Source: a virus. From it: 64,000 nt of DNA. Below the pieces are notes generated by a model. That model saw only the letters and a program-made list of their open reading frames with translations. It did no database searches and was not told the origin of the DNA. The stretch covers positions 56,831 to 120,830 of IMG/VR virus record IMGVR_UViG_3300012204_000007, one strand, 5' to 3'. This document shows positions 1 through 64,000 of the stretch, piece after piece. Positions within the stretch are counted from its first letter, which is position 1. The number at the start of each line of letters is the position of its first letter. Both the position numbers and the translations under genes were made by a program.

Positions 1-126
1 GCGCTCATGTCACAGAACAAGTGCGACAGCACGGTGTGGGACATGCTCATGACCCTGTTCGATGCCGACGACCTGGCCCACCTAGTCAAGCAGCGTGACG
101 CATGGTCAAGCGTTAATGACTTCTAA
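1..126 (+). CDS. 3' end of an unidentified rightward gene (partial)
   Basis: An open frame enters from the left edge and stops with TAA at 124-126, giving 41 residues that end in WSSVNDF. There is no recognisable domain. The codons are GC-rich (ACG, GTG, GAC, CTG, GCC), unlike the AT-rich genes to the right. A strong terminator begins 5 bases after the stop, which supports a real gene end. Because the start lies outside the window, family and function cannot be judged. Confidence 0.6.
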   Translation, partial: ALMSQNKCDSTVWDMLMTLFDADDLAHLVKQRDAWSSVNDF

Positions 127-130
127 TCCC

Positions 131-171
131 ACAGGAAGCCCTCAGATTGGCTCTGAGGGCTTCCTGTTTTA
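131..171 (+). terminator. Intrinsic terminator with 15-bp stem
   Basis: The arms 131-145 and 153-167 are perfect inverted repeats around a 7-base loop, followed by TTTTA. This is the textbook shape of a rho-independent terminator and closes the partial gene at 1-126. Confidence 0.9.
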
Positions 172-501
172 TCTGTGGGTACCGACCCCATTGGGACCCC
201 CCGCACGTCTCCTAGGGCCCATTCTGTGCGTCTGAGACGCCTTCCCACGTGCGCACTATCCTGTGCTGCGCATAGCGCTCTCGGGGTAGTATCATACAAG
301 ATAGATATTTTTTAACATTTACAAATATTGATATAATAGTCTAGTCTTTTTGTAGACTTTCAGCGGGACTCCATGTCCATCCCCACCGCTTGTTACACGG
401 GGTATGATGTTTATGAATACCACACGGTGGAGAACCCACTGGGCAGTCCGGTGAATATTTCCAACAAACTTCTATAAGTTCATCGTTGTCATATATACAC
501 A
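172..501. other. Noncoding interval with a GC-to-AT shift
   Basis: No credible gene is seen. The first ~110 bases are GC-rich and hold short palindromes (228-240 with 6-bp arms; GTGCGCAC at 249-256). From about 290 the sequence turns AT-rich, with a TATAAT at 332-337 that lacks a well-spaced -35, and a small hairpin at 339-358. The leftward operon ends at 502, so its 3' untranslated region must lie here, but no clear leftward terminator is visible. Confidence 0.5.
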
Positions 502-717
502 TTACTCTTCTACCGGCCCCGGTATAAAAATATCTGGGTTGTTGTGACCCTTGTTCTCATGATGTTCATATAGTTCGTTGGCGGTATCTTCATCAAGATG
601 AGTTAGTATAGCCATACCAATGTCATACAGTCTCATTAGTAGTGCTATTTGAACAAGGTCTTGTTCTGAGGGCTCACTTACTAATACCGGCGGTAGTTCT
701 TCGTTCCAGTCGTTCAC
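502..717 (-). CDS. Small acidic protein, unknown function
   Basis: This 71-residue acidic protein starts at GTG. The codon overlaps the TGA of the upstream gene (GTGA), which indicates translational coupling. The centre (about residues 22-42, VQIALLMRLYDIGMAILTHL) looks like one amphipathic to hydrophobic helix. It is flanked by acidic segments and ends GPVEE. There are no cysteines and no motif I recognise. It is the last gene of the leftward operon. Confidence 0.7.
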   Translation of the reverse strand: MNDWNEELPPVLVSEPSEQDLVQIALLMRLYDIGMAILTHLDEDTANELYEHHENKGHNNPDIFIPGPVEE

Positions 718-917
718 TCTTCATCGCTCCATTCAAATGTCATAGTACAATACATTGTAACATCTAAAGTAAATTGGTCTGTCCATGTTGTTTCTGAATC
801 TACGTCAACCGTAGTTAGAACAGCATTTTCAGGTAGTTTTAGTGCATTGAGGGCAGCAATAATCTCTGCCTTACCGCCGCTGCCTACATTTACCTTAACG
901 CTCTTGTGAACCCTCAC
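714..917 (-). CDS. Small protein, unknown function
   Basis: This 67-residue protein has a GTG start that overlaps the stop of the AAA ATPase gene by 4 bases. The predicted layout is strand, helix (AEIIAALNALKLPE), then two strands, ending in an acidic tail (SDEE). I recognise no family. Tight overlap on both sides is the main evidence that it is expressed. Confidence 0.7.
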   Translation of the reverse strand: MRVHKSVKVNVGSGGKAEIIAALNALKLPENAVLTTVDVDSETTWTDQFTLDVTMYCTMTFEWSDEE

Positions 918-2074
918 AGTTCCTCTTTCTTGTAGTTAGAGATTTCCATGCGTGCTGCTTGAGCACTCTCTGGGTGAAGTTTCAAGATATTGACAAACTC
1001 CGCCATAGATGGGAACTTAGGTAGTTTTACTGCTACCGGCTCGTCATATACCCACAAGAACATCTCTTCTATCTGAGAATCTATTGGCGGTAGAAGATGA
1101 ATCTTCTTATCCATCCTACCGGCGCGGATAAGAGCATCGTCTAGGTTCTCAACATGATTTGTTGTCATAAATGTCATGAGGCCGTTAGGAGTTGCTACGC
1201 CATCTAGAGCGTTGAGAAGGCCAGCCAATGTTGGGCCTGGTCCTAAGTCAGAATCTCTAGTCACACTACTAGAGAAGATATCAACATCTTCCAATAGTAG
1301 AATAGAGTTGTCTTCAATTGTATTGATAGCACTCACCAACATATTGTCATCCTTAAGTGCAGCCAGGGAGAGTGAGTATAGACTCATCTTGTACCTATGC
1401 GCAATAGCCGCCACGAGAGAGGACTTACCATTGCCAGGTGGACCATAGAACAGATAGCCTCTGTGCCACGGTGCACCGATTCTTTCGTACTTCTTCTCAT
1501 TCTCAAAAAACCCGCTAATGTCATCTAGCAAAGAGTTTTTTACACCTTTCGGCAGAAAGATAGACTCAATATCGCGGTATGATAATGGAGACTGGCTCCA
1601 ATAACTACTGGTATAGGTAAGGATATTTACCGTCTTGGTCTCCATCTTGCGCGCTTCTGTAAGTTCTTCGAACTTCTCAAGTAGCATTTCGATACCGGCG
1701 CGGGTACGACATTTGAAAATCATCTCACCCTTTGGCTTGTTACCATCGTACGAGTCAATGATAACATTGGTCTCAGGCATCGCTACAGAAATCTTATATT
1801 CGTAACCTCTATAGTTGACCTTAGAAGTACCATTTTGGTTGTAGACCTTGTGCAAGCCTATTGAGTTAGACTCTACGCGAGTATGGTTCGTCTTGGTCTC
1901 ATCGACCAACCAGCGCAGCAGTGCTGGATAGATATACGCAGAGCCATCTACGGTCATTGTATATTGAAACCTCTCTTCGTATCTTGTTTTTAGGTCTCTA
2001 GAGAGAGACCACGCTGTGGTCGCCACACTGAGCGCAGTCGCGGCGGTAGCGAGTTTACTCTTCTTCTTCGTCAT
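914..2074 (-). CDS. BCS1-like AAA+ ATPase
   Basis: This 386-residue protein has a complete AAA core: Walker A GPPGNGKS near residues 209-216, Walker B ILLLEDVD near 256, a sensor-1-type MTTNH near 299 and a downstream Arg-rich segment (IRAGRMDK). The arrangement resembles the BCS1 subgroup, whose members remodel or move folded proteins by ATP hydrolysis. The N-terminal ~200 residues are a non-ATPase domain that begins with a weakly hydrophobic alanine-rich helix. Whether that helix inserts in a membrane is unclear. The substrate is unknown. The gene overlaps its neighbours on both sides, so it is co-translated with small unknown genes in the leftward, probably early, operon. Confidence 0.85.
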   Translation of the reverse strand: MTKKKSKLATAATALSVATTAWSLSRDLKTRYEERFQYTMTVDGSAYIYPALLRWLVDETKTNHTRVESNSIGLHKVYNQNGTSKVNYRGYEYKISVAMPETNVIIDSYDGNKPKGEMIFKCRTRAGIEMLLEKFEELTEARKMETKTVNILTYTSSYWSQSPLSYRDIESIFLPKGVKNSLLDDISGFFENEKKYERIGAPWHRGYLFYGPPGNGKSSLVAAIAHRYKMSLYSLSLAALKDDNMLVSAINTIEDNSILLLEDVDIFSSSVTRDSDLGPGPTLAGLLNALDGVATPNGLMTFMTTNHVENLDDALIRAGRMDKKIHLLPPIDSQIEEMFLWVYDEPVAVKLPKFPSMAEFVNILKLHPESAQAARMEISNYKKEEL

Positions 2075-2342
2075 CGCCTGTCTCTATCTCCCAAAAGTTT
2101 TCCATACGTAGCAAAGTGCCCCTGTCATCCATAGGGATAAGGTCCAACTTAATGGATGCATTTTCTCTTGTATAGTATGGTCTCGTTAGTACGTCCATCA
2201 TGTCATAATCATAATCTTGACCCAACTCAATCTCTATAATGCCTGTGCGACCACATATTACTCGCTCTCTCTTGTCGTCATCAATCTCGACAAGAAAGAC
2301 CTTGTATTGCTTGGTCTTAATATGCTGCAATCCATTATTCAC
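2055..2342 (-). CDS. Hypothetical acidic-tailed protein
   Basis: I place the start at GTG 2342, because a GGAG ribosome site sits 7 bases upstream and this gives a short overlap with the end of thyX. An in-frame TTG at 2366 lies further upstream and has no such site. The product has 95 residues, looks mainly beta-strand (YKVFLVEIDD, GIIEIELG) and ends in a run of acidic residues. Family unknown. Its end overlaps the start of the AAA ATPase gene by 20 bases. Confidence 0.7.
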   Translation of the reverse strand: MNNGLQHIKTKQYKVFLVEIDDDKRERVICGRTGIIEIELGQDYDYDMMDVLTRPYYTRENASIKLDLIPMDDRGTLLRMENFWEIETGDDEEEE

Positions 2343-3108
2343 TAATATTCTCCGAATATGTCTCAAAAGCCTCTAATTGGGCAACACGCTTGCGCAGTTG
2401 CTCAAGTTCCTTGGCATCTTCGCGCCAATCGTACTTCTTGTAGGCGGCATATGTCAGGGGCATCTGCTTGGCAAATAACCTCTCGATTTCCTGAGCCACC
2501 ATACGAATTTCATACAGAGCATTAGGGTCATTGCGAAGTGTAAGGAACTGCATCACATTGCGAGGGTTGGCGGTAGCATAGAACTGGGTCATAATACCGA
2601 CCGGTAGCACATCTCTTGCTATCTCGCGTGCAATACCAAGCCCCAGCATCTTTTGATAAGCAAACCAAGACTCAGTATATGCATACCTAGTTTGATTAAA
2701 TACTTGTTTATATTGCTCATTATTACCAGGCTCAAATCGGTACGAACCAACTTTCCCAGTCTGGACTAGTGGTCTATCTGGTGCCGCTACATAGAATCTT
2801 GAGTCTAGTTCCTTATACCGGCCCGAGGTCTCGTTATACGACCATGTGCGGTGGCGCATAAACTCACGCGCCACAAAGATTGGAGTATCTATAAAAAAGG
2901 TGAGCGACCCGTGCTCGAATGGCGACATGTGTCGCTCGCGGTAGAGAAAGTTGATAAGCCCTTCTTGCTTACCAGACTCAGCCAACTTTTGCTGAGCATC
3001 ACTACCAAAGTTACTTACCCATGCCGCACGGCACACATCTTCGTCAGATGCATTGCTCTTTATAAGTTCTACTGTGCTGTTTGATACAAATTTAAGTTTA
3101 GTTGTCAT
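2335..3108 (-). CDS. thyX: Flavin-dependent thymidylate synthase ThyX
   Basis: This 257-residue protein carries the ThyX signature RHRTWSYNETSGRY at about residues 85-98, matching the family motif RHRxxSxNExSxRY that binds FAD and dUMP. ThyX makes dTMP from dUMP using methylene-tetrahydrofolate and NADPH as hydride donor, so it feeds phage DNA synthesis. The length is normal for the family, and the active-site region looks intact. A site AAGGA lies just upstream of the ATG. The gene overlaps both neighbours in the leftward operon, while its natural partners RNR, dNMP kinase and MazG are in the rightward arm. Confidence 0.97.
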   Translation of the reverse strand: MTTKLKFVSNSTVELIKSNASDEDVCRAAWVSNFGSDAQQKLAESGKQEGLINFLYRERHMSPFEHGSLTFFIDTPIFVAREFMRHRTWSYNETSGRYKELDSRFYVAAPDRPLVQTGKVGSYRFEPGNNEQYKQVFNQTRYAYTESWFAYQKMLGLGIAREIARDVLPVGIMTQFYATANPRNVMQFLTLRNDPNALYEIRMVAQEIERLFAKQMPLTYAAYKKYDWREDAKELEQLRKRVAQLEAFETYSENISE

Positions 3109-3343
3109 TATTCCTTAGGTTTTCTACTATCTCGCCAATATTGGCTCTAATCTGGTCCCATGTATATATACTAATACCAAATACAGTTCGGCATGCAAAG
3201 CATTTGAGTTCTGGTTCTGAGTGCTGTCCGACTACGGGGACAAGTTCGCTCTGACAGTCTGGACATACTATCACGGGAGCATCGCCATTGGCTACCGCTG
3301 AGCGGTAGACATGAATTGCAGGCCATTTGTCTTCGTCCCTCAC
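3098..3343 (-). CDS. Small zinc-ribbon-like protein
   Basis: This 81-residue product has two CxxC pairs (CPDC, then CFAC about 24 residues later), the usual arrangement of a zinc ribbon. The likely start is GTG 3343, 6 bases after AAGAGG; an adjacent TTG at 3346 is possible. The end overlaps thyX by 11 bases. Such ribbons bind nucleic acid or protein, but no specific role can be read from the sequence. Confidence 0.75.
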   Translation of the reverse strand: MRDEDKWPAIHVYRSAVANGDAPVIVCPDCQSELVPVVGQHSEPELKCFACRTVFGISIYTWDQIRANIGEIVENLRNNDN

Positions 3344-3549
3344 CAATAACCTCTTTTAATACGCTTACTAGACTTGAAATGGTACCATCGGATGGGAAAG
3401 AAATCCATCTCACCGTCAATGTTATTAGTCTTGCATATGTGCCATCTACCGCAATCAGAACATGGTATGAGAGTTCCTTTGACATAGTGTGATGGATGAC
3501 CATACATTCTGCATATATGCTTTTCCGAAGGTCCTATGATATCTCTCAT
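3340..3549 (-). CDS. Small Cys/His-rich protein
   Basis: This 69-residue basic protein has a CSDC pair near residues 30-33 and flanking Cys/His residues (HICRMYGH, RWHIC), consistent with one metal site. Its ATG overlaps the stop of the upstream small membrane protein and its end overlaps the next gene. No known family is recognised. Basic residues at the C-terminus (KSSKRIKRGYW) would suit nucleic acid binding. Confidence 0.7.
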   Translation of the reverse strand: MRDIIGPSEKHICRMYGHPSHYVKGTLIPCSDCGRWHICKTNNIDGEMDFFPIRWYHFKSSKRIKRGYW

Positions 3550-3680
3550 AATTTAACCATAACTTCCATAAATATTAGAAAGATGCAAATGCCTACAAGC
3601 GATAATAATATTATCGCTGGCCAACTCCATCGTGTTCTCATCTTCGCCACTCTATCATCCACCATCTGTGACCAAACCAT
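3546..3680 (-). CDS. 44-residue single-span membrane protein
   Basis: A short frame encodes a basic N-terminal segment followed by one strongly hydrophobic stretch (about residues 22-39, PAIILLSLVGICIFLIFM). This predicts one membrane span with the N-terminus in the cytoplasm. Its TGA overlaps the ATG of the next leftward gene (ATGA), as other genes of this operon do. The ribosome site is weak (GAAG). The role is unknown; proteins this size in phages often modify host membrane functions, but that is only a guess. Confidence 0.6.
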   Translation of the reverse strand: MVWSQMVDDRVAKMRTRWSWPAIILLSLVGICIFLIFMEVMVKL

Positions 3681-3758
3681 ATTTCTACACTTCTATGAAA
3701 CCTGAAAACCCTAAACCAACCGTTATGATGGCTCTGTGGATACTTAAACCAAGCGGTA

Positions 3759-3935
3759 TCAATCTTCATTAGGAAGCCTTTCAAGGAAATGGGTACCGGC
3801 TCCATCCTTCATCCATACATAGGACTTACCAAAGAGTTCGGTACGAAATAGAAACTTACATCCAGCATCAATTAGTAGTTGCAGATATGCTAACTGTGCT
3901 TCATCCAACTGCTCATTTATCTGATTACTCATCAT
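3759..3935 (-). CDS. 58-residue hypothetical protein
   Basis: This frame starts at the first of two consecutive ATG codons and overlaps the upstream stop (ATGA). It encodes an N-terminal helix (QINEQLDEAQLAYLQLLIDA) and a short strand-rich end (KFLFRTELFGKSYVWMKDG). Its codon use and the upstream overlap fit the operon, although no family is known. The 78 bases between this gene and the membrane protein at 3546-3680 hold nothing I can identify. Confidence 0.6.
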   Translation of the reverse strand: MMSNQINEQLDEAQLAYLQLLIDAGCKFLFRTELFGKSYVWMKDGAGTHFLERLPNED

Positions 3936-4129
3936 GCACCATAGTTGTGTGGTGCGAAGTTCTTGTGGGGGGTAGTGGGACAGGTCTCATGAGTGAATGT
4001 TGCACCATCGTAGCGATGAACTAGACTGCCCTTTCGAATATATACGTTGCATTTGTAACAATACATTGCAAACGGAGCCGCGATTGTGGTGAAAGTGCTA
4101 TCTACGAGCGCCTGCTCTGCGAGAGTCAT
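3932..4129 (-). CDS. Small metal-binding-type protein
   Basis: This 65-residue protein has CYKC followed by His and Cys residues (VHRYDG, HETC), consistent with one zinc site. The ATG is preceded at good distance by GAAAGGAAG. The middle resembles short treble-clef or ribbon proteins common in phage early regions. No specific function can be assigned. Confidence 0.7.
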   Translation of the reverse strand: MTLAEQALVDSTFTTIAAPFAMYCYKCNVYIRKGSLVHRYDGATFTHETCPTTPHKNFAPHNYGA

Positions 4130-4167
4130 TGTCTTCCTTTCGGTAGGTGATGAACAACGGTACCATA

Positions 4168-4386
4168 CTAGAATGGGGGTGTCAACTCTTCTGTACTAAG
4201 GATTTCCTTGCCGGGCGTGGGGTGTCTATCACGGCTTGCACGGAGTTCATCATAACACTTCACATGTGCAAGATGTGAACCTTGCTTCTTGGTGCAGTCA
4301 AAGTAGACCAAAGTGCTGTGTGGGAACTCTTTTTTGCAGATTGCACACATTCCCGCTCTTATTGTTAATCCTGTCCATGCTGGCAA
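4168..4386 (-). CDS. Small zinc-finger-like protein, first gene of leftward operon
   Basis: This 72-residue product starts at TTG, with GGGGA about 7 bases upstream. A later ATG (codon 13) is an alternative. It has CAIC at about residues 14-17 and a downstream H-x3-C pair (HVKC), which gives a plausible four-ligand zinc site similar to the next gene, so the two may be distant duplicates. It lies next to the divergent control region, which suggests early transcription. Confidence 0.65.
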   Translation of the reverse strand: MPAWTGLTIRAGMCAICKKEFPHSTLVYFDCTKKQGSHLAHVKCYDELRASRDRHPTPGKEILSTEELTPPF

Positions 4387-4416
4387 AAGAAAATCCCCTA
4401 ATAACCCCTTAAGAAA

Positions 4417-4441
4417 AGTATTACTTCAAAGAAGTAATACT
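4417..4441. repeat. Perfect 11-bp inverted repeat, operator-like
   Basis: The arms AGTATTACTTC (4417-4427) and its complement (4431-4441) are separated by AAA. The size and symmetry fit a dimeric regulator site, or a hairpin in the leader of the leftward operon. Confidence 0.7.
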
Positions 4442-4453
4442 AGAACTTGTTTT

Positions 4454-4473
4454 ATATTATATTAATATAATAT
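4454..4473. repeat. Perfect 20-bp AT-only palindrome
   Basis: The sequence reads the same on both strands with no central gap and contains only A and T. It lies 12 bases beyond the previous inverted repeat and touches a third one (4474-4488). An operator or a DNA-unwinding element would both fit. Confidence 0.7.
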
Positions 4474-4488
4474 GTAACTCTTAGTTAC
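4474..4488. repeat. Inverted repeat GTAACT-N3-AGTTAC
   Basis: This repeat has 6-bp arms with a 3-base spacer, the same spacer as the repeat at 4417-4441. It abuts the AT palindrome directly. Confidence 0.55.
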
Positions 4489-4553
4489 ACTCTTGTTAGT
4501 ATACTTGTATTGGTGTTCTTCCTTAGGACCAATTATACACAGCATATGTCAAG

Positions 4554-4582
4554 TTGGCACCATTGTCAAGTTACGATAGAAT
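4554..4582 (+). promoter_or_regulatory. Rightward promoter TTGGCA-N17-TAGAAT
   Basis: The -35 is at 4554-4559 and the -10 at 4577-4582, with ideal 17-base spacing, 27 bases before the first rightward gene. An AGGA ribosome site lies in the short leader. The match to the primary sigma factor consensus is good. Confidence 0.75.
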
Positions 4583-4608
4583 AGATGTATCTAGATAGGA
4601 TTTTATAA

Positions 4609-5544
4609 ATGAAGGTTTCTTTTAACCAAACTAGTTCCCCAAACGTCAGGGCTACTAATGGATATGGCTATGCTGCCAAGATGTGCAGGGAGTCTTTGAT
4701 AAGGCTTGGACATTCTGTAGATTGGCGTGACGATACCGCCGATGTTGAGATTAACTTCATTCAACCCGAGAACTGGCACTGGACGGGCCCATATCGTATA
4801 GCCTATCTTCCTTGGGAGTCTACAGGGCTGCGCGACGGCTGGTCCTCGCTGTTGAACGAGGTTGACGAGGTCTGGACGCCCTCACCAGTAATCGCACAGT
4901 GGTTTGCGGACGCTGGGGTCACCAAGAACATACGCATTTATGAGCATGGCGTAGAGAGGCTCTGGGAGCCCTATCTGAGACCGCTCGACGGCACTTTCCG
5001 CATTCTTCACCATGGCGGTGAGGCTTTGCGCAAGGGCGGTAACGAGACAATCCGCGCCTTCCTTACCAAGTTAGGCGACGAGGATGCTCAACTCGTGTTG
5101 AAGATGATTCTTCAACAGTTTAACCTCCACGACACAAAGCACATCCAACTTCTTCTAAAGAAGGTTGATATTGATGAACTTGTTGCAATCTATCACGGAT
5201 GTAGCATGTTTTGCTATCCTTCGTGGGGAGAAGGGTTTGGCCTAACTCCGTTACAGGCAATGGCGACCGGTATGCCTATTTTGATTACCGATGGCTGGGC
5301 ACCATATGCCAGATTCATTCCTGAGAATAGCTTAATAAAATCTGAGTTAGTTGAGTCTCCTTGGCAGTCACATCATCCTGGGATGATGTTCAAGCCAGAT
5401 GAAGACGACCTACGAGATAAACTGCGCTGGCACTTTGATAACCGTGAATCAGAACGAGACCGCGCATTCAATATTGCTGAAACAGTACGTTCTGAGTATG
5501 ATTGGGACACACTAACAGCCGCAGCATTCGCTCATCTTATCTAA
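4609..5544 (+). CDS. Glycosyltransferase, GT4-like
   Basis: This 311-residue protein resembles GT-B fold family 1/4 transferases. The diagnostic C-terminal segment YPSWGEGFGLTPLQAM lies near residues 203-218 and fits the EX7E nucleotide-sugar binding motif. An earlier loop (HHGGEALRKGGN) fits the donor phosphate site. It would move a sugar from an activated donor to an unknown acceptor. It is the first gene of the rightward arm and stands alone, 50 kb from the other sugar genes at 55.8-58.9 kb. The ATG follows AGGATTTTATAA. Confidence 0.85.
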   Translation: MKVSFNQTSSPNVRATNGYGYAAKMCRESLIRLGHSVDWRDDTADVEINFIQPENWHWTGPYRIAYLPWESTGLRDGWSSLLNEVDEVWTPSPVIAQWFADAGVTKNIRIYEHGVERLWEPYLRPLDGTFRILHHGGEALRKGGNETIRAFLTKLGDEDAQLVLKMILQQFNLHDTKHIQLLLKKVDIDELVAIYHGCSMFCYPSWGEGFGLTPLQAMATGMPILITDGWAPYARFIPENSLIKSELVESPWQSHHPGMMFKPDEDDLRDKLRWHFDNRESERDRAFNIAETVRSEYDWDTLTAAAFAHLI

Positions 5545-5628
5545 GCAAAAATTTATCTGAGTGGGTCGCCTTAGAACCCATACGCTGCTATGCTTAGAGA
5601 ACCACATTTTTTACTAGGAGCGTTAAAA

Positions 5629-7578
5629 TTGAACACTATTTTGGATGAAAAGGGCATGATTAAAGACTCTTACAGGTCTTTCATTGCAGCAAGTCGTTAC
5701 AGTAGATGGCTCGATGACGAAGGTCGTCGTGAGTCATGGACAGAGACGGTAGATAGATATATTAACTATATGCATAACCATGTTAATACAAACTATACCG
5801 GCGCAATTTCTGACACATTTTGGTTAGAAGCCAGAGAGGCAATTCTTAATCATAAGGTTATGCCGTCTATGCGGGCGCTGATGACAGCCGGTAAAGCATT
5901 GGAGCGTGAGAACCTAGCATCCTATAACTGTTCATTTATTGCAATTGATGACCCGAGGTCATTTGATGAAGCGCTTTATATCCTGATGAATGGTGTTGGT
6001 TTAGGATTTTCTGTAGAAAAAGAGCATATTGCTAAACTACCACTCGTAGATGAGCATTTTGAGCAGTCTGGCTCAACCATCGTGGTTGCAGACTCTAAGG
6101 CAGGATGGGCGCGTGGTCTGCGTGAGTTGATTGCAATGCTTTACGCTGGTCAGATTCCCAGCATTGATATTACTAATGTTCGCCCAGCGGGAGCAAGATT
6201 GAAGACATTCGGTGGCCGCGCCAGCGGGCCACAGCCTCTAATCGACCTATTTGACTTTACTATTGATATCTTCAAGAATGCCGCCGGTAGGAAACTAACC
6301 CCAATCGAAGCACATGACATTATGTGTAAAATTGGAGAGGTGGTAGTTGTTGGTGGTGTTCGTCGCAGCGCACTTATCTCTTTGTCTGACCTATCCGACT
6401 ATGATATGGCTAAATCAAAGTCTGGCGCATGGTGGGAGTCAGAGCAACAGCGGGCATTGGCCAACAATTCTGTAGCCTATTACAAGAAGCCTTCTATTGG
6501 TGAGTTCTTAACAGAGTGGGGGCATCTATATGAATCTAAGTCGGGCGAGCGCGGTATTATCAATATGGATGGTCTTCGCAAGCACACAAATGCCCCACGT
6601 AGAGACTTATCTCAAATAATGGGCCTCAACCCTTGCGGAGAGATTCTACTACGCTCTAAGCAGTTGTGCAACCTTACAGAAGTGATTGTTGACTCTGAGG
6701 ATACACCCGCCGACCTCGTAAAGAAAATTGAAATTGCTACAACATTGGGTACCATCCAGTCTAGCCTTACAAATTTCAAATATCTTCGAAAGGTTTGGAA
6801 AGACAACTGTGAAGAAGAACGTCTATTGGGTGTTTCTCTTACCGGGCAACTTGGACACCAGACATTGTCTGGTGCGGCAGGTATAGACTCTTTGATACAT
6901 CTGCTTACACAGATGAAAGAGGTTGCTATTGACCAAAATAGAATAATTGCTGAGTCAATGGGAATTAACATTTCCACCGCGATTACTACAGTAAAGCCTT
7001 CTGGCACTGTATCTCAGTTAACAGCCTCATCTTCTGGAATGCATCCATGGCACAATGACTATTACATTCGTTCTGTTCGTGGTGATAACAAGGACCCAAT
7101 TACAAAGTTCTTAAAGGATATGGATATTCCTAACGAGCCGGATGTAACCAAACCAGGCTCAACAACTGTATTTTATTTCCCACAGAAGGCACCAGCACAT
7201 GCGCTAACACGTAATGACTTGACTGCCATTGAGCATTTGGAAATATGGAAAGCATACAAGCAACATTGGACAGAGCATAATCCATCAGTGACAATCAGCG
7301 TACGAGAGTCGGAATGGATTGGAGTAGCAAATTGGGTATATCTTAACTGGGATGTAGTCGGCGGTATCTCATTTTTGCCTTATAGCAACCATACCTACCG
7401 CCAGGCACCATATCAGGACTGTGACGAGTCAACATATAATCAGTTTATGGCTGACATGCCCAGCGAGATTGACTGGTCATTGCTTTCTGCATATGAATTG
7501 GAAGACACTACTACCGGCAGTCAGACTTTGGCCTGCACGTCATCGTCGTGTGAGATAGTAGACATATCATCTAAGTAG
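5629..7578 (+). CDS. nrdJ: Adenosylcobalamin-dependent (class II) ribonucleotide reductase
   Basis: This enzyme converts ribonucleotides to deoxyribonucleotides using coenzyme B12. NPCGEI near residue 335 is the thiyl-radical loop, SYNCSF near residue 105 supplies one active-site cysteine, and the C-terminal CTSSSC pair is the reducing shuttle. Length (about 649) and layout best match the monomeric triphosphate reductase type. I prefer TTG 5629, because TAGGAG lies 8 bases upstream. An in-frame ATG at 5590 has no ribosome site. Being class II, it needs no oxygen but depends on host cobalamin. No B12 riboswitch is seen upstream. It works with thyX and the dNMP kinase in dNTP supply. Confidence 0.93.
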   Translation: MNTILDEKGMIKDSYRSFIAASRYSRWLDDEGRRESWTETVDRYINYMHNHVNTNYTGAISDTFWLEAREAILNHKVMPSMRALMTAGKALERENLASYNCSFIAIDDPRSFDEALYILMNGVGLGFSVEKEHIAKLPLVDEHFEQSGSTIVVADSKAGWARGLRELIAMLYAGQIPSIDITNVRPAGARLKTFGGRASGPQPLIDLFDFTIDIFKNAAGRKLTPIEAHDIMCKIGEVVVVGGVRRSALISLSDLSDYDMAKSKSGAWWESEQQRALANNSVAYYKKPSIGEFLTEWGHLYESKSGERGIINMDGLRKHTNAPRRDLSQIMGLNPCGEILLRSKQLCNLTEVIVDSEDTPADLVKKIEIATTLGTIQSSLTNFKYLRKVWKDNCEEERLLGVSLTGQLGHQTLSGAAGIDSLIHLLTQMKEVAIDQNRIIAESMGINISTAITTVKPSGTVSQLTASSSGMHPWHNDYYIRSVRGDNKDPITKFLKDMDIPNEPDVTKPGSTTVFYFPQKAPAHALTRNDLTAIEHLEIWKAYKQHWTEHNPSVTISVRESEWIGVANWVYLNWDVVGGISFLPYSNHTYRQAPYQDCDESTYNQFMADMPSEIDWSLLSAYELEDTTTGSQTLACTSSSCEIVDISSK

Positions 7579-7597
7579 CGCTGTTTGCTTTTTGAGG

Positions 7598-7633
7598 ACA
7601 CCTCCCTTATACTTTGTATATAAAGGGAGGTGT
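7598..7633 (+). promoter_or_regulatory. 11-bp hairpin that contains the endolysin ribosome site
   Basis: The arms 7598-7608 and 7623-7633 pair perfectly around a 14-base loop. The right arm contains AGGGAGGTG, the only good ribosome site for the endolysin ATG at 7640. The hairpin starts 20 bases after the RNR stop and is followed by TTTATTT. It could end RNR transcripts, hide the endolysin start, or both. Confidence 0.75.
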
Positions 7634-7639
7634 TTATTT

Positions 7640-8368
7640 ATGATGAAGAGAACTACTATGGATGGTAAGACTGTGAACCAGCGTACTTACGACATGGTAA
7701 AATTATGGGAATTCAACTGTCTAGAAGACTTGTTTGTAATTCAAGGCTCTTACAATGCTGGTGGTGTTAGTGCATCTGCTGGCACGCACGACGGTGGAGG
7801 CGCGGTAGATATAAGTGTTAGAGACCTAGGCAGTCTAAGCGCAAAGAGATGGCGCGTAAAGCAGGGCCGTCTAGCGGGCTTCGCTGCATGGTACCGCCCA
7901 ACAATCTCAGGACTTTGGTCCGAGCACATTCACGCAATTGCTATCGGTGACCCAGAGATGTCTTCTGGTGCTAGAAATCAGGTAAGTGCATATTACGATG
8001 GTCGTGATGGCCTTGTTAGTAATCTAAGAGACCAAGACCCTCGTGTTAGCCCTATTCCTGTATTTCCTAAGGTCCCCTTGAAGAAGGTTTCTCTACTTAC
8101 TGCGTATTGGCAGTTCAAGACTAGTAAGCCGGTATCACGATATGCTGTAAAGCGTATTCAATGGGTGCTTAACGAGAAGTTGGATGCTGGACTAACCTGC
8201 GATGGTGTGGCTGGCCCAAAGACACGTAGCGCTTACAAGCACTGGGAGACAAGAATTGGTGCTCCTGCTGCTGATGGCGTCCCAGGCAAGTATTCCCTAT
8301 CTAAACTAGGTCAGGGACGTTTCAAGATGAGCGTTGTTGATTATGAAAAGTGGCTTGCAGGCAAGTAA
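7640..8368 (+). CDS. Endolysin: M15-like peptidase plus peptidoglycan-binding domain
   Basis: This 242-residue protein has an N-terminal zinc peptidase signature. SAGTHDGGGAVDIS at about 47-59 gives the H-x6-D pair, and SEHIHAI at 94-100 gives the H-x-H, as in M15 (VanY/L-alanyl-D-glutamate) enzymes that cut cell-wall peptides. Residues ~165-225 resemble a peptidoglycan-binding domain (LTCDGVAGPKTRSAY). There is no signal peptide, so exit would need a holin, the best candidate being at 42567. I choose ATG 7640 because it follows AGGGAGGTG; an upstream TTG frame would run through the hairpin. An adjacent ATG at 7643 is possible. Confidence 0.85.
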   Translation: MMKRTTMDGKTVNQRTYDMVKLWEFNCLEDLFVIQGSYNAGGVSASAGTHDGGGAVDISVRDLGSLSAKRWRVKQGRLAGFAAWYRPTISGLWSEHIHAIAIGDPEMSSGARNQVSAYYDGRDGLVSNLRDQDPRVSPIPVFPKVPLKKVSLLTAYWQFKTSKPVSRYAVKRIQWVLNEKLDAGLTCDGVAGPKTRSAYKHWETRIGAPAADGVPGKYSLSKLGQGRFKMSVVDYEKWLAGK

Positions 8369-8370
8369 CT

Positions 8371-8380
8371 ATGGTATAAT
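8371..8380 (+). promoter_or_regulatory. Extended -10 promoter (TGG-TATAAT)
   Basis: TATAAT at 8375-8380 is preceded by TGG, an extended -10, just after the endolysin stop. No coding region follows within 170 bases, but a terminator does, so the product would be a short RNA. Confidence 0.6.
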
Positions 8381-8386
8381 AGAATT

Positions 8387-8526
8387 ATCCATAAGGATGG
8401 TTAGAGTCCCATAGAGACACGACCGGAGTATTACTCCAAAAGTGTAGGTGGATTTTGCTTACCGGAACTTTAGGATGGTTTATAATTACTGACAATACCC
8501 TCGCCTCGGCGGGGGTATTAGTCATT
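8387..8526 (+). ncRNA. Candidate small noncoding RNA of about 140 nt
   Basis: This interval runs from the predicted start point of the promoter at 8375 to the end of the terminator at 8494-8519. It has no usable reading frame (the first ATG frame ends after 5 codons) and contains small hairpins (GGAGT-ATT-ACTCC near 8424). It is not a tRNA, because no T-loop or acceptor pairing was found. The function is unknown, and an untranslated leader is an alternative. Confidence 0.4.
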
Positions 8527-8528
8527 TT
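8494..8528 (+). terminator. Intrinsic terminator
   Basis: A stem of about 11 bp (8494-8504 with 8509-8519, one G-U pair) has a 4-base loop and is followed by AGTCATTTT. It lies between the endolysin and the LamG tail gene and isolates the next promoter. Confidence 0.75.
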
Positions 8529-8541
8529 AAGCACAAACTGC

Positions 8542-8547
8542 TATAAT
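8542..8547 (+). promoter_or_regulatory. TGC-TATAAT promoter for a leaderless gene
   Basis: An extended -10 ends 6 bases before the ATG at 8554, so RNA would begin at or next to that ATG. The -35 region is poor, as expected for an extended -10. Confidence 0.65.
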
Positions 8548-8553
8548 CAAACT

Positions 8554-10188
8554 ATGTACCGTTATTATATTCCTAAACGAGCACCGGTAGCATTTTGGAT
8601 GTGTGATGACACAGTTCCATTCCAAGAATATTCTGGTGTTAACGCTTCCGGCGGTAAGAAAGCAGGGACTACAGACCCAACCAAATCCGTACCGCTAGTG
8701 GCTGGTGCAGCATTCTCAAGCGTCTTCAAGTCAACGAGCATAGCACAGTTCGCTTGCAATATATTCAAGCAAGGGCTTGAGCAACGTCCGTTTGCTGTGG
8801 AGGCGTGGATTTTGCCTATTCCAAAGACCACTACTGGACCACAGCAGATTTTATCTCATGATGGTGTATTTGATGGGCTGAGTATCGACGGTAAAGTCAT
8901 TAAGTTCTCTACCAACTATCTGACACAAGGAAGCGCCGCGTGCGACTTCGACCTGCAAGAGTACAAACTAGCATATGTTGTTGGGTTACACAATGCAAAT
9001 CAGAATCAACTATGGGTTAATGGTGAACTGGTCGCGAGTGTCGATATTACTGACTTGCAGAAAGCAGATACATATATTGCTACAGACGCATATTTGTATA
9101 GCGGATACACAACATCTAATCAGGAACTGGCAATCAATGCGGTTGCATTTTATACCTCTCTTTCTGGTGAGCAAATTGTGCAGAATTATATGGCGGGTGT
9201 TGATTTTATTGGTCAGTCGCGCGTAGGTCCGCAATACGATGGAACAGAGTTCACCTTGGACGCTGCTGCTGGCGCGGTCTTTCTACGTAATGAATGGGTA
9301 GACGAGACAGATTTCAATACCGGTCTGAAAGTAAATGTTGAATATGCACCAGACCAGATAAACCCGGCATATGATGAGACCACAGGTCTTTCCCTCGCCG
9401 GTACTTGGACTGCTGCGACACCTTTAGATGCAGGTGGCGACACCAGTATATATGGGGTATTGCTTTCATGGTCCGGTAAGAATGTAACGGTAGAAACCTC
9501 TTTGGACGGAACAACATGGACCGCAGCGACGAATGGTCGCCTAATTAGTACAATTTCCAGCGGATACAATCCTACAAATATAGATTTACAGATTAGAGCG
9601 TCGTTTGCAGGAGGATTAGCGGTAGACCCAGCGTATTTAGAAAGTGTTACAGTTATAGGCTTCCGTAATAATACTATTAACTCAATCGCTAATAGAACTG
9701 TAACTGTATCCAGCCCCGGAGTAATGCGTGAAGATTATGAGACCAATCTTTATAGAGATGATAATGGTATCAGCATCAATGGTGGGACGCTGACGATTGG
9801 AACAGATACCGGTCCAGACCCCGATGTTGCGAGGACGCTTGAACTATGGATTAAACCTAAGGTCGGTACCCCAACCATCTCTGTCTCTGGAACAAAGTAT
9901 AGAAATGGTGCTGCTGACGCAACGTTGCCGGTAGGAGAATGGTCATTAATTCATTATGTAGCAGCAGCAGATATAGTGACCAATATAACTATTACAGGAG
10001 ATTGCATAGTCGGTCAAGCAACACTATACCCCACACCATTGAGTGCAACTGATGTTCTGAATATTTATAAGTCTTATACCGGTGCACAAGTTATACGATT
10101 TGTTGACACAAATACCGTTGGCATCTCAGAAGCAGCGACACCAACAGCCATTTATGCACATGATTGGTCAATAGACATGGCTGGATAG
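8554..10188 (+). CDS. LamG-like minor tail or fibre protein
   Basis: This 544-residue protein has two jelly-roll (concanavalin/LamG-like) stretches. One lies at about residues 75-215 (FAVEAWILPIP ... LWVNGELVAS ... FYTSLSGEQI), the other near 420-530 (ARTLELWIKPK ... LYPTPLSATDV). These folds usually bind glycans, so a role in attachment is likely. The start is ATG 8554, because a -10 box lies exactly 6 bases upstream; the frame upstream runs through the terminator. Its place before the portal, far from the other tail genes, is unusual. Confidence 0.7.
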   Translation: MYRYYIPKRAPVAFWMCDDTVPFQEYSGVNASGGKKAGTTDPTKSVPLVAGAAFSSVFKSTSIAQFACNIFKQGLEQRPFAVEAWILPIPKTTTGPQQILSHDGVFDGLSIDGKVIKFSTNYLTQGSAACDFDLQEYKLAYVVGLHNANQNQLWVNGELVASVDITDLQKADTYIATDAYLYSGYTTSNQELAINAVAFYTSLSGEQIVQNYMAGVDFIGQSRVGPQYDGTEFTLDAAAGAVFLRNEWVDETDFNTGLKVNVEYAPDQINPAYDETTGLSLAGTWTAATPLDAGGDTSIYGVLLSWSGKNVTVETSLDGTTWTAATNGRLISTISSGYNPTNIDLQIRASFAGGLAVDPAYLESVTVIGFRNNTINSIANRTVTVSSPGVMREDYETNLYRDDNGISINGGTLTIGTDTGPDPDVARTLELWIKPKVGTPTISVSGTKYRNGAADATLPVGEWSLIHYVAAADIVTNITITGDCIVGQATLYPTPLSATDVLNIYKSYTGAQVIRFVDTNTVGISEAATPTAIYAHDWSIDMAG

Positions 10189-10226
10189 ACCACAATGTGG
10201 ACAAATCGGTTACACGGATTCTCAAT

Positions 10227-10254
10227 TTGCCTTTAACAAAATATGTAGTACAAT
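10227..10254 (+). promoter_or_regulatory. Promoter TTGCCT-N16-TACAAT for a leaderless gene
   Basis: The -35 is at 10227-10232 and the -10 at 10249-10254. The ATG at 10261 begins after a 6-base gap, and no Shine-Dalgarno sequence could fit in the predicted transcript. Confidence 0.75.
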
Positions 10255-10260
10255 CAAAAT

Positions 10261-10602
10261 ATGAAGATGAAAAGTTTAGGCAAACAAGAAGTAGCAGAGG
10301 TACCGTGGGGGACCTATCTATGGCAGATGCCCAATGGTAGTTTTATTGGCGATGGTGAGGGTCATTTCCTCATGATTGAGGCTATGGAAGGCGACCAGCA
10401 CCGAATGAAATTGCTAGCGGCAGCAGCACATGACTGCGGTGTTGACGAGGGTATGCCATGTTTCTTTCGTGGCAACAGAATTGTTAACGATGAAGAGTAT
10501 GAAGAACAGCAACTGCGACTTAAATTTGGCCTAACTCCGGATAAAATGGATGTGGCGTCTATTAATGAGGATAAGAGAAATGCACGCAACAGGCGTAGAT
10601 GA
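10261..10602 (+). CDS. Hypothetical protein upstream of portal
   Basis: This 113-residue protein has a glycine/aromatic N-terminal half (GTYLWQMPNGSFIGDGEGHF) and a basic C-terminal tail (NARNRRR). I know no domain for it. Its end overlaps the portal start by 23 bases, so the two are translated together and it probably has a role in head assembly or is a conserved neighbour. The transcript is predicted to be leaderless. Confidence 0.7.
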   Translation: MKMKSLGKQEVAEVPWGTYLWQMPNGSFIGDGEGHFLMIEAMEGDQHRMKLLAAAAHDCGVDEGMPCFFRGNRIVNDEEYEEQQLRLKFGLTPDKMDVASINEDKRNARNRRR

Positions 10603-12169
10603 TGACGATGAGCATTATGATATTGATGGCAAAGATGTAATAACACATACTGTCAACGATATCGTTGTAGAGTCAACCGACCCATTTGCTAAAGACTTTG
10701 ATTTTGTAAAGTCTCTTGCTGGCGTGCATCCGAACAAGAAGAGGTCGTTAACTGCATTTCAGAAGCGCCACGAGGGCGCGGATGGCACTTCTTCAAGCAA
10801 AATCGAAGATGACATCATCACTGGCTACAACGCCTTTGAGGTTGTGCTTCCACCATATAATCTAGACTATCTAGCCAAACTATACGAGTTGTCGACGCCA
10901 CACAAGGCGGCGGTAGATGCAAAGATGAGCAATATCGTCGGTTTAGGATATGATTTCATTCCAAGCCCACAAACGAAGTTAAAGATGGATGGATTTGACA
11001 GTGCTAAGTCTGAGAAGTTTCAGCAGAAACTATCTAGGTTCAAAATAGACCTTTCCGACCATCTGGACGACCTCAATGAAGAAGATACATTTACAGAAAC
11101 TCTACAAAAGGTCTGGAAAGACTACGAGTCAACTGGAAATGGGTATATTGAGATTGGCCGCTCGGACACAACCGGAGAAATCGGATATATTGGTCACATT
11201 CCATGTACGACGATGCGTATTCGCCGTCAGCGTGACGGGTTCGTTCAGATTATCGCTAATAAGGCAGTATTCTTTAGAAACTTTGGTAAGGATGACCCAG
11301 ACCCAATTGGGCACGATGCCAACCCTAACGAAATCATTCATATCAAGAAGTATGCCCCATCCAGTACATTTTATGGTGTACCGGATATTGTTGCGGCTAA
11401 GACCGCAGTCGCCGGTAATGATTTTAGTGCTAAGTTCAACCTAGACTACTTTGAGAACAAAGCCGTACCGCGCCACGTCATTATCTTGAAGGGTGCAACA
11501 ATCAATCCTCGCCTAGCCAAGAACATTCTAGAGTTCTTTGAGACAGGCTTGAAGGGTAAGAATCATCGCTCTCTATTTATCCCTCTTCCGGGTGACACAC
11601 CGGACAAGAAGATTGAACTTAAAATCGAGCCGGTAGAGGCTGGAATTCAAGATGCATCATTCAATAACTATCGTAAGGCAAATATATCAGAGATTCTAAT
11701 GGCTCACCGTGTTCCCGTGAACAAAGTTGGTTTGCCAGAAGGTGTATCTTTGGCGGTGGCGCGAGATGCAGATAAGACATTCAAAGAACAGGTTTGTGGT
11801 CCCGAACAAAAGACTCTTGAGAAGAAGTTAAAGAAGGTCTTTAAGGATATTCAGGGAGACCAGTTCCTGTTTGACTTCAAGTTGACTGAATTGACATTGA
11901 CCGACGAGGCAACTCAGTCTCAGATTGATGAGCGTCGTATTAAGACCGGTGCTGAGACTGCTAACGAACAGCGCGCACGTCGCGGTATGCCTGCACATCC
12001 AGATGGAGACGAACTTGTTGATTTGAATGCTAAGGCAAATACATTAGCAAGCGAGAATAAAGCAAGCGGTAACCGCAGTCGTGACTCACAGCGTAGCGCC
12101 GCTGCGACAGATTCCCAGGGCGAAGCACGCAGTCCGAAAGGTGAGGGTCGTACTAACAGTACGAAATAA
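10580..12169 (+). CDS. Portal protein
   Basis: The portal is the 12-subunit ring through which DNA enters the head and which joins head to tail. This protein of about 529 residues has the PBSX-like phage portal pattern: YNAFEVVLPPYNLDYLAKLY near the N-terminus, FYGVPDIVAAKTAV and a middle wing. Next come LAVARDADKTFKEQV and a polar, probably disordered C-terminal tail of ~70 residues. I prefer ATG 10580, with GAGG and AAGAGA upstream; ATG 10550 in the same frame is possible. The last base of the stop is the first base of the next gene's ATG. Confidence 0.9.
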   Translation: MHATGVDDDDEHYDIDGKDVITHTVNDIVVESTDPFAKDFDFVKSLAGVHPNKKRSLTAFQKRHEGADGTSSSKIEDDIITGYNAFEVVLPPYNLDYLAKLYELSTPHKAAVDAKMSNIVGLGYDFIPSPQTKLKMDGFDSAKSEKFQQKLSRFKIDLSDHLDDLNEEDTFTETLQKVWKDYESTGNGYIEIGRSDTTGEIGYIGHIPCTTMRIRRQRDGFVQIIANKAVFFRNFGKDDPDPIGHDANPNEIIHIKKYAPSSTFYGVPDIVAAKTAVAGNDFSAKFNLDYFENKAVPRHVIILKGATINPRLAKNILEFFETGLKGKNHRSLFIPLPGDTPDKKIELKIEPVEAGIQDASFNNYRKANISEILMAHRVPVNKVGLPEGVSLAVARDADKTFKEQVCGPEQKTLEKKLKKVFKDIQGDQFLFDFKLTELTLTDEATQSQIDERRIKTGAETANEQRARRGMPAHPDGDELVDLNAKANTLASENKASGNRSRDSQRSAAATDSQGEARSPKGEGRTNSTK

Positions 12170-12591
12170 TGCATAGGTTAGAGCATATCGCACAGGGACT
12201 CTTAAAACCAATGAACCCATATGCTTCTCTATTACTTGGACTGCTGACACTGTCATGGGGAGTTTGGATTATTAATCCATTTTGGAGCGTATTCGGCACC
12301 GCTCAAGTCTATACTAGAGCCGCGCAGTTTGCTCCGGAGTGGGCGTGGGGAACATGGGCTACAATTTGTGGAATATCAATCTTATACGGAATTTACAAAG
12401 GCAGCGCGAGATGGCTGGCATCCTCACTAGGATTTGCTATGTGGCATTGGTTTACGGTCGCCGGTATGTTGTGGTGGGGTGACTGGCAGAACACGTCAGG
12501 CATCACATATACATTCATTGGTTGTTATACCATATTTGCATATTTGAATCTTAAGGTCAACTTCATTGGCCAGGGCATTAAGCACATATAG
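12169..12591 (+). CDS. Multi-span membrane protein
   Basis: This 140-residue protein has about four hydrophobic segments (near residues 19-38, 62-80, 84-105 and 113-130) rich in Trp and Gly. Its ATG shares a base with the portal stop. A membrane protein between portal and protease genes is unexpected in a head operon. It might be a lysis, exclusion or entry factor, but no family is recognised. Confidence 0.7.
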   Translation: MHRLEHIAQGLLKPMNPYASLLLGLLTLSWGVWIINPFWSVFGTAQVYTRAAQFAPEWAWGTWATICGISILYGIYKGSARWLASSLGFAMWHWFTVAGMLWWGDWQNTSGITYTFIGCYTIFAYLNLKVNFIGQGIKHI

Positions 12592-12610
12592 TCTATTTGT
12601 TTGCTTAAAT

Positions 12611-12640
12611 TTGGCGTTTAGAAAACTTTAATGATATGAT
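12611..12640 (+). promoter_or_regulatory. Promoter TTGGCG-N18-TATGAT for a leaderless gene
   Basis: The -35 is at 12611-12616 and the -10 at 12635-12640, preceded by TGA (extended -10). The ATG at 12647 follows after 6 bases. Confidence 0.75.
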
Positions 12641-12646
12641 ACAAAC

Positions 12647-13876
12647 ATGGAATTAGTAAAGAGCCATTGGGAAGCGGATGACAACCGCATCCATCTGTCA
12701 ATGCCCATTTCAAAGGTGGACCGCCAGAACCGTTTGGTTTCCGGATTTGCAACCCTTGATAACATTGATACTTCTGATGAGATAGTTACCGCCGAGGCCA
12801 GCCGAGCAGCGTTCACACGTTTCCGTGGAAATGTTCGTGAAATGCATGAGCCGATAGCCGCCGGTAGAGTAGTTGATTTCAAAGAAGATTCCTTCTATGA
12901 CTCTAAAACTGAAAAATATTATAGTGGCATTTATGCAACAGCATATATTTCGCTAGGAGCCGAGTCAACCTGGCAGAAGGTCCTAGATGGAACCCTGTCC
13001 GGCTTTTCTATTGGTGGCAGCATCAAGGAGAAGCATGTAGAGTATATTTCAGAATTAAACAAAAGTGTTCGATTCATTACTGACTATGACCTGAGTGAAC
13101 TATCTCTGGTAGACAGTCCGGCCAACCAATTGGCAAATGTATTCTCAATCGTAAAGTCGGCAGATGGCGTACTTATGAAGGGTATGGCCTCAGAAGTTCA
13201 CCTAGTCAATGTTTTTTGGTGCGCAGCAGATGAAATCGCAAAGAACTCTTCGGGAGAATCAGAGACATGTCTGCACTGTGGAAAGACCATGGAGCAGATT
13301 GGTTGGTTTGAGAAGGGCAGCGACGAAGTGGTGAAGACCGCTAAGACCGTCGCAGACTTCCTTCGCAAGAGGGAGGACAATGTCGCAATAGACGTACCCG
13401 CACATGGCGAAGGGGGTGTAAAAATGACTGAAGATATTAAGAAGAATGCTGATGAAGAGGTAGTAGAAGTTGCTACCACCGAGGAAGTTGTTGAGGCAGA
13501 AACTGATGGCGTTGAAGCAGCAGCCGTAGAGGTTGTTGAAGAGGCAGCCGTAGAGCCTGACTTCGAGAAGATGTTTGATGATTTGAAGGGTTCTGTAACC
13601 GACAGCATCAACAAGACCGTTGAGGCGGTAGAGGCAAAGGTGAGTGCAGCAACAGCGGCATTTGATGAAAAGGCTTCTGAGTTTGAAAAGTCTCTTGGAG
13701 AACTCAGCGAAAAGTTGGAGTCCATCAGAGAGCAGCGTGAGAATGTTACAAAGCGTTTAGACGCGCTTGAGAAGGCTTCTGCTATTAAGAAGTCCGGTGA
13801 TGTTGAAACTACTGAGCCGGTAAAGAAAGCAAAGACAGGATTGTGGAGTGGCGCTTTCTTCGACGCTGGTGAATAA
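12647..13876 (+). CDS. Prohead protease fused to scaffold domain
   Basis: The N-terminal ~170 residues resemble the capsid maturation serine proteases of HK97-type phages (XkdF/S78 group). A candidate catalytic His lies in VREMHEP, a Ser in GTLSGFSIGGS, and LSELSLVDSPAN follows. Residues ~185-230 hold a CLHC-type cluster. From residue 260 the protein is acidic and alanine/valine-rich, with heptad-like helices, as in scaffolding proteins. It would shape the prohead and then cleave the scaffold. An internal start at 13424 could make the scaffold alone. The gene precedes the capsid gene, the usual order. Confidence 0.85.
   Translation: MELVKSHWEADDNRIHLSMPISKVDRQNRLVSGFATLDNIDTSDEIVTAEASRAAFTRFRGNVREMHEPIAAGRVVDFKEDSFYDSKTEKYYSGIYATAYISLGAESTWQKVLDGTLSGFSIGGSIKEKHVEYISELNKSVRFITDYDLSELSLVDSPANQLANVFSIVKSADGVLMKGMASEVHLVNVFWCAADEIAKNSSGESETCLHCGKTMEQIGWFEKGSDEVVKTAKTVADFLRKREDNVAIDVPAHGEGGVKMTEDIKKNADEEVVEVATTEEVVEAETDGVEAAAVEVVEEAAVEPDFEKMFDDLKGSVTDSINKTVEAVEAKVSAATAAFDEKASEFEKSLGELSEKLESIREQRENVTKRLDALEKASAIKKSGDVETTEPVKKAKTGLWSGAFFDAGE
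13424..13876 (+). CDS. Putative scaffold protein from an internal in-frame start
   Basis: ATG 13424 lies in the same frame as the protease gene (codon 260) and is preceded by GAAGGGGGTG at 4-5 bases, a much stronger ribosome site than expected by chance inside a gene. The product would be a 150-residue acidic coiled-coil protein. Phage lambda makes its scaffold Nu3 the same way inside gene C. Inference from position and signal only. Confidence 0.6.
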   Translation: MTEDIKKNADEEVVEVATTEEVVEAETDGVEAAAVEVVEEAAVEPDFEKMFDDLKGSVTDSINKTVEAVEAKVSAATAAFDEKASEFEKSLGELSEKLESIREQRENVTKRLDALEKASAIKKSGDVETTEPVKKAKTGLWSGAFFDAGE

Positions 13877-13903
13877 TCAGCGAGCAAATTCTACAAGACT
13901 GAC

Positions 13904-13932
13904 TGTACAAATGTAATACAAATACTTATAAC
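13904..13932 (+). promoter_or_regulatory. Weak promoter for the capsid gene
   Basis: TGTACA and TATAAC are 17 bases apart, 37 bases before the capsid ATG. The hexamers are imperfect. The leader carries the very strong ribosome site CCAGGAGGTGA at 13950-13960, fitting high expression. Confidence 0.4.
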
Positions 13933-13969
13933 TATGAAACACATGGTTCCCAGGAGGTGAAATAAACAA

Positions 13970-15004
13970 ATGAGTGATACTCTTATTGAAAAGGTTGTGA
14001 CAACCGGTGGTATGCAGGGTACAAACCCTGTCGGTACCGGCGCACTAACCTATGCACAGGCTGACAAGTTCATTGACTACATGTGGGACTCAACAGTACT
14101 AGGTTCCCTAGTTACTACACGTCGTATGAAGGCTGTCGAGGAAGAGATTGATACAGTTGCCGTTGGCGCGCGTCTTGTACGTGGTGCTACAGAGGCTGTT
14201 GACACTGGTGAGAACGCGCTTCCTACCTTCGGCAAGTTGTCGATTACCACCAAGAAGTACCGTCTAGACTGGGAACTTTCTAGTGAGTCTTTGGAGGACA
14301 ACATCGAGGGCGAAGCCTTCGAGGACCACCTTGCACGCCTTATGGCTACACAGTTGGGTAACGACCTAGAAGACATCGCCATCAATGGTGACACAACCTC
14401 TACCGTTCCCGGTATTAAGGTGGACGACGGTTGGAGGAAGCGCGCCGTTGCAGGTGCTCACGTTATCGACCACGCTGGTAACTTGCTTAACCGCGATGCA
14501 TTCAACAAGTCTCTTAAGGCTATGCCACGTAAGTACATGGCCAAGAGAAACGGGTTGAAGTTCTTCACTGGTACCAACGCAATTCAGGACTACATCTACT
14601 CTCTACAGCAGGTTGAAAGCAACTTCGTTAATCCGGAGGCGCTTGCTGCTGCTGGTATTAACCAGGCTGTACGTACTGAGGGTCCTGCTGGATTCATTAC
14701 TGGTAATGCGTTCGGGCAGAAGGTTCAGGAAGTTCCGCTATTCCTAGAGGACCGTGACGGAGACTATGACACCAACTCGTCTACTTCTGGTATTCAGTTG
14801 CCATCTGCGTCTATCAACCACACCGACCTATGGTTGACCTTCCCAGAGAACCTAATCTGGGGAATCAAGCGTGACGTAAAGGTTTTCCGTGAGTTCAAGA
14901 TTAAGAAGGACACCGTTGAGTACACAGTCTTCACCCGTCAGGGCGTACAGATTGAGAATCTCGATGCATTCGTTGTTCTAAAAAACGTCCGTCTGGCTGC
15001 TTGA
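13970..15004 (+). CDS. Major capsid protein, HK97 fold
   Basis: This 344-residue protein sits directly after the protease/scaffold gene and has features of HK97-type capsid proteins: a helical N-terminal arm, an E-loop region (ALPTFGKLSITTKKYRLDWELS), a spine helix (FEDHLARLMATQLGNDLEDI) and P-domain strands. It forms the icosahedral shell. The ribosome site AGGAGGTGA is the strongest in the window, and codons favour C-ending synonyms, as expected of the most abundant protein. There is no large N-terminal delta domain, consistent with a separate scaffold. Confidence 0.9.
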   Translation: MSDTLIEKVVTTGGMQGTNPVGTGALTYAQADKFIDYMWDSTVLGSLVTTRRMKAVEEEIDTVAVGARLVRGATEAVDTGENALPTFGKLSITTKKYRLDWELSSESLEDNIEGEAFEDHLARLMATQLGNDLEDIAINGDTTSTVPGIKVDDGWRKRAVAGAHVIDHAGNLLNRDAFNKSLKAMPRKYMAKRNGLKFFTGTNAIQDYIYSLQQVESNFVNPEALAAAGINQAVRTEGPAGFITGNAFGQKVQEVPLFLEDRDGDYDTNSSTSGIQLPSASINHTDLWLTFPENLIWGIKRDVKVFREFKIKKDTVEYTVFTRQGVQIENLDAFVVLKNVRLAA

Positions 15005-15025
15005 TAGCAATTCTGATGTTTTACA

Positions 15026-15059
15026 CTACCGGCGGCTATCCTAGGATAGCCGCCGGTAG
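15026..15059. repeat. 34-bp perfect palindrome after the capsid gene
   Basis: The 17-bp arms meet at CCTAGG with no spacer. The outer ends are CTACCGGC and GCCGGTAG, so it contains one copy of the polar heptamer on each strand. It may act as a terminator hairpin after the capsid gene, but no U-run follows (CATTATTATG). A symmetric protein site is an alternative. Confidence 0.8.
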
Positions 15060-15085
15060 CATTATTATGAAGCATATGATATACT
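15057..15085 (+). promoter_or_regulatory. Possible extended -10 promoter TGA-TATACT
   Basis: TATACT at 15080-15085 follows TGA, with a weak -35 (TAGCAT) 17 bases upstream that overlaps the end of the palindrome. It would drive the gene at 15110. Confidence 0.45.
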
Positions 15086-15109
15086 CACAATAATAGAAAG
15101 AGGATAATT

Positions 15110-15556
15110 ATGAGTTTTCAGAGTTTAAAGGTCGCTGAGTTGAGAGGGGTCGCTGAATTTTTCAATATTGATGTTGTAACAGCAGACCCATCAACAGAGG
15201 CAACTAAGAAGGAGTTAATTGCGGCACTCGCCGCCGACGCCGAGCCGGTAACCTGGCAGCAGTACAATGATATTTATTTGCCAGCGAAGGAACTAGAGGC
15301 AGCAGCACAGGTAACAGAGAATGTAGAGCCTGATGTAGTTGTAGAGCAGCCGGAGCCAAAGGTAGTAGACCCTAACCAAAAGACTGTGCTTATTAAGTAC
15401 GGGCGACAGAACCCAACGTTTGAAGTTCTTGGGTTTACATTCAGCAAGCGCCACCCATTCGCTTCCGTTCCGGAAGACGTAGCAGAGCATCTAGTTAGAA
15501 ACGTTACCGGTTTTAGACTAGCACTACAATCAGAAATCACCGACTACTACGGCTGA
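15110..15556 (+). CDS. Head-associated protein with SAP/HeH-like N-terminus
   Basis: This 148-residue protein begins with a short helix-extended-helix pattern (SLKVAELRGVAEFFNIDV ... TKKELIAAL), as in SAP/Rho-N type domains. An acidic, proline-rich linker follows, then a compact C-terminal part (TVLIKYGRQNPTFEVLGFTF). Similar proteins occur next to capsid genes, where they may decorate the shell or join the tail. The ribosome site is AGAGGATAATT. The exact role is not established. Confidence 0.65.
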   Translation: MSFQSLKVAELRGVAEFFNIDVVTADPSTEATKKELIAALAADAEPVTWQQYNDIYLPAKELEAAAQVTENVEPDVVVEQPEPKVVDPNQKTVLIKYGRQNPTFEVLGFTFSKRHPFASVPEDVAEHLVRNVTGFRLALQSEITDYYG

Positions 15557-15560
15557 TATT

Positions 15561-15589
15561 TTGTATTAGAACCTAATAGGATATATACT
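15561..15589 (+). promoter_or_regulatory. Promoter TTGTAT-N17-TATACT for a leaderless gene
   Basis: The -35 is at 15561-15566 and the -10 at 15584-15589. The ATG at 15596 follows after 6 bases. It starts immediately after the preceding stop codon. Confidence 0.75.
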
Positions 15590-15595
15590 GACAAT

Positions 15596-15820
15596 ATGGA
15601 AGACAATACTAAGATAGGCGTAGACGAACTTGTGGTACTAAGCAAGTTCGAAGGCGACCCTCTTCCAGAAAATGAGTTTGAAAGACTTACTATTCATAAT
15701 GGTATTGTTGAATCACATTGCCGCGTTGAAGGTGGCATGCTCGTCGGGCCGGTATTAGCAGATAACCTCGTAGGAAAAGATATTGGTACCCTTATGTCGC
15801 ACGATGGGGAGGTAAACTAA
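15596..15820 (+). CDS. Hypothetical small protein, head region
   Basis: This 74-residue acidic protein looks strand-rich (FERLTIHNGIVESHCRVEGG). No family is recognised. It is predicted to be leaderless and shares one base with the next ATG (TAATG), so the pair is translated together. Its location suggests a structural or decoration role. Confidence 0.65.
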   Translation: MEDNTKIGVDELVVLSKFEGDPLPENEFERLTIHNGIVESHCRVEGGMLVGPVLADNLVGKDIGTLMSHDGEVN

Positions 15821-16200
15821 TGCCTATTACAGACGCAGGAAGAAATCATCTATGCCAGGCTGGCATCGGCGCGGCGGTAACAGCATTTAACAATGCTAAT
15901 GCTTATATTGGTGTTGGAGACTCATCAACTGCATTTGCAGCAGCACAGACAGACCTACAGGCTGCATCTAACAAGTTGCGCAAGGCTATGGACGCAACAT
16001 ATCCATCCGGCGGAAGCAATGTGCTCACATTCAGGTCCACATTTGCTACCACAGACGCAAACTTTGCTTGGGCAGAATGGGGCGTGTTCAATGCTTCATC
16101 AGCCGGTACCATGCTTAGCCGTAAGGTTGAAGCACTAGGAACAAAGACATCAGCACAGACTTGGCAGTTCACTGTCGTTTTGACTGTCACGACCGCGTAA
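15820..16200 (+). CDS. Small structural protein with a tail-fibre-type N-terminal domain
   Basis: This 126-residue protein has the pattern AYIGVGDSST ... TDLQAASNKLRKAM ... FRSTFATTDANFAWAEWGVFN. The same layout appears in the N-terminal part of the gene at 33672 (SVGIGDTAATLNDTRMQFEF ... KIYEVGIW). Both resemble a domain common in phage fibre or decoration proteins. Here the domain stands alone, perhaps as a decoration or head fibre. Confidence 0.6.
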   Translation: MPITDAGRNHLCQAGIGAAVTAFNNANAYIGVGDSSTAFAAAQTDLQAASNKLRKAMDATYPSGGSNVLTFRSTFATTDANFAWAEWGVFNASSAGTMLSRKVEALGTKTSAQTWQFTVVLTVTTA

Positions 16201-16207
16201 TAGTAGA

Positions 16208-16447
16208 TTGCCAGAGCATCCAAATGCTCGTGGCAAAAAATATGTTTTAGAACATATTTATATAATGTCTGAAAGCCTAGGAAGGCCAATTGATACTAAA
16301 AATGAATCTGTACATCACATCAATGGCGACCATGGGGACAATAGATTAGAAAACCTACAATTGCGAAAGCGCTACCACGGCAAGGGCCAGAAATGGCAAT
16401 GCGGAGATTGTGGAAGCCATAACATTCTTGCATCAGAACTAGCATAA
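16208..16447 (+). CDS. HNH endonuclease (small, likely mobile)
   Basis: This 79-residue protein has VHHINGDHGDNRLENLQ, the core of the HNH_3 type found in intron-type homing nucleases, and a C-terminal CGDC pair. It would cut DNA with a metal ion. The start is TTG 16208 without a clear ribosome site; the DNA-reading domain expected in full-length relatives is absent, so it may be a minimal or decaying copy. It sits between two structural genes. Confidence 0.75.
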   Translation: MPEHPNARGKKYVLEHIYIMSESLGRPIDTKNESVHHINGDHGDNRLENLQLRKRYHGKGQKWQCGDCGSHNILASELA

Positions 16448-16456
16448 TGATATACT
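16428..16456 (+). promoter_or_regulatory. Promoter TTGCAT-N17-TATACT
   Basis: The -35 is at 16428-16433 inside the end of the HNH gene, and the -10 at 16451-16456 is preceded by TGA. Its transcript meets a strong terminator about 80 bases later, before the next gene. Confidence 0.7.
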
Positions 16457-16497
16457 AAATAAAACATATCTTAGTTGAGGTAGGAGTTTAAAACCTA

Positions 16498-16547
16498 ACC
16501 GCCCCACGGGAACCGTCTTGGCGTTCCCGTGGGGCGGTATTTTGTTT
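16498..16547 (+). terminator. Strong terminator just upstream of gene 16561, possible attenuator
   Basis: A 16-bp perfect GC-rich stem (16498-16513 with 16523-16538), a 9-base loop and ATTTTGTTT follow the promoter at 16428-16456. Only 22 bases separate the stem from the next ATG, whose ribosome site AAAAGGAG begins right after the U-run. Confidence 0.85.
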
Positions 16548-16560
16548 AAAAGGAGTAATT

Positions 16561-18693
16561 ATGGCTATTGCACAGCGCGGTTCAACAACGACCGCCACGG
16601 GCACATCGACCGCGCCCGCTGCTGCCAAGCCGACTGGCACTATCTCCACCGATATCGTTATTTTCACTGTCGCCGCAGCGGGCGGCGGAACCTTCACGCC
16701 ACCGACTGGCTACACGTCGCTGTACGACACATCGGCTACAGTCACCAACCCCAAATTGCACGTCTGTTATCGAGTGTGTGACGGAGGGGCGAACGACACG
16801 CCATCTGGTGCCACCCTCACTACGTCTGTCGCGTGGAGTGCGCAGGCAACGGCGTTCTCAGGTGTCGACAACACTACTCCGTGGGAAACTGCGGTCTCGG
16901 CAATTGAGTATTCAGCGACTACGACTGCATGTATTGCTCCCAACGTTCCTGCGGGAGCAACCGGTAGATGGATTGTTGGCGGGGCGTCAGGAAATAGTTC
17001 GACAACAACATGGACTCCACCGACTAGCCCGAGCACATGGTCTGAGTTGTACGACCCAGGAGCAGGCAAGTCGCACACATTTGCTGTTCTTGCATCCAGT
17101 AGCGCTGCAACATCACCGACGTTTACGCAATCCGCTGCCAGAGCAGCGGCAGCATGGTCTGGTTCCCTATTGCCTGACGCTGGTGGCACTGTATCTAAGT
17201 CTGCATCCGATACATCAAGCATAACTATTACTGAGTCTAAATCACTAGACTCATCATCTACTAGTGCAGATACCGCTTCAATAGCGATATCTGATACATC
17301 GCAGTCACAAAGCACTTTGTCAGCGGCCGACACTGCTTCAGTAGCAGTCACAGATTCTTCATCGGTAGGCATTATAACTGATAAATCCGCTAATGATACA
17401 TCATCAATAGCAATAGCAGACTCTTCGGCGGTAGCCATACTAAATGTATTGTCTGCATCCGATACATCATCCATTAGTATTGCAGAAGCCAAGACATTAG
17501 CGTCGTCTAGCACGAGCACAGACACTGGCTCCTTGTCAATATCAGAATCATCAAGTGTATTTGTTGCTATCTCAGCCAGCGATACTAGTTCCATTTCTAT
17601 TGCAGAGTCTACTGATATTCAAACGGTCCTGTCAGCGAGCGATACAGCATCTTTATCTATTGCTGATACGTCATCGCCCGATGTTCTATTGTCTAGAACA
17701 GATACAGCCAGCGTCTCAATTGCTGAGTCTAACTCGATACTTACGACAATCTCTGTATCAGATTCGTTCGCCGTATCTATTGCCGAGGCAAAGTCGCTAG
17801 CAGGCTCAAGCACAAGCACAGATACAGCCTCTGTGTCTGTCTCTGAGACCGCTGCAATTACAGTGGCACTATCTGCCGCCGACACCAGCGCGATTACTGT
17901 GAGCGAAACCTCATCGGTCTCAGGCACCATGTCCGCCACAGACACAGCATCGATTGCGATTGCGGATGCCTCTGCTACTGCAATACCTCTATCAGCCACA
18001 GACACCAGTGCAATATCTATTGCCGAGACCACAGACACTGTTGTTGGCGGCGTGACTGATAAGGCTGGGACAGATACAGCATCGATTGCAGTTTCTGAGA
18101 CTACAAATGTAGTACAAATATTGTCCGCATCTGATACTAATGGGTTGCATGTCGATGAGACGGCGGCGGTAGTATCAACATCTGCAAGAACAGAATCCGC
18201 AGCAATATCAATTACTGAGTCTGTTGCGGTTCTAGTAACACTATCAGCAAGCGATACGTCTAGCATTGCTATATCAGAGTCAGCAACACAGACTATTCTT
18301 ACATCTAAGTCTGCTGTAGATATGGCATCAGTCTCTATCAACGAGGCCGTGGGAGTTACAGGAACCGTTTCTGCTTCTGATACCGGAGCAATCGCTGTAT
18401 CAGAAAATACTGAATCATTTGTTCAGAGCGGTTCTCAAGACACCTCTGCAATCTCTATATCAGAGCAGTCGAGCGTAGTAGATATTGATGCTCTCCCACA
18501 CGATGTTTTTGCATCTGATGAGAGTTCTATCAGTATCTCAGAGTTTAGAAAGTTGAATAACCTGAACGCTCCGGAGACAGAAGTACATATTGAAACCACT
18601 TCCGGTTCAAGTTCTGGTAGGTTTGCATCAAATACTGAAAGTGCTATAATGAGTCATATAGAAACTTCTATAAATACTAATGTTAGGTTGTAG
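16561..18693 (+). CDS. Serine/aspartate repeat surface protein
   Basis: This 710-residue protein has two parts. Residues 1-~210 form a GC-rich-coded beta domain of a type seen in phage virion proteins (TPPTGYTSLYDTSA, AWSAQATAFSGVDNTTPWE). Residues ~212-665 are 22 tandem repeats of about 20 residues with core SASDTSSISIAES. The last ~45 residues are unrelated. The regular acidic/Ser/Ile pattern fits extended beta-structure. It lies between capsid and connector genes, so a head fibre or decoration exposed on the virion is likely. The ribosome site is AAGGAG. Confidence 0.8.
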   Translation: MAIAQRGSTTTATGTSTAPAAAKPTGTISTDIVIFTVAAAGGGTFTPPTGYTSLYDTSATVTNPKLHVCYRVCDGGANDTPSGATLTTSVAWSAQATAFSGVDNTTPWETAVSAIEYSATTTACIAPNVPAGATGRWIVGGASGNSSTTTWTPPTSPSTWSELYDPGAGKSHTFAVLASSSAATSPTFTQSAARAAAAWSGSLLPDAGGTVSKSASDTSSITITESKSLDSSSTSADTASIAISDTSQSQSTLSAADTASVAVTDSSSVGIITDKSANDTSSIAIADSSAVAILNVLSASDTSSISIAEAKTLASSSTSTDTGSLSISESSSVFVAISASDTSSISIAESTDIQTVLSASDTASLSIADTSSPDVLLSRTDTASVSIAESNSILTTISVSDSFAVSIAEAKSLAGSSTSTDTASVSVSETAAITVALSAADTSAITVSETSSVSGTMSATDTASIAIADASATAIPLSATDTSAISIAETTDTVVGGVTDKAGTDTASIAVSETTNVVQILSASDTNGLHVDETAAVVSTSARTESAAISITESVAVLVTLSASDTSSIAISESATQTILTSKSAVDMASVSINEAVGVTGTVSASDTGAIAVSENTESFVQSGSQDTSAISISEQSSVVDIDALPHDVFASDESSISISEFRKLNNLNAPETEVHIETTSGSSSGRFASNTESAIMSHIETSINTNVRL
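17194..18558 (+). repeat. 22 tandem ~60-bp coding repeats
   Basis: Each unit encodes about 20 residues around S-x-S-D-T-x-S-I-x-I-x-E. Three units share a longer tail close to SLASSSTSTD (near repeats 1, 5 and 10), and two share a TDK insert. This suggests duplications of multi-repeat blocks. The units have drifted at DNA level while keeping the protein pattern. The repeats also create long reading frames on the other strand, which are not genes. Confidence 0.85.
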
Positions 18694-18710
18694 GGCACCG
18701 ACTAGGTGCC
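18694..18710 (+). promoter_or_regulatory. Short hairpin before the connector gene
   Basis: GGCACC and GGTGCC pair around GACTA directly after the stop of the repeat protein. The next start (TTG 18719) lacks a clear free ribosome site, so the hairpin may influence it. Confidence 0.45.
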
Positions 18711-18718
18711 GGTAGACA

Positions 18719-19684
18719 TTGAGCGAGATTAATATTGGAACCAGCCAGTTCGTATATCTTGATTTGTACGGCGGTACTGCCGACACGCTTCCAACCGCGA
18801 CGGTAACGAATGACCTTGGTGTATCTAGGTCATTGGTAGTTATACAGGACACCTTGGTCGGCACAATGACAGACCGCTATCGCGCAACCCTGAATATGGC
18901 TGACACCCAAAGAGAAGGCGAACTTCAAGTAGATTGGTCATTGACGGTAGATACCGTTCCGGTAACCAAGACTGACTATTTTGAAGTTATTACACCCTAT
19001 CTTACATATGGCGAAGTCAAGGAAATTTGGCCTAATGCTACTGATGCTGAAATAGCAGAGGTCGAGGCGGCGGTACGATTCGTTATTAATGCTCATACCG
19101 GCCAGACGTTCGGTTTTGCATCTAATAAGACCATTGTTGTTGAGGGGCACGGAGATAACTCTCTGCGTCTCCCATCTAGACTAGTAACATTGACAGGATG
19201 GTCGACACTTACAGCCAACCTTGACCCTAATGCCGTAATCATTGTAAGCGATGGATGGTATCTGAAAAAGGCTTGGGCAGACGAGTTATCCCAAATTACT
19301 AGTACATCAACCTATTGGACCGGATGGGATTCAGTTAATAGTGCTGCTCCTGGTGAGCCTGGATATGAGAAACCAAGCCATGGTCCAGTTATATCAGCAC
19401 CGGGAACTAGCGGTATATCCACACCCTGGCGTGCTGGTTATCCATTTACTATTGTTGGAGACTGGGGATATAAGACAGTACCAAATGTAGTTAGAGCAGC
19501 GGCTCGCCTATTGGTTAATGATTATGCATGTCAAGAGATTGCATATCGAGATAGATACCTAGAATCGGTTAAAGCCGCCGATTGGAGACTACAGTTCTCT
19601 TCCCGAGCATGGGAATACACCGGCAACGTTAGGGCAGACCAACTTCTATCTGAATTTGTATTGCTAGATTGGGCGGTAATCTAA
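18719..19684 (+). CDS. Head-tail connector (gp6-like) with N-terminal Ig-like domain
   Basis: This protein has 321 residues. The N-terminal ~95 look like a beta-sandwich (FVYLDLYGGTADTLPTATVT). The rest contains a helical head-tail adaptor pattern (YGEVKEIWPNATDAEIAEVE ... VINAHTG) and an ending helix bundle (AARLLVNDYACQEIAYRDRY), as in gp6-type connectors that bind below the portal ring. The start is taken as TTG 18719, because the N-terminal strands require it and no ATG lies nearby. Confidence 0.75.
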   Translation: MSEINIGTSQFVYLDLYGGTADTLPTATVTNDLGVSRSLVVIQDTLVGTMTDRYRATLNMADTQREGELQVDWSLTVDTVPVTKTDYFEVITPYLTYGEVKEIWPNATDAEIAEVEAAVRFVINAHTGQTFGFASNKTIVVEGHGDNSLRLPSRLVTLTGWSTLTANLDPNAVIIVSDGWYLKKAWADELSQITSTSTYWTGWDSVNSAAPGEPGYEKPSHGPVISAPGTSGISTPWRAGYPFTIVGDWGYKTVPNVVRAAARLLVNDYACQEIAYRDRYLESVKAADWRLQFSSRAWEYTGNVRADQLLSEFVLLDWAVI

Positions 19685-19685
19685 A

Positions 19686-20183
19686 ATGGTAGTATGCCTG
19701 ACAAGTATCCGTTTCAATATGAAGGCTGATATTCTTAGACAGTCTGTGGAAACAGAAGTATCACCGGGACAATGGATTTTAACATCGGACCCAGACTCTA
19801 ATGAAATCATTAGGGAATGGCAGTCTGGAACTACAGACCAGGGAACTCCTTCGAACATCACAGACGACCTAGAGTCATTTTCATGCATCGCTCGCAGCGT
19901 TGTTGGCAATGGTGCGCGTATCGCTGGCACGACCGAGCGTTTTGGCGAACTATACGAAGGTGTAGATTATGTATTAATTACATTCTCATCTAGTGTGAAA
20001 ATTAGTCGTAGAGACAGAATCACGAATATTAGAGATACCGCCGGTAATATTATTTGGAGAGAAGAAGAGCGTGTAGATGATGCCCCAACTGTATTCAATG
20101 TAAATGGTGTTAATCCTATCATCAGTCCTTTCGGTAAGCATATTGAGTCAATGGCACTTCTACAGAGGATAGAGGGACAGTAA
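19686..20183 (+). CDS. Head closure (stopper) protein
   Basis: This 165-residue beta-rich protein lies in the conserved order connector - closure - neck - terminator. A strand pattern with GVDYVLITFSSSVKISRRDR fits the head-completion family that seals the portal after packaging. ATG 19686 is 1 base past the previous stop; a second ATG (codon 12) at 19719 is an alternative. Assignment rests mainly on position. Confidence 0.6.
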   Translation: MVVCLTSIRFNMKADILRQSVETEVSPGQWILTSDPDSNEIIREWQSGTTDQGTPSNITDDLESFSCIARSVVGNGARIAGTTERFGELYEGVDYVLITFSSSVKISRRDRITNIRDTAGNIIWREEERVDDAPTVFNVNGVNPIISPFGKHIESMALLQRIEGQ

Positions 20184-21013
20184 TGTTTAATGTTAGCGCA
20201 GACCTATCTCCAATTGGCAATACTATTGCCGCTGTTCATGGCACATTGAACGCTGTAGAGGGCCAGCGGTTCAAGGGGCGTTTTGTCAACTCCACCATGA
20301 ACAGCCTTCGCAAGAAGTTCATGGCTGATGCTATCGCTGCCAATATCTCTGGTGCTGCCAGCCTACAGCATGTCTTTGAATGGCCAGACCAAGATGCTCG
20401 TGGTATTTCTACTGGTAGGCCAAGCAGCGTTCCACTTTTTATATTAACCAAGCAGGGCAGAGGCGGTAACAAGTCGTTATCATTTAGTTTCCTTCCATCA
20501 GAGAAACAAGTGCCTCTTCCCAATCCGGCCAGGTATGGATTCAAAGAGGAGAAACTTGCATTCATGCATCGCCATGTATTTCGCATGAAGGCACTAGTTA
20601 TGGAAACTCAGAGTAACGTACAAATTGCTCCGCGAAATGCAAACAAGTTGTTCATTCCTACGGCTGACAACAAGTATGGTTATGTAATGACTAAAAAGAG
20701 CACTCTGATTAATCCTGGCGGATTGCAGTCTACTGGTGGATTCTCAAAGTTCTGGACAGCGTGGTTCGAGACAAGAGCCCAAGAGATTCTTAATGAAAAG
20801 AGCGCAAAGGCTGCTAGCGTAATCGCAAAGACAGGTCAGAAGGTTGTTAGATATATGGCCGGTACAAAAATCGGTGGAGTAAGCGTCGGCGGTAGGTTCG
20901 CCAGCGGTAAAGGCGTAAGTATTGCATATATTAAAGCAGAAACACGTAGAGCAGAGATGCTTGCAGAAGCAGAACTATTTGCCTATTATCCTGATGAAGA
21001 CTGGGGGAACTAA
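20183..21013 (+). CDS. Neck/tail-joining protein (HK97 gp10-like)
   Basis: This 276-residue protein starts on the last base of the previous stop (TAATG). Features include KGRFVNSTMNSLRKKFMADA near residues 30-50 and a helical C-terminal half (AWFETRAQEILNEKSAKAA). The position and helix-rich ends fit minor tail-joining proteins, though it is longer than HK97 gp10. Confidence 0.6.
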   Translation: MFNVSADLSPIGNTIAAVHGTLNAVEGQRFKGRFVNSTMNSLRKKFMADAIAANISGAASLQHVFEWPDQDARGISTGRPSSVPLFILTKQGRGGNKSLSFSFLPSEKQVPLPNPARYGFKEEKLAFMHRHVFRMKALVMETQSNVQIAPRNANKLFIPTADNKYGYVMTKKSTLINPGGLQSTGGFSKFWTAWFETRAQEILNEKSAKAASVIAKTGQKVVRYMAGTKIGGVSVGGRFASGKGVSIAYIKAETRRAEMLAEAELFAYYPDEDWGN

Positions 21014-21015
21014 TA

Positions 21016-21531
21016 ATGGTATATGAAGACACTAACGCGGTATACGCATTGAACTCATATGTTTGGAAACTTCTAGAGGCTAACCTTGAGTGGGTAAAGT
21101 ACCAGGGCATTCCTCCAATTATTCCTATTGCTCAGCAACCAGAATTCTTACAGTCTGCGAAGGCTTTCCTTATATATGGTAGTGCAAGGCACCCCTCAGA
21201 CCATCTATATGCTTTGGTGACGGAAAGCATTTCATACACTATCTATGCTACTACATCAACAGAAGTCAACAAAATAGCGAATCTGTTAGCAGATACTTTC
21301 GCTAGACAGGACGAAGCCGCAGCAGATGTGAACGAGTGGCTAGGTGTTGAAGCCATAGGACTAAGCAAGACGCGCGGTATATCATTTGGTACTGTTCGTT
21401 CCGTGATGGTAGAAAAGGCAACACCAGCAGATGAAGAGGGCGGGTACGTCTCTGGGCTGGTCATGTTAGAGGCTAAATATGTTGAAGATAATGACACAAT
21501 CCAGACTTCTGGATTCACATATACGGTATAA
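21016..21531 (+). CDS. Tail terminator protein
   Basis: This 171-residue protein has an alpha/beta pattern (SFTIYATTSTEVNKIANLL-like segment near residues 75-95) typical of tail terminators that cap the tail tube. It is directly before the tail tube gene, as in most siphoviruses. It begins 2 bases after the preceding stop. Assigned by position and general fold pattern. Confidence 0.65.
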   Translation: MVYEDTNAVYALNSYVWKLLEANLEWVKYQGIPPIIPIAQQPEFLQSAKAFLIYGSARHPSDHLYALVTESISYTIYATTSTEVNKIANLLADTFARQDEAAADVNEWLGVEAIGLSKTRGISFGTVRSVMVEKATPADEEGGYVSGLVMLEAKYVEDNDTIQTSGFTYTV

Positions 21532-21536
21532 CAATT

Positions 21537-21565
21537 TTGCATTAGAATGTCAATGATGATAGTAT
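21537..21565 (+). promoter_or_regulatory. Promoter TTGCAT-N17-TAGTAT for the tail tube gene
   Basis: The -35 is at 21537-21542 and the -10 at 21560-21565, preceded by TGA. A ~45-base leader carries GGGAAGAGGTGA. Confidence 0.7.
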
Positions 21566-21617
21566 GATTTTGAGGAAGTGCTAAATAAAATCATTACGGG
21601 AAGAGGTGACAAATTAA

Positions 21618-22286
21618 ATGGCAAACACACCAGCAGTTAATACACAGAATATCTTGGTTGGTGCTGCGTCTCTATACATTGCTAACGCTGGCGTAGTAGA
21701 CCCAACACTTAAGCCTGCATTCGCTGTAGCATCTTATCGTACTACTCTAGAGGCAACTCCATGGGTCCCAGCATCTACCGATGCTTCTAGCGCAGCCGCA
21801 TGGCAGGGCGTGGGATTCACACAGGAAGGCCTAGAGGTTTCATACGAGCCAAGTTATGGCGACGTTGAGGTTGACCAGTTACTAGACTCTGCTCTAGTTT
21901 TCAAGCAGAGCATGAAGGTTTCCCTAAATACCACATTGGCTGAGGCAACTCTATACAACCTAATGTTGGCATGGGGTCAGGCGGCTTCGACTTTGACTTC
22001 AACTGCATCTGATGCAGAACTAGACGTTCAGGGAGGTTCTTTGGGTGACGCTCCTATCGAGCGTGCATTCATCGCGGTCGGCAACGGCTCATACCTACGT
22101 AGTGGTCAGACCAACGTTTCACAATACGGTGAGCGTGTATATCACGTGTATCGTACTCTTAACGTGGAGGCTTCAACACACTCTATGAAGAGGAACGAAA
22201 GCACCGGTATTCCTGTTTCCTTCCGTGCGCTTCCGGCTTCGACTGGCTCGTACGGCAAGATTAAGGACCGTAAGAGGACTTGGTAA
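21618..22286 (+). CDS. Major tail (tube) protein
   Basis: This 222-residue protein has the tube protein layout: an N-terminal arm, GVGFTQEGLEVSYEPSYGDV, then strands and a helix (LDSALVFKQSMKVSLNTTLA), followed by closing strands. Hexamers stack to form the tail. It has its own promoter, a strong ribosome site, C-rich codons and a terminator after it, all marks of a highly expressed structural gene. Confidence 0.85.
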   Translation: MANTPAVNTQNILVGAASLYIANAGVVDPTLKPAFAVASYRTTLEATPWVPASTDASSAAAWQGVGFTQEGLEVSYEPSYGDVEVDQLLDSALVFKQSMKVSLNTTLAEATLYNLMLAWGQAASTLTSTASDAELDVQGGSLGDAPIERAFIAVGNGSYLRSGQTNVSQYGERVYHVYRTLNVEASTHSMKRNESTGIPVSFRALPASTGSYGKIKDRKRTW

Positions 22287-22317
22287 TCATCAGGTAATCC
22301 CTAGGAATTATACAGAT

Positions 22318-22350
22318 AGGCCCCGGTACGAAAGTGTCGGGGCCTTACTG
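22318..22350 (+). terminator. Terminator after tail tube gene
   Basis: The 8-bp stem AGGCCCCG/CGGGGCCT (22318-22325 with 22338-22345) has a 12-base loop that can extend by AC/GT pairs. The U-run is weak (TACTGTTGCTT), so termination may be partial. Confidence 0.6.
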
Positions 22351-22361
22351 TTGCTTAAAAC

Positions 22362-22390
22362 TTGCGCTTTAATGGACTAACCTATATAAT
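22362..22390 (+). promoter_or_regulatory. Promoter TTGCGC-N17-TATAAT
   Basis: The -35 is at 22362-22367 and the -10 at 22385-22390. Transcripts would start near 22397, just before AGGAGGA and the TTG start of the chaperone gene. Confidence 0.7.
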
Positions 22391-22415
22391 TACATTAAGA
22401 CAAACAGGAGGAACA

Positions 22416-22847
22416 TTGGCAACAGAAGTATACACCGTAGAGACCGTCATATTGCTGGACGATACGGAAGTAGAGTTAAGACCCCTTCCCATCGCTAAGT
22501 TGAGGAAGTTCACAAGATTGTGGTCAGACCATTTGAGTATGGTAAGAAAAGCCTTCGCGGCGGTAGAAGAGACAGAAGAGGAAGATGGCAAAGACAAGCC
22601 AGATGAAGACTTCTTGAATAATAAGATTACAGATGCACAGTTTGATGTTTTCATCAAGATGTGTGCGCTTGGGCTTGAGTCTCAGTTGAAGGGCGAGAAG
22701 ACTGAGAAGCAGTTTCTTTCACATCTAGAAGATATTCTTGACGAGCACACAATTTACCGTATTCTAGAACGTACTGGTGGATTGAATATGAGTGATAGCA
22801 TCCCAAATCAGAAGCCCCCAGTGAATCCGGGGGCTGGGACAATCTAG
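22416..22847 (+). CDS. Tail assembly chaperone, upstream (G-type) part
   Basis: The start is TTG 22416, close after AGGAGGA; the frame further upstream runs through the promoter. The 143-residue product is acidic and helix-rich. Proteins in this slot coat the tape measure during tail assembly. A minority of ribosomes should slip -1 near 22829-22833 and extend it into the frame ending at 23143. Confidence 0.85.
   Translation: MATEVYTVETVILLDDTEVELRPLPIAKLRKFTRLWSDHLSMVRKAFAAVEETEEEDGKDKPDEDFLNNKITDAQFDVFIKMCALGLESQLKGEKTEKQFLSHLEDILDEHTIYRILERTGGLNMSDSIPNQKPPVNPGAGTI
22813..22835 (+). promoter_or_regulatory. Putative -1 frameshift site inside a hairpin
   Basis: Five Gs at 22829-22833 (CCG GGG GCT in frame 0) allow a glycine tRNA to slip back one base. 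The arms 22813-22819 and 22829-22835 pair perfectly (7 bp), so the slippery run is the 3' arm of a hairpin. Frame -1 is open from here to 23143. Confidence 0.6.
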
Positions 22848-23143
22848 ACCTTGCAGCCTTGCTAGCGGATGCATTTCCGTTAGGAAACTGGAAGAGCATT
22901 AAAGAGATGGAAGACGTACTAACAATAGAAGAACTTTATCTCTTGATTGAAGCACAGAACCGCGCAGAAGACAAAAGAAGACAGTTCGATGCAGCCATCC
23001 AAGGTATCGACATAAATGAGGGCAAGACAGACGAGAGTTTTGAAGCCATCAAGATGAAAGCAGAAGCCGCACTGGCTGGAAAGGATGAAGAAAAATACGC
23101 CTTCGATTTGATTGGAATTGAAATCGATAGCGATGATGACTAA
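22832..23143 (+). CDS. Tail assembly chaperone, frameshifted (T-type) part
   Basis: The -1 frame reads GWDNLDLAALLADAFPLGNW, a typical chaperone segment that already begins before the zero-frame stop, so a fusion is expected. The fused product would have about 242 residues. The C-terminal part is helical and charged and ends just before the tape measure ATG. An internal ATG at 22868 lacks a good ribosome site. Confidence 0.8.
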   Translation, partial: GWDNLDLAALLADAFPLGNWKSIKEMEDVLTIEELYLLIEAQNRAEDKRRQFDAAIQGIDINEGKTDESFEAIKMKAEAALAGKDEEKYAFDLIGIEIDSDDD

Positions 23144-23145
23144 CT

Positions 23146-26100
23146 ATGCAAAATGTTGACATTCGATTTAGAGCATCGAGCAGTTTCTCCAAAGTACAGG
23201 CTGACCTAGCCGCCCTAGAGGCGCAGGCAGCCTCGCTTGGTGCTGTATTCGATAGGAACGCTAGAGTCAGAGCGCCAGCATTAGTAGACCCTCAATCATG
23301 GCAGCGCGCCACGACAGCCATTGATAGAGCCAGCAACGCATATCGTAATGCTATCTCATCTAGCGGTGTAATGACCACCCAGCAGATTCGTGCTACTTCT
23401 GAGACAGAACGCTATACAAAGGCGCTACAGAGTCAGAAACTATCCATGCAGGATATGTGGAAGCATCGCGGTATTATGAAAGAGGTCTACCGCGACCAGT
23501 TGCGCTATCAGCGTATGACTGCTCAGTATTGGGGCACAGATGTGCAGGGCCGTGCCATTACCGATATCGCTGTTCCTAAGAGTGTGCCTAAAGACCTTGA
23601 TACCATGCGTCGTAAATTGGGTATGTTCGGCAACGTCGTATCCAGCGCGAGCACCCAGGTAATTAACCTAGGTAAGAACATGCAGTGGGCCGGTAGACAG
23701 TTGACTGTTGGTTTCACATATCCCATGGTTCTGTTCGGCGCCGCCGCCGGTATGATGGCATATAAGGTTGAAGACTCTTTTGGTCAGATTAACAAAGTAT
23801 ATGACTATTCATCAGCAGCACTTAGAAACCAGAACGTTCTACTTAATGAACAAACCGCTCTGAGAGAAAAGTCAATGGCCATGGCAGAGACCATTGCTAA
23901 GCGCTATGGTCTGACGGTAGAGAAGACATTGGCTGTAGAGCAGGAACTTGCCGCGACCGGTCTAAAGAACCAGCAACTATTGGCTGCAACGGCAGAGGTT
24001 CAAAGAATCTCTGCTATTGGTGATATTGACCCAAGTCAAACCACCAAGATGATTATTGCATTGCAGACTGCATTCAAACTTAAGGGACAAGAACTTACAG
24101 ACACACTAAACTTTATGAACGCCGCATCTAACGCGACTTCTTTGAGCCTACAAGACATTGCCGAAGCAACACCGCGAGCAGCATCTGGTTTGGCTCAATT
24201 GGGTGTTAATGCACAACAAATGACAATCATGCTTGTCTCTATGCGTGAGGCTGGTGTTGATGCTGCACAGGGCGCTAACGCTCTAAAGTCAGCAACCACA
24301 CGTATCTTGAATCCAGCCATTGTGCAGAAAGCAACTGATGCATATAAAAAGTTTGGTGCTAGCATCGATGTTCAAAAAATTGTTGATAGGTCAAAGGGGA
24401 ATCTATTCGACTTCCTAAAAATACTGGGTCAGGCTGTAAATGCTCAAAAGGATTTGAACCAACAGCAGAAGGCTACGGCTATTGCTGCGCTCTTCGGTAC
24501 TTACCAGTTCAACCGTTTGAATGCGGCTCTTGTTGACATTGGTGATGCTTATAGTGGCGTTAACAACCAGTCTGCCAAGGCAATCGCATTGCAGAAGGAG
24601 TCAAGTGAATCGCTTGCGCACATGGCTGAGGTTTCTGAAAAGGCTATGACCGAGACACCGGCAGCCAGACTACGCAAGGCGTGGGCCGGTCTTCAAATTG
24701 AGTTGGCCGAACTAGGCAAGCCATTCCTAGCAGCAGGAGCAAGAATTCTAGAGGCTGCTTCAAAGTTCGCTGGATTCTTTAATCAAATGTCTGGATGGCA
24801 GAAGAAAGTCGCACTGGGCATTGCGGCGGTAATGGCTCTTGCTGGTCCAATAATCATGCTTGGTGGTCTATTCCTCAACTTGGCAGGACAGTTTGGTAAG
24901 GGTATTGGCGCAATTGCTAAGTTCATCGGTATCTCTAAGTTGTTTACCAAAGAAGAGAAAGCAGCAATTCTGACAGCAGAGGCGCAAAATGCTGCCATGC
25001 AAAAACAAGAATCTGTCACTGTGACCCTTGCAGAAGAAATTAAGATTCTGTCTGCTGCATACGAGCAGGCAACGTTGTCAATGCGTGAGTTTGCCGAGAT
25101 GCAAGGAATCACTGCAACGCGCACAGCAGCGACTACAGGTTTTATTGGCCCGCAGACACAAACAATCGCCGGTCGCCAATTGTCATCTCAAGAGCAAAGT
25201 TACTATGCAGCCACTTCATCTAGAAGCACCGTTGGACGTGGCGGTTCAATTTCTAATGAAAACCGCTTGATGATGGCTCGTAACAGATTAGCATATGACT
25301 ATATGCGCGCAAACAATCAAGTTGCCCGTGATGCCAGCGTAACTGAAAGACGCATAGCAAATGAGGCTCGAATTCGACAAGGCATGTCTAGAACAATTAG
25401 CGGCCAGAATATAATGATGGGCGCTATGGCTGTCTCAGCGGGTGCAATGATGATATCAGAGAATCAGACAGTTGACTCTATAGCCAAATGGACAATGATT
25501 GGTGCATTGGTTGTTCCGGCATTGATGGGCGCTGCTAAGTGGATGTCCGCAATCGCAGTGTCTGCAAGAGCCGCAGCGGCGGCTCAGTTGGTTAGTATGC
25601 GTGCTATGGCTGGTGGGTCAGCAGTATCAGCGCTTGGTACAGCAATGTCTGCTGCTAGGGCTGGTGCGATAGGTTTCGGGGCTGCACTTAATGCTGCTCT
25701 TGGGCCTATTGGCTGGATTGCTCTTGGTTTGACCGCTGTAGTTGGAACATTTATGGTTATTAAAGACCACAACGACAAGATTAAAGAGCAACAGGAAGAA
25801 CTTCTAAAAAAGCAGATTGCTGCTAATGAAGCAATTAGAACTTCAACCGCATCTATTGCTACGAATATGGGTAAGGCTGCTGGTTCATACCAGCAAATGG
25901 CTAATATTGGTGGTGCTTCTAGTGGTGTGACTGGACCACAGTCTCAGTTGCTACAGTCATATAATTACTATAAGAGTGAAGAGGGTCAAAAGGAAACAGC
26001 GGCACTTCAATCCAATGGTAAGTTAATTGATACTGACCAATTGATGGACAAAGTGCGCACCAAGTTCATTGACCTACAGGTGCTTGGTTCTGATACCGCA

Positions 26101-29100
26101 GAGCAAGCGAGGATTGATATTCAAGGAATGCTTACCGCCGCCGGTATGTCATCTATTGATGCAGCCAGAATTGCAGAAGAAACATATAAGCGTCTTGGAG
26201 ATATTGCGAAGATGGATTGGATTAAGCCGATTCAAGACCAAGTTATTGCACTTAACAATGTTCTTAGTAGTCCGCTATCAACAGTAGAGCATCGTAAGAC
26301 ACGCAGCCCTATAACTGCATTTGCTACTGAGATTGATTCTAATCAGGTTAAGTTGCTAGAACAGCAGGCAGATAAGTCTGCTGAAATCTTTAACCAGGCA
26401 ATTGCAAACGCAACCTCACCGCAGCAAGCAAGAAAGTACATAGACGAATACATGAATGCTGCGTTACAAGAGTGGGACAGAGGGTTCATTACTATCTCAC
26501 AATCTACTGAGACCGGAGCCGACAAAGCCCGTGAGATACTTAAGAAGTATGGTATCACTTCTGGCAAGGAGTTTGCTAAAGCATGGGCAGAGAATGCAGA
26601 CTTTAAGAGTGAATTATCTGGTTTGGCGGGCAACGTAAGTACAGCCGAAATTGGTGCACAGGTCGATGCGGCCACAAAGTCTGCCGAGGTATGGGAGCGC
26701 ACGGTTGTAGGAAGAATGACAAGTGCTAACGGAAACCTAGAAGATTCTATCTTGACTGTTGTCGGAGCGCTGGCTGGTTTCAATGAAGCGGCTATCGGCG
26801 TGACCTCAAAAGATGCCGCCAAGAACCTAATGGCAACCAATGCTGAATATCTAAAGTACGCAGACACGCTTGCGCAGATTAATCACCTTACTTCATTGGG
26901 CGTAGACCCAAATTCTAGCGCTATGCTTGAGTTGGAGAATCAACTAACCAGCGCCGGTAAGGCTGCCACCGAGCAGATTAATGAGTTGAATAGACGTTTT
27001 GGTTTTGTGGAAGGCAGAAACGCTACGGAGGCTCTAAATAACCTTATGAATCAGGTTACAAAGAGCACCAAGCATACCGATGATGAAGTAAAGAATGTCA
27101 ATAAGCATCTCAATGCAATGCCTACCCATATTAACGTGCAAATTAAAATTGACCAAATCGGCGGTATTGTACAGTCTGCCATGCAAGGGGTACAAGAAGA
27201 TATGGCTACATCCGCTATGGATAGTTTCAACAGCGGTTGGGACTCTCGCATGAATGCTATGCAAAGCGCACAGGACCGCGCATCCCAGGCTCTAGATAAC
27301 AGGCAGCAGTCGGCACAGGATGCATTTGATGCACGCTGGGAGAGGCGCAAGGAAATGATTGATAAGGCGTACCAGCAGCGTATCGATGCGGTACAGCGTG
27401 AAATCAATGCAGAGCAAAGAGCAGACGAGATTCGCCAGCGTATTTACGAGAAGGAAAAGGCTCGCCTACAGGCTATTGCTGATGCACAGAACACTAATAT
27501 TGACTTTAATACTGCTCTTACTGAGGGCCGTCTAGATGATGCTGCCAAGTTACTTAATAATGCTGGCGTCTCTGCCGCAAATGCGCAGATGGACGCCGAG
27601 GCCGAGGCAGCACAGAACCGTTCACAGGCTCGCATCAATGCTCTTGAGAAGAAGAACGATAGGCTTGAGAAGCAGCGTGATAAAGAAATCAAGCAATTGG
27701 AGAAGATGGAAGAGCGTATGCGCAAGCATCTTGAGCGCATTCAGAATGCGCGTTCCAATGCTTTACAAAAGCAGCAAGAGGACCAGATGGCTTCATTACA
27801 GCGCCAGAGAGACTTCGAAAAGGCTATGCTTGACCAGCGTCTAGAACTATTCAAGTCTTATACTGCACGCAACCAGAAAGACCTTAAGCGCTGGATGGAT
27901 GAGGTCGGACTTTCATATGATGACTTCGGTAAAGATGTTAAGGCAAAGGGCGAATCTTGGAGCACCTACTTCCAGAAGAGTTTGTCTGCACATATCCGTC
28001 AGGCTGGTACAGAAGTAATGAATGATAACATCTGGGAGAATGTTGGTAAGGGAATTGCTGCCAAGTTGCTTAAGGGCCTTGGTTTCACCGGTCTTGCAGA
28101 TTTCCGTAACTTTGTACGAACGGGAACGATGAAGGCCCCCGAGGATTTGGGCGGTAAGAAGCCACCAGAGGTTCGTCACACGGGTGGTATCGTTGGTGGC
28201 ATCGGCGGTCGTAATCGTGGTAATATTCCAAATACTTATAAGGGCATGCATCGCTCTGAGAGAATGGTTCGCGCACAAAAGGGTGAATATATTGTTAATA
28301 AGAACTCATCCGCCAAGCATGCAGAAATTCTAAAGTCTATTAACGATGGTTCGTTTGACCCATCACGAGGCATCCTAGGTGGTGCTATAGATTATGAATT
28401 TAATCCAAATGAAGGATTCGGTGGTCCAGGCGCATTGATTGCAGCAGCCGCAGCGGCCATGTTTGCAAAGGGTGTCGCTGGGGCTTTCCAAAATGCATAC
28501 GCAGTAGGTGCAGATAAAGCAGCCAAGAATGCTGTCGGCGGTATATTCTCCGGAGCGCCAGGAACCTATGCTGGTCTTACTCTTGACGCAGAGCAGATTA
28601 AGAATGCAGCCATAATTGCTAGCGTTGGTTCTGGGATGGGAATGAGCACGCGCGACCTAGAGATTGGTATTATGACTTCTATCACTGAGTCTATGCTTAG
28701 AAACCTATCTGGTGGAGACAGAGATTCAGCAGGTCTGTTCCAGCAACGACCTTCACAGGGATGGGGCTCGTTCGAGCAGGTTACAAATCCTAAGTATGCA
28801 GCCACTACATTCTTTAGTCGTCTAAGAAATCTTGATGGTCGCGGAGACATGTCTCCATGGATGGCTGCGCAGTCTGTACAGCGCTCTGCGTTTTCCGATG
28901 GGTCTAACTACGCCAAGTACTGGGCAGCAGCCCGCGCGATTTTCACAGGCGGTCTCACGAAGGCTCCTGGTGGTGGTAAGGGTTATGTCCCTGGTGGTGG
29001 TGGTAAGCATTGGCCAACCACACGTTCTCCATACGGAGCAATACACGATGCATATACAGGATTCCCCGCTGTAGACTTTAGTGTTGCAACAGGCAACCCA

Positions 29101-29622
29101 GCATATGCTGTTGCAGACGGTACTATTACGCGCTCACAAGACTTGGTCGGTAATGATGGTCGAGTTTCAAATGGAGGATACTATTCATATGGTCGTGTTA
29201 TTCAACTGCGTACCGACCAGGGGCCAGAAGTTCTTTATGCCCACCTTAACAGTCGCAGCGTTACCGCTGGTCAGCGAGTAAAGGGAGGTGCCATAATCGG
29301 TAGAACTGGTAACACAGGACACTCGTTTGGCTCACACCTTCACTTTGGAGCGACAAATGGACCGCTTGCATGGCTACGAAGGGGAGGCACAATTAGATAT
29401 GACAACACCCCAGCCATGCTTCACAAGGGAGAGACTGTATTAACTGACAATCTTACCAAGCAATTCAAGAACAATGTTGCATCAGGGGGCAATGACCGGT
29501 ATGATTTTACTATTGACCTTCGCGGAGCATATATCAAGGAAGATGTTGATATTGAGAAGGCCGTAGATGCCGCAATTGCTAAAAAAGAGAATAGACTTGG
29601 ACGAAAGAGGATTGTTAACTAA
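23146..29622 (+). CDS. Tape measure protein with two putative wall-degrading domains
   Basis: At 2,158 residues this is the longest gene; at roughly 0.15 nm per residue it predicts a tail near 320 nm. The N-terminal half is helical with hydrophobic segments near 190-205, 548-592 and 760-870 that may form the DNA channel. A highly charged coiled coil spans ~1360-1600. Near 1845-1875, ITESMLRNLSGGDRDSAGLF followed by QQRPSQGWG resembles a lysozyme/transglycosylase-like segment of actinophage proteins. Residues ~1966-2070 are an M23-type zinc peptidase, with a His/Asp start and GSHLHFG. These would open the wall during DNA entry. Confidence 0.93.
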   Translation: MQNVDIRFRASSSFSKVQADLAALEAQAASLGAVFDRNARVRAPALVDPQSWQRATTAIDRASNAYRNAISSSGVMTTQQIRATSETERYTKALQSQKLSMQDMWKHRGIMKEVYRDQLRYQRMTAQYWGTDVQGRAITDIAVPKSVPKDLDTMRRKLGMFGNVVSSASTQVINLGKNMQWAGRQLTVGFTYPMVLFGAAAGMMAYKVEDSFGQINKVYDYSSAALRNQNVLLNEQTALREKSMAMAETIAKRYGLTVEKTLAVEQELAATGLKNQQLLAATAEVQRISAIGDIDPSQTTKMIIALQTAFKLKGQELTDTLNFMNAASNATSLSLQDIAEATPRAASGLAQLGVNAQQMTIMLVSMREAGVDAAQGANALKSATTRILNPAIVQKATDAYKKFGASIDVQKIVDRSKGNLFDFLKILGQAVNAQKDLNQQQKATAIAALFGTYQFNRLNAALVDIGDAYSGVNNQSAKAIALQKESSESLAHMAEVSEKAMTETPAARLRKAWAGLQIELAELGKPFLAAGARILEAASKFAGFFNQMSGWQKKVALGIAAVMALAGPIIMLGGLFLNLAGQFGKGIGAIAKFIGISKLFTKEEKAAILTAEAQNAAMQKQESVTVTLAEEIKILSAAYEQATLSMREFAEMQGITATRTAATTGFIGPQTQTIAGRQLSSQEQSYYAATSSRSTVGRGGSISNENRLMMARNRLAYDYMRANNQVARDASVTERRIANEARIRQGMSRTISGQNIMMGAMAVSAGAMMISENQTVDSIAKWTMIGALVVPALMGAAKWMSAIAVSARAAAAAQLVSMRAMAGGSAVSALGTAMSAARAGAIGFGAALNAALGPIGWIALGLTAVVGTFMVIKDHNDKIKEQQEELLKKQIAANEAIRTSTASIATNMGKAAGSYQQMANIGGASSGVTGPQSQLLQSYNYYKSEEGQKETAALQSNGKLIDTDQLMDKVRTKFIDLQVLGSDTAEQARIDIQGMLTAAGMSSIDAARIAEETYKRLGDIAKMDWIKPIQDQVIALNNVLSSPLSTVEHRKTRSPITAFATEIDSNQVKLLEQQADKSAEIFNQAIANATSPQQARKYIDEYMNAALQEWDRGFITISQSTETGADKAREILKKYGITSGKEFAKAWAENADFKSELSGLAGNVSTAEIGAQVDAATKSAEVWERTVVGRMTSANGNLEDSILTVVGALAGFNEAAIGVTSKDAAKNLMATNAEYLKYADTLAQINHLTSLGVDPNSSAMLELENQLTSAGKAATEQINELNRRFGFVEGRNATEALNNLMNQVTKSTKHTDDEVKNVNKHLNAMPTHINVQIKIDQIGGIVQSAMQGVQEDMATSAMDSFNSGWDSRMNAMQSAQDRASQALDNRQQSAQDAFDARWERRKEMIDKAYQQRIDAVQREINAEQRADEIRQRIYEKEKARLQAIADAQNTNIDFNTALTEGRLDDAAKLLNNAGVSAANAQMDAEAEAAQNRSQARINALEKKNDRLEKQRDKEIKQLEKMEERMRKHLERIQNARSNALQKQQEDQMASLQRQRDFEKAMLDQRLELFKSYTARNQKDLKRWMDEVGLSYDDFGKDVKAKGESWSTYFQKSLSAHIRQAGTEVMNDNIWENVGKGIAAKLLKGLGFTGLADFRNFVRTGTMKAPEDLGGKKPPEVRHTGGIVGGIGGRNRGNIPNTYKGMHRSERMVRAQKGEYIVNKNSSAKHAEILKSINDGSFDPSRGILGGAIDYEFNPNEGFGGPGALIAAAAAAMFAKGVAGAFQNAYAVGADKAAKNAVGGIFSGAPGTYAGLTLDAEQIKNAAIIASVGSGMGMSTRDLEIGIMTSITESMLRNLSGGDRDSAGLFQQRPSQGWGSFEQVTNPKYAATTFFSRLRNLDGRGDMSPWMAAQSVQRSAFSDGSNYAKYWAAARAIFTGGLTKAPGGGKGYVPGGGGKHWPTTRSPYGAIHDAYTGFPAVDFSVATGNPAYAVADGTITRSQDLVGNDGRVSNGGYYSYGRVIQLRTDQGPEVLYAHLNSRSVTAGQRVKGGAIIGRTGNTGHSFGSHLHFGATNGPLAWLRRGGTIRYDNTPAMLHKGETVLTDNLTKQFKNNVASGGNDRYDFTIDLRGAYIKEDVDIEKAVDAAIAKKENRLGRKRIVN

Positions 29623-30089
29623 TGGCTGGATGGAAAGATAACCCGATTATGACCTGGGCCGGTACAAAAGTGACCGAGCACGGTAGGGCTCCATTGTCAC
29701 AAAGTACAGAACGCATCGGTACTGATAAGCGTATGGCTGATGGTACCCTTCGTCGCCAATTTGTTTCAACTAAGCGCTCGTGGCAAGTTTCTTGGGAAAA
29801 CATTCCTAGCAGGAATAATATATCTGGTGCAATTACAACTGCCGATGGCGGTATGTCTGGTACAGACACTGAGGCATTCTACAATGCTAACCACGGTTCA
29901 TTTAGAATGATTCTAAGGCGCGGTAGCGCAATTAATATAGCAGACCCAAACCCAGCAGAGTCAGCGCTCCCATATGAAGATACTAACTTCTACGTTGTGA
30001 ATGTAATGATAACAGACTTTAGCAAGGAGGTTCGCAAGCGCGGCAAGGTGGACCTTTGGGGTATGTCTGTTACGCTTGAAGAGGTATAG
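29622..30089 (+). CDS. Distal tail / minor tail protein
   Basis: This 155-residue protein starts on the last base of the tape measure stop. The pattern (RRQFVSTKRSWQVSWENIPS ... GSFRMILRRG ... VVNVMITDFS) suits the small distal tail proteins that follow tape measure genes and form the hub at the tail tip. Assigned by place and strand-rich composition. Confidence 0.65.
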   Translation: MAGWKDNPIMTWAGTKVTEHGRAPLSQSTERIGTDKRMADGTLRRQFVSTKRSWQVSWENIPSRNNISGAITTADGGMSGTDTEAFYNANHGSFRMILRRGSAINIADPNPAESALPYEDTNFYVVNVMITDFSKEVRKRGKVDLWGMSVTLEEV

Positions 30090-33000
30090 TGAAAACTAAT
30101 AGCACAGTAAGAACCTCTATTACAAATAACTTAAGCGTTGATATTGGGACGGTCCTAAATGCCGAATGGCAGATGAACCGTTTCTATAGGACGGCGGTAG
30201 ACAATACTCCGACCGAGGATAGCGAGGGCTATGATATTGAGTACTTTCCAATTGAGTCTATTACAAAAGCGAACCGCCCCAAGGCCGGTATTATCAAGGC
30301 TGTTGTAGGACAGGCTGTTGTTGATACAGAATATCATGATGCCGTACCGCCAGCCCGCTACTATGTAGTAAGCCATAGCGACGTATACAAGTATTGGCAG
30401 TCACCCTACAGTGCAGCACCAAGCACATTCCTGCTTACTACCTGCAAGCCTCAGGTCACCTATGTTGAAGAGAACCAAGTTTCGGGAGCAGATGTACCTC
30501 GTACTGTAAACGCAAATAAGATTTACTTTACTATTGAAAATACGTATGCGTATCCAACTGAGATAGACGTTCAGATTAAGACAACTACAGGCGGAGCATG
30601 GACTACTGTCGCTAGTGAAGTAGATTTTACAATTGGTCCGGGCGGTAAAGTAGAACTATGGTACACGGGCTCAGGTTGGACAAGCACCAAGAACCTAGCC
30701 AACTCAACTACGATATCTGCCGTACGCCTGCTTGTTAATAAGATGAACAAGGAGGCTTACTTCAATCTTATTGAGTTGGGTGTGTCTTTAGAGTTGGACT
30801 TGTCACCTGACATGGTTTCTTGGAATGATACATTCTCTATGGGAGAGTCAGACTTCATTACTCCGCTTGGTCAGATTTCATCTAACTCTGGTCAAGTAGA
30901 GTTGTTCAACGATGCCGGTAAATACTCAAATACTAACTCTGGCAGCATCCTATATGGCTTACTAGACAAGGGAGTTATCTTCCGATGCTGGACCAAGTAC
31001 GGCGCGCAGTTAGTTCAGGAATTTGAAATGTTCTCAGATACTTGGGAGGGTACCGACGACTCGGCAACAGTTGTGCTGACAGATGGAACTAAGTTCTTTA
31101 TGGATGAAAAGCCTGGCGCGGTAATGTATACAAACATTTCAGTCCAAGAGGCGATTTGGCGTATATGTGACGTTATCGGTTTTAACAATTATAAAGTCAC
31201 AGCCATCGACTCGACGCCGCATTCTATGATAGATATTTTCTGGACTGACGAAGAGAAGACCGCATGGGAAATCTTTGGTGAACTAGCGAGAGCAACCCAA
31301 ACCGCTATCTACTTTGATTCGTTCGGGGTATTGCAGGTAAAGACTCGTGGCGTTGCATGGGATGATACCAGAACTGTAGATTATGATTTTATTAGAAACA
31401 GCGTGGCAGGCGGCCAGCCCTCAAATATTGTATCTCTAACAGAAGAAACACAATATGAAGCAAACAAGGTCACCATCAACTGGCAGCCAACAGGTTTCTC
31501 AGAAAGAGTAGATAATATTGTCCCGTTTGAGGTCGTATGGGAACCAGATAACGCTGTTGTATTGCGCGCGACCGAACTAGGAAAGAACTTCCTAATTGGA
31601 GATATGACTTTGAACCTTCCTCTCAAGGAGGGTTCTACCTGGCCATGGAACGGTTATGCAAATATTGAGGGTGAGTTCATACAGTTTGATGCCAAGCGAT
31701 ATATTTATTATAATGCATCAGGAGTTAGAACTTCGCAGTGGGTAGTAGATTATGAAACTCAAAAGAGATTTGATGAGACCACATCTGCATCAAACATACA
31801 TCTAAACCATTATACCGGTGAGTTACGTGTGAAAGAGCGCGGCCTGTGGAACACAGAAGAAAAGAACCACCGTGTCGATATGAATGGTTGGACCAGCCGT
31901 CGTAAAAGGAATTATGGAACGGCCAACTCACCATGCTCTGGTGTTCGACTACATGCTGCCGAGTCTCTAGTTAGAGTCTCTGGACCTAAAACCTTAGATA
32001 TGGATGATTACACATATCTAACACATGGCGCGGCGGTAGACCAAGGATATTACTACCTTGGAACGTCTATGCGTATTGATAAGACTGCTCATAAGGATAA
32101 ATGCGGCGGTATCTTTTTCCATGGCGCCGATGGTTACGGTACTGGATACTTCCTTGAAATTATGACTACCTCTCGCATGAGTGCAAAGATGCGTCAGTAC
32201 AGAAACGAAGTATTATTCTACTCAATGAAGTCAGACGGTACCAAGAAGCACTATGGTGGCATGGAGGTTGTTCTAAAGGACAAGTCGAAGACAAATAATA
32301 ATGGTGCTACTACCAATCTTGACGTTGGTGCGCGTATGGCTATTATCGAAGATAGATTCATAGATTTTGATATCTGGTTCGAAGTGCTTGGGAATAATGA
32401 CCATCGTATACAGATTTGGGCCAACGGACATTACTTGTTTGAGGCTATAGTTCCTTCTGGTTCTGGTTGGCAGCACGCGCGCTCCGGGTTGGTCGGGCTA
32501 TATGCACGTGGACAGTCAAGCCTTTCATTTGATTATTTTTATGGAATTAATAATCTTGGTGTCGACCCTATCGATGCTGAGCCATATTTTGACCGTATTG
32601 ATGGGGCATACCGTGGCGACCAATCTCTGGGAGATTGGGATTATGAAGTCCGAAAGGTACGTCGAAAGATTCGCAATAAATGGACTAAGGTCAAGTCTAA
32701 GTACAACCAGAGATTTATGGAAGAGTTCGGGCCGGTAGTTCATGAAATGCGTAGATTTGATGTTAAGTTTACTACAGAGACACCAGTTCTAGAATCTAAA
32801 CTATACTTCTCTAATACAACTCAGGCTCTATGTAGTGAGTTTAGTGGAAGCATTAGCGGCGCCGAGTTCGTCATGACAAACAAACACCGCCAGAATGCTA
32901 TTATATCCGGTGATGATGAACGCACTACTATGGGTAATGGAACTATTAATCATAAACTGTTTGTTTATGGTCGCCCAGTCATCCAGAAAGATGCTCGTCA

Positions 33001-33310
33001 GATTACAAAAACTGATGACTGGTCACAGCGTCGACGTGGTGTGATAGATATTGAATATAATTCACAGTGGATTCAGAACGAACAAGAGGCCAATAGATTC
33101 GCAGATTGGCTGACAACGCATTGGTCTCGTAGCGACACCACATTGAATGTTGAAGTATTTGGTAATCCTCTGATAGAGATTGCCGATGTAGTCAATGTTA
33201 CCTACCGCCACATTAACAGTAAGTTCTATGTGATTGGGATAAACAATACCTGGGACAATGGCCTACAGACCCAACTGACACTGCGTAAAGTATCTACAGC
33301 ACTAGTGTAG
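30089..33310 (+). CDS. Large minor tail protein / tail tip hub with LamG-like insert
   Basis: This 1,073-residue protein starts at GTG on the last base of the previous stop. The N-terminal half has the strand-rich layout of tail-associated hub proteins. Residues ~640-840 form a jelly-roll-like insert (GYYYLGTSMRIDKTAHKDKC ... HRIQIWANGHYLFE ... GLVGLYARGQSSLSFDYFYG), which may bind host glycans. The C-terminal part returns to hub-like strands (NPLIEIADVVNVTYRH). It is the likely centre of the tail tip. Confidence 0.75.
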   Translation: MKTNSTVRTSITNNLSVDIGTVLNAEWQMNRFYRTAVDNTPTEDSEGYDIEYFPIESITKANRPKAGIIKAVVGQAVVDTEYHDAVPPARYYVVSHSDVYKYWQSPYSAAPSTFLLTTCKPQVTYVEENQVSGADVPRTVNANKIYFTIENTYAYPTEIDVQIKTTTGGAWTTVASEVDFTIGPGGKVELWYTGSGWTSTKNLANSTTISAVRLLVNKMNKEAYFNLIELGVSLELDLSPDMVSWNDTFSMGESDFITPLGQISSNSGQVELFNDAGKYSNTNSGSILYGLLDKGVIFRCWTKYGAQLVQEFEMFSDTWEGTDDSATVVLTDGTKFFMDEKPGAVMYTNISVQEAIWRICDVIGFNNYKVTAIDSTPHSMIDIFWTDEEKTAWEIFGELARATQTAIYFDSFGVLQVKTRGVAWDDTRTVDYDFIRNSVAGGQPSNIVSLTEETQYEANKVTINWQPTGFSERVDNIVPFEVVWEPDNAVVLRATELGKNFLIGDMTLNLPLKEGSTWPWNGYANIEGEFIQFDAKRYIYYNASGVRTSQWVVDYETQKRFDETTSASNIHLNHYTGELRVKERGLWNTEEKNHRVDMNGWTSRRKRNYGTANSPCSGVRLHAAESLVRVSGPKTLDMDDYTYLTHGAAVDQGYYYLGTSMRIDKTAHKDKCGGIFFHGADGYGTGYFLEIMTTSRMSAKMRQYRNEVLFYSMKSDGTKKHYGGMEVVLKDKSKTNNNGATTNLDVGARMAIIEDRFIDFDIWFEVLGNNDHRIQIWANGHYLFEAIVPSGSGWQHARSGLVGLYARGQSSLSFDYFYGINNLGVDPIDAEPYFDRIDGAYRGDQSLGDWDYEVRKVRRKIRNKWTKVKSKYNQRFMEEFGPVVHEMRRFDVKFTTETPVLESKLYFSNTTQALCSEFSGSISGAEFVMTNKHRQNAIISGDDERTTMGNGTINHKLFVYGRPVIQKDARQITKTDDWSQRRRGVIDIEYNSQWIQNEQEANRFADWLTTHWSRSDTTLNVEVFGNPLIEIADVVNVTYRHINSKFYVIGINNTWDNGLQTQLTLRKVSTALV

Positions 33311-33311
33311 T

Positions 33312-33339
33312 TTGCAATATAGCCCTATTGCGCTATAAT
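33312..33339 (+). promoter_or_regulatory. Promoter TTGCAA-N16-TATAAT for a leaderless gene
   Basis: The -35 is at 33312-33317 and the -10 at 33334-33339. The ATG at 33346 follows after 6 bases. It opens the fibre gene group. Confidence 0.8.
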
Positions 33340-33345
33340 TAAATC

Positions 33346-33675
33346 ATGGCCACTGATATTTATAGAGACTTCGACCCGAACTTAACAATTCCAATCGGAT
33401 TGAAAAACACTCGTATCTCAATGCTACCAGATGTTCAGCAAGACCTAGCGGAGCCAGATGCAGATATTGATATTCAGGAAGATACTCTATCAGATGATGA
33501 TAGCCAACTCGATGAAGACGAAGTCGGAGACGAGTTGGATGTTCCTGGGTCATTTACAATAATATCTCAAACTGTTCGCACTGCGCCAGACGGTAATCAA
33601 GTTGTTGATATTGTTATTGATGTTGAAGAGGTTACCGGTGCAGTTAAATACGAAATTAGGATAGTGCCAGCATGA
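33346..33675 (+). CDS. Small tail protein: acidic linker plus half a fibronectin III domain
   Basis: This 109-residue protein has a very acidic middle (EDTLSDDDSQLDEDEVGDE). Residues ~67-109 (PGSFTIISQTVRTAPDGNQV, then a strand ending VKYEIRIVPA) look like strands A, B and C of a fibronectin type III fold; the rest of that fold is missing here but appears at the start of the gene at 34510. The last 4 bases overlap the next gene. Confidence 0.7.
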   Translation: MATDIYRDFDPNLTIPIGLKNTRISMLPDVQQDLAEPDADIDIQEDTLSDDDSQLDEDEVGDELDVPGSFTIISQTVRTAPDGNQVVDIVIDVEEVTGAVKYEIRIVPA

Positions 33676-34508
33676 TTACAGCAGCAGGTAAGACATTTAT
33701 AAAAAGATACCTAGCCGGACAGGCTGGCACTATGGTTGGTGCTATGTCCGTTGGTATTGGCGATACCGCCGCGACTCTTAATGACACTCGCATGCAATTT
33801 GAGTTTGCGCGCGTACCTGTTGCTGTTATTGACTATGATTTTGTAAACGACCAGTTGATTTTCAAAGGCACTCTTGATGAAGAGATTGAAGGTAAAATCT
33901 ATGAGGTCGGCATCTGGACGGCAGAAGTAAACTCAGCGGCCGGTAACCAAGAATCTAAATTGCTTACATCCTTTGATTCAGCAACAGAAGACTGGGGCGT
34001 AGAGACATTTGCTTCAACTAATACTCGTATCGGTGTAGACTCTATGCGTCACACGCCAGTCTTGTCTACTACCTCATCCAATATTCTAACAGGAATCACT
34101 TTAGACCTGATTGACTATTCATCATTGGATACTTTCGTACTTGCTTATTATGTGGCGAACTCATTCACAGCCAATATCAAGGTGCGTATTCGCACCGACT
34201 CTAGCAACTACTATGAGTTTACTGTGACCTCTCCTACTACTGGTTACAAGTTCTCCACCTTCACAAAGGGCTCAGCCACCGTAGTTGGTGCCCCATCATG
34301 GGCCAATATCAATGAAATTGAGATTAGAACAACCGCTACCGCAGGCGGTACCGCATCTGTTGATTATGACGGACTACGTATAGAAGATGTAGACTCTGTA
34401 GCACCAGAGTATGGTCTTGTTGCTCATTACATTCCAAGCGTGCCGGTAGTCAAATTGGAAGGAATCGTGCAGGATTTTGAATATGCCCTGCCGGTAACTA
34501 TTAGTTAA
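33672..34508 (+). CDS. Minor tail protein with fibre-type N-domain and carbohydrate-module-like C-domain
   Basis: This 278-residue protein begins with the pattern SVGIGDTAATLNDTRMQFEF ... KIYEVGIW, shared in outline with the gene at 15820. Residues ~100-240 form a beta-sandwich resembling carbohydrate-binding modules (SFDSATEDWGVETF ... VKVRIRTDSSN-like strands ... SVDYDGLRIEDVD). It is likely part of the receptor-binding apparatus. It sits between two genes whose ends look like two halves of one domain. Confidence 0.65.
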   Translation: MITAAGKTFIKRYLAGQAGTMVGAMSVGIGDTAATLNDTRMQFEFARVPVAVIDYDFVNDQLIFKGTLDEEIEGKIYEVGIWTAEVNSAAGNQESKLLTSFDSATEDWGVETFASTNTRIGVDSMRHTPVLSTTSSNILTGITLDLIDYSSLDTFVLAYYVANSFTANIKVRIRTDSSNYYEFTVTSPTTGYKFSTFTKGSATVVGAPSWANINEIEIRTTATAGGTASVDYDGLRIEDVDSVAPEYGLVAHYIPSVPVVKLEGIVQDFEYALPVTIS

Positions 34509-34509
34509 T

Positions 34510-37500
34510 ATGTCAAGATTATCTTTACTAGGTCTAACACCTGGCACTAACTATAAGATACAACTTCGCGCTGTAGAAGGCGACCAAGTTTCTGAGTGGA
34601 GTCGTAGATTTGACCTTGCTACTTCTATAGATGTTACACCACCAGACGTTCCCGCGTGGGCGGTAAGCAACGACTGGGTGGTCAATGGTGACACATTTGT
34701 TGCTACCTGGCAGCCGCTTAACTTCACACTTATTCAGAATAAGGACTTTGACCATTATGAGATTGAGTTTGATGATACTGTTTCACAGACGGTAATCCAC
34801 ACAAATAACATCTCAGAAACATTAGACTTTGAGCATAACCGTCAGTACTTCGGTACCGCTAAAGCCGTAGTGAAGGCTCGTGTTCGTTCTGTGGATGCCG
34901 TTGGAAACGCCTCTGCGTGGAGCGCACAGAAAACTGCTACAAACCCAGCACCGTCGGCGCCAGCCTCTATCACTGTCACGTCGCTTTATGATTCTATAAA
35001 GGTCAACTGGGCGACGGTATCAGATACTGACCTTATTGGATACAAGGTACAGGTATCGACAACCTCGTCATCTTCTGGATTCTCTGACATTTACAACGGT
35101 CCAGATAATATGTTCATTCACGATACTATTATGTTTGTGACTGACCATTGGTTTAGAGTATACGCAGTAGATAAGTTTGGCAGTCTTTCTACCGCCACAA
35201 CGTCTGGTAGCGTGCGCCCAAAGACCTCTTTCGCAATTGATGGGGTTCCGCCTGCAACTCCTGCAACACTTACCGCTACCGGCGGTTTTGATACAACTAA
35301 TCAGCAGTCATATTTTGACTTGTCGTGGTCGAGCGTTGCCGATTCAGACCTAGATGTATATATCATCAGATATGGAACAAACGGTACTAACTGGGAGTAT
35401 GTCACTGTACCTCGTGAGAACACAACATACAGGCTCTCTGTAGACCCATCAAAGAGTTATTATATTGCTGTTACCGCAAGAGACCTCTCTGGCAACCTAC
35501 AGACTACATATCGTAATGCTTCTGTATATCCAGTTACCTCTACTGCTGACACATCTGCGCCATCGCAACCAGCAGCACCGACAGTAGCATCTAATACACT
35601 ACAGGCTCAGATAGTGGTATCTGGAAACAAGCAGGCCGGTGGTGCTATGGAGCCTGATGTTTCATTCTATGAAATATATGCAGGAACTAGCGCCGGGTTC
35701 ACTGCCAATAATGCATCGATGCTCGGACAGATTGCGACAGGTCCAGCGATGGTATCAACATTTGATATTCCAGCATCAGGAGCATCGGGCTCAAACCAAA
35801 CATGGTACTTCAAAATTATTGCTGTTGACCGCGCCGGTAATAAGTCTTCTGCATCACCAGAAGTCACTAGCAGCGTCAACCTAGTAGCCACCACAAACAT
35901 CGGTGACCTTGTTGTTACCAATGCTAAAATCAACGACCTTGCTGTAAACAAGTTGACCGCTGGCTCCGGTATCATTAACAACCTTATTGTCAAGAGCACA
36001 TTGACGCTAGGAGATGCGAGCACAGACGGTATCATTCAGTCATATGACTATGTGGCTGCTACGACTGGATTTAAGTTACAGAAGAACGCGCTAGAAATTA
36101 ACTCTGGAACTATTAGAGCAGCGGCATTGGCACTGCAAATAGGGCACAACTTGATGCCGCCACTATATGCCGACTTTGAGGCTCCTGCTTCCGCATATCC
36201 AGCCAACCTGTCTACCGGTTCGCTGACTACATCTGCTTTTACCAGCGCTCAAGTAAAGTTTAACACTCAGTCTCTACTGATTACTAGCACCGCAGGCGCT
36301 GCACGTACATGGTATTTTGGTTCTAGCAGCACGGATTACAACATTCCATTGCAACCAACTACACGCTACATAATCTCTGGATATCTTTATAATGCTACCG
36401 GTTCGATTGTTAACGGATTCTTTAGTATAAAGCAGCAAGATGCGACAATCATAAATGGTGGTCTTAGTGCATATGCAAATACTGCGGGATGGGTTAGATA
36501 TCAGAATGTAATAACTACAAACTCTGCTGCAACATCTGGCGTTTTGTCATTTACGTTAAACAGCAATGCGACTTTCTATATAGATGGTATACAGATAGAA
36601 GAATCCACGAATGCAACTAACACTACGCCTTCGCCATGGTCGCCACCAGGCTCTACAACTATTAATGGTGCTCTTATTAAAACTGGTGCTATCCAGTCCA
36701 CCGCGCTGGCATTGGATGTTAACGGAGCGACTATCGCCGGTATTCCAGCATGGAAGATTGATACCTTAGGAAACGCTGTATTTGGTGATGCATTAATTCG
36801 CGGTAGACTAATCATGGGTATCACTGGTGACTATGAAAATTCTATCAGCCCAATATATGAGGCAGATGGTACAACCATTAAGGCTTATTACGAAGATAAT
36901 ACAAAATTATCTGGTATTGGCTCTATTCAGTCTTATAATTATTCACCTGGTGCTGCTGGTTGGGCTATTCGTTCAAATGGATTCGCTGAGTTTCTACAAC
37001 TAAAGGCCAATAGTATTTCAGCAGACGCTATCTATGCTGTATCCCCAGACAAATTAACTCCCGGTACGATGACGGCCGACCTCATCATTGGTACTAATAT
37101 TAGGGCAATTGAAAAAGATACGCTGTATATTACATCCAAGGCACGCACATCAAACGTCGCAACCTTGACGTTATCAACATCACATAGCCGATTGGTTGGC
37201 GACCAGATTCAGGTCAAACTAGACCAGACTGTGGCGGTCGATACCACATTCGATACGCCCGGTAGTACATTTGTTTCTATCACTGCGGTTACCGATACCA
37301 CAATCTCATATTCTAATACTGGCTCCAATGTTTCTGTGACAGCGCATGCAGGAGACTCTTATGTGTATGTAGAAGGACGCTCGGTTATAGTGTCACCAGA
37401 GGGAATCACACTATTCAATAATGATGGTGTCGGTAGAGTTGTTGACCTACCAACAGACCCATTATTACCAGCATATTTTGCTGGCGATGTAGATGCTAAC

Positions 37501-39438
37501 TCTCTAACTGTCCGCGATGACTTCTTGCTACAGGGAACTGGAAACGCTCTGGCTGCTGGTGGTATCTTTACTTTGAATGCAAGCATTGTCGCGCCGGTAG
37601 GCACACCAACATTAAGTTTCTCATATGACCAAGCACAGACATGGATGGATAATACTTTCTCCTCATGGAAGTCCGGATTATGGTATGACTCTGGTACATA
37701 TGTTACAACTAACGCATTCTTTGGTGGTCAGGCATTTGGCACGTCGGCGGGCGGTGCATTCCTGTTTAATAAAGCGATGGCAGACGATGCAATTCCTAAT
37801 GGTTACTCGCCCTATGGTCTTGTTAAAATTTCCGGTAAGTTCTTTGTACTCATTAATGACCAAACTGATGGTCTATGGAAGGTACGACGTTATGCCAGCA
37901 CGGGAACAGGCTTTGATACCCTAGAAACCACTCTGTTTACATATGATAGACACACGACCATGGGTTGTACCGCGACCGAATGGAAGATTGATGGATTCAA
38001 TGGTTCTGCTCTAAATGACCCAGTAATTGGTACCGATGGTACCGATATCTATATTGCTAGATGCGCCAAGGGCGGTAAGATTTGGGTAGCAAAGTATAAT
38101 GTTTCTGGTACATATCAGTCAGAAGTAACAACCAATATCACAGACAACCAAAATTTGAAATCATTGAATATTGGCACATTCGACTTTGCTGCCACCAGAT
38201 ATGTTATTTCTACTGAGGGAAATGCAACCAAGGTTGCTAAGAACTATGTTACCAACACTTCCGGCGCGCACCAAACAACAGAAACATGGGGAACGCCAGG
38301 CGACAGAAAGTTGTGGGGAACCTGTTATAATGGTACGCAGTTTGTAACGCTGACTCAGACCAATAGATTGTATTTCCACACAAGTGTTGCAAAGACCGGC
38401 ACGAATGTTTGGTATACAAAGGGTGCTTGGTATGACGGAAATAACAGTAGAACTGTAAACATCAGTGCTGTGTCTGGAAACGGTGTAACCACGACCGTCA
38501 CAACATCTACCGCTCATGGCTATGTTGCTGGCGATATTGTCTATATCGCATCATCGTTAGGTGCTGCACTTAACAGTATCTATCACACAATTGTTACCAC
38601 ACCGTTGACAACCACATTCACAGTTTCATCTAACTATTCTGGTTCTGCTGGTGCTGGTGGTACGGTTACCAATGAATGGGAAACCTCATTATCAAGTTAT
38701 GCGACCACTACGATTACACGTAGAGCCAAGATGACTGTGTCCGCAGGCACACTTCCTGCTGGAACTGGGTCTAACATTCCTGACCGTGCTAGATTCTACT
38801 TCTCTAATACCGCAGGCGGCGCTGGTTCGTATTATAGACAGGATAACACGAACGCCAGCAGCCAACAGACTTTCGCAACAGACCCTACCTTTTCTGGTTC
38901 TACTGGGCCACTAACCGCATTCCCAGCCGGTACGGCAGCCATCTTGCAGTCTAATAATGGAAAGATGAGCATTACTGCTGACGGATATGCACTGTTTGGG
39001 GCAAGTACAGATGTTACTGCATCTGCTGGAAACACACCACCTCTTAGGGTTGGTAATCCAGCAGGTTCACACTTCCGTATTGACGGAGATGAAATTCAAA
39101 GAATGCTAGATGATACCACAGTCGGGCCAATGAGCCTGAATGCAAACGGTGGCGGTATTCGTCTTGGCAGCACTTCTACCATTTTCAGTAAGATAAAAAT
39201 GGGAGTCGCAGATGTAAGTTCTAATGCTTCTAGCATTACCACTACCGCCCACGGACTGGGTGCCGCCCCGGATATCGTTATGATTCAACCAAAGAACGTA
39301 GGTGTGGCGAGGACTGCTCGTTGGGATGTCGCCGCCAGCGATTCAACAAACTTCCAACTTCTATGGAATAAAACTTCTGACGGAACACTACTTGCTTCCG
39401 CAGTGGTCAACTTTGTTTGGATTGCCATCTTGTTCTAA
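34510..39438 (+). CDS. Large tail fibre/receptor-binding protein with fibronectin III repeats
   Basis: This 1,642-residue protein starts mid-domain (LSLLGLTPGTNYKIQLRAVE, strands E-G of a fibronectin III fold). About four complete domains follow to residue ~460 (each beginning like TPPDVPAWAV or PPATPATLTA). Then comes a shaft with DLVVTNAKINDLAVNKLTAG, seen in host-specificity proteins, a jelly-roll near 540-720, and beta-rich regions. The conserved-looking tip (KMGVADVSSNASSITTTAHG) ends in hydrophobic strands. It probably forms the trimeric fibre that chooses the host. It starts 1 base after the previous stop and has a weak ribosome site. Confidence 0.85.
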   Translation: MSRLSLLGLTPGTNYKIQLRAVEGDQVSEWSRRFDLATSIDVTPPDVPAWAVSNDWVVNGDTFVATWQPLNFTLIQNKDFDHYEIEFDDTVSQTVIHTNNISETLDFEHNRQYFGTAKAVVKARVRSVDAVGNASAWSAQKTATNPAPSAPASITVTSLYDSIKVNWATVSDTDLIGYKVQVSTTSSSSGFSDIYNGPDNMFIHDTIMFVTDHWFRVYAVDKFGSLSTATTSGSVRPKTSFAIDGVPPATPATLTATGGFDTTNQQSYFDLSWSSVADSDLDVYIIRYGTNGTNWEYVTVPRENTTYRLSVDPSKSYYIAVTARDLSGNLQTTYRNASVYPVTSTADTSAPSQPAAPTVASNTLQAQIVVSGNKQAGGAMEPDVSFYEIYAGTSAGFTANNASMLGQIATGPAMVSTFDIPASGASGSNQTWYFKIIAVDRAGNKSSASPEVTSSVNLVATTNIGDLVVTNAKINDLAVNKLTAGSGIINNLIVKSTLTLGDASTDGIIQSYDYVAATTGFKLQKNALEINSGTIRAAALALQIGHNLMPPLYADFEAPASAYPANLSTGSLTTSAFTSAQVKFNTQSLLITSTAGAARTWYFGSSSTDYNIPLQPTTRYIISGYLYNATGSIVNGFFSIKQQDATIINGGLSAYANTAGWVRYQNVITTNSAATSGVLSFTLNSNATFYIDGIQIEESTNATNTTPSPWSPPGSTTINGALIKTGAIQSTALALDVNGATIAGIPAWKIDTLGNAVFGDALIRGRLIMGITGDYENSISPIYEADGTTIKAYYEDNTKLSGIGSIQSYNYSPGAAGWAIRSNGFAEFLQLKANSISADAIYAVSPDKLTPGTMTADLIIGTNIRAIEKDTLYITSKARTSNVATLTLSTSHSRLVGDQIQVKLDQTVAVDTTFDTPGSTFVSITAVTDTTISYSNTGSNVSVTAHAGDSYVYVEGRSVIVSPEGITLFNNDGVGRVVDLPTDPLLPAYFAGDVDANSLTVRDDFLLQGTGNALAAGGIFTLNASIVAPVGTPTLSFSYDQAQTWMDNTFSSWKSGLWYDSGTYVTTNAFFGGQAFGTSAGGAFLFNKAMADDAIPNGYSPYGLVKISGKFFVLINDQTDGLWKVRRYASTGTGFDTLETTLFTYDRHTTMGCTATEWKIDGFNGSALNDPVIGTDGTDIYIARCAKGGKIWVAKYNVSGTYQSEVTTNITDNQNLKSLNIGTFDFAATRYVISTEGNATKVAKNYVTNTSGAHQTTETWGTPGDRKLWGTCYNGTQFVTLTQTNRLYFHTSVAKTGTNVWYTKGAWYDGNNSRTVNISAVSGNGVTTTVTTSTAHGYVAGDIVYIASSLGAALNSIYHTIVTTPLTTTFTVSSNYSGSAGAGGTVTNEWETSLSSYATTTITRRAKMTVSAGTLPAGTGSNIPDRARFYFSNTAGGAGSYYRQDNTNASSQQTFATDPTFSGSTGPLTAFPAGTAAILQSNNGKMSITADGYALFGASTDVTASAGNTPPLRVGNPAGSHFRIDGDEIQRMLDDTTVGPMSLNANGGGIRLGSTSTIFSKIKMGVADVSSNASSITTTAHGLGAAPDIVMIQPKNVGVARTARWDVAASDSTNFQLLWNKTSDGTLLASAVVNFVWIAILF

Positions 39439-39441
39439 GAC

Positions 39442-39470
39442 TTGACACGGGCCGGTAGGTCCGTTATAAT
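39442..39470 (+). promoter_or_regulatory. Strong promoter TTGACA-N17-TATAAT with GCCGGTA in the spacer
   Basis: Both hexamers match consensus (39442-39447, 39465-39470). The spacer contains GGCCGGTAGG, the polar heptamer. The same arrangement recurs at 63355-63383. Confidence 0.9.
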
Positions 39471-39494
39471 TACAACAACAAGAAAGAGAACTAT

Positions 39495-39725
39495 ATGTTA
39501 GAACAAGTAGCAGAACAAGTAACTAGAGGACAGAAAGACTCTCTTAAAGTACAAGCACTTACACAGCGTATTGCACAACTAGTTGCACAGTATGAAGAAC
39601 AACTTGCTGAACTGCGCGCAGATGCGACGGTACAAATTTCAATGTTGACCCAAACCACCCAGACGCTGCAAAAAGAACTAGATGCAACGAGGATTACAGA
39701 TGAGCCTCTGGTCGAAGAAGACTAA
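39495..39725 (+). CDS. Small coiled-coil protein
   Basis: This 76-residue protein is nearly all helical with heptad spacing (VQALTQRIAQLVAQYEEQLA, then TLQKELDA) and an acidic end. It is predicted to form a coiled-coil oligomer, perhaps a tail fibre assembly factor, given its place right after the fibre gene. The leader has AGAAAGAGAA before the ATG. Confidence 0.65.
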   Translation: MLEQVAEQVTRGQKDSLKVQALTQRIAQLVAQYEEQLAELRADATVQISMLTQTTQTLQKELDATRITDEPLVEED

Positions 39726-40104
39726 GCCTAATTTACCAACATCGTCTGTAACCTACCCGGTCGGTACTGCTGTCGTTACTGAGAGTAACAGATATTTCAT
39801 AAACAGAGATGGAAAGAAGTATCGAATCCAGTCTAACGCTATCTGGCAGTCGTGGGCGTTCCCGCTGGTAGTTCACACCAGCGAAGTTGCGGTGTCCAAG
39901 TATCCGACAGCGGTAACAAAACTTGCTTTCCGCGACGGCTCTTTGCTAAATAACATTGCAGATGGTAAACTGTATATAGTATCAGATGGTGTGCTAAGAC
40001 ATATCACCAGCCCCTCTCTCTTGGAGAGGCTTGGTAATCCAACCGCGACGTTGGTCTCCGATGCTGAGATTAAAATAATGAAGCAAGGAGAAGAAATCTA
40101 CTAA
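39700..40104 (+). CDS. Hypothetical tail-region protein
   Basis: I choose ATG 39700, 8 bases after GAGG, giving 134 residues; an in-frame ATG at 39682 also exists. The protein is strand-rich with paired segments: VTESNRYFINRDGKKYRI and SDGVLRHITSPSLLERLG. The second resembles small repeats found in cell-surface proteins. It overlaps the coiled-coil gene by 26 bases and shares a base with the next ATG. Confidence 0.6.
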   Translation: MSLWSKKTKPNLPTSSVTYPVGTAVVTESNRYFINRDGKKYRIQSNAIWQSWAFPLVVHTSEVAVSKYPTAVTKLAFRDGSLLNNIADGKLYIVSDGVLRHITSPSLLERLGNPTATLVSDAEIKIMKQGEEIY

Positions 40105-40541
40105 TGACAAATACCGCCTTCAAGGTAATCAGTTGGTCTAAGAACGACCCTGTTACCCTTGGCAAACTGCAAGCACTGGTCAATAATGACAATTACCTGC
40201 GTGACACCATGATGCGCGGTAGATATGGTGCGAACGGTGTCAATAGAGACACTGGTATTCGTATGGCGTCCGGCCTTGCACTTATAACATCTGGTAAGAC
40301 TGCTTGGAAGACAAAGTATGTATCATTTGGTAATTACTTTAGTGATTCTTGCAAACCAATAGTTACTACTGGAATCGTATCTGCATCGCAGAGACAGATT
40401 TTCTGTACTATAGACGGTCCAGGCTCTAAGCCACAGCCAACGCGAGATGGATTCCAAGTCCATGTATTTGTTGAGTCTAAGAACAAAAAGAAGAAGATTA
40501 GTAGAAACTTCTACGTAGCCTGGCACGCCCTAGGATATTAA
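40104..40541 (+). CDS. Small minor tail or fibre protein
   Basis: This 145-residue protein begins with a segment common in phage fibre proteins (KVISWSKNDPVTLGKLQALV, then NNDNYLRD) followed by a beta-rich domain (VTTGIVSASQRQIFCTIDG ... FYVAWHALGY). It may be an adsorption or tip protein. It is the last gene of the tail module. Confidence 0.65.
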   Translation: MTNTAFKVISWSKNDPVTLGKLQALVNNDNYLRDTMMRGRYGANGVNRDTGIRMASGLALITSGKTAWKTKYVSFGNYFSDSCKPIVTTGIVSASQRQIFCTIDGPGSKPQPTRDGFQVHVFVESKNKKKKISRNFYVAWHALGY

Positions 40542-40563
40542 ACCGCAAGGAGGGTGTTTTGTA

Positions 40564-40851
40564 TTGGCAAAGCGCCGGTATAAGGGTAAGTATTACTCAC
40601 CTAAGCGAAGAGCAATCTATGCTCAGGGTGACAAGATTGACCATCTTACCTTATTCAATATGCATAAATGGATATGTAACATCTGTAAAGAGCCAATAAA
40701 TCCTAAATTGAGGTTTCCAAACAACATGGCTGCAACAGTTGAACATGTCCGCCCACTTAAACTTCAAGGAACACACACTTGGGATAATGTGAGGCCAGCC
40801 CATGCAATATGTAATTTTAATAAGGGTGCATCAGAACCAGAGACATGCTAG
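40564..40851 (+). CDS. HNH endonuclease
   Basis: This 95-residue protein has CNICKEPI, then a TVEHVRPLKLQGTHTWDNV core and a HAICNFNKG end: the His, Asn and zinc cysteines of an HNH nuclease. The start is TTG, after AAGGAGGGTG. It may be a homing nuclease or a packaging accessory. It separates the tail module from the lysis-like genes. Confidence 0.8.
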   Translation: MAKRRYKGKYYSPKRRAIYAQGDKIDHLTLFNMHKWICNICKEPINPKLRFPNNMAATVEHVRPLKLQGTHTWDNVRPAHAICNFNKGASEPETC

Positions 40852-40854
40852 AAT
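40849..40854 (+). promoter_or_regulatory. TGC-TAGAAT promoter for a leaderless gene
   Basis: An extended -10 overlaps the TAG stop of the HNH gene and ends 6 bases before the ATG at 40861. No good -35 is seen. Confidence 0.6.
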
Positions 40855-40860
40855 ATTTGT

Positions 40861-41532
40861 ATGGACCAAAGACTTCGGGCAGCCGTTATATCATTTTTGT
40901 CTGTGATACTTATAACATTGACGCCGGTAGGTCTCTTTGCCATCAAAGGTCAATCAACAGACTCTAATCTAGCAGAAGGTATACCAACGGTGACCCTTAC
41001 CCTGCCCAATAATACTGTGACAATCACCGGCCCACCAATTACCATTTCTGGCCCTCCTGTGACAATTACGGCACCGCCCGGACTAGCAACTCGCACAGTA
41101 ACGGTGCGAGTACATCCACACAGACCAAGGAAGACGGTCTATATACATGTTCCAGGTCCAGTCAGGACTGTGTACGTTATTCAGCCAGGGCACACTGTCA
41201 CTGTACGCCCTCATAATACTGTAGTGACGCACATGGTAACCATCACTTCCCATCCAACTAGACAGGCAGGGGATGTTCATGGTACAGTTAGCCCAGCACC
41301 AGAGCCCGAGGTAGTAACTCAGGTCAGGACTAAGACTCAAGTAATTGTTCGAAAGATTCTTCTGAGCGCGTTGGTGAGCATCGTGCTCACCATACTAGGC
41401 ATCCTTGCTCTCTATATTGGATATATATTAGGTCAGAGAGATGCCCAGAAGTATGATAATAGAATTCTTAAGGGTCTTATTAGTAGGGCTCGCGGGGAGC
41501 ATAAGCATTTTAGTGAGGAAGAAATTGAGTGA
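40861..41532 (+). CDS. Two-span membrane protein with Thr/Val/Pro-rich outer region
   Basis: This 223-residue protein has an N-terminal hydrophobic span (~residues 8-28), a ~130-residue region made of alternating Thr/Val and Pro motifs (NTVTITGPPITISGPPVTI, then TVTVRVHPHRP), a second span (~166-190) and a charged tail (KHFSEEEIE). The middle would lie outside the membrane as an extended beta/PP structure that could reach the cell wall. It is two genes upstream of the holin-like genes, so a lysis or spanin-like role is possible but unproven. Confidence 0.65.
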   Translation: MDQRLRAAVISFLSVILITLTPVGLFAIKGQSTDSNLAEGIPTVTLTLPNNTVTITGPPITISGPPVTITAPPGLATRTVTVRVHPHRPRKTVYIHVPGPVRTVYVIQPGHTVTVRPHNTVVTHMVTITSHPTRQAGDVHGTVSPAPEPEVVTQVRTKTQVIVRKILLSALVSIVLTILGILALYIGYILGQRDAQKYDNRILKGLISRARGEHKHFSEEEIE

Positions 41533-42376
41533 AGTATTAAAATGGTCGTTTGTCGGAGACTTACAAATGCCATATCATGATAGGCGCGCGGTAGCGCTGT
41601 TTATGAAGGCTATGAAGTCTTGGAAACCAGACATTATAGATGTGGTTGGTGATATTGATGACCAGTTGGAATATTCAACATTCAGCGATGGCACTACCGA
41701 CGACTTCTTCAATAAGTTGAAGAAGGAAAAGAAGTTGATGATAGAAGAAAGTAATGGCGAGGAACGCGAAGAGACAGATGAAGAGTTTCGCAAGCGCCTC
41801 TCTCCACTTCCCTTCATCACAAAGAACGCACTAGCCGCGCGGTCATTCTATTCAGACATACGCAAGCAGCATTCAAACGCTGAGATTCATGCAAGCCTAG
41901 GCAATCATGACATTCGTATATTTAAGTATATCGATAGAAAAGCCCCAGACTACATAGACCAGATTACACCTAATATGCTATGGGGGCTAGACGACTTAGG
42001 CATAACGTGGAGGCATTATGATGTACCGCCGCTGGAACGTTATGCTGGTATTCATGTGCATCATGGTGCCACGACTACGACCACAGGGCTCGCGGTAAGA
42101 ACTGATATTGAAACATACAATATTAGTCTGGTGCGTGGCCATGACCACAGAGGCGGCGTCGTATATAAATCGTACCCGATGACTAAGAGTAGTCTTGCCG
42201 GTATGGGAACAGGTCACCTATGTGACCCATCTGGATACGGCCTCAAATATGCTATCAACCCTTCATGGGAACAAGGATTCGGTATAGCACATATCGTAGA
42301 CGGCAAGGCGCATCTGAGTTTCATTCCCATGAGGGATTACGTTTGTGTGTTAGACGGAAAGGTGTTTAAAGGATGA
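41525..42376 (+). CDS. Metallophosphoesterase
   Basis: This protein of about 283 residues has all signature blocks of calcineurin-like phosphoesterases: GDLQ near residue 11, GDIDD near 42, GNHD near 126, HVHHG near 177 and GHDHR near 205. These bind two metals and cut phosphate esters; the substrate (nucleotide, DNA end or cell-wall teichoic acid) is unknown. The start is TTG 41525, overlapping the previous stop and preceded by GAGGAAG. It lies beside lysis-type genes, although DNA processing is equally possible. Confidence 0.85.
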   Translation: MSEVLKWSFVGDLQMPYHDRRAVALFMKAMKSWKPDIIDVVGDIDDQLEYSTFSDGTTDDFFNKLKKEKKLMIEESNGEEREETDEEFRKRLSPLPFITKNALAARSFYSDIRKQHSNAEIHASLGNHDIRIFKYIDRKAPDYIDQITPNMLWGLDDLGITWRHYDVPPLERYAGIHVHHGATTTTTGLAVRTDIETYNISLVRGHDHRGGVVYKSYPMTKSSLAGMGTGHLCDPSGYGLKYAINPSWEQGFGIAHIVDGKAHLSFIPMRDYVCVLDGKVFKG

Positions 42377-42519
42377 TTACTTGGAGAGATGTTGCCGCAA
42401 GGAGACCAGAGACAATTCAATTATATGTACAAGAGATGGGTCCGCTACCAGATGGAGAAGTGACCGAAGAATCTTGGAATTTGTTTTGGGAGTGGTTGAC
42501 TGGTGAATCTGAATTATAA
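42373..42519 (+). CDS. 48-residue hypothetical protein
   Basis: This short frame overlaps the stop of the phosphoesterase (ATGA) and encodes an acidic, Trp-rich peptide (ESWNLFWEWLTGESEL). Overlap and codon use suggest it is real. It has no membrane span and no known domain. Confidence 0.6.
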   Translation: MITWRDVAARRPETIQLYVQEMGPLPDGEVTEESWNLFWEWLTGESEL

Positions 42520-42528
42520 TTCTTCATG

Positions 42529-42537
42529 TGCTACAAT
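42529..42537 (+). promoter_or_regulatory. TGC-TACAAT extended -10 promoter before the holin gene
   Basis: TACAAT at 42532-42537 follows TGC. The 5' leader of about 25 bases carries GAAGGAGG, a strong ribosome site for ATG 42567. Confidence 0.55.
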
Positions 42538-42566
42538 GAAAGTAATAAAGTGTGAAGGAGGTTCAC

Positions 42567-42890
42567 ATGACTCTTTATGCAAAGTCCGCAGTTATGGTTT
42601 TGATGACTGTTGTATCTGCTATTGTCGCCGCTCTGACTGACGATAAGGTATCAACCGCAGAGTGGATTAATGTTGCCATCATTGGCTTCGGTGCCGCTCA
42701 GGTATTTACAGCAGCCAACATTCCTGGCGCTAAATACACCAAGTTTAGTTTGGCGCTGCTTACAGCAGCCGCGACCGCGCTGGTATCATTCCTATCTAAT
42801 GGAGTAACTGTTGCAGAGTGGTTGCAGGTAGCAGTAGCAGCAGCCGCAGCGGTTGGTGTTGCAGCCGCCCCAAGAAGCGGCTCTTATTAA
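42567..42890 (+). CDS. Holin
   Basis: This 107-residue protein is mostly hydrophobic, with about three to four spans (near 8-25, 37-52, 59-78 and 86-101). Charged loops carry repeated TDDKVSTAEW and NGVTVAEW segments, as if duplicated. Size, composition and the short polar end (PRSGSY) fit a phage holin that times membrane opening. The endolysin it would release lies 34 kb away. Confidence 0.75.
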   Translation: MTLYAKSAVMVLMTVVSAIVAALTDDKVSTAEWINVAIIGFGAAQVFTAANIPGAKYTKFSLALLTAAATALVSFLSNGVTVAEWLQVAVAAAAAVGVAAAPRSGSY

Positions 42891-42902
42891 GATTGGAAAG
42901 AA

Positions 42903-43073
42903 ATGATTGTTTGTTCGAAATGTGGCGGTAAGGTTTTTGTAGACATGACATTTACTGATAATGTCAACTATGAAGCCTTCTGCCTCTGCTGTGGAAAGCG
43001 GACCTTTGTTGGACCAAGCCATCCGCTTTTCACAACATTTAAAAATTATGTAAAGTCAGTATTAGTATCATGA
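42903..43073 (+). CDS. 56-residue zinc-ribbon protein
   Basis: This short frame has CSKC at residues 4-7 and CLCC at ~28-31, a compact zinc ribbon. GGAAAG precedes the ATG, and the TGA overlaps the next ATG. It may assist the DNA-binding protein that follows; function unknown. Confidence 0.7.
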   Translation: MIVCSKCGGKVFVDMTFTDNVNYEAFCLCCGKRTFVGPSHPLFTTFKNYVKSVLVS

Positions 43074-43579
43074 CAAACCAAAAGAAGCCAAAGATTCCCC
43101 CGTTAAGGTACTTCTTTTATCATGGTAAACTGCACAAAAAGATTCACATTAACAGGGGCGCTGACATTATCACAGCGTGGAACTATCCTGATGGTGTCTT
43201 AGAAAAGTATATCTATTCGGATGTGCGTAAGAATGGCGAGCAAGCGTTCTCTATGAGCCAAGTCGTCAAGATGATAAATCGCAAGCATTCGACTCTAAGA
43301 CAGGCCATCTATGCAGGTAATATTAGGACTCCACAGACCACTTATGGTATTGATGAGAACCGCAACAACTATGCATATTACTGGTCTGAAAAGGATATCA
43401 TGGAACTACATGCATATCTAAAGACGGTTCACAAAGGACACCCAAGGAAAGACGGTAGGATAACGCCACTTAAGTTGCCTACTGTCGCAGAGTTGCGCGC
43501 GATGATAAGACAGGGTACAGTATTCTATGTCAAGGTTGGCGACGAGTTCGTGCCAACCTGGCATGCTGAGAACATCTAA
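43070..43579 (+). CDS. MerR/excise-type helix-turn-helix DNA-binding protein
   Basis: This 169-residue basic protein has a winged-helix segment near residues 60-115 (AFSMSQVVKMINRKHSTLRQ, then AIYAGNIRTPQTTYG and YYWSEKDIMELHAYL), the layout used by MerR-like and excise-like proteins. It starts the replication operon, so it may regulate or help initiate replication. Confidence 0.65.
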   Translation: MTNQKKPKIPPLRYFFYHGKLHKKIHINRGADIITAWNYPDGVLEKYIYSDVRKNGEQAFSMSQVVKMINRKHSTLRQAIYAGNIRTPQTTYGIDENRNNYAYYWSEKDIMELHAYLKTVHKGHPRKDGRITPLKLPTVAELRAMIRQGTVFYVKVGDEFVPTWHAENI

Positions 43580-43588
43580 GGAGTAATA

Positions 43589-43795
43589 ATGGGAAGTGTT
43601 TCATACAGGGCTAGGTTTACCCGCAACATGGGTAACTTTGAGAGTCTTCAACTAGAGATTGGCGTAGAAGATGAGCCTCGCGGCGATGAGAAGTTCTCCG
43701 AGGCTTACAACCGGGTCAAGGATTTTGTTGAGTCGAAGTTGCTTGAAGAGGTTGAGTCTCTAGAAAATGACATCAAGAGGGTTCGTAACAAGTAA
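43589..43795 (+). CDS. Small conserved-type protein, replication operon
   Basis: This 68-residue protein has a beta-strand start (SVSYRARFTRNMGNFESLQL) and a long charged C-terminal helix. GGAGTAATA precedes the ATG, and its last base starts the next gene. A nucleic-acid binding or helicase accessory role is plausible from context only. Confidence 0.6.
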   Translation: MGSVSYRARFTRNMGNFESLQLEIGVEDEPRGDEKFSEAYNRVKDFVESKLLEEVESLENDIKRVRNK

Positions 43796-44136
43796 TGGCG
43801 ACTCCCAAACAGGCTCACGCTCTTGTGTCTTACTTTGGGAAGAAGTATAAAGAGAAATACGGTTCAGACCCGAAGTCTAATCGCTATGCGGCCCGTTGGG
43901 GTTTTGACTCGATTCTTATGGATATCAATGAGTCAGAAATTAAAGACTTGATTGATTATTATTTTGAGACGATAGGCACCAATGGCCACACTCTCGACTG
44001 GTTCTTCTACAATTATGAGAAGTTAGTGGTAGCCAAAGAAAAAAGAGATGAAGACGTTGCTGCATTAGCGCGTATACGCGAGAAGACTCGTATTCGCACC
44101 GAGATGTGGAGGGCAAAACAGAATGATAACAACTGA
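43795..44136 (+). CDS. Putative helicase loader
   Basis: This 113-residue helical, charged protein (LVSYFGKKYKEKYGSDPKSN ... TLDWFFYNYEKLVVAKEKR) lies directly upstream of the helicase and overlaps it by 14 bases. Small helical proteins in this slot often load DnaB-type helicase onto the origin. No sequence motif proves this. Confidence 0.55.
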   Translation: MATPKQAHALVSYFGKKYKEKYGSDPKSNRYAARWGFDSILMDINESEIKDLIDYYFETIGTNGHTLDWFFYNYEKLVVAKEKRDEDVAALARIREKTRIRTEMWRAKQNDNN

Positions 44137-45376
44137 ACTGAAAGTTTTGAATTCAGTTTGTATTACCAAGAACATCCAGCCAGTAATGGCTGGTAATCAC
44201 ATTGATAAGATGTTCGTAGGATATCCTGACGTGTGGGCCTTCGTTAAGGACTACTATGCAAAGCATAGAACAATTCCAGATGTATCAATCCTTGAGGGCA
44301 AGTTCAATTATTTTGACAAGGTCGATGCACCCGGAGAGACTGATTACTATGTAGATATGCTTCGTGAGGAATATATCAACTCTGAACTAGAGGTTGTTAC
44401 GCTTAAATTGCGCGACAAGGTTGGTAAGATTGCATCTGGTAAGATTTTGCAGGGTGTCATCGGAGACCTTATGGAACTACAGAATGTCTCTGTAGAGTCG
44501 CAAGACCTAGACATTACAGACTTTGAAGCAGCACAGAAGGACTACGAGGCAACAAGGTTCCTTGCCGAGCAAATGGGCGGCGTGCCTGGAATTCCGACCG
44601 GTATCGGCTTCATTGATTCTGCATATACATCTGGTCTTGCCGGTGGCGATTTGATTGTCGTGCTAGGTTGGACCGGTAGAGCGAAATCACTATTGACAAC
44701 GCTTATCTGTGTCAACGCCTTCAATAAGGGCTTTAAGCCTATGATTGTCTCTTTGGAGATGAATAGTAAGAAGGTTCGAGACCGAGCATATACTATGATG
44801 GGTAATGGTCTATTCAAGAACAGCGACCTGGCCCTAGGTGATATTAGAGAAGATGATTTTAGGTCGTGGGCCGGTAAGATGAAGAAAGGCAAGGGGTTCA
44901 CTGTTGTAAGTCACGATGGAAATAATGAAATTACCCCGGCTGTTGTTCAATCCAAGATTGACCAGCACAAGCCAGATATCATCGTATTGGATTATGCTCA
45001 GTTGATGAGTGACAATAGCAACTCCAACGATATGACTTCACGTATGAGGAATATGTCAAAAGAGTTCAAGAGGTTGGCGACAGCCAACAATATTCCAATC
45101 ATTCTTATCTCATCAGCAACGCCTGAGTCTAGCGCGTCCATTAATACGCCGCCTATTATTGAACAAGTCGCATGGTCGAAGCAGTTGTCGTTCGATGCAG
45201 ACCTGGCATTCGCTGTTCACCGACACGATGCACAGATTGAGAACGGAATGGTAATTATTGAAATCGCCGGTAGGAAGAACCGTAATGGTGAACTATTCAG
45301 TGGATACTTCAAGGCAGATATTAACTCTGGAACATATGAAGAGTTCTTTGCCCTAGAGGAAATTGGTCAAATGTAG
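44123..45376 (+). CDS. DnaB-type replicative helicase
   Basis: This 417-residue protein has an N-terminal helical domain and a RecA-like motor. The P-loop near 181 reads GWTGRAKS, with Ala where Gly normally precedes Lys; Walker B is IIVLDYAQL near 285. Further motor motifs include SLEMNSKKVRDR and WSKQLSFDADLAFAV. It would unwind DNA 5'-3' ahead of DnaE. The genes before and after (loader, primase) support replication. Confidence 0.9.
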   Translation: MITTELKVLNSVCITKNIQPVMAGNHIDKMFVGYPDVWAFVKDYYAKHRTIPDVSILEGKFNYFDKVDAPGETDYYVDMLREEYINSELEVVTLKLRDKVGKIASGKILQGVIGDLMELQNVSVESQDLDITDFEAAQKDYEATRFLAEQMGGVPGIPTGIGFIDSAYTSGLAGGDLIVVLGWTGRAKSLLTTLICVNAFNKGFKPMIVSLEMNSKKVRDRAYTMMGNGLFKNSDLALGDIREDDFRSWAGKMKKGKGFTVVSHDGNNEITPAVVQSKIDQHKPDIIVLDYAQLMSDNSNSNDMTSRMRNMSKEFKRLATANNIPIILISSATPESSASINTPPIIEQVAWSKQLSFDADLAFAVHRHDAQIENGMVIIEIAGRKNRNGELFSGYFKADINSGTYEEFFALEEIGQM

Positions 45377-45391
45377 TAATCGTGATATAAT
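45363..45391 (+). promoter_or_regulatory. Promoter TTGGTC-N17-TATAAT
   Basis: The -35 at 45363-45368 lies in the end of the helicase gene; the -10 at 45386-45391 is preceded by TGA. It drives the gene at 45414 and the primase. Confidence 0.75.
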
Positions 45392-45413
45392 TCTATTAAA
45401 TAGATAGGATTTC

Positions 45414-45707
45414 ATGATGCATAAAGATATTAAGCGCTTCGGCTTGACAGGACAGATTACATCTGATACATTCCTGTCAACAAGGGAAACGCTTATCAAG
45501 GAAGTAGAGGACGGCATGCGGGACGAAGGGTTCGTCCCGGTGCTGGACCTGATTCCACAATTTACTAGGGTGTACGACAATACCACAGAAACGTTCTCCT
45601 TTGAACTATCCATATATGGAATACATGTAGGAGAAGATAAAGCATGGCAAGTCGCCGGAATGATGAATGGAATTCTACAAGAGAGGTCTACTCGCCCGCA
45701 GAGGTAG
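45414..45707 (+). CDS. Hypothetical protein before primase
   Basis: This 97-residue alpha/beta protein (FVPVLDLIPQFTRVYDNTTE, then FSFELSIYGIHV) starts at the first of two ATGs after AGATAGGA. It overlaps the primase start by 64 bases in another frame, so it may be co-translated. Function unknown. Confidence 0.65.
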   Translation: MMHKDIKRFGLTGQITSDTFLSTRETLIKEVEDGMRDEGFVPVLDLIPQFTRVYDNTTETFSFELSIYGIHVGEDKAWQVAGMMNGILQERSTRPQR

Positions 45708-46783
45708 AAGCCGTACTCAGAGCATTAAATATTGATGTGCGTGACGAGACAGAGAACGACTTCCTGTCATTCTGTCCATATCACGGCAACACAGATTCAC
45801 CAGCGTTCAGCACGTCCAAGCGACATGGATATTCTATCTGTTTTAATCCAGCCTGCGCAATCGGTACGGAGTACCGACTAACTTTAGAACGTCTTACTAA
45901 AGACCTAAAAGGTCTTGACAATATTAGTGCAAAGAGATTTGTTATACGCACCAAGGGAGAGTCTGGTGAGTCATTCCATAACAAGTTTGATTCTATCAAA
46001 CAAGAGGAAGTAGAACTAAAAGAATTTCCACATGCAGCCATCGACAAGATGCACGAGAGATTCATGGAGGCCCAAGATGCATTGAATTATATGAAAGGTC
46101 GTGGTTTCGAGTTAGACACTATGGAACATTTCAATGTGGGATTCACTCCTGCGTCAACCGCATACGGAGCAAATATATACCGCCCACATGATATGATTGT
46201 GGTACCAGCATACGACCATAAGTCCCGCCCGGTAGGATTAGTTGGCAGGAGTCTAGTAGGCAAAGAGTTTAAGAACTATGGAGCAGAGCCAAACGGTACC
46301 GGATTCCATAAGTCAAAAATTATCTGGAATCTACAGAATGCCCGTCGGTATGAAACCATAATCATAACAGAAGCAACCTTTGACTCTATGGCTATACATC
46401 AAGCAGGCTATCCTAATACCGGCGCGTTGCTCGGGGGTAGTCTAAGTACATATCAAAAAGACCTGTTGAATAGACACTTTAGTCATGTTATCATTATGAC
46501 TGACAATGAGAATAAAGGCAATGGAGAAATGACCTTCCCCGTTCGCTGCTCTAAGTGTTTGAAGCAGGGTTTTGATATGTGTCAAGGACACGCGCCAGGT
46601 AGAGAACTTGGTATGAAGATAGCACAAGAATTACCCAGAATGCGTATATCATGGGCTAATTATGATGACAAAGATATATATGCTAGGAACGTGAAAGATG
46701 CAAGAGCGATGACAGATGATGAGATTCGACAAAGCCTACGCAATGTTATCTCTCACTATGAATACATGGACTTGCTTGCTTAA
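45644..46783 (+). CDS. DnaG-like primase
   Basis: This 379-residue protein has an N-terminal zinc-binding region (FCPYHG near 44, then SICFNPAC), a middle domain and a Toprim core (IIITEATFDSM near 238; MTDNEN near 284) that makes RNA primers with Mg2+. A CSKC ... C cluster near 300-315 is extra. It is shorter than bacterial DnaG and lacks the C-terminal helicase-binding part. Neighbouring helicase and SSB genes support the role. Confidence 0.88.
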   Translation: MASRRNDEWNSTREVYSPAEVEAVLRALNIDVRDETENDFLSFCPYHGNTDSPAFSTSKRHGYSICFNPACAIGTEYRLTLERLTKDLKGLDNISAKRFVIRTKGESGESFHNKFDSIKQEEVELKEFPHAAIDKMHERFMEAQDALNYMKGRGFELDTMEHFNVGFTPASTAYGANIYRPHDMIVVPAYDHKSRPVGLVGRSLVGKEFKNYGAEPNGTGFHKSKIIWNLQNARRYETIIITEATFDSMAIHQAGYPNTGALLGGSLSTYQKDLLNRHFSHVIIMTDNENKGNGEMTFPVRCSKCLKQGFDMCQGHAPGRELGMKIAQELPRMRISWANYDDKDIYARNVKDARAMTDDEIRQSLRNVISHYEYMDLLA

Positions 46784-46804
46784 TGCAGCCGGTCGTGGTA
46801 TAAT
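46776..46804 (+). promoter_or_regulatory. Promoter TTGCTT-N17-TGG-TATAAT for the SSB-like gene
   Basis: The -35 is at 46776-46781, the -10 at 46799-46804. The spacer contains GCCGGTC. A ~50-base leader with two CGGGTAA copies precedes AGAAGAGG and ATG 46861. Confidence 0.75.
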
Positions 46805-46860
46805 AGAGTGTCGGGTAAGTCGACTAATATAACACGGGTAATCCGTAGAAGAGGTATAAA

Positions 46861-47667
46861 ATGGCATTAGGATTAAAGGAATATCAGGAGCGCAAGGCAG
46901 CCGAAGAGACTCGCCGCGAAGAGGCAGCAAAGCCCCGCGTACAGCGCTTTGCTCTAGAAACAGATGGCGATTCTGCCGTAGTTCGTTTCGCTCAGGAAAT
47001 GGACGCAGACGCCGATGGCTACTCTACCGAAGTAGGTAAGGGTGTAGTCCATATCTTCCACAACAACGGCGACGACGTTAAGAATGGATTCATGAACGCA
47101 GCAACGTGCACCATAGATTCCCAGGGCGCGTGCTATGGTTGCGACAGAGTTCAAGAGTACGCAATCGACTGGGAAGAGCGTAAGGCTTGGAAGCAGAAGG
47201 AGAAGTTCACCATCAATGTAATTGCTGGTGAGCCTCGTGAAGTTACCGAGAAGGTTGCCGGTAAGGAGAAGAAGAAGTATTTCACTACCGACCTTCCGGA
47301 CGACGCTACTGGCGGTGTTGTGTACCTGCTAGAGCAGTCTACCTACAATGGTATCTATGACGCACTGTCCGCGTTCTTCTTGAATGCTAAGGCTTCTAAG
47401 AACACCATTCTTGGAAAGACATTCCAGATTACCCGTAAGGGTAAGGGGTTCAATGACACTTCTTACAACGTCATTCCGGTCGAAGACCTACCTAAGACTG
47501 CTACTCCGATTTCAGAGTATCAACTAGTAGACGTTTTGGAGGTTCTACCGGAGATTGACTATGCAGCACAGAACGCATTCTATCACAAGGGTTCCAGCGC
47601 TCCCGCTTCTGCTCCTGCGGTAAGCGAGAGCGCTAGTTCAGCCACCAGTACCACGGAATCTTGGTAA
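46861..47667 (+). CDS. Single-stranded DNA-binding protein
   Basis: This 268-residue protein has a beta-rich core (~25-230) with a GACYGCDRV metal-like cluster near residue 95. It ends in a flexible Ser/Ala-rich tail with an acidic/aromatic tip (TTESW). This layout and its operon place match phage gp32-like SSBs that coat exposed strands during replication. C-rich codons and its own strong promoter suggest high expression. Confidence 0.75.
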   Translation: MALGLKEYQERKAAEETRREEAAKPRVQRFALETDGDSAVVRFAQEMDADADGYSTEVGKGVVHIFHNNGDDVKNGFMNAATCTIDSQGACYGCDRVQEYAIDWEERKAWKQKEKFTINVIAGEPREVTEKVAGKEKKKYFTTDLPDDATGGVVYLLEQSTYNGIYDALSAFFLNAKASKNTILGKTFQITRKGKGFNDTSYNVIPVEDLPKTATPISEYQLVDVLEVLPEIDYAAQNAFYHKGSSAPASAPAVSESASSATSTTESW

Positions 47668-47975
47668 CTGAGCATTATCGCAAATATTTGAGAAGTAAGA
47701 CTTGGTCCCTGAAAAGGGACCAAGTCTTCTCTCGTTATGGTAAACGTTGTTATGTATGTAAGACATACCGTGGGCCAATTCAAGTACACCACTTAACATA
47801 CGCTAGGTTCGGCGGTAATGAGTTGATGAGTGACCTTAGGCCATTATGTCAAAAGTGTCATAGAGAAGTGACAGCGCTCCATTGGAAAATGGGCAAGCGC
47901 AGAGTAACGGGCGCGGTAGTATTCGCAGCCTTTATGAAGATGAAACAGGGCACTCGCCCTCCAAAGAGAAAGTAG
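47661..47975 (+). CDS. HNH endonuclease
   Basis: This 104-residue protein has CYVCKT, IQVHHLTYARFGGNELMSD and CQKCHRE, a complete HNH core. The start TTG overlaps the SSB stop in another frame. The first ~20 codons span a 14-bp hairpin, so the gene may be mostly untranslated unless read through, or have been placed there by homing. Confidence 0.8.
   Translation: MVTEHYRKYLRSKTWSLKRDQVFSRYGKRCYVCKTYRGPIQVHHLTYARFGGNELMSDLRPLCQKCHREVTALHWKMGKRRVTGAVVFAAFMKMKQGTRPPKRK
47697..47728 (+). terminator. 14-bp hairpin with GAAA loop, within the HNH coding region
   Basis: The arms 47697-47710 and 47715-47728 pair perfectly around GAAA. It lies 30 bases after the SSB stop, in the usual place for a 3' hairpin that ends or protects SSB mRNA. 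Only a short pyrimidine stretch (CTCTCGTT) follows. Confidence 0.65.
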
Positions 47976-47978
47976 AAA

Positions 47979-50900
47979 ATGCAATATTGTGAACTTCACT
48001 TGCACGACCACTATTCTGCTCTTGATGGTTTGAATACACCAGCAGAATATATGGTTAGAGCAAAAGAACTTGGTATGTCGCATCTTGCGCAGACCAACCA
48101 CGGTACACTGAGCGGCCACCGCGACTTCCAGGGCGCTGCTGCCGAAGCCGGTATTACACCCATTCTAGGCGTTGAGGCTTATATCTCCGCTACCGACCGT
48201 TTTGACCGACGCTCTAATAATAAGCGCGAAGACGGCACATCTACATTCAACCATATTGGTCTATTGGCTATGAATGGCAATGGACTTAAGAATATGAACA
48301 TTATGATGCGTGAGGCGTGGACCTCTGGCTTTTATTCTAAGCCACGTATCGATATGGACCTACTTGAAGAGTATAACGAGGATATCATTGTACTATCTGG
48401 TTGTCTTGGTGGGCTGCTTGCCTCGGCACTCACAACTGAAAATGACAATGTGCCAGACTACGACCGCGCGCTCAAGACAGCGACTCACTTGAAGAGCATT
48501 ATGGGAGACCGCTTCTTTATCGAGGTTCAGGGTCACAATCCTAAGTATATCAACGACGGACTGTACCGTTTGGCTGAAGAAACTAATACGCTACCGGTAA
48601 TTACTTCTGACTGTCACTATGCCAGAAAAGAAGACCTATGGATTGAAAACGCAATGCTTATCCTTTCTACTAAACCAAAGGTAAAGAGCGGGTTTGACTT
48701 CTCAAAATCACAGACTATGGACTACTTGGAGCGATTCAACTATCTATATCCAGATAGGAAGATGAACTTCGAGAAGATTGAAATTTATCTTCGTTCTGCT
48801 GCGGAGCAGATGGCAATGCTGGAAGCACAGTCGCGCGGTACAGAGGCTATTGCTAACACCAACGTAGTAGCAGAGATGATTGGTAACTATCCATATTACG
48901 AGGCTCTCGACCTACTGCCATCACCAGATGCAAGTATCAAGGATTTGGATGCCGAGTTGAGGCGTCTATCGATGAAGGGCTTAGCCGAGCGCGGCCTTGC
49001 TGATAATCCAGAATATATAGAGCGTCTTAAGCATGAGTTAGAGATTATCAAGAACAAGGGCTTCGCAGTATATTTTCTTATTCTAGCCGATGTTGTAAAC
49101 TGGGCTAGAGAACAGGGAATCTTCATTGGTCCCGGCAGAGGCTCTGGCGTATCATCTTTGGTGAACTACTCTCTGTTCATTACCAATATTGACCCAATTC
49201 CATACAAGTTGCTGTTCTTCCGGTTCCTTGACCCAGAGCGTGACGACTGGCCTGATATTGATGTTGACTTTGAAGTCAAGCGCCGGTATGAAGTCAAGGA
49301 ATATGTAAGCCGTAAGTATGGATATACTGCTAACATTATGACGTTCAACTACTTCCGTGGTAAAAGTGCTATTAAGGCCGCAGCCTCTGCATTCAAGATT
49401 CCTACTGGTGAAGTAAATCGCGCTACGAAGGGCCTAACAGAAGACCCAGATTTTCCTGTACTGGATATCTATGCGACTAGTGAGGGCACAGCAGAGTTCC
49501 GTAAGAAGTATCCAGAGGTTCTTGAGTTGGCACGCGCACTAGAGGGTCGTATCAAGGGCACAGGCATGCATGCTGGTGGCACTGTAATTAGCAAGGTGCC
49601 TATCGAGGACTATGTGCCGATGGAAACCAGAGTGGACCCTAGCGACGAAGCAAAGGGTCGTGTGCCCGTCGTCGCGGTAGACATGAACGAGGCAGCCGAC
49701 ATCGGGCTTATTAAGTATGACTTTCTTGGACTTAACAACCTGACAGTTATCTTGGAAACCATCGAAACGGTATATGAGAGAACCGGTAAAAAGATTGACC
49801 CATATGTGGACTTTGCTGGATTAGATGACCCAAAGGTATATGAGATGTTATCTCAAGGACACACCAAGGGTATATTCCAGTGTGAAGGTGGACCTTATAC
49901 CAATACCATTCTAGCAATGGGTGGCGTGTGGAACTTCGAAGACCTAGTTTCTTCTAACGCCCTGGTCCGACCCGGCGCCGCCGATTCAAGTGTTGGTGAG
50001 AATTATATGAAAGGTAAGAAGACTGGTAACTTCGACTATATCCATGCCGACACAAAGTACTTTACGGAAGAGACATTCGGACAGATTCTGTTTCAGGAGC
50101 AGCAGATGTTGTTGTGTACTGAACTTGCTGGTATATCAATGGGTGACGCCAACAAGGTGCGTAAGGCTATCTCTAAGAAGATTCTAAAGGATTTGCAGAT
50201 ATGGAAGCCAGCCTTTATCGAGGGAGCAAGCAAGAAGATTAGTGAGCGTAAGGCAGAGGCTGTGTGGGACGACCTAGAGAAGTCAGCAGCCTATGCGTTC
50301 AACCGCGCTCACTCTGTTGGATATTCTATGATTTCATATTGGACTGCATGGTTCAAGGTAAACTATCCGGTAGAATATATGTGTGCCCTTATGAATAACT
50401 TGTCTGGTACAGATGTAAAGGTCAAGGCTATGTTTGCATTGATGGAAGCAAAGAGACTAGGCGTACAGGTTAGACTACCACATGTCAATGCATCTGATAT
50501 CAATAATCGCGTGGAAGATGGCGCTATCCGAATGGGTCTGTCCTCTATTAAGTATATCAGCGGCAAGGTCGGTAACAAGATTATTGACAATGGCCCTTAC
50601 CCTTCATATGAAAGACTGTTAGAAATAAGCCAGACAAAGGGCTCCGGTATTAACTCTAGGGCTATCGACGCTATGAATAAGATAGGAGCGGCGGCTTTCG
50701 AGGATAATCCACGTACCGGCGATGAGCGTTCTAACTTTTATGAATATCTCAATATCCCTGCATTCGAGTCTAAAGACTTGGACCCACACGTTAAGTTGCA
50801 ATTCCGCAACCTAACAGAGTATACTGAGGATGAGGCATTCGTGGTATGCGCCATGGTTTATAATATCAAGGTAGGTCACGGCTGGGCTCTGGTTGAGATG

Positions 50901-51305
50901 GTGGATGAGTCTGGCAGCGCCGGTAGTTTTGCAAGTCAAAATATTCCCATTGAAAAGGGCAAGATGTATGTCATGCTCATTAGTAATAATCGCATCGCCA
51001 GGTACATTACTACAGATGACATTTTGAACGGCCAAGGTGGGTCTTTTGGTAAGTATCTTGAAAAAGAGACGCTTGACCTAAAAGATGGAGAATATCGTTG
51101 TATCTCTTTCAACACCAGGCATACGAAAAAGGGCGAGAAGATGGGCGAGGCTATATTCACAGATGCAGATAAGAATTTGACTTCTGCGATGGTCTTCGCA
51201 TCTATGATTGACAAAGCAATGATTCCATGTGCTACCGCAGCAAAGGTCAAGGTGCAGTTTGCAGAGACTCGTGGCGGCGCATACTGGGTAAAGGATATTA
51301 AATGA
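47979..51305 (+). CDS. dnaE: DNA polymerase III alpha subunit
   Basis: This 1,108-residue protein is a C-family polymerase. The N-terminal PHP domain (HLHDHYSALDG at 7-17) leads to the palm, with GPGRGSGVSSLVNY near 386, the catalytic PDIDVDF near 425 and an IKYDFLGLNNL block near 577. Then come fingers and a helix-hairpin-helix region (GSGINSRAIDAMNKIGAAAF), and an OB-like C-terminus. It copies phage DNA. Length is normal, and all three palm Asp positions appear present. Confidence 0.95.
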   Translation: MQYCELHLHDHYSALDGLNTPAEYMVRAKELGMSHLAQTNHGTLSGHRDFQGAAAEAGITPILGVEAYISATDRFDRRSNNKREDGTSTFNHIGLLAMNGNGLKNMNIMMREAWTSGFYSKPRIDMDLLEEYNEDIIVLSGCLGGLLASALTTENDNVPDYDRALKTATHLKSIMGDRFFIEVQGHNPKYINDGLYRLAEETNTLPVITSDCHYARKEDLWIENAMLILSTKPKVKSGFDFSKSQTMDYLERFNYLYPDRKMNFEKIEIYLRSAAEQMAMLEAQSRGTEAIANTNVVAEMIGNYPYYEALDLLPSPDASIKDLDAELRRLSMKGLAERGLADNPEYIERLKHELEIIKNKGFAVYFLILADVVNWAREQGIFIGPGRGSGVSSLVNYSLFITNIDPIPYKLLFFRFLDPERDDWPDIDVDFEVKRRYEVKEYVSRKYGYTANIMTFNYFRGKSAIKAAASAFKIPTGEVNRATKGLTEDPDFPVLDIYATSEGTAEFRKKYPEVLELARALEGRIKGTGMHAGGTVISKVPIEDYVPMETRVDPSDEAKGRVPVVAVDMNEAADIGLIKYDFLGLNNLTVILETIETVYERTGKKIDPYVDFAGLDDPKVYEMLSQGHTKGIFQCEGGPYTNTILAMGGVWNFEDLVSSNALVRPGAADSSVGENYMKGKKTGNFDYIHADTKYFTEETFGQILFQEQQMLLCTELAGISMGDANKVRKAISKKILKDLQIWKPAFIEGASKKISERKAEAVWDDLEKSAAYAFNRAHSVGYSMISYWTAWFKVNYPVEYMCALMNNLSGTDVKVKAMFALMEAKRLGVQVRLPHVNASDINNRVEDGAIRMGLSSIKYISGKVGNKIIDNGPYPSYERLLEISQTKGSGINSRAIDAMNKIGAAAFEDNPRTGDERSNFYEYLNIPAFESKDLDPHVKLQFRNLTEYTEDEAFVVCAMVYNIKVGHGWALVEMVDESGSAGSFASQNIPIEKGKMYVMLISNNRIARYITTDDILNGQGGSFGKYLEKETLDLKDGEYRCISFNTRHTKKGEKMGEAIFTDADKNLTSAMVFASMIDKAMIPCATAAKVKVQFAETRGGAYWVKDIK

Positions 51306-51496
51306 GTACAAATATTAATGATGAGGGCATAGTGGCCCTCATAGGATTGATTCTATTAACACTACCAAATGAACAGGTTAGAATCTCTGATGAAATAGTC
51401 ACGCGCGGCCTACCAGATGGCGGCGCGGTACGTGTATATCACGATGACTTCACAGATGAGTTAGTCATTTCAATCCAGAGACAGGATGACGAGTGA
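51302..51496 (+). CDS. Small hypothetical protein
   Basis: This 64-residue acidic protein overlaps the polymerase stop (ATGA) and the next GTG. It has a hydrophobic helix (IVALIGLILLTL) and strands (AVRVYHDDFTDELVISI). No known function. Confidence 0.65.
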   Translation: MSTNINDEGIVALIGLILLTLPNEQVRISDEIVTRGLPDGGAVRVYHDDFTDELVISIQRQDDE

Positions 51497-51822
51497 CTGG
51501 CATTCTAAAGAAGATGGCTCAGAGAGCCCATGCAACTAGTAAGTTAAAAGGCTTCTGGAAAGAACCAGAGATGATGGATAAGTATGCCGCCAAACTCATG
51601 CTTATTGTTACAGAGGTAGCAGAGGTCACCGAGGCTCTTAGAAAGAGACAAGGAAAACAAAAGGTAACAGAGGAATTTGCAGATATCTATATCAGAGCAT
51701 TCTGTCTTCATGAGAAATTGGTTGCAGATGGAGAGGCAACAGACAATCTCGAAGAAACTATAAATTCTAAGATGCAAACGAACGAGGAAAGACCACCGCT
51801 TCACGGTCACAGATGGGGATAA
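51493..51822 (+). CDS. MazG-like nucleotide pyrophosphohydrolase
   Basis: This 109-residue helical protein has EVAEVTEALR and EEFADIYIR, matching the EExxE ... ExxD metal site of MazG-type enzymes that hydrolyse NTPs or alarmones. In phages this may clean nucleotide pools or lower ppGpp. The start is GTG overlapping the previous stop (GTGA). Confidence 0.8.
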   Translation: MTGILKKMAQRAHATSKLKGFWKEPEMMDKYAAKLMLIVTEVAEVTEALRKRQGKQKVTEEFADIYIRAFCLHEKLVADGEATDNLEETINSKMQTNEERPPLHGHRWG

Positions 51823-51827
51823 CAGCG

Positions 51828-51851
51828 ACGGCCGGTAGCAATACCGGCCGT
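51828..51851 (+). repeat. 10-bp hairpin with GCAA tetraloop, stem carrying the polar heptamer
   Basis: ACGGCCGGTA and its complement pair around GCAA, 6 bases after the MazG stop. The GNRA-type loop gives a stable hairpin. No U-run follows, so it may be a weak terminator or mRNA end. A promoter -10 follows 8 bases later. Confidence 0.75.
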
Positions 51852-51855
51852 TCTG

Positions 51856-51864
51856 TGGTATAAT
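51856..51864 (+). promoter_or_regulatory. Extended -10 promoter (TGG-TATAAT) for recA-like gene
   Basis: TATAAT at 51859-51864 follows TGG. The leader contains AAGAAAGG at good distance from ATG 51888. Confidence 0.7.
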
Positions 51865-51887
51865 TGTATGAGTAAAGAAAGGCTTAC

Positions 51888-52886
51888 ATGACTGATAATA
51901 TTGATGAGTTGCTAGCCAAATTGAATCCAAAGACAGCAGCAATGTTTCGCAGGGCTTCCGAAGTTAAGATTGAAACTCTCGCAACCCCAAGCCTAGGACT
52001 AAATAGAGCCATTGGTGGAATAGGTTACGGACGACAGACAACGCTTTGGGGCAACCGTTCAGGCGGTAAGACATTGATGGCGCTTGGGTTGGCAGCAAAT
52101 GCGCAGCGAGCCGGTAAGTCAGTGGCTTGGATTGATGCAGAAAGAAACTTTGACCCAGCATGGGCCACAAGACATAACGTTAATCCAGAGCAAATGTTAA
52201 TATCTCCAATTACTTCTATTGCAGATATGGCTGATGCAGGACACGATTTCATCAGGGCTGGTATCGATGTATTGGTCGTAGACTCTATCTCAGTATTACT
52301 TCCACAGTCGTACTTTGTAGATGGTGAGATGAAGGGTCTAGCCGATACCGGCCAGATTGGTACATTCTCTAAGAATATGGGAACTGCGGTAAACATGCTT
52401 AACAGCATTAACGAGCATACCGCCCTCATCTTAATCTCTCAGGTACGTAACCAGATTGGTTCATATGGCGCAAGCCTAACTCCTATGGGTGGTAAGGCTG
52501 TCGAGCACATGAACTCAACCACAATAAAACTATGGAGCAACCCTTCCGAGAAAGAAGCCATCAAGGGTAAGGTTACCGAAGGTGACCTTATCTTCGAGAA
52601 GCCTGTAGGACGCCCTGTGGTGTGGACTGTAGAAAAGAACAGAGGCCCCGGTATGAATGAGTCCAACAGATACGACATGTATTTTAAGGGCGACTTTGTG
52701 GGCGTTGACCGTGTCGGTGAGATAATTGACTTCGGTGTAGAGATGGGCATAGTTAAGAAGGGTGGCGCATGGTATACCATTGGAGACGAGCGCTTCCAAG
52801 GCAGAATCAAGGCGGTAGAATATCTACGCAGCAACCCAGATATTGAAGAAAAGATTTACGGAGAGATTCTTGCCAAATCCATTTAG
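51888..52886 (+). CDS. RecA-like recombinase
   Basis: This 332-residue protein has Walker A GNRSGGKT near 53, Walker B VLVVDSIS near 127, and ALILISQVRNQIG followed by GGKAVEHM, the loop layout of RecA. It would pair DNA strands in recombination-dependent replication and repair. It is slightly shorter than bacterial RecA and lacks the acidic tail. A resolvase, Cas4-like nuclease and RuvC-like enzyme lie downstream. Confidence 0.9.
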   Translation: MTDNIDELLAKLNPKTAAMFRRASEVKIETLATPSLGLNRAIGGIGYGRQTTLWGNRSGGKTLMALGLAANAQRAGKSVAWIDAERNFDPAWATRHNVNPEQMLISPITSIADMADAGHDFIRAGIDVLVVDSISVLLPQSYFVDGEMKGLADTGQIGTFSKNMGTAVNMLNSINEHTALILISQVRNQIGSYGASLTPMGGKAVEHMNSTTIKLWSNPSEKEAIKGKVTEGDLIFEKPVGRPVVWTVEKNRGPGMNESNRYDMYFKGDFVGVDRVGEIIDFGVEMGIVKKGGAWYTIGDERFQGRIKAVEYLRSNPDIEEKIYGEILAKSI

Positions 52887-53079
52887 TAAGAAGAATAAAG
52901 CGGCTACTCCAAGCAACGATGATAGTAATGAGCCCATTGCGATATCCAATAGCACACTTGTATGTGAGTACTGTTTCTTTGTATCATCAGAAGGTACCTA
53001 TTATCCAGAAAAAGAATGGTTGATTTGGGACTGTGATGCATGTGGTTTTACAAACATTGTAAAGAATATTGAATTATGA
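52870..53079 (+). CDS. Small zinc-ribbon protein
   Basis: This product of about 69 residues starts at TTG 52870 with GGAGAG at 5-7 bases. It has CEYC and CDAC pairs about 28 residues apart (zinc ribbon) and a basic N-terminus (FSKKNKA). Overlaps the recA-like end by 17 bases and the next start by 4. Confidence 0.65.
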   Translation: MPNPFSKKNKAATPSNDDSNEPIAISNSTLVCEYCFFVSSEGTYYPEKEWLIWDCDACGFTNIVKNIEL

Positions 53080-53393
53080 GCGAGGCAAACGAGGTTAAAC
53101 GCGACGGTGCCAGGGCTCAGAAGAACTCAGGTCGTGGTAATTACCAAAAGGGTGACGCTATCCTTGATATATTTACGGTTGATTATAAAGAGTATGAGAA
53201 ATCATTCTCAATCAGTAAAGATGTATGGGCTAAAATATGTACCGATGCAATACGCAACGGCCATACCGAGCCCACCATCAAAGTAATACTTGGCTCCGGT
53301 AACTCAAAGACACGCTTATGGATTGTAGCAGAGCATATTATTGAAGATTATATTAGACTTAGAAAAGCAGAGGAAGATGCACTACAGGATTAA
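53076..53393 (+). CDS. Putative PD-(D/E)XK Holliday-junction-type resolvase
   Basis: This 105-residue basic protein begins EVKRDGARAQKNSGRGNYQK followed by GDAILDIFTVDYKEYEKSF. This GxG/D ... D-x-K layout is seen in small archaeal-type (Hjc-like) phage resolvases. It would cut branched DNA. The family is inferred from the pattern and the recombination neighbours. Confidence 0.6.
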   Translation: MSEANEVKRDGARAQKNSGRGNYQKGDAILDIFTVDYKEYEKSFSISKDVWAKICTDAIRNGHTEPTIKVILGSGNSKTRLWIVAEHIIEDYIRLRKAEEDALQD

Positions 53394-53565
53394 TTTTTCA
53401 GGCGGTGTTAGGGACGGACAAAAAGACACACTGCTAAATAAGATTGGTGGATACATCAGATTTACCTATGCAGACGGCTCGGTAGAAGAGTATTACCGAA
53501 TCTCAGATGATGACGCCAACGGCACATATGAGTACCGTTCTCGCACGGGAGGACAGAATGGCTGA
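53377..53565 (+). CDS. Small beta-rich hypothetical protein
   Basis: This 62-residue protein starts at ATG 53377, close after AGAGGA and inside the end of the previous gene. The pattern (GGYIRFTYADGSVEEYYRIS) suggests a small beta-barrel. Its end overlaps the next start by 8 bases. Confidence 0.6.
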   Translation: MHYRINFSGGVRDGQKDTLLNKIGGYIRFTYADGSVEEYYRISDDDANGTYEYRSRTGGQNG

Positions 53566-53902
53566 GCAAGACCATCCGCTAGAGTATGTCTCTGGCATTC
53601 AAGACTTTATTGACCTACATGCGGCGGTAGGCGATGAGGAACTACAGTCTGCATTAGAACTAGCATTGAAATGTATTGCAAATCCTGATGTACCGGTCGC
53701 TATAGCCAAGAAAGCCATGATTCAGATGCAAGCATATGCATTCAAGTTTAAGATGCAAGCGCTGGTATATATGCAGATTCATACCGGTAAGGTTGGCAGT
53801 TCTGAGAACATTAAGAAAAACGCTTATATGTATGCTTCAGAGCAATGTAACCTTATGGCACAAACTTTAAAAATACTAGCAAGGGAGCATCAAACGTTTT
53901 GA
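53558..53902 (+). CDS. Helical hypothetical protein
   Basis: This 114-residue protein starts at ATG 53558 after GGGAGGAC. It is all helical, with repeated-looking segments (LQSALELALKCIANPDVPVA ... FKMQALVYMQIHTG). Family not recognised; its position in the recombination operon is its only clue. Confidence 0.65.
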   Translation: MAEQDHPLEYVSGIQDFIDLHAAVGDEELQSALELALKCIANPDVPVAIAKKAMIQMQAYAFKFKMQALVYMQIHTGKVGSSENIKKNAYMYASEQCNLMAQTLKILAREHQTF

Positions 53903-53909
53903 GACATGT

Positions 53910-54005
53910 ATGTGTGGAAATTGTAATCGCGCGATGGGCCAGATGAAAGATGATATTGAAAGCATTAAAAGAATGATTACTTATTTGGAGGATAGCATTG
54001 CGTGA
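53910..54005 (+). CDS. 31-residue CxxC peptide
   Basis: This short frame starts MCGNCNRAMG and continues as one helix. It ends inside the start of the Cas4-like gene. No clear ribosome site, but the gap it fills and the stop overlap suggest translation. Function unknown. Confidence 0.4.
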   Translation: MCGNCNRAMGQMKDDIESIKRMITYLEDSIA

Positions 54006-54786
54006 AATAGTAGATTTACAGAAGCCCACATTGGCATCGAAGAGATTCGATGCGCAAAGGCTAGCAGACTTGATTAACGACGCATATCTAAAGGGTAGGC
54101 GCGAGCCGAGCGACAGAGCAAAGAAGTCATTTGCACCGTCTGGGCTTGGCTATGGAAGTGGTACATGCCCTCGCCAATGGTTCTATGCATTTACTGGTGG
54201 TGTAATGCGCGAGGAAAATACAGACGCCGTAGGCGTTGCCGGTATGGCATATGGTACTGAGGCCCATGCTAGGATTCAGAAGGTATTCAGAGATACAGGT
54301 ATCTTGGTTGAGGAAGAGCGAAAGGTTGTTACCGACGACCAGCCAGATATGCCACCTATTTTTGGATATGCAGACCTCATTATTAAATGGCAGGGAGAAG
54401 AGGCGGTAGGAGAAATCAAAACTACCACCACTGAGTCCTATGTCTCTAAGAAGGCTAAGTCTACCCCAGCAGGATACCATTTGATACAACTCTTGATTTA
54501 TATGAAAGTCCTTGGATTGAACAAGGGCTTTTTCTTATATGAAAATAAGAACACTCAACAATTGCTTATTATGCCTGTCACATGGAACGTCGATAACAAG
54601 AAATTAGTTGAAGACACATTTGATTGGATGAATAAGGTATATGCAAACTGGCAAGAGGGAACTCTGCCTCAACGGCCTTTCAAGTCTGAGAAGTCAGTAG
54701 TATGCAAAACATGCCCATTCAAGAAGCATTGTTGGGAGGACGAAGAGGGCGCGGTAATGCTCCCGGTCTTGGAAGTACCAAAGTGA
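53998..54786 (+). CDS. Cas4-like PD-(D/E)XK exonuclease with Fe-S cluster
   Basis: This 262-residue protein has Cys57 in GTCPRQW and three Cys in CKTCPFKKHCW (235-245), the four ligands of an iron-sulphur cluster, flanking a RecB-type nuclease core (GYADLIIKW near 123, GEIKTT near 138). It would resect DNA ends for the RecA-like protein. The start is TTG after GGAGG. There is no CRISPR locus, so this is the phage recombination form. Confidence 0.87.
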   Translation: MREIVDLQKPTLASKRFDAQRLADLINDAYLKGRREPSDRAKKSFAPSGLGYGSGTCPRQWFYAFTGGVMREENTDAVGVAGMAYGTEAHARIQKVFRDTGILVEEERKVVTDDQPDMPPIFGYADLIIKWQGEEAVGEIKTTTTESYVSKKAKSTPAGYHLIQLLIYMKVLGLNKGFFLYENKNTQQLLIMPVTWNVDNKKLVEDTFDWMNKVYANWQEGTLPQRPFKSEKSVVCKTCPFKKHCWEDEEGAVMLPVLEVPK

Positions 54787-54805
54787 CAAGACAGGGGGTG
54801 ATTCA

Positions 54806-55105
54806 ATGATTGGGCAAGTAATTAACTGCGCTAGAGAGTCTTGTAGACAACCTTTCTCGAAGGGCACACACAATCAAAAGTATTGCACTAACGAATGCTG
54901 CCGAATTGAGACTAATCGTAAGATTATGGAGAAGTATCACGAGCGCGCAGCAATTAGACGCGGTAAGAAGCGAGTATGTAATATATGCCAAACATCATTG
55001 TCTAGATATAATGAGTCCACTATCTGTGGAGCATGCGAAACAACTAAGCGCGGAGAGGCCGGTAGGTCAACAGCAGAATTAGTAGCATCAGTAATTTGGC
55101 TCTGA
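54806..55105 (+). CDS. Double zinc-finger protein
   Basis: This 99-residue basic protein has two cysteine clusters: CARESC ... CTNECC (residues 8-31) and CNICQ ... CGAC (~58-76). They flank a basic helix (KIMEKYHERAAIRRGKKR). It is likely to bind DNA or RNA. GGGGGTGA precedes the ATG. Confidence 0.7.
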   Translation: MIGQVINCARESCRQPFSKGTHNQKYCTNECCRIETNRKIMEKYHERAAIRRGKKRVCNICQTSLSRYNESTICGACETTKRGEAGRSTAELVASVIWL

Positions 55106-55124
55106 ACGTTTTCATGTATATACT
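55096..55124 (+). promoter_or_regulatory. Promoter TTGGCT-N17-TATACT for a leaderless gene
   Basis: The -35 is at 55096-55101 and the -10 at 55119-55124. ATG 55131 follows after 6 bases. Confidence 0.75.
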
Positions 55125-55130
55125 TAGTAT

Positions 55131-55703
55131 ATGAACTTTACTGAACTTACCAAACGCAAAGCAGGTCGTGTAATTGGTATAGACTGTTCTACACACAGTT
55201 TAGCCTTCGCTATCTTTGATGATAGTAAACCTGCAACTTGTGGAGAGGTATTCTTTACTGGCTCTAATATCTACGAAAGATTGAACGACGCCAGGTTGAA
55301 AACACAGATGCTTGTAGACAATGGAGTTCTCGTTGGTGACTATGTTGGCATGGAAGCCGCCATTGCAGGCAAATCTAGCCAGGTTACCATTAAACTTAGT
55401 TACGTCTTCGGCGCGGTATTGTCTGTTTTGATGCAGAACAAAATGGAAGTATCTACCGTCGCTCCTATAACATGGCAGTCTTATATAGGGAATCCTAATC
55501 TTAAGAAAGATGAAAAAGAGCAGTTGCGCACGAATAGTCCGGGTCATAAAGACTCATGGTACCAGAACGAGGGACGTAAGATGCGAAAGCAGCGCACGTT
55601 GGAATTCGCTAGAAAGTACTTCAAAATTGAATCAGGTTCTGACAATGTTGGCGATGCTGTTGGAATTGCTTTTTACACTAATGAGCAGTTGACGAGGCGG
55701 TAG
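55131..55703 (+). CDS. RuvC-like Holliday junction resolvase
   Basis: This 190-residue protein has an RNase H fold signature: VIGIDCSTHSLAFAIFD with Asp18, Glu near 75 (VGMEAAIAG) and a C-terminal SDNVGDAVG with the last Asp. These acidic residues bind Mg2+ for junction cutting. It would resolve branches before packaging. The transcript is predicted to be leaderless and continues into the glycan genes. Confidence 0.87.
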   Translation: MNFTELTKRKAGRVIGIDCSTHSLAFAIFDDSKPATCGEVFFTGSNIYERLNDARLKTQMLVDNGVLVGDYVGMEAAIAGKSSQVTIKLSYVFGAVLSVLMQNKMEVSTVAPITWQSYIGNPNLKKDEKEQLRTNSPGHKDSWYQNEGRKMRKQRTLEFARKYFKIESGSDNVGDAVGIAFYTNEQLTRR

Positions 55704-55704
55704 T

Positions 55705-55839
55705 ATGAAATTATATGAAAGTAAGAAATGGTTGCAGCGTCAGTTGTGGACGCTAAAGAAGACACCCGAACAGGTGGCAGAAGAACTAGGAATATCACAT
55801 ATGACGGTTAGGCGTTGGGCAAGGATACATAAACTATGA
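55705..55839 (+). CDS. 44-residue helix-turn-helix protein
   Basis: This short basic frame ends in a helix-turn-helix (EQVAEELGISHMTVRRWAR). It starts 1 base after the RuvC-like stop, and its TGA overlaps the next ATG. Such a mini-protein may act as a local regulator or DNA-binding helper. Confidence 0.7.
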   Translation: MKLYESKKWLQRQLWTLKKTPEQVAEELGISHMTVRRWARIHKL

Positions 55840-56543
55840 AATTTGGAATCATCTCGCTGCCAGACAGCGACAGGGTAGAATATAAGAAAGCCATACGCGA
55901 GCATGTTCATTATCCAGAACTGCCACTACCAGCATTCGATGCCCGTGCATACAATCCGGTAGATGCTATAGAGACAAAGGGTCTAGAGTTAAAACACTGG
56001 AACGCCAAACTTGGAGAATTGGGAGTCTGGCTTTCTAACTATGACCGCTGGCGTCAAGCAGCAGAACATGGTCCACTAATAGTGTTTGAAGATGACGCTA
56101 TAGTAGATGAGACTTTTACTAGTAAGTTTGAAGAGTTTATGTCAGAATTACCAGAACATTGGGACTTCGCAGCGTTGTGGGTTCCAGAGAATCAATTGCA
56201 AGACTATTTATATGATGCCGACCATACTGAGGACGGAGTGCTCAGGGTTAATGGATATAAGACCGCCGATGACTCAATTTACAAGATTCCTGGCAATCTG
56301 ATGGCCTCACTTGTCTATCAGGGCTATGGTATGGTATCATTGGTATACTCCCGTAAGGGTGGCCAGCGACTTGTAGAACTAGCGCACGAACGCGGCATTA
56401 ACGGCCCGGTAGACTGTTGGATTTATGAACAGGCTCACAGAGGCGCAGCAAAGGGTTATGCTCCATTACCGATTGCCGCAGATATCGTTGGATATGATTG
56501 GGCAGCACCATCACACGTACAATTAACAGAAAGAGCATTATGA
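55836..56543 (+). CDS. Glycosyltransferase family 25-like
   Basis: This 235-residue protein has the family 25 layout: an N-terminal ISLPDSDR, GVWLSNYDRW and an FEDDAIVD metal/nucleotide-sugar motif near residue 86, then a conserved-looking C-terminal WIYEQAHRG. It would add a hexose to a glycan or other acceptor. It is the first of four sugar genes in tight overlap. Confidence 0.85.
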   Translation: MKFGIISLPDSDRVEYKKAIREHVHYPELPLPAFDARAYNPVDAIETKGLELKHWNAKLGELGVWLSNYDRWRQAAEHGPLIVFEDDAIVDETFTSKFEEFMSELPEHWDFAALWVPENQLQDYLYDADHTEDGVLRVNGYKTADDSIYKIPGNLMASLVYQGYGMVSLVYSRKGGQRLVELAHERGINGPVDCWIYEQAHRGAAKGYAPLPIAADIVGYDWAAPSHVQLTERAL

Positions 56544-57445
56544 AGGTAGTAGTTTCCGGTGGGCAAGGATTTATTGGCCAGTACACAGTAAGAGAACTAA
56601 TTAGTAGAGGCCACAAGGTCATTATCTTTGATACAAGGGACTTGAACGTCCGACCAGAAGGCTCCGAGTTCGCATTGGGCGACATTCGTGACGCTGTTTC
56701 TGTTACCGAAGCGTTTGCTCACGCAGATGCATTTATACACTTGGCCGGTGTGCTGGGCACGCAGGAGACTATTAAGAATCCTACACCCGCAGCCGAGACC
56801 AATATTCTAGGTGGCCTTAACATCTTGAAGGCCGCAGCGCAGTATGGTGTTCCCGGCGTTAATATTGCGGTAGGAAACTACTGGATGAACAATACATACT
56901 CCATTTCTAAGAACACTATCGAACGCTTTGTCGCTATGTTCAACAAGGAATGTGGCACGCAGATTAATATTGTGCGTCCCACCAACTGCTTCGGCCCTGG
57001 CCAGACTTCATTCCCTCCCTACGGGTCTTCTAAGGTAAAGAAGATTACCCCAGCATTTATCAACGCTGCTATTCGCAATGAGCCCATTGGTATCTATGGC
57101 GATGGCATGCAGATATCTGATATGATTTTTGTAGAGGATGTAGCAAAGGTTCTTGCCACCGCAATGGAGCACGCGGTAGATGGCAAGATTTATAGCACAC
57201 CGTTCGAAGTAGGATATGGTGAGCCCATCACTGTTAATGAGGTTGCTAAGACAGTCATCAGGGTTGCAGGTTCAAGTTCTGTTCTTGAGCATTCACCTAT
57301 GCGTCCGGGCGAGGAAGTGGGCGGTGTTGTGCTTGCTAATCCAAATACTTTGTCACCGCTAGGTATTTCCAAGGCTGACTTCGTCAGTTTAGAAGATGGA
57401 TTGAAGCGTACAGTTGCTTGGTTTAAGGAGACTCAGGGCGTATGA
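56540..57445 (+). CDS. NAD-dependent nucleotide-sugar epimerase/dehydratase
   Basis: This 301-residue short-chain dehydrogenase has the Rossmann loop GGQGFIG (7-13) and YSISK (Tyr120, Lys124), the catalytic pair. GPGQT and YGDGMQISDMIFVEDVA are typical of the UDP/GDP-sugar epimerase group. It would make a special sugar donor for the adjacent transferases. Start ATG overlaps the previous stop (ATGA). Confidence 0.9.
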   Translation: MKVVVSGGQGFIGQYTVRELISRGHKVIIFDTRDLNVRPEGSEFALGDIRDAVSVTEAFAHADAFIHLAGVLGTQETIKNPTPAAETNILGGLNILKAAAQYGVPGVNIAVGNYWMNNTYSISKNTIERFVAMFNKECGTQINIVRPTNCFGPGQTSFPPYGSSKVKKITPAFINAAIRNEPIGIYGDGMQISDMIFVEDVAKVLATAMEHAVDGKIYSTPFEVGYGEPITVNEVAKTVIRVAGSSSVLEHSPMRPGEEVGGVVLANPNTLSPLGISKADFVSLEDGLKRTVAWFKETQGV

Positions 57446-58278
57446 TTGATGGAAAGAAAGTTATAGTATTCACACCGTGGGGTAGAGAACTTACTGCCTC
57501 TTTGCTTTTTAAGTATCTAGAGCGTGACTACGAGAATGGCGTAATAGACGAATGGCACCTTTGGATGAATACCGATGAGGACCAGCAGTCAGACCGTGAC
57601 TACGGTTATGGTCTTGCTAAGGAGCACGACTGGATTAAGACGTTTGAGCGTCCCGAGGGTCCGGTGCTTCATCCTAAACAAATGAATACTGGCAGGTTCT
57701 ATCAGTATTACAAAGATGATTCTGACGCGGTATTGGTACGTATGGATGATGACATTGTGTGGATTGAAAAGGATGCTATCGAGCGCCTAGTCACATACAG
57801 ATTGCAGAACAAGTTCCCATTCGCGGTGTTCCCGCTTATCTGGAACAATGCAGTATGTTCATTCTACTTACAGCAGGGAGAGCAGATGCCGTCTTGGTGG
57901 GGTATAGTTGGAAATCACTGTATGGACCCGGTTGGCTGGGCTGACGCTCAGTTTGCGGAGCACATCCATAGACACCTTCTCGACTGTATCGAACAGGACC
58001 TAGTAGACCATCTATATATGCACACCAGTGTTATGTTACCAGCAGGACACCAGTTCTCAGTGTCATGCTTTGCAACGCCGGTAGAGGCTTATGTAGATGG
58101 CGTCCCAGGTGAAGAAGAGGCGTGGCATACTATTGAGCAGCCATATAACCAGAATCGCCCAAACGTTATTGTGCCTAACTCTTTAATCTCTCACTTCTCA
58201 TTCTTCCCACAGCGCAACTACCTGTTGAACCACACAAATCTGTTGGAGCGATACAGGCAGTTGGCTGAGAATGTCTAA
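57442..58278 (+). CDS. GT-A-type glycosyltransferase
   Basis: This 278-residue protein has VRMDDDIVWI near 100, the metal-binding DxD-type motif, in an alpha/beta context. The rest matches no family I know well. It overlaps both neighbours by 4 and 8 bases. The acceptor could be a virion protein, host wall polymer or DNA. Confidence 0.7.
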   Translation: MIDGKKVIVFTPWGRELTASLLFKYLERDYENGVIDEWHLWMNTDEDQQSDRDYGYGLAKEHDWIKTFERPEGPVLHPKQMNTGRFYQYYKDDSDAVLVRMDDDIVWIEKDAIERLVTYRLQNKFPFAVFPLIWNNAVCSFYLQQGEQMPSWWGIVGNHCMDPVGWADAQFAEHIHRHLLDCIEQDLVDHLYMHTSVMLPAGHQFSVSCFATPVEAYVDGVPGEEEAWHTIEQPYNQNRPNVIVPNSLISHFSFFPQRNYLLNHTNLLERYRQLAENV

Positions 58279-58948
58279 CCTTATACACAGAGTGTGGCTC
58301 GGCTCTACGATGCCGCAGCGATATGAAGAGTATGGGGATATGTGGAGAGAGTTGAATCCTGAGTTTGTTCTTCACGATTGGAACGAAGAGCAGATTATGG
58401 ATAGTGAATGGTGGAATACGCCTGTACTTCAAGACCTATACAATAAGTCTCAACAGCCTGGCGCAGACATGATAGCATATTATACACAAGTTGCTGATGT
58501 TATCGACTACGAACTGTGCTGGAAGTATGGCGGATGGTATTTTAATACAGACCTAAAGCCTTTAAAGCCGTTGGCGGTATTAAACCAAGATATGCATAGC
58601 GCAGCATTCGCTATGGAAGACGACGTACATGCTGTTAATATGGCTATGTACTGCCCACCGAATCATCCGCTGTTTGCTAAGATTGTAGATATTCTTCCGC
58701 GCCGGTACTTCAATATGCCAGGCGCTTTCATGAATGCTACTACAGGTGTACAACTCATCATGCAGGCCATTTCTGAGTATACCGGCGACGTAGTGCTTTA
58801 TCCCAGGAATGTATTCAATCCAATTCACTTTACAGACTTTGGATATGGTGAGTATCCAAATCTTGAGCGGGAGTATCCGGAAGAAACTATTGCGGTTCAT
58901 GAATGGTTGCATCGTACCAATCAGCGCGGACAGAGGGTTCTAGAGTGA
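58271..58948 (+). CDS. GT32-like glycosyltransferase
   Basis: This 225-residue protein has IHRVWLGS at its start and DVIDYELCWKYGGWYFNTD near 76-95, the DxD-bearing core of the Gly_transf_sug/OCH1 group. It transfers sugars in the GT-A fold. The normal GGxYxDxD has Asn in place of one Asp here (YFNTD), which may affect metal binding. Last gene of the glycan set. Confidence 0.85.
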   Translation: MSNLIHRVWLGSTMPQRYEEYGDMWRELNPEFVLHDWNEEQIMDSEWWNTPVLQDLYNKSQQPGADMIAYYTQVADVIDYELCWKYGGWYFNTDLKPLKPLAVLNQDMHSAAFAMEDDVHAVNMAMYCPPNHPLFAKIVDILPRRYFNMPGAFMNATTGVQLIMQAISEYTGDVVLYPRNVFNPIHFTDFGYGEYPNLEREYPEETIAVHEWLHRTNQRGQRVLE

Positions 58949-59127
58949 AGGTTTATAAGATTGTGCACGAATTGCCTAATAGAAGGGCAATCATCAATGG
59001 TGAATTTAAAGACTTGCCAATTGATGCAAAGGTCGTCATCGAAGATGGCAGAGGAAATTTGTACGATGCTATTGTGCAGACTAGGTCTGGCTGCGGTGTC
59101 GTCGTAGGAGTAAGTGGTCTAGTATAA
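58945..59127 (+). CDS. Small beta-rich hypothetical protein
   Basis: This 60-residue protein starts at GTG overlapping the previous stop, with GAGGG about 8 bases upstream. The sequence (VYKIVHELPNRRAIINGEFK) suggests a small beta-barrel. Its end joins the kinase start by one base. Confidence 0.6.
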   Translation: MKVYKIVHELPNRRAIINGEFKDLPIDAKVVIEDGRGNLYDAIVQTRSGCGVVVGVSGLV

Positions 59128-59738
59128 TGGAAATTATTGCATTGTCAGGGTTTGCGCGCGCCGGTAAAGATGAGGCTGCAAGCGTCTTAGTTAATGAGTT
59201 TGGCTTCGTACAGGTAGCATTTGCAGACAAGTTGCGAGATGTTCTATATGCTTTGAATCCATTAGTCATTGGTCGTGATGTCGATGGACATGGAAAAAAT
59301 AATAAATATTATTTACTTTTACAACAAGTAATTGATGCCTATGGTTGGCAGGGATATAAAGAAACTGTATATGGTCCAGAGATTAGAAGGCTACTTCAAA
59401 GGCTCGGTACGGAAGCCGGTAGACAGACATTATGGGATACTATTTGGATTGATGCTGCACTCGCTGGTCTCGATGACGATGCCAGAGTAGTAGTTTCTGA
59501 TGCTAGGTTCTTTAATGAGTTTGAGGCCGTCCGTTCTCGCGGTGGACACATTTGGAGAATTGACCGTATAGGTGTCAAGGCTCAATCAGACCATCCTAGT
59601 GAGACCGAGGCTTTGGATTATCCATATTTCAGTTTGTTCCTTAAAAACTATGGTACTCTAGAAGAGTGGAAAGCATTAATTATGAATGAATATGCTCTCG
59701 GACGGTACAAGGGGTGGGACTATGCAACAACAACTTAG
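59127..59738 (+). CDS. Deoxynucleoside monophosphate kinase
   Basis: This 203-residue protein has a P-loop GFARAGKD (8-15) and the dNMP kinase pattern: VAFADKLRDVL, a lid-like Arg-rich segment (RRLLQRLGTEAGRQ) and VVVSDARFFNEFEAV. It converts dNMPs to dNDPs, linking ThyX and host DNA breakdown to dNTP supply. Length fits the T4 gene 1/actinophage family. Confidence 0.87.
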   Translation: MEIIALSGFARAGKDEAASVLVNEFGFVQVAFADKLRDVLYALNPLVIGRDVDGHGKNNKYYLLLQQVIDAYGWQGYKETVYGPEIRRLLQRLGTEAGRQTLWDTIWIDAALAGLDDDARVVVSDARFFNEFEAVRSRGGHIWRIDRIGVKAQSDHPSETEALDYPYFSLFLKNYGTLEEWKALIMNEYALGRYKGWDYATTT

Positions 59739-60321
59739 AATAGGTATAGACTTAGATGGTGTCGGATACATCTTTGCAGAATCTGTAAGAGATTATCTAT
59801 GCTCAATTGGCATGCAGGTATCACCCATGCCAGACTCAGCATGCCTATCTTGGAACTTTCACGAACAATGGAATGGCATGGACAGAAAAGAGTTTAATAG
59901 CCACTGCGATGATGGTGTAGACGACGGTTTTGTATTCGGACCTGGTAGGCATCTGACTAGGCCCAACTTCTTTGAGTCATTGAGAATCATCAAGGAGATG
60001 GGTCATAAGATTATCATTATCACACATCGTTACCAGGGCTCGCCTGGCAATGCTGAGTTGAATACATATAAGTGGCTACATCCAGTAATAGATATAATTG
60101 ATGAAATTCACTTCTCTCATGATAAGACTAGTGTTCCTACAGATATGTTTGTAGAAGATAACTTACAAAACTACGATGCTTTAAAAGCGGCCGGTACGGA
60201 CGCTTATCTTATCAATAGACCATGGAATATGCCATACAATGACAAGCGTAATCGTATTAATGATATCGCTGACTACGCCGATGCAGTTGTCGCTCGCACA
60301 TTGCTGGCGGACGTGGTATAA
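59722..60321 (+). CDS. HAD-type 5'(3')-deoxynucleotidase-like phosphatase
   Basis: This protein of about 199 residues starts at ATG 59722 after AAGGGGTG. IGIDLDGVGY (Asp10, Asp12) is the HAD nucleophile motif; IIIITHRYQG and MFVEDNLQNY follow as motifs II and IV. It likely removes phosphate from particular dNMPs, balancing the kinase it overlaps by 17 bases. Confidence 0.8.
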   Translation: MQQQLRIGIDLDGVGYIFAESVRDYLCSIGMQVSPMPDSACLSWNFHEQWNGMDRKEFNSHCDDGVDDGFVFGPGRHLTRPNFFESLRIIKEMGHKIIIITHRYQGSPGNAELNTYKWLHPVIDIIDEIHFSHDKTSVPTDMFVEDNLQNYDALKAAGTDAYLINRPWNMPYNDKRNRINDIADYADAVVARTLLADVV

Positions 60322-60322
60322 T
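60314..60322 (+). promoter_or_regulatory. TGG-TATAAT promoter for a leaderless gene
   Basis: An extended -10 (60317-60322) overlaps the end of the phosphatase gene and ends 6 bases before ATG 60329. Confidence 0.65.
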
Positions 60323-60328
60323 TGAAAC

Positions 60329-60493
60329 ATGCCAACCTATACATACAAATGTATTCAATGTGATACATCAGAAGAAAGAAACGTGAAAATAGCACATCGT
60401 GACATTCAGTCATGTAGAGAGTGCTGCACGCAACTCAAGCGCACCATATCATTCACTGGGCTTACTTGGGCACCGTCCTCAACAAATGGGTTG
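60329..60493 (+). CDS. FmdB-like zinc-ribbon peptide
   Basis: This 54-residue protein begins PTYTYKCIQCDTSEERNV and has SCRECC, matching the FmdB-type zinc-ribbon pattern (YxxxC.xC ... CPxC). These small proteins are thought to act in regulation. It is predicted to be leaderless. Confidence 0.7.
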
Positions 60494-60501
60494 ATGCGCT
60501 A

Positions 60502-60942
60502 ATGGTTAGTCCCATTGACCTATCCTATACCGCAGGCCTCTTTGATGGAGAAGGGTGTATTTCATTTGCTAGGCGCTCTCGTCAGACTGGCGGATATCGT
60601 TATAGTCTCTCAGTTTCGGTAGAAATGTCTGATGAAGAGAGCATTGATTTTTTGCATGCCATTTTTGGTGGGAATAAGATGTTCTATGACCGATACGGCA
60701 AGAAGAGGCTTTACCGATGGTCTAAGGCGTCTCTACAAGACGTAAGAGACTTTCTTGTTTTGATTGAGCCGTACGTAAAGTATAAGCGCCCGCAGGTCAT
60801 GGCTGCCATTGGATACTGTGATTATATGATTTTAGGTCATGTATTCACAAACGCGGGATACCCAGATGATGTGGTGGCGGTTCAGGAAGAAATTTATGCA
60901 GATTTGCGCGCCATGAAGGCAGAAGCAGGTGGTATGCGATGA
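60502..60942 (+). CDS. LAGLIDADG homing endonuclease
   Basis: This 146-residue protein starts at ATG 60502; an upstream frame overlaps the FmdB gene and is rejected. YTAGLFDGEGCISF (residues ~8-21) is a LAGLIDADG motif with the metal-binding acidic end. Single-motif proteins work as dimers. It is free-standing, inserted just before the terminase genes. Confidence 0.82.
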   Translation: MVSPIDLSYTAGLFDGEGCISFARRSRQTGGYRYSLSVSVEMSDEESIDFLHAIFGGNKMFYDRYGKKRLYRWSKASLQDVRDFLVLIEPYVKYKRPQVMAAIGYCDYMILGHVFTNAGYPDDVVAVQEEIYADLRAMKAEAGGMR

Positions 60943-61490
60943 GTTTATTACCGGTAGAACAAGTGCGTTATGAAGAGATGAACGCTGTTGTAGAACTTTA
61001 TATTCAAAACATTAACCCTACGAAGATTGCCAGGCAACTAGGCATTCGTAGGGTTGACGTACTTAATCATATAGATGAATGGAAGGCGACGGCGGTAGGC
61101 TCAGAAGCGATGAAGGACCGTGTTGATGAACTCATAAGCACAATGGATGAACATTACTCAATGCTTATTCAGAAGGCTTATGAGATTATCGAAGAGGTTG
61201 ATGACCTAAAAGGCTCTAAAGAGACGATGACTCGCTCTCAGATGCTTTCTCAGAAGAAGGGCGCTATCGACCTAATTGCTAAGTTGGAAAAAGACCGTAT
61301 AGATATCCTACAGAAGTCTGGATTGCTAGACGCCGCAGATGTTGGCGACCAGTTGGTTGAGATGGAAGATAAGTATGACCGTGTTATGAATCTTCTAGAA
61401 GAGCATCTATGTAGCGCATGTACCGCAAAGATTCTTGGTCCTTTGCAACAAGAAATGTCCGGTAACGTAGTGGTTGTTCATGGCGAATGA
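60939..61490 (+). CDS. Terminase small subunit-like protein
   Basis: This 183-residue protein has an N-terminal helix-turn-helix (NPTKIARQLGIRRVDVLNHI near 26-45) and a long helical region (YSMLIQKAYEIIEEVDDLKG), the usual layout of small terminases that recognise packaging sites. It lies directly before the large terminase and overlaps it by 11 bases. Confidence 0.75.
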   Translation: MSLLPVEQVRYEEMNAVVELYIQNINPTKIARQLGIRRVDVLNHIDEWKATAVGSEAMKDRVDELISTMDEHYSMLIQKAYEIIEEVDDLKGSKETMTRSQMLSQKKGAIDLIAKLEKDRIDILQKSGLLDAADVGDQLVEMEDKYDRVMNLLEEHLCSACTAKILGPLQQEMSGNVVVVHGE

Positions 61491-63354
61491 TTTTGCACGT
61501 AGGCTTTTTAAGAAACTGTCAGGGGATGTATTCGATGAAGATATGGTCGATGAGTCTACCGGAAAGCCTGTAGACCTTAAAACATTTGTTACCTCACCGG
61601 ACTTTCTTAACCTAAAAGGTCTCAGCGACCCACAGTATTCTCTAGCAAATGCTATGACTCAGATTTACCGCAAAGAAACCCTACTTGCACTTTATGATGG
61701 CGATGAGGCGGCAGCAGAAAAGCGCTGGCGTCACACTTGTAAAGAAATCATCATGCAGATTGGTAAGGGCGGCGGTAAGGACTTTACGTCGACAATCGCT
61801 GTGGCCTATGTTGTGTATCTTCTGCTTTGTCTTAAAGACCCTGCTGAATATTATGGCAAGGGCAGCGGTGACTCTATCGATATTATTAACATTGCTATCA
61901 ACGCAGACCAGGCACAACGAGTATTCTTCGAGAACTTCATGAACAAGATTGAAAAGTGTAAGTGGTTTGAAGGTAAGTATGTCGACAAGGCCGGTAGCGT
62001 CAAGTTTGATAAGAACATTAATGTCTATTCTGGTCACTCTGAGAGAGAGGCGTTTGAGGGATATAACACCTTGATGGTAATACTCGATGAGATTGCCGGT
62101 TTCGCAGAGGCACCGGATGATGCTGAGGAAGGCGACGAACTACAAAAGACTTCTAGGGCTATCTATAAGATGTATCGCGCTTCGGTTTCATCGCGTTTTC
62201 CAGATTTTGGTAAATTGGTTCTTCTGTCATTTCCTAGACACGAGGATGACTTTATTCAAAAGAAGTATAACGATGTCATTGCTGAGAAGGAAACGGAGAT
62301 TATTACACAGCGCTTGAAGCGCGATGCTGATTTGCCAGATGGCACGCCCGGTAATGAAATTGATGTAACTTATGAAGTAGACCATATCATCAAATACTCA
62401 CGTCCTAGAGTATTCGCATTGAGGCTACCATCGTGGCTGATGAATCCAGCACGTACTATAGAAGACCTTACAGATGACTTCTTTGATGATTTAGGTGACG
62501 CACTTGGGCGTTTCGCATGTATGCCAAGTAATGTTACACGAGGCTTCTTCCGTAATATGGAGGCAGCAGAGAATGCGTTCTCTAGGTTGAACGGCGTTGA
62601 TGGCGACGGTATCTTTCACCCTCAGTTCACACCAAAAGCAGATACAACGTACTTTATTCATGTTGACCTAGCCCAGAAGCATGATAAGTGTGCGGTAGCA
62701 ATGGGCCATGTTGAGAAATGGATTTCTTATAAAATTCCCGCTAGTGAACTAGTTGAATATCTACCATTAGTTGTTGTAGACGCTATCAGATGGTGGACAC
62801 CTACCAAACAAAAGACTGTTGACTTCTCATCTGTAGTAGAGTATATTAAGGCCGTTCGTCGTAGAGGGTTTGATATCAAACTTGTCACCTTCGACCGTTG
62901 GAACTCACACGACACTATGATGGACCTAGAACGAAATGGTATGAAGACAGACCTTCTGTCGGTAGCAAAGAAGCACTACGACGACTGGCTTGTAACGATG
63001 TATGACGGTAGACTTTTTGGTCCACACGAAGAGACTTTGTTAAAAGAGATGAGAGAACTTCGTGAGAAAAAGGGAAAGGTTGACCATCCGAGAAAAGGTA
63101 ACAAGGATTTGGCTGATGCTGTATGCGGTGCTATTTATAATGCAGTTGCTAATACTCCCAAACAAGAATCTCTCATGGCAGATGCGCTCACATTGGCTGA
63201 TTTGAAAAAACAAGTCAGAGAGTTGGACAAGGAAGAGCGAGAAGAAAAAGCAAAATGGGACCGCCCAAATGTGACAGTTGTTCCAAAGGCCAAACTTGCT
63301 GAGGCTCCGCAACACGTACAGGACATGGTTGCAGAACTCATGCGTATCATCTGA
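61480..63354 (+). CDS. terL: Terminase large subunit
   Basis: This protein of about 624 residues is the packaging motor. Walker A is GKGGGKD near 94, Walker B LMVILDEIAG near 197, and the C-terminal nuclease carries HVDLAQKHD near 395 and DLADAV near 543. It cuts concatemers and drives DNA into the prohead. I prefer ATG 61480; another ATG at 61474 is in frame. It is 51 kb from the portal gene. Confidence 0.92.
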   Translation: MANDFARRLFKKLSGDVFDEDMVDESTGKPVDLKTFVTSPDFLNLKGLSDPQYSLANAMTQIYRKETLLALYDGDEAAAEKRWRHTCKEIIMQIGKGGGKDFTSTIAVAYVVYLLLCLKDPAEYYGKGSGDSIDIINIAINADQAQRVFFENFMNKIEKCKWFEGKYVDKAGSVKFDKNINVYSGHSEREAFEGYNTLMVILDEIAGFAEAPDDAEEGDELQKTSRAIYKMYRASVSSRFPDFGKLVLLSFPRHEDDFIQKKYNDVIAEKETEIITQRLKRDADLPDGTPGNEIDVTYEVDHIIKYSRPRVFALRLPSWLMNPARTIEDLTDDFFDDLGDALGRFACMPSNVTRGFFRNMEAAENAFSRLNGVDGDGIFHPQFTPKADTTYFIHVDLAQKHDKCAVAMGHVEKWISYKIPASELVEYLPLVVVDAIRWWTPTKQKTVDFSSVVEYIKAVRRRGFDIKLVTFDRWNSHDTMMDLERNGMKTDLLSVAKKHYDDWLVTMYDGRLFGPHEETLLKEMRELREKKGKVDHPRKGNKDLADAVCGAIYNAVANTPKQESLMADALTLADLKKQVRELDKEEREEKAKWDRPNVTVVPKAKLAEAPQHVQDMVAELMRII

Positions 63355-63383
63355 TTGACACCCGGCCGGTAGGATGGTAGAAT
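63355..63383 (+). promoter_or_regulatory. Promoter TTGACA-N17-TGG-TAGAAT with GCCGGTA in the spacer
   Basis: The -35 at 63355-63360 immediately follows the terminase stop; the -10 is at 63378-63383. The spacer holds GGCCGGTAGG at nearly the same distance from the -35 as at 39442. Confidence 0.85.
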
Positions 63384-63403
63384 GAAGACGAAAGGAGGCA
63401 GTA

Positions 63404-63997
63404 ATGACAGAACTAATCTCAGAAGAAAGTCAGAGCGATAGAGCGGAGGCAGAACGCCACCACAGACCGTCGCGCTCCGAACTTGTGCTCGTGCTTATTG
63501 ATAGAGATGGTGATGAATGTCGCTACTGTCAACGAGACTTCTCCAAGCGAGAGCGCACCATAGACCACGTATATCCACAAAGTCGAGGCAAGGCTGATGG
63601 CTGGACATACGAAGAAATTTGGCATATTGACAATCTAGTTTTGAGTTGTAAGCCTTGTAATGCCAAAAAGTCAGACCTTCTTCTAGATGAAGATGGTAAT
63701 ATTCCTAATAGGAACACTCGCACGTTTCGGTACCGTCGCGACAAGAGGGCTCAACGTGCAGAGATATGCACTTCGTGTAATGTTGGCCGCGACCTTGGAC
63801 CAGACGAGGTCTGTGCGGGATGTGGTTCTGGTCCTATGCCTGAGCGGTGGCCGAGGTGGGCAAAGGTCAAAAGCACCGAGTGCCTACATGATGGTGTATT
63901 TTGGTGCTGGGCTTGTGCTATCGGAATTGTAGAAATACGCGGCGCGACCGAAACTATTTTTTATGGAGTCGAAGGTGAAGAAGAAGGATTGCTATAA
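63404..63997 (+). CDS. HNH endonuclease with extra zinc fingers
   Basis: This 197-residue protein has CRYCQRDFSKRERTIDHVYP and CKPCNAKK, an HNH core, followed by two more Cys pairs (CTSCN ... CAGCG and CLHDG ... CWAC). HNH proteins next to terminase genes can assist DNA cutting at packaging. AAAGGAGG precedes the ATG. The stop is TAA at 63995-63997, and another ATG begins at 63998. Confidence 0.8.
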   Translation: MTELISEESQSDRAEAERHHRPSRSELVLVLIDRDGDECRYCQRDFSKRERTIDHVYPQSRGKADGWTYEEIWHIDNLVLSCKPCNAKKSDLLLDEDGNIPNRNTRTFRYRRDKRAQRAEICTSCNVGRDLGPDEVCAGCGSGPMPERWPRWAKVKSTECLHDGVFWCWACAIGIVEIRGATETIFYGVEGEEEGLL

Positions 63998-64000
63998 ATG

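Follow-up and report, generated by a model that had tools for sequence, protein, structure and literature searches.

A 20-residue repeat protein in an exchangeable slot among the head genes of an actinophage is most likely a surface fibre

Results

A repeat protein outside existing family models

What does a phage do with a long serine- and aspartate-rich repeat protein encoded among its head genes? In the window analysed here (64,000 nucleotides, part of a 120,830-base virus record that we call G000; related virus loci carry the prefix L), an open reading frame on the plus strand at 16561-18693 begins with ATG, is preceded by AAGGAG and encodes a protein of 710 amino acids, W (also P0001), with the coordinates first given for it in an earlier note on this DNA. 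W comprises an N-terminal, apparently beta-rich domain of ~205 residues (16561-17178), 22 repeat units (17197-18564) and a C-terminal tail of ~43 residues (18565-18693). This tail differs from the W-x-G motifs that close most relatives: such a motif forms the C-terminal end in five of them and is absent from W. Neither Pfam nor PHROG holds a model for W or its 20-residue repeat, in agreement with the statement in the earlier note that the repeat has no described function.

Searches by tblastn with whole W and with its N domain found no relatives among cultured phages, in IMG/VR or in GTDB genomes, and low-complexity masking is the likely cause of the blindness of this search to the repeats. 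A degenerate DNA scan for the repeat also found nothing and missed even the repeat gene of L044, probably because serine has two codon sets. As tblastn gave no relatives, these were sought instead through the major capsid protein (MCP; 71 loci) and through the 126-residue companion protein encoded upstream of W (79 IMG/VR loci). Two long minus-strand frames lie opposite the N domain and repeats (16767-17594, 275 residues; 17619-18341, 240 residues) and most likely arise from the codon composition of the repeats.

The repeats have the register of beta strands

The units follow the 20-residue consensus (L)SASDTSSISIAETSSVxVx. A regular expression found exactly 22 of them and a composition-controlled profile scan returned the same count, so that the repeat number first proposed is borne out by two separate scans. 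All 21 spacings between units are even (sixteen of 20 residues, three of 22, one of 24 and one of 26), and the mean pairwise identity of the units is 36%, compared with 12.3% (sd 0.5) for shuffled residues. Conservation is strongest at a few positions: Asp at position 5 (21/22 units), Ile, Val or Leu at position 9 (22/22), Ile or Val at position 11 (22/22) and Glu or Asp at position 13 (22/22). Hydrophobic residues occupy 87/220 odd positions compared with 20/220 even positions (p 5e-14); this alternation, together with spacings that change by two, is as beta-strand register demands. The even-step rule is strict only in W, and odd spacings occur in the other repeat proteins (21 is common in L118). 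The region is acidic (56 D+E versus 9 K+R) and rich in Ser, Thr and Ala, with few aromatic residues.

AlphaFold modelling of units 5-13 with 13 aligned sequences, which follows the suggestion in the earlier note to model the repeat, gave one strand stretch of ~16 residues per unit (mean pLDDT 71, pTM 0.63). Comparison of this model with PDB structures gave no significant match, and the best neighbours were mostly beta-solenoids. Among viral structures, its best neighbour belongs to a phage (E 3.4e-3), and 'curlin associated' proteins of phages are among those that follow. Such phage proteins of the curlin type and other beta-solenoids (BFVD 'Curlin associated', A0A6J5QLN7; E 3e-3 to 0.1) resemble the model but have low sequence identity to W, which has no curlin Pfam match, and none reaches E 0.001. 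From the model we infer that the repeats may stack as a solenoid-like rod. If one unit corresponds to one 4.8-angstrom rung, our arithmetic gives a stiff beta-solenoid-like rod of ~10 nm for the 22 units. Known repeat classes were also compared with W: no Pfam hit to curlin or RTX beta-roll (GGxGxDxUx) repeats was found, and the consensus SASDTSSISIAE differs from these; a staphylococcal Sdr-type protein is not indicated either, as W has no SD dipeptide run and no LPXTG, and its unit spans 20 residues with Ile/Val strands.

An old array behind a foreign N-terminal segment

Tandem Repeats Finder detected no DNA tandem array in the gene. Codons are identical between units at a frequency of 0.373, compared with 0.350 (sd 0.013) expected from codon usage, and synonymous sites between units are near saturation. 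As this agreement is at the level of codon usage, the array is ancient and has been maintained by selection acting on the protein. The lack of a DNA array and the near-saturated synonymous sites rule out slippage or block duplication in the recent past, and the block duplications proposed in the earlier note are thus visible only as old echoes at the protein level: units 1/5/10 and 2/6/11 have K(S/T)L..SSTS(T/A)DT in common.

The same note had described the first ~600 bases as GC-richer than the repeats and suggested a mosaic joined near 17170. The GC content of the N domain is indeed 0.58, above every 205-codon window of the phage's other genes (mean 0.459, sd 0.023, maximum 0.515), and at fourfold sites it reaches 71/145 compared with 1693/5544 in other genes (p = 6e-6), with the repeats equal to the genome. 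However, only codons 1-120 (16561-16920) exceed the expectation for their amino acids (GC 0.597 versus 0.516, z 5.5), whereas codons 121-205 do not (z 0.1). The step at 17170 is therefore an amino-acid effect, a codon-usage join at that position is ruled out, and the mosaic stands with its border moved to codon 120, near 16920. Such a foreign segment makes it plausible that the first part of the N domain was exchanged. In L044, L080, L084 and L088, third-position GC differs little between N domain and repeats.

W occupies a swap slot between capsid and adaptor genes

The virus is a soil-type, Streptomyces-phage-like (Stanwilliamsviridae-like) actinophage. Its genes run in the order portal, protease, MCP, a small protein, two small companion ORFs, an HNH fragment, W, head-tail adaptor, tail tube and tape measure, all features of the slot lying on the plus strand. 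The slot is anchored by the MCP (13970-15004; phrog_1623/phrog_10; 64% identity to the MCP of Streptomyces phage Coruscant) and bordered downstream by the adaptor (18719-19684), whose homologue is annotated as head-to-tail connector/adaptor in Coruscant, Comrade, Muntaha and Dorin. A terminator-like hairpin follows the MCP gene (15026-15059; 15 pairs, 10 of them G-C), as it does in L002, L003, L005, L081, L084, L088 and L118. Next come a conserved small head-region protein (15110-15556; phrog_9487), which is kept with or without slot cargo, a companion ORF of 74 residues (15596-15820) with related ORFs in L036 and L044, and the 126-residue companion (15820-16200; phrog_23653). Eight bases past the companion gene begins an HNH endonuclease remnant (16208-16447), of which only the C-terminal 79 residues are left (HNH_3 E 1.6e-8; 142-216 of 219 positions in phrog_20891); at the same place the endonuclease is full-length in L044 (167 residues) and L118 (172 residues). 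No evidence was found for an intein or intron effect of this truncated neighbour on the repeat gene; exchange may have been aided by this homing endonuclease, now decayed, at the slot's edge. Between the companion and HNH genes and the fibre gene lies a strong terminator-like hairpin (16498-16538; MFE -37.3 kcal/mol, z -6.9), followed by ATTTTGTTT. Its start, CCTAACCGCCCCACG, recurs in L085 just upstream of 7442, before the repeat gene, and a hairpin ahead of the fibre gene may be conserved. In L044, a 94-residue ORF without a PHROGs family match lies between the HNH and repeat genes (12729-13010).

Across the relatives, the interval between MCP and adaptor is either ~0.5 kb with one gene, as in Coruscant, LukeCage, Trina, Dorin and L010, or 1.7-6.4 kb with extra genes. 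Among distinct complete intervals, nine contain one small gene only, five contain a repeat protein and 12 contain an LtfC-like protein without repeat, 10 of the latter with a collagen-like fibre. The extra genes come in two kinds. One is a small LtfC-like protein, usually followed by a collagen-like fibre (Comrade, Muntaha, L059, L078 and others); in Muntaha and Comrade it matches PF23926 at E 1e-4 to 3e-4, just under the curated cut-off, and the LtfC-like protein also matches phrog_3304, 'L-shaped tail fiber protein assembly', at E 6.5e-10. The other is the 126-residue companion followed by a 20-residue-repeat protein, complete in W's own genome, L044, L084 and L088, and cut by the contig end in L036, L085 and L118; L080 starts at the companion. 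The companion precedes the repeat protein in L036, L044, L080, L084, L085, L088 and L118. Portal, protease, MCP, the 15110 protein, companion, repeat protein and adaptor form a recurring synteny. L081 has the companion, with its repeat protein further downstream, and L088 carries the small proteins of both slot kinds.

In the phage closest to ours, L009 (MCP identity 83%), the slot contains an alpha/beta hydrolase along with LtfC-like proteins, and in L010 (72%) it is empty. From their gene content, near relatives appear to differ by module replacement, not by a change of repeat number. Many relatives lack the slot genes, so the family can do without the gene.

The repeat recurs with different unit numbers

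The unit profile of W, scored against residue-shuffled versions of each target, found 20-spaced units in seven other proteins (L044, L080, L081, L084, L085, L088 and L118). Across all eight, 10 to 30 units were detected: 30 in L044, 28 in L080, 27 in L088, 22 in W, 21 in L081, 12 in L084 and 10 in L085. W itself has what marks the slot's 20-residue repeat family, namely 20-spaced units above shuffles, a place in the MCP-adaptor slot and a position after the 126-residue companion. The earlier expectation that repeat number varies between relatives thus holds for phages that share the slot (10-30 units) but not at close range: L009 and L010 lack the gene, and the near-identical contigs L088 and L089, the sole such pair, have the same array over 870 residues with one base differing. 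Scans for related loci with L044, L081 and L088 returned only these loci themselves and the L088/L089 pair.

By eye, L116, L123 and L130 have similar repeats, but these show no 20-residue spacing with the W profile, and we rejected them as members of the same family. Together with L105, L115 and L139, these loci encode companion-linked proteins whose Asp-Ser/Thr-Gly repeats, of other kinds, often span 17-21 residues as judged by eye (such as VSDSGSGSETLSLQIQI). Such companion-linked repeats are perhaps a wider stalk superfamily.

Slot fibres carry enzymes and lectin-like domains

A weak profile-profile match (P 3.8e-4) suggests that the N domain of W belongs, as a divergent member, to a family of domains with which the relatives' repeat proteins begin. 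Its structure model has low confidence (mean pLDDT 46) and does not allow a fold to be named; in Foldseek this low-confidence model matched phage proteins, among them GDPD-bearing ones from Clavibacter phage CN1A (E 3.6e-5) and Microbacterium phage ValentiniPuff (E 0.03). The repeat protein of L044 has a GDPD domain of its own (PF03009, E 1.2e-14), in the order N domain, one repeat, GDPD, a domain with a weak 3keto-disac_hyd match and a long repeat array. A tblastn search with its GDPD region found fibres of 949 and 1036 residues that occupy this slot in two cultured Streptomyces phages, Byblos and DekoNeimoidia; these GDPD-type fibres have stalks other than the 20-residue repeat. The best hint of function is that a predicted GDPD sits on two different stalks at the same locus. 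Teichoic acids are listed among the targets of enterococcal phage tail lysins in a survey that also mentions glycerophosphodiester phosphodiesterase (PMC10194240). Other slot fibres show L-type lectin matches (Comrade, Muntaha) or C1q (L078), and the alpha/beta hydrolase in the slot of L009 (12546-13253; PF00561, E 3.7e-8) is a further candidate virion-borne enzyme.

A likely surface fibre, probably on the head

Together, these data suggest that W is most likely an exchangeable surface fibre that grips the bacterium. Read from the sequence, its gene joins a predicted beta-rich N domain to 22 beta-forming units in a swap slot that elsewhere holds alternative fibre modules or is empty. The full proposal is a fibre on the virion surface whose rigid stalk of beta repeats carries an exchangeable domain for binding or degrading glycans; the fibre would probably be attached to the capsid and grip or trim wall polymers. 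This proposal seems to us about evenly poised between right and wrong. In this model, the rod would hold a glycan-binding domain (in L044, the phosphodiesterase) away from the particle, with the N domain either displayed by the rod or serving as its anchor to the particle, and the phage would grip or trim cell-wall teichoic acid or polysaccharide of its actinobacterial host. The fibre would be bound to the capsid, probably with help of the 126-residue companion; the terminator-like hairpins after the MCP gene and before the fibre gene would lower W expression, so that fewer copies are made of it than of the coat protein; and swapping the whole module, or the N domain alone, would change surface specificity.

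The long head fibre of the earlier note thus stands as a long repeat protein in the head-gene region, with its location on the head plausible from gene order. If W is a fibre, the genes around it make a place on the head fairly probable and one on the tail doubtful. The tail account, in which W is a lateral tail fibre whose genes lie beside the MCP gene by chance and whose companion is an attachment or assembly protein like LtfC, is unlikely. In DT57C, lateral tail fibres are held by a collar that LtfC forms (PMC10713586), and an LtfC-like protein (PF23926 and phrog_3304 matches) occurs in the alternative slot module; moreover, the companion weakly matches tail-fibre phrog_4176, and its homologues in Bacillus phage SP-15 and Listeria phage LIS04 lie in the tail baseplate cluster, between baseplate and adhesin genes. 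However, the tail tip and minor tail genes of our phage sit in their usual place after the tape measure (30089-39438), its genome record has no LtfC homologue by PF23926, and in every syntenic relative the slot lies within the head genes, ahead of those for adaptor and tail. The order MCP, companion, repeat protein is also found in L123, which has an MCP of another family (phrog_1357); as its repeats are not of the 20-residue class, L123 supports the gene order only.

It is improbable that W is instead a capsid decoration with a mainly physical role in particle spacing, anti-aggregation or surface charge, an acidic Ser/Thr-rich brush without specific receptor binding. The acidic, aromatic-poor composition of the repeats would fit such a brush, as would the aggregation of T4 at low cation concentration upon loss of Hoc (PMC7602432), but the slot fibres of relatives bear enzymes and lectin-like domains, and the foreign composition is in the N domain and not in the repeat, as expected for an exchanged specificity domain. 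More improbable still are repeats that form an intrinsically disordered linker, or an ORF that is the chance product of a low-complexity stretch. High Ser/Thr/Ala content and the lack of DNA-level similarity to known genes speak for these; against them stand a conserved protein with saturated synonymous sites, which means selection on the protein, the strict 20-residue spacing with strand alternation and a beta model, and the recurrence of the unit profile in seven other phages.

Comparison with known phage fibres

Known head fibres and decorations such as Hoc, pb10, gp12 and gp8.5 bind cells or glycans (PMC7602432). Like W in our proposal, which places it on the head by gene position, SPP1 gp12 and phi29 gp8.5 are long accessory proteins of the head with a link to cell-surface binding (PMC7602432); however, gp12 is collagen-like and gp8.5 an alpha-helical coiled coil, whereas W is neither and has no sequence relation to them that we found. 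No collagen match was found in W, and no G-x-y run of at least four triplets in the window's slot proteins, whereas many relatives have one. Hoc- or pb10-type decoration is likewise not indicated, as W has no Ig-like Pfam or PHROG match and only the weak beta-rich model of its N domain. The LtfC-LtfA module of T5 and DT57C encodes a small beta attachment protein before a long fibre, as does the alternative slot module, but it is tail-borne, and the W record lacks LtfC and has a companion of another family. Close counterparts of W are Comrade gp31, Muntaha gp26 and the Byblos and DekoNeimoidia fibres, which are also encoded between the MCP (+1) and the head-tail adaptor and combine a stalk with lectin or GDPD cargo; they differ in having a collagen-like or other stalk where W has the 20-residue repeat, and an LtfC-like protein in place of the 126-residue companion.

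Accessory cell-binding head fibres are thus already known, and what is new is the repeat without a Pfam or PHROG model. It merits a profile model, as low-complexity filtering probably hides it from standard searches. The slot turns one odd repeat protein into a comparable series across a large actinophage family, in which the interval after the MCP gene accepts, like a plug-in site, unrelated stalks (collagen-like or built of the 20-residue repeat) that bear lectin, hydrolase or phosphodiesterase domains. A new class of phage stalk, in which a 20-residue beta-solenoid repeat replaces collagen-like stalks and carries interchangeable wall-targeting domains, including phosphodiesterases, on the head, is a possible but tentative extension. 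If the fibres are head-borne, the group, which includes the cultured Streptomyces phages Comrade, Muntaha and Byblos, would have enzyme-bearing head fibres, which to our knowledge are poorly documented. The phage genome also encodes a glycosyltransferase (PF00534/PF20706; 4609-5544) and a metallophosphoesterase (phrog_221; 41441-42376).
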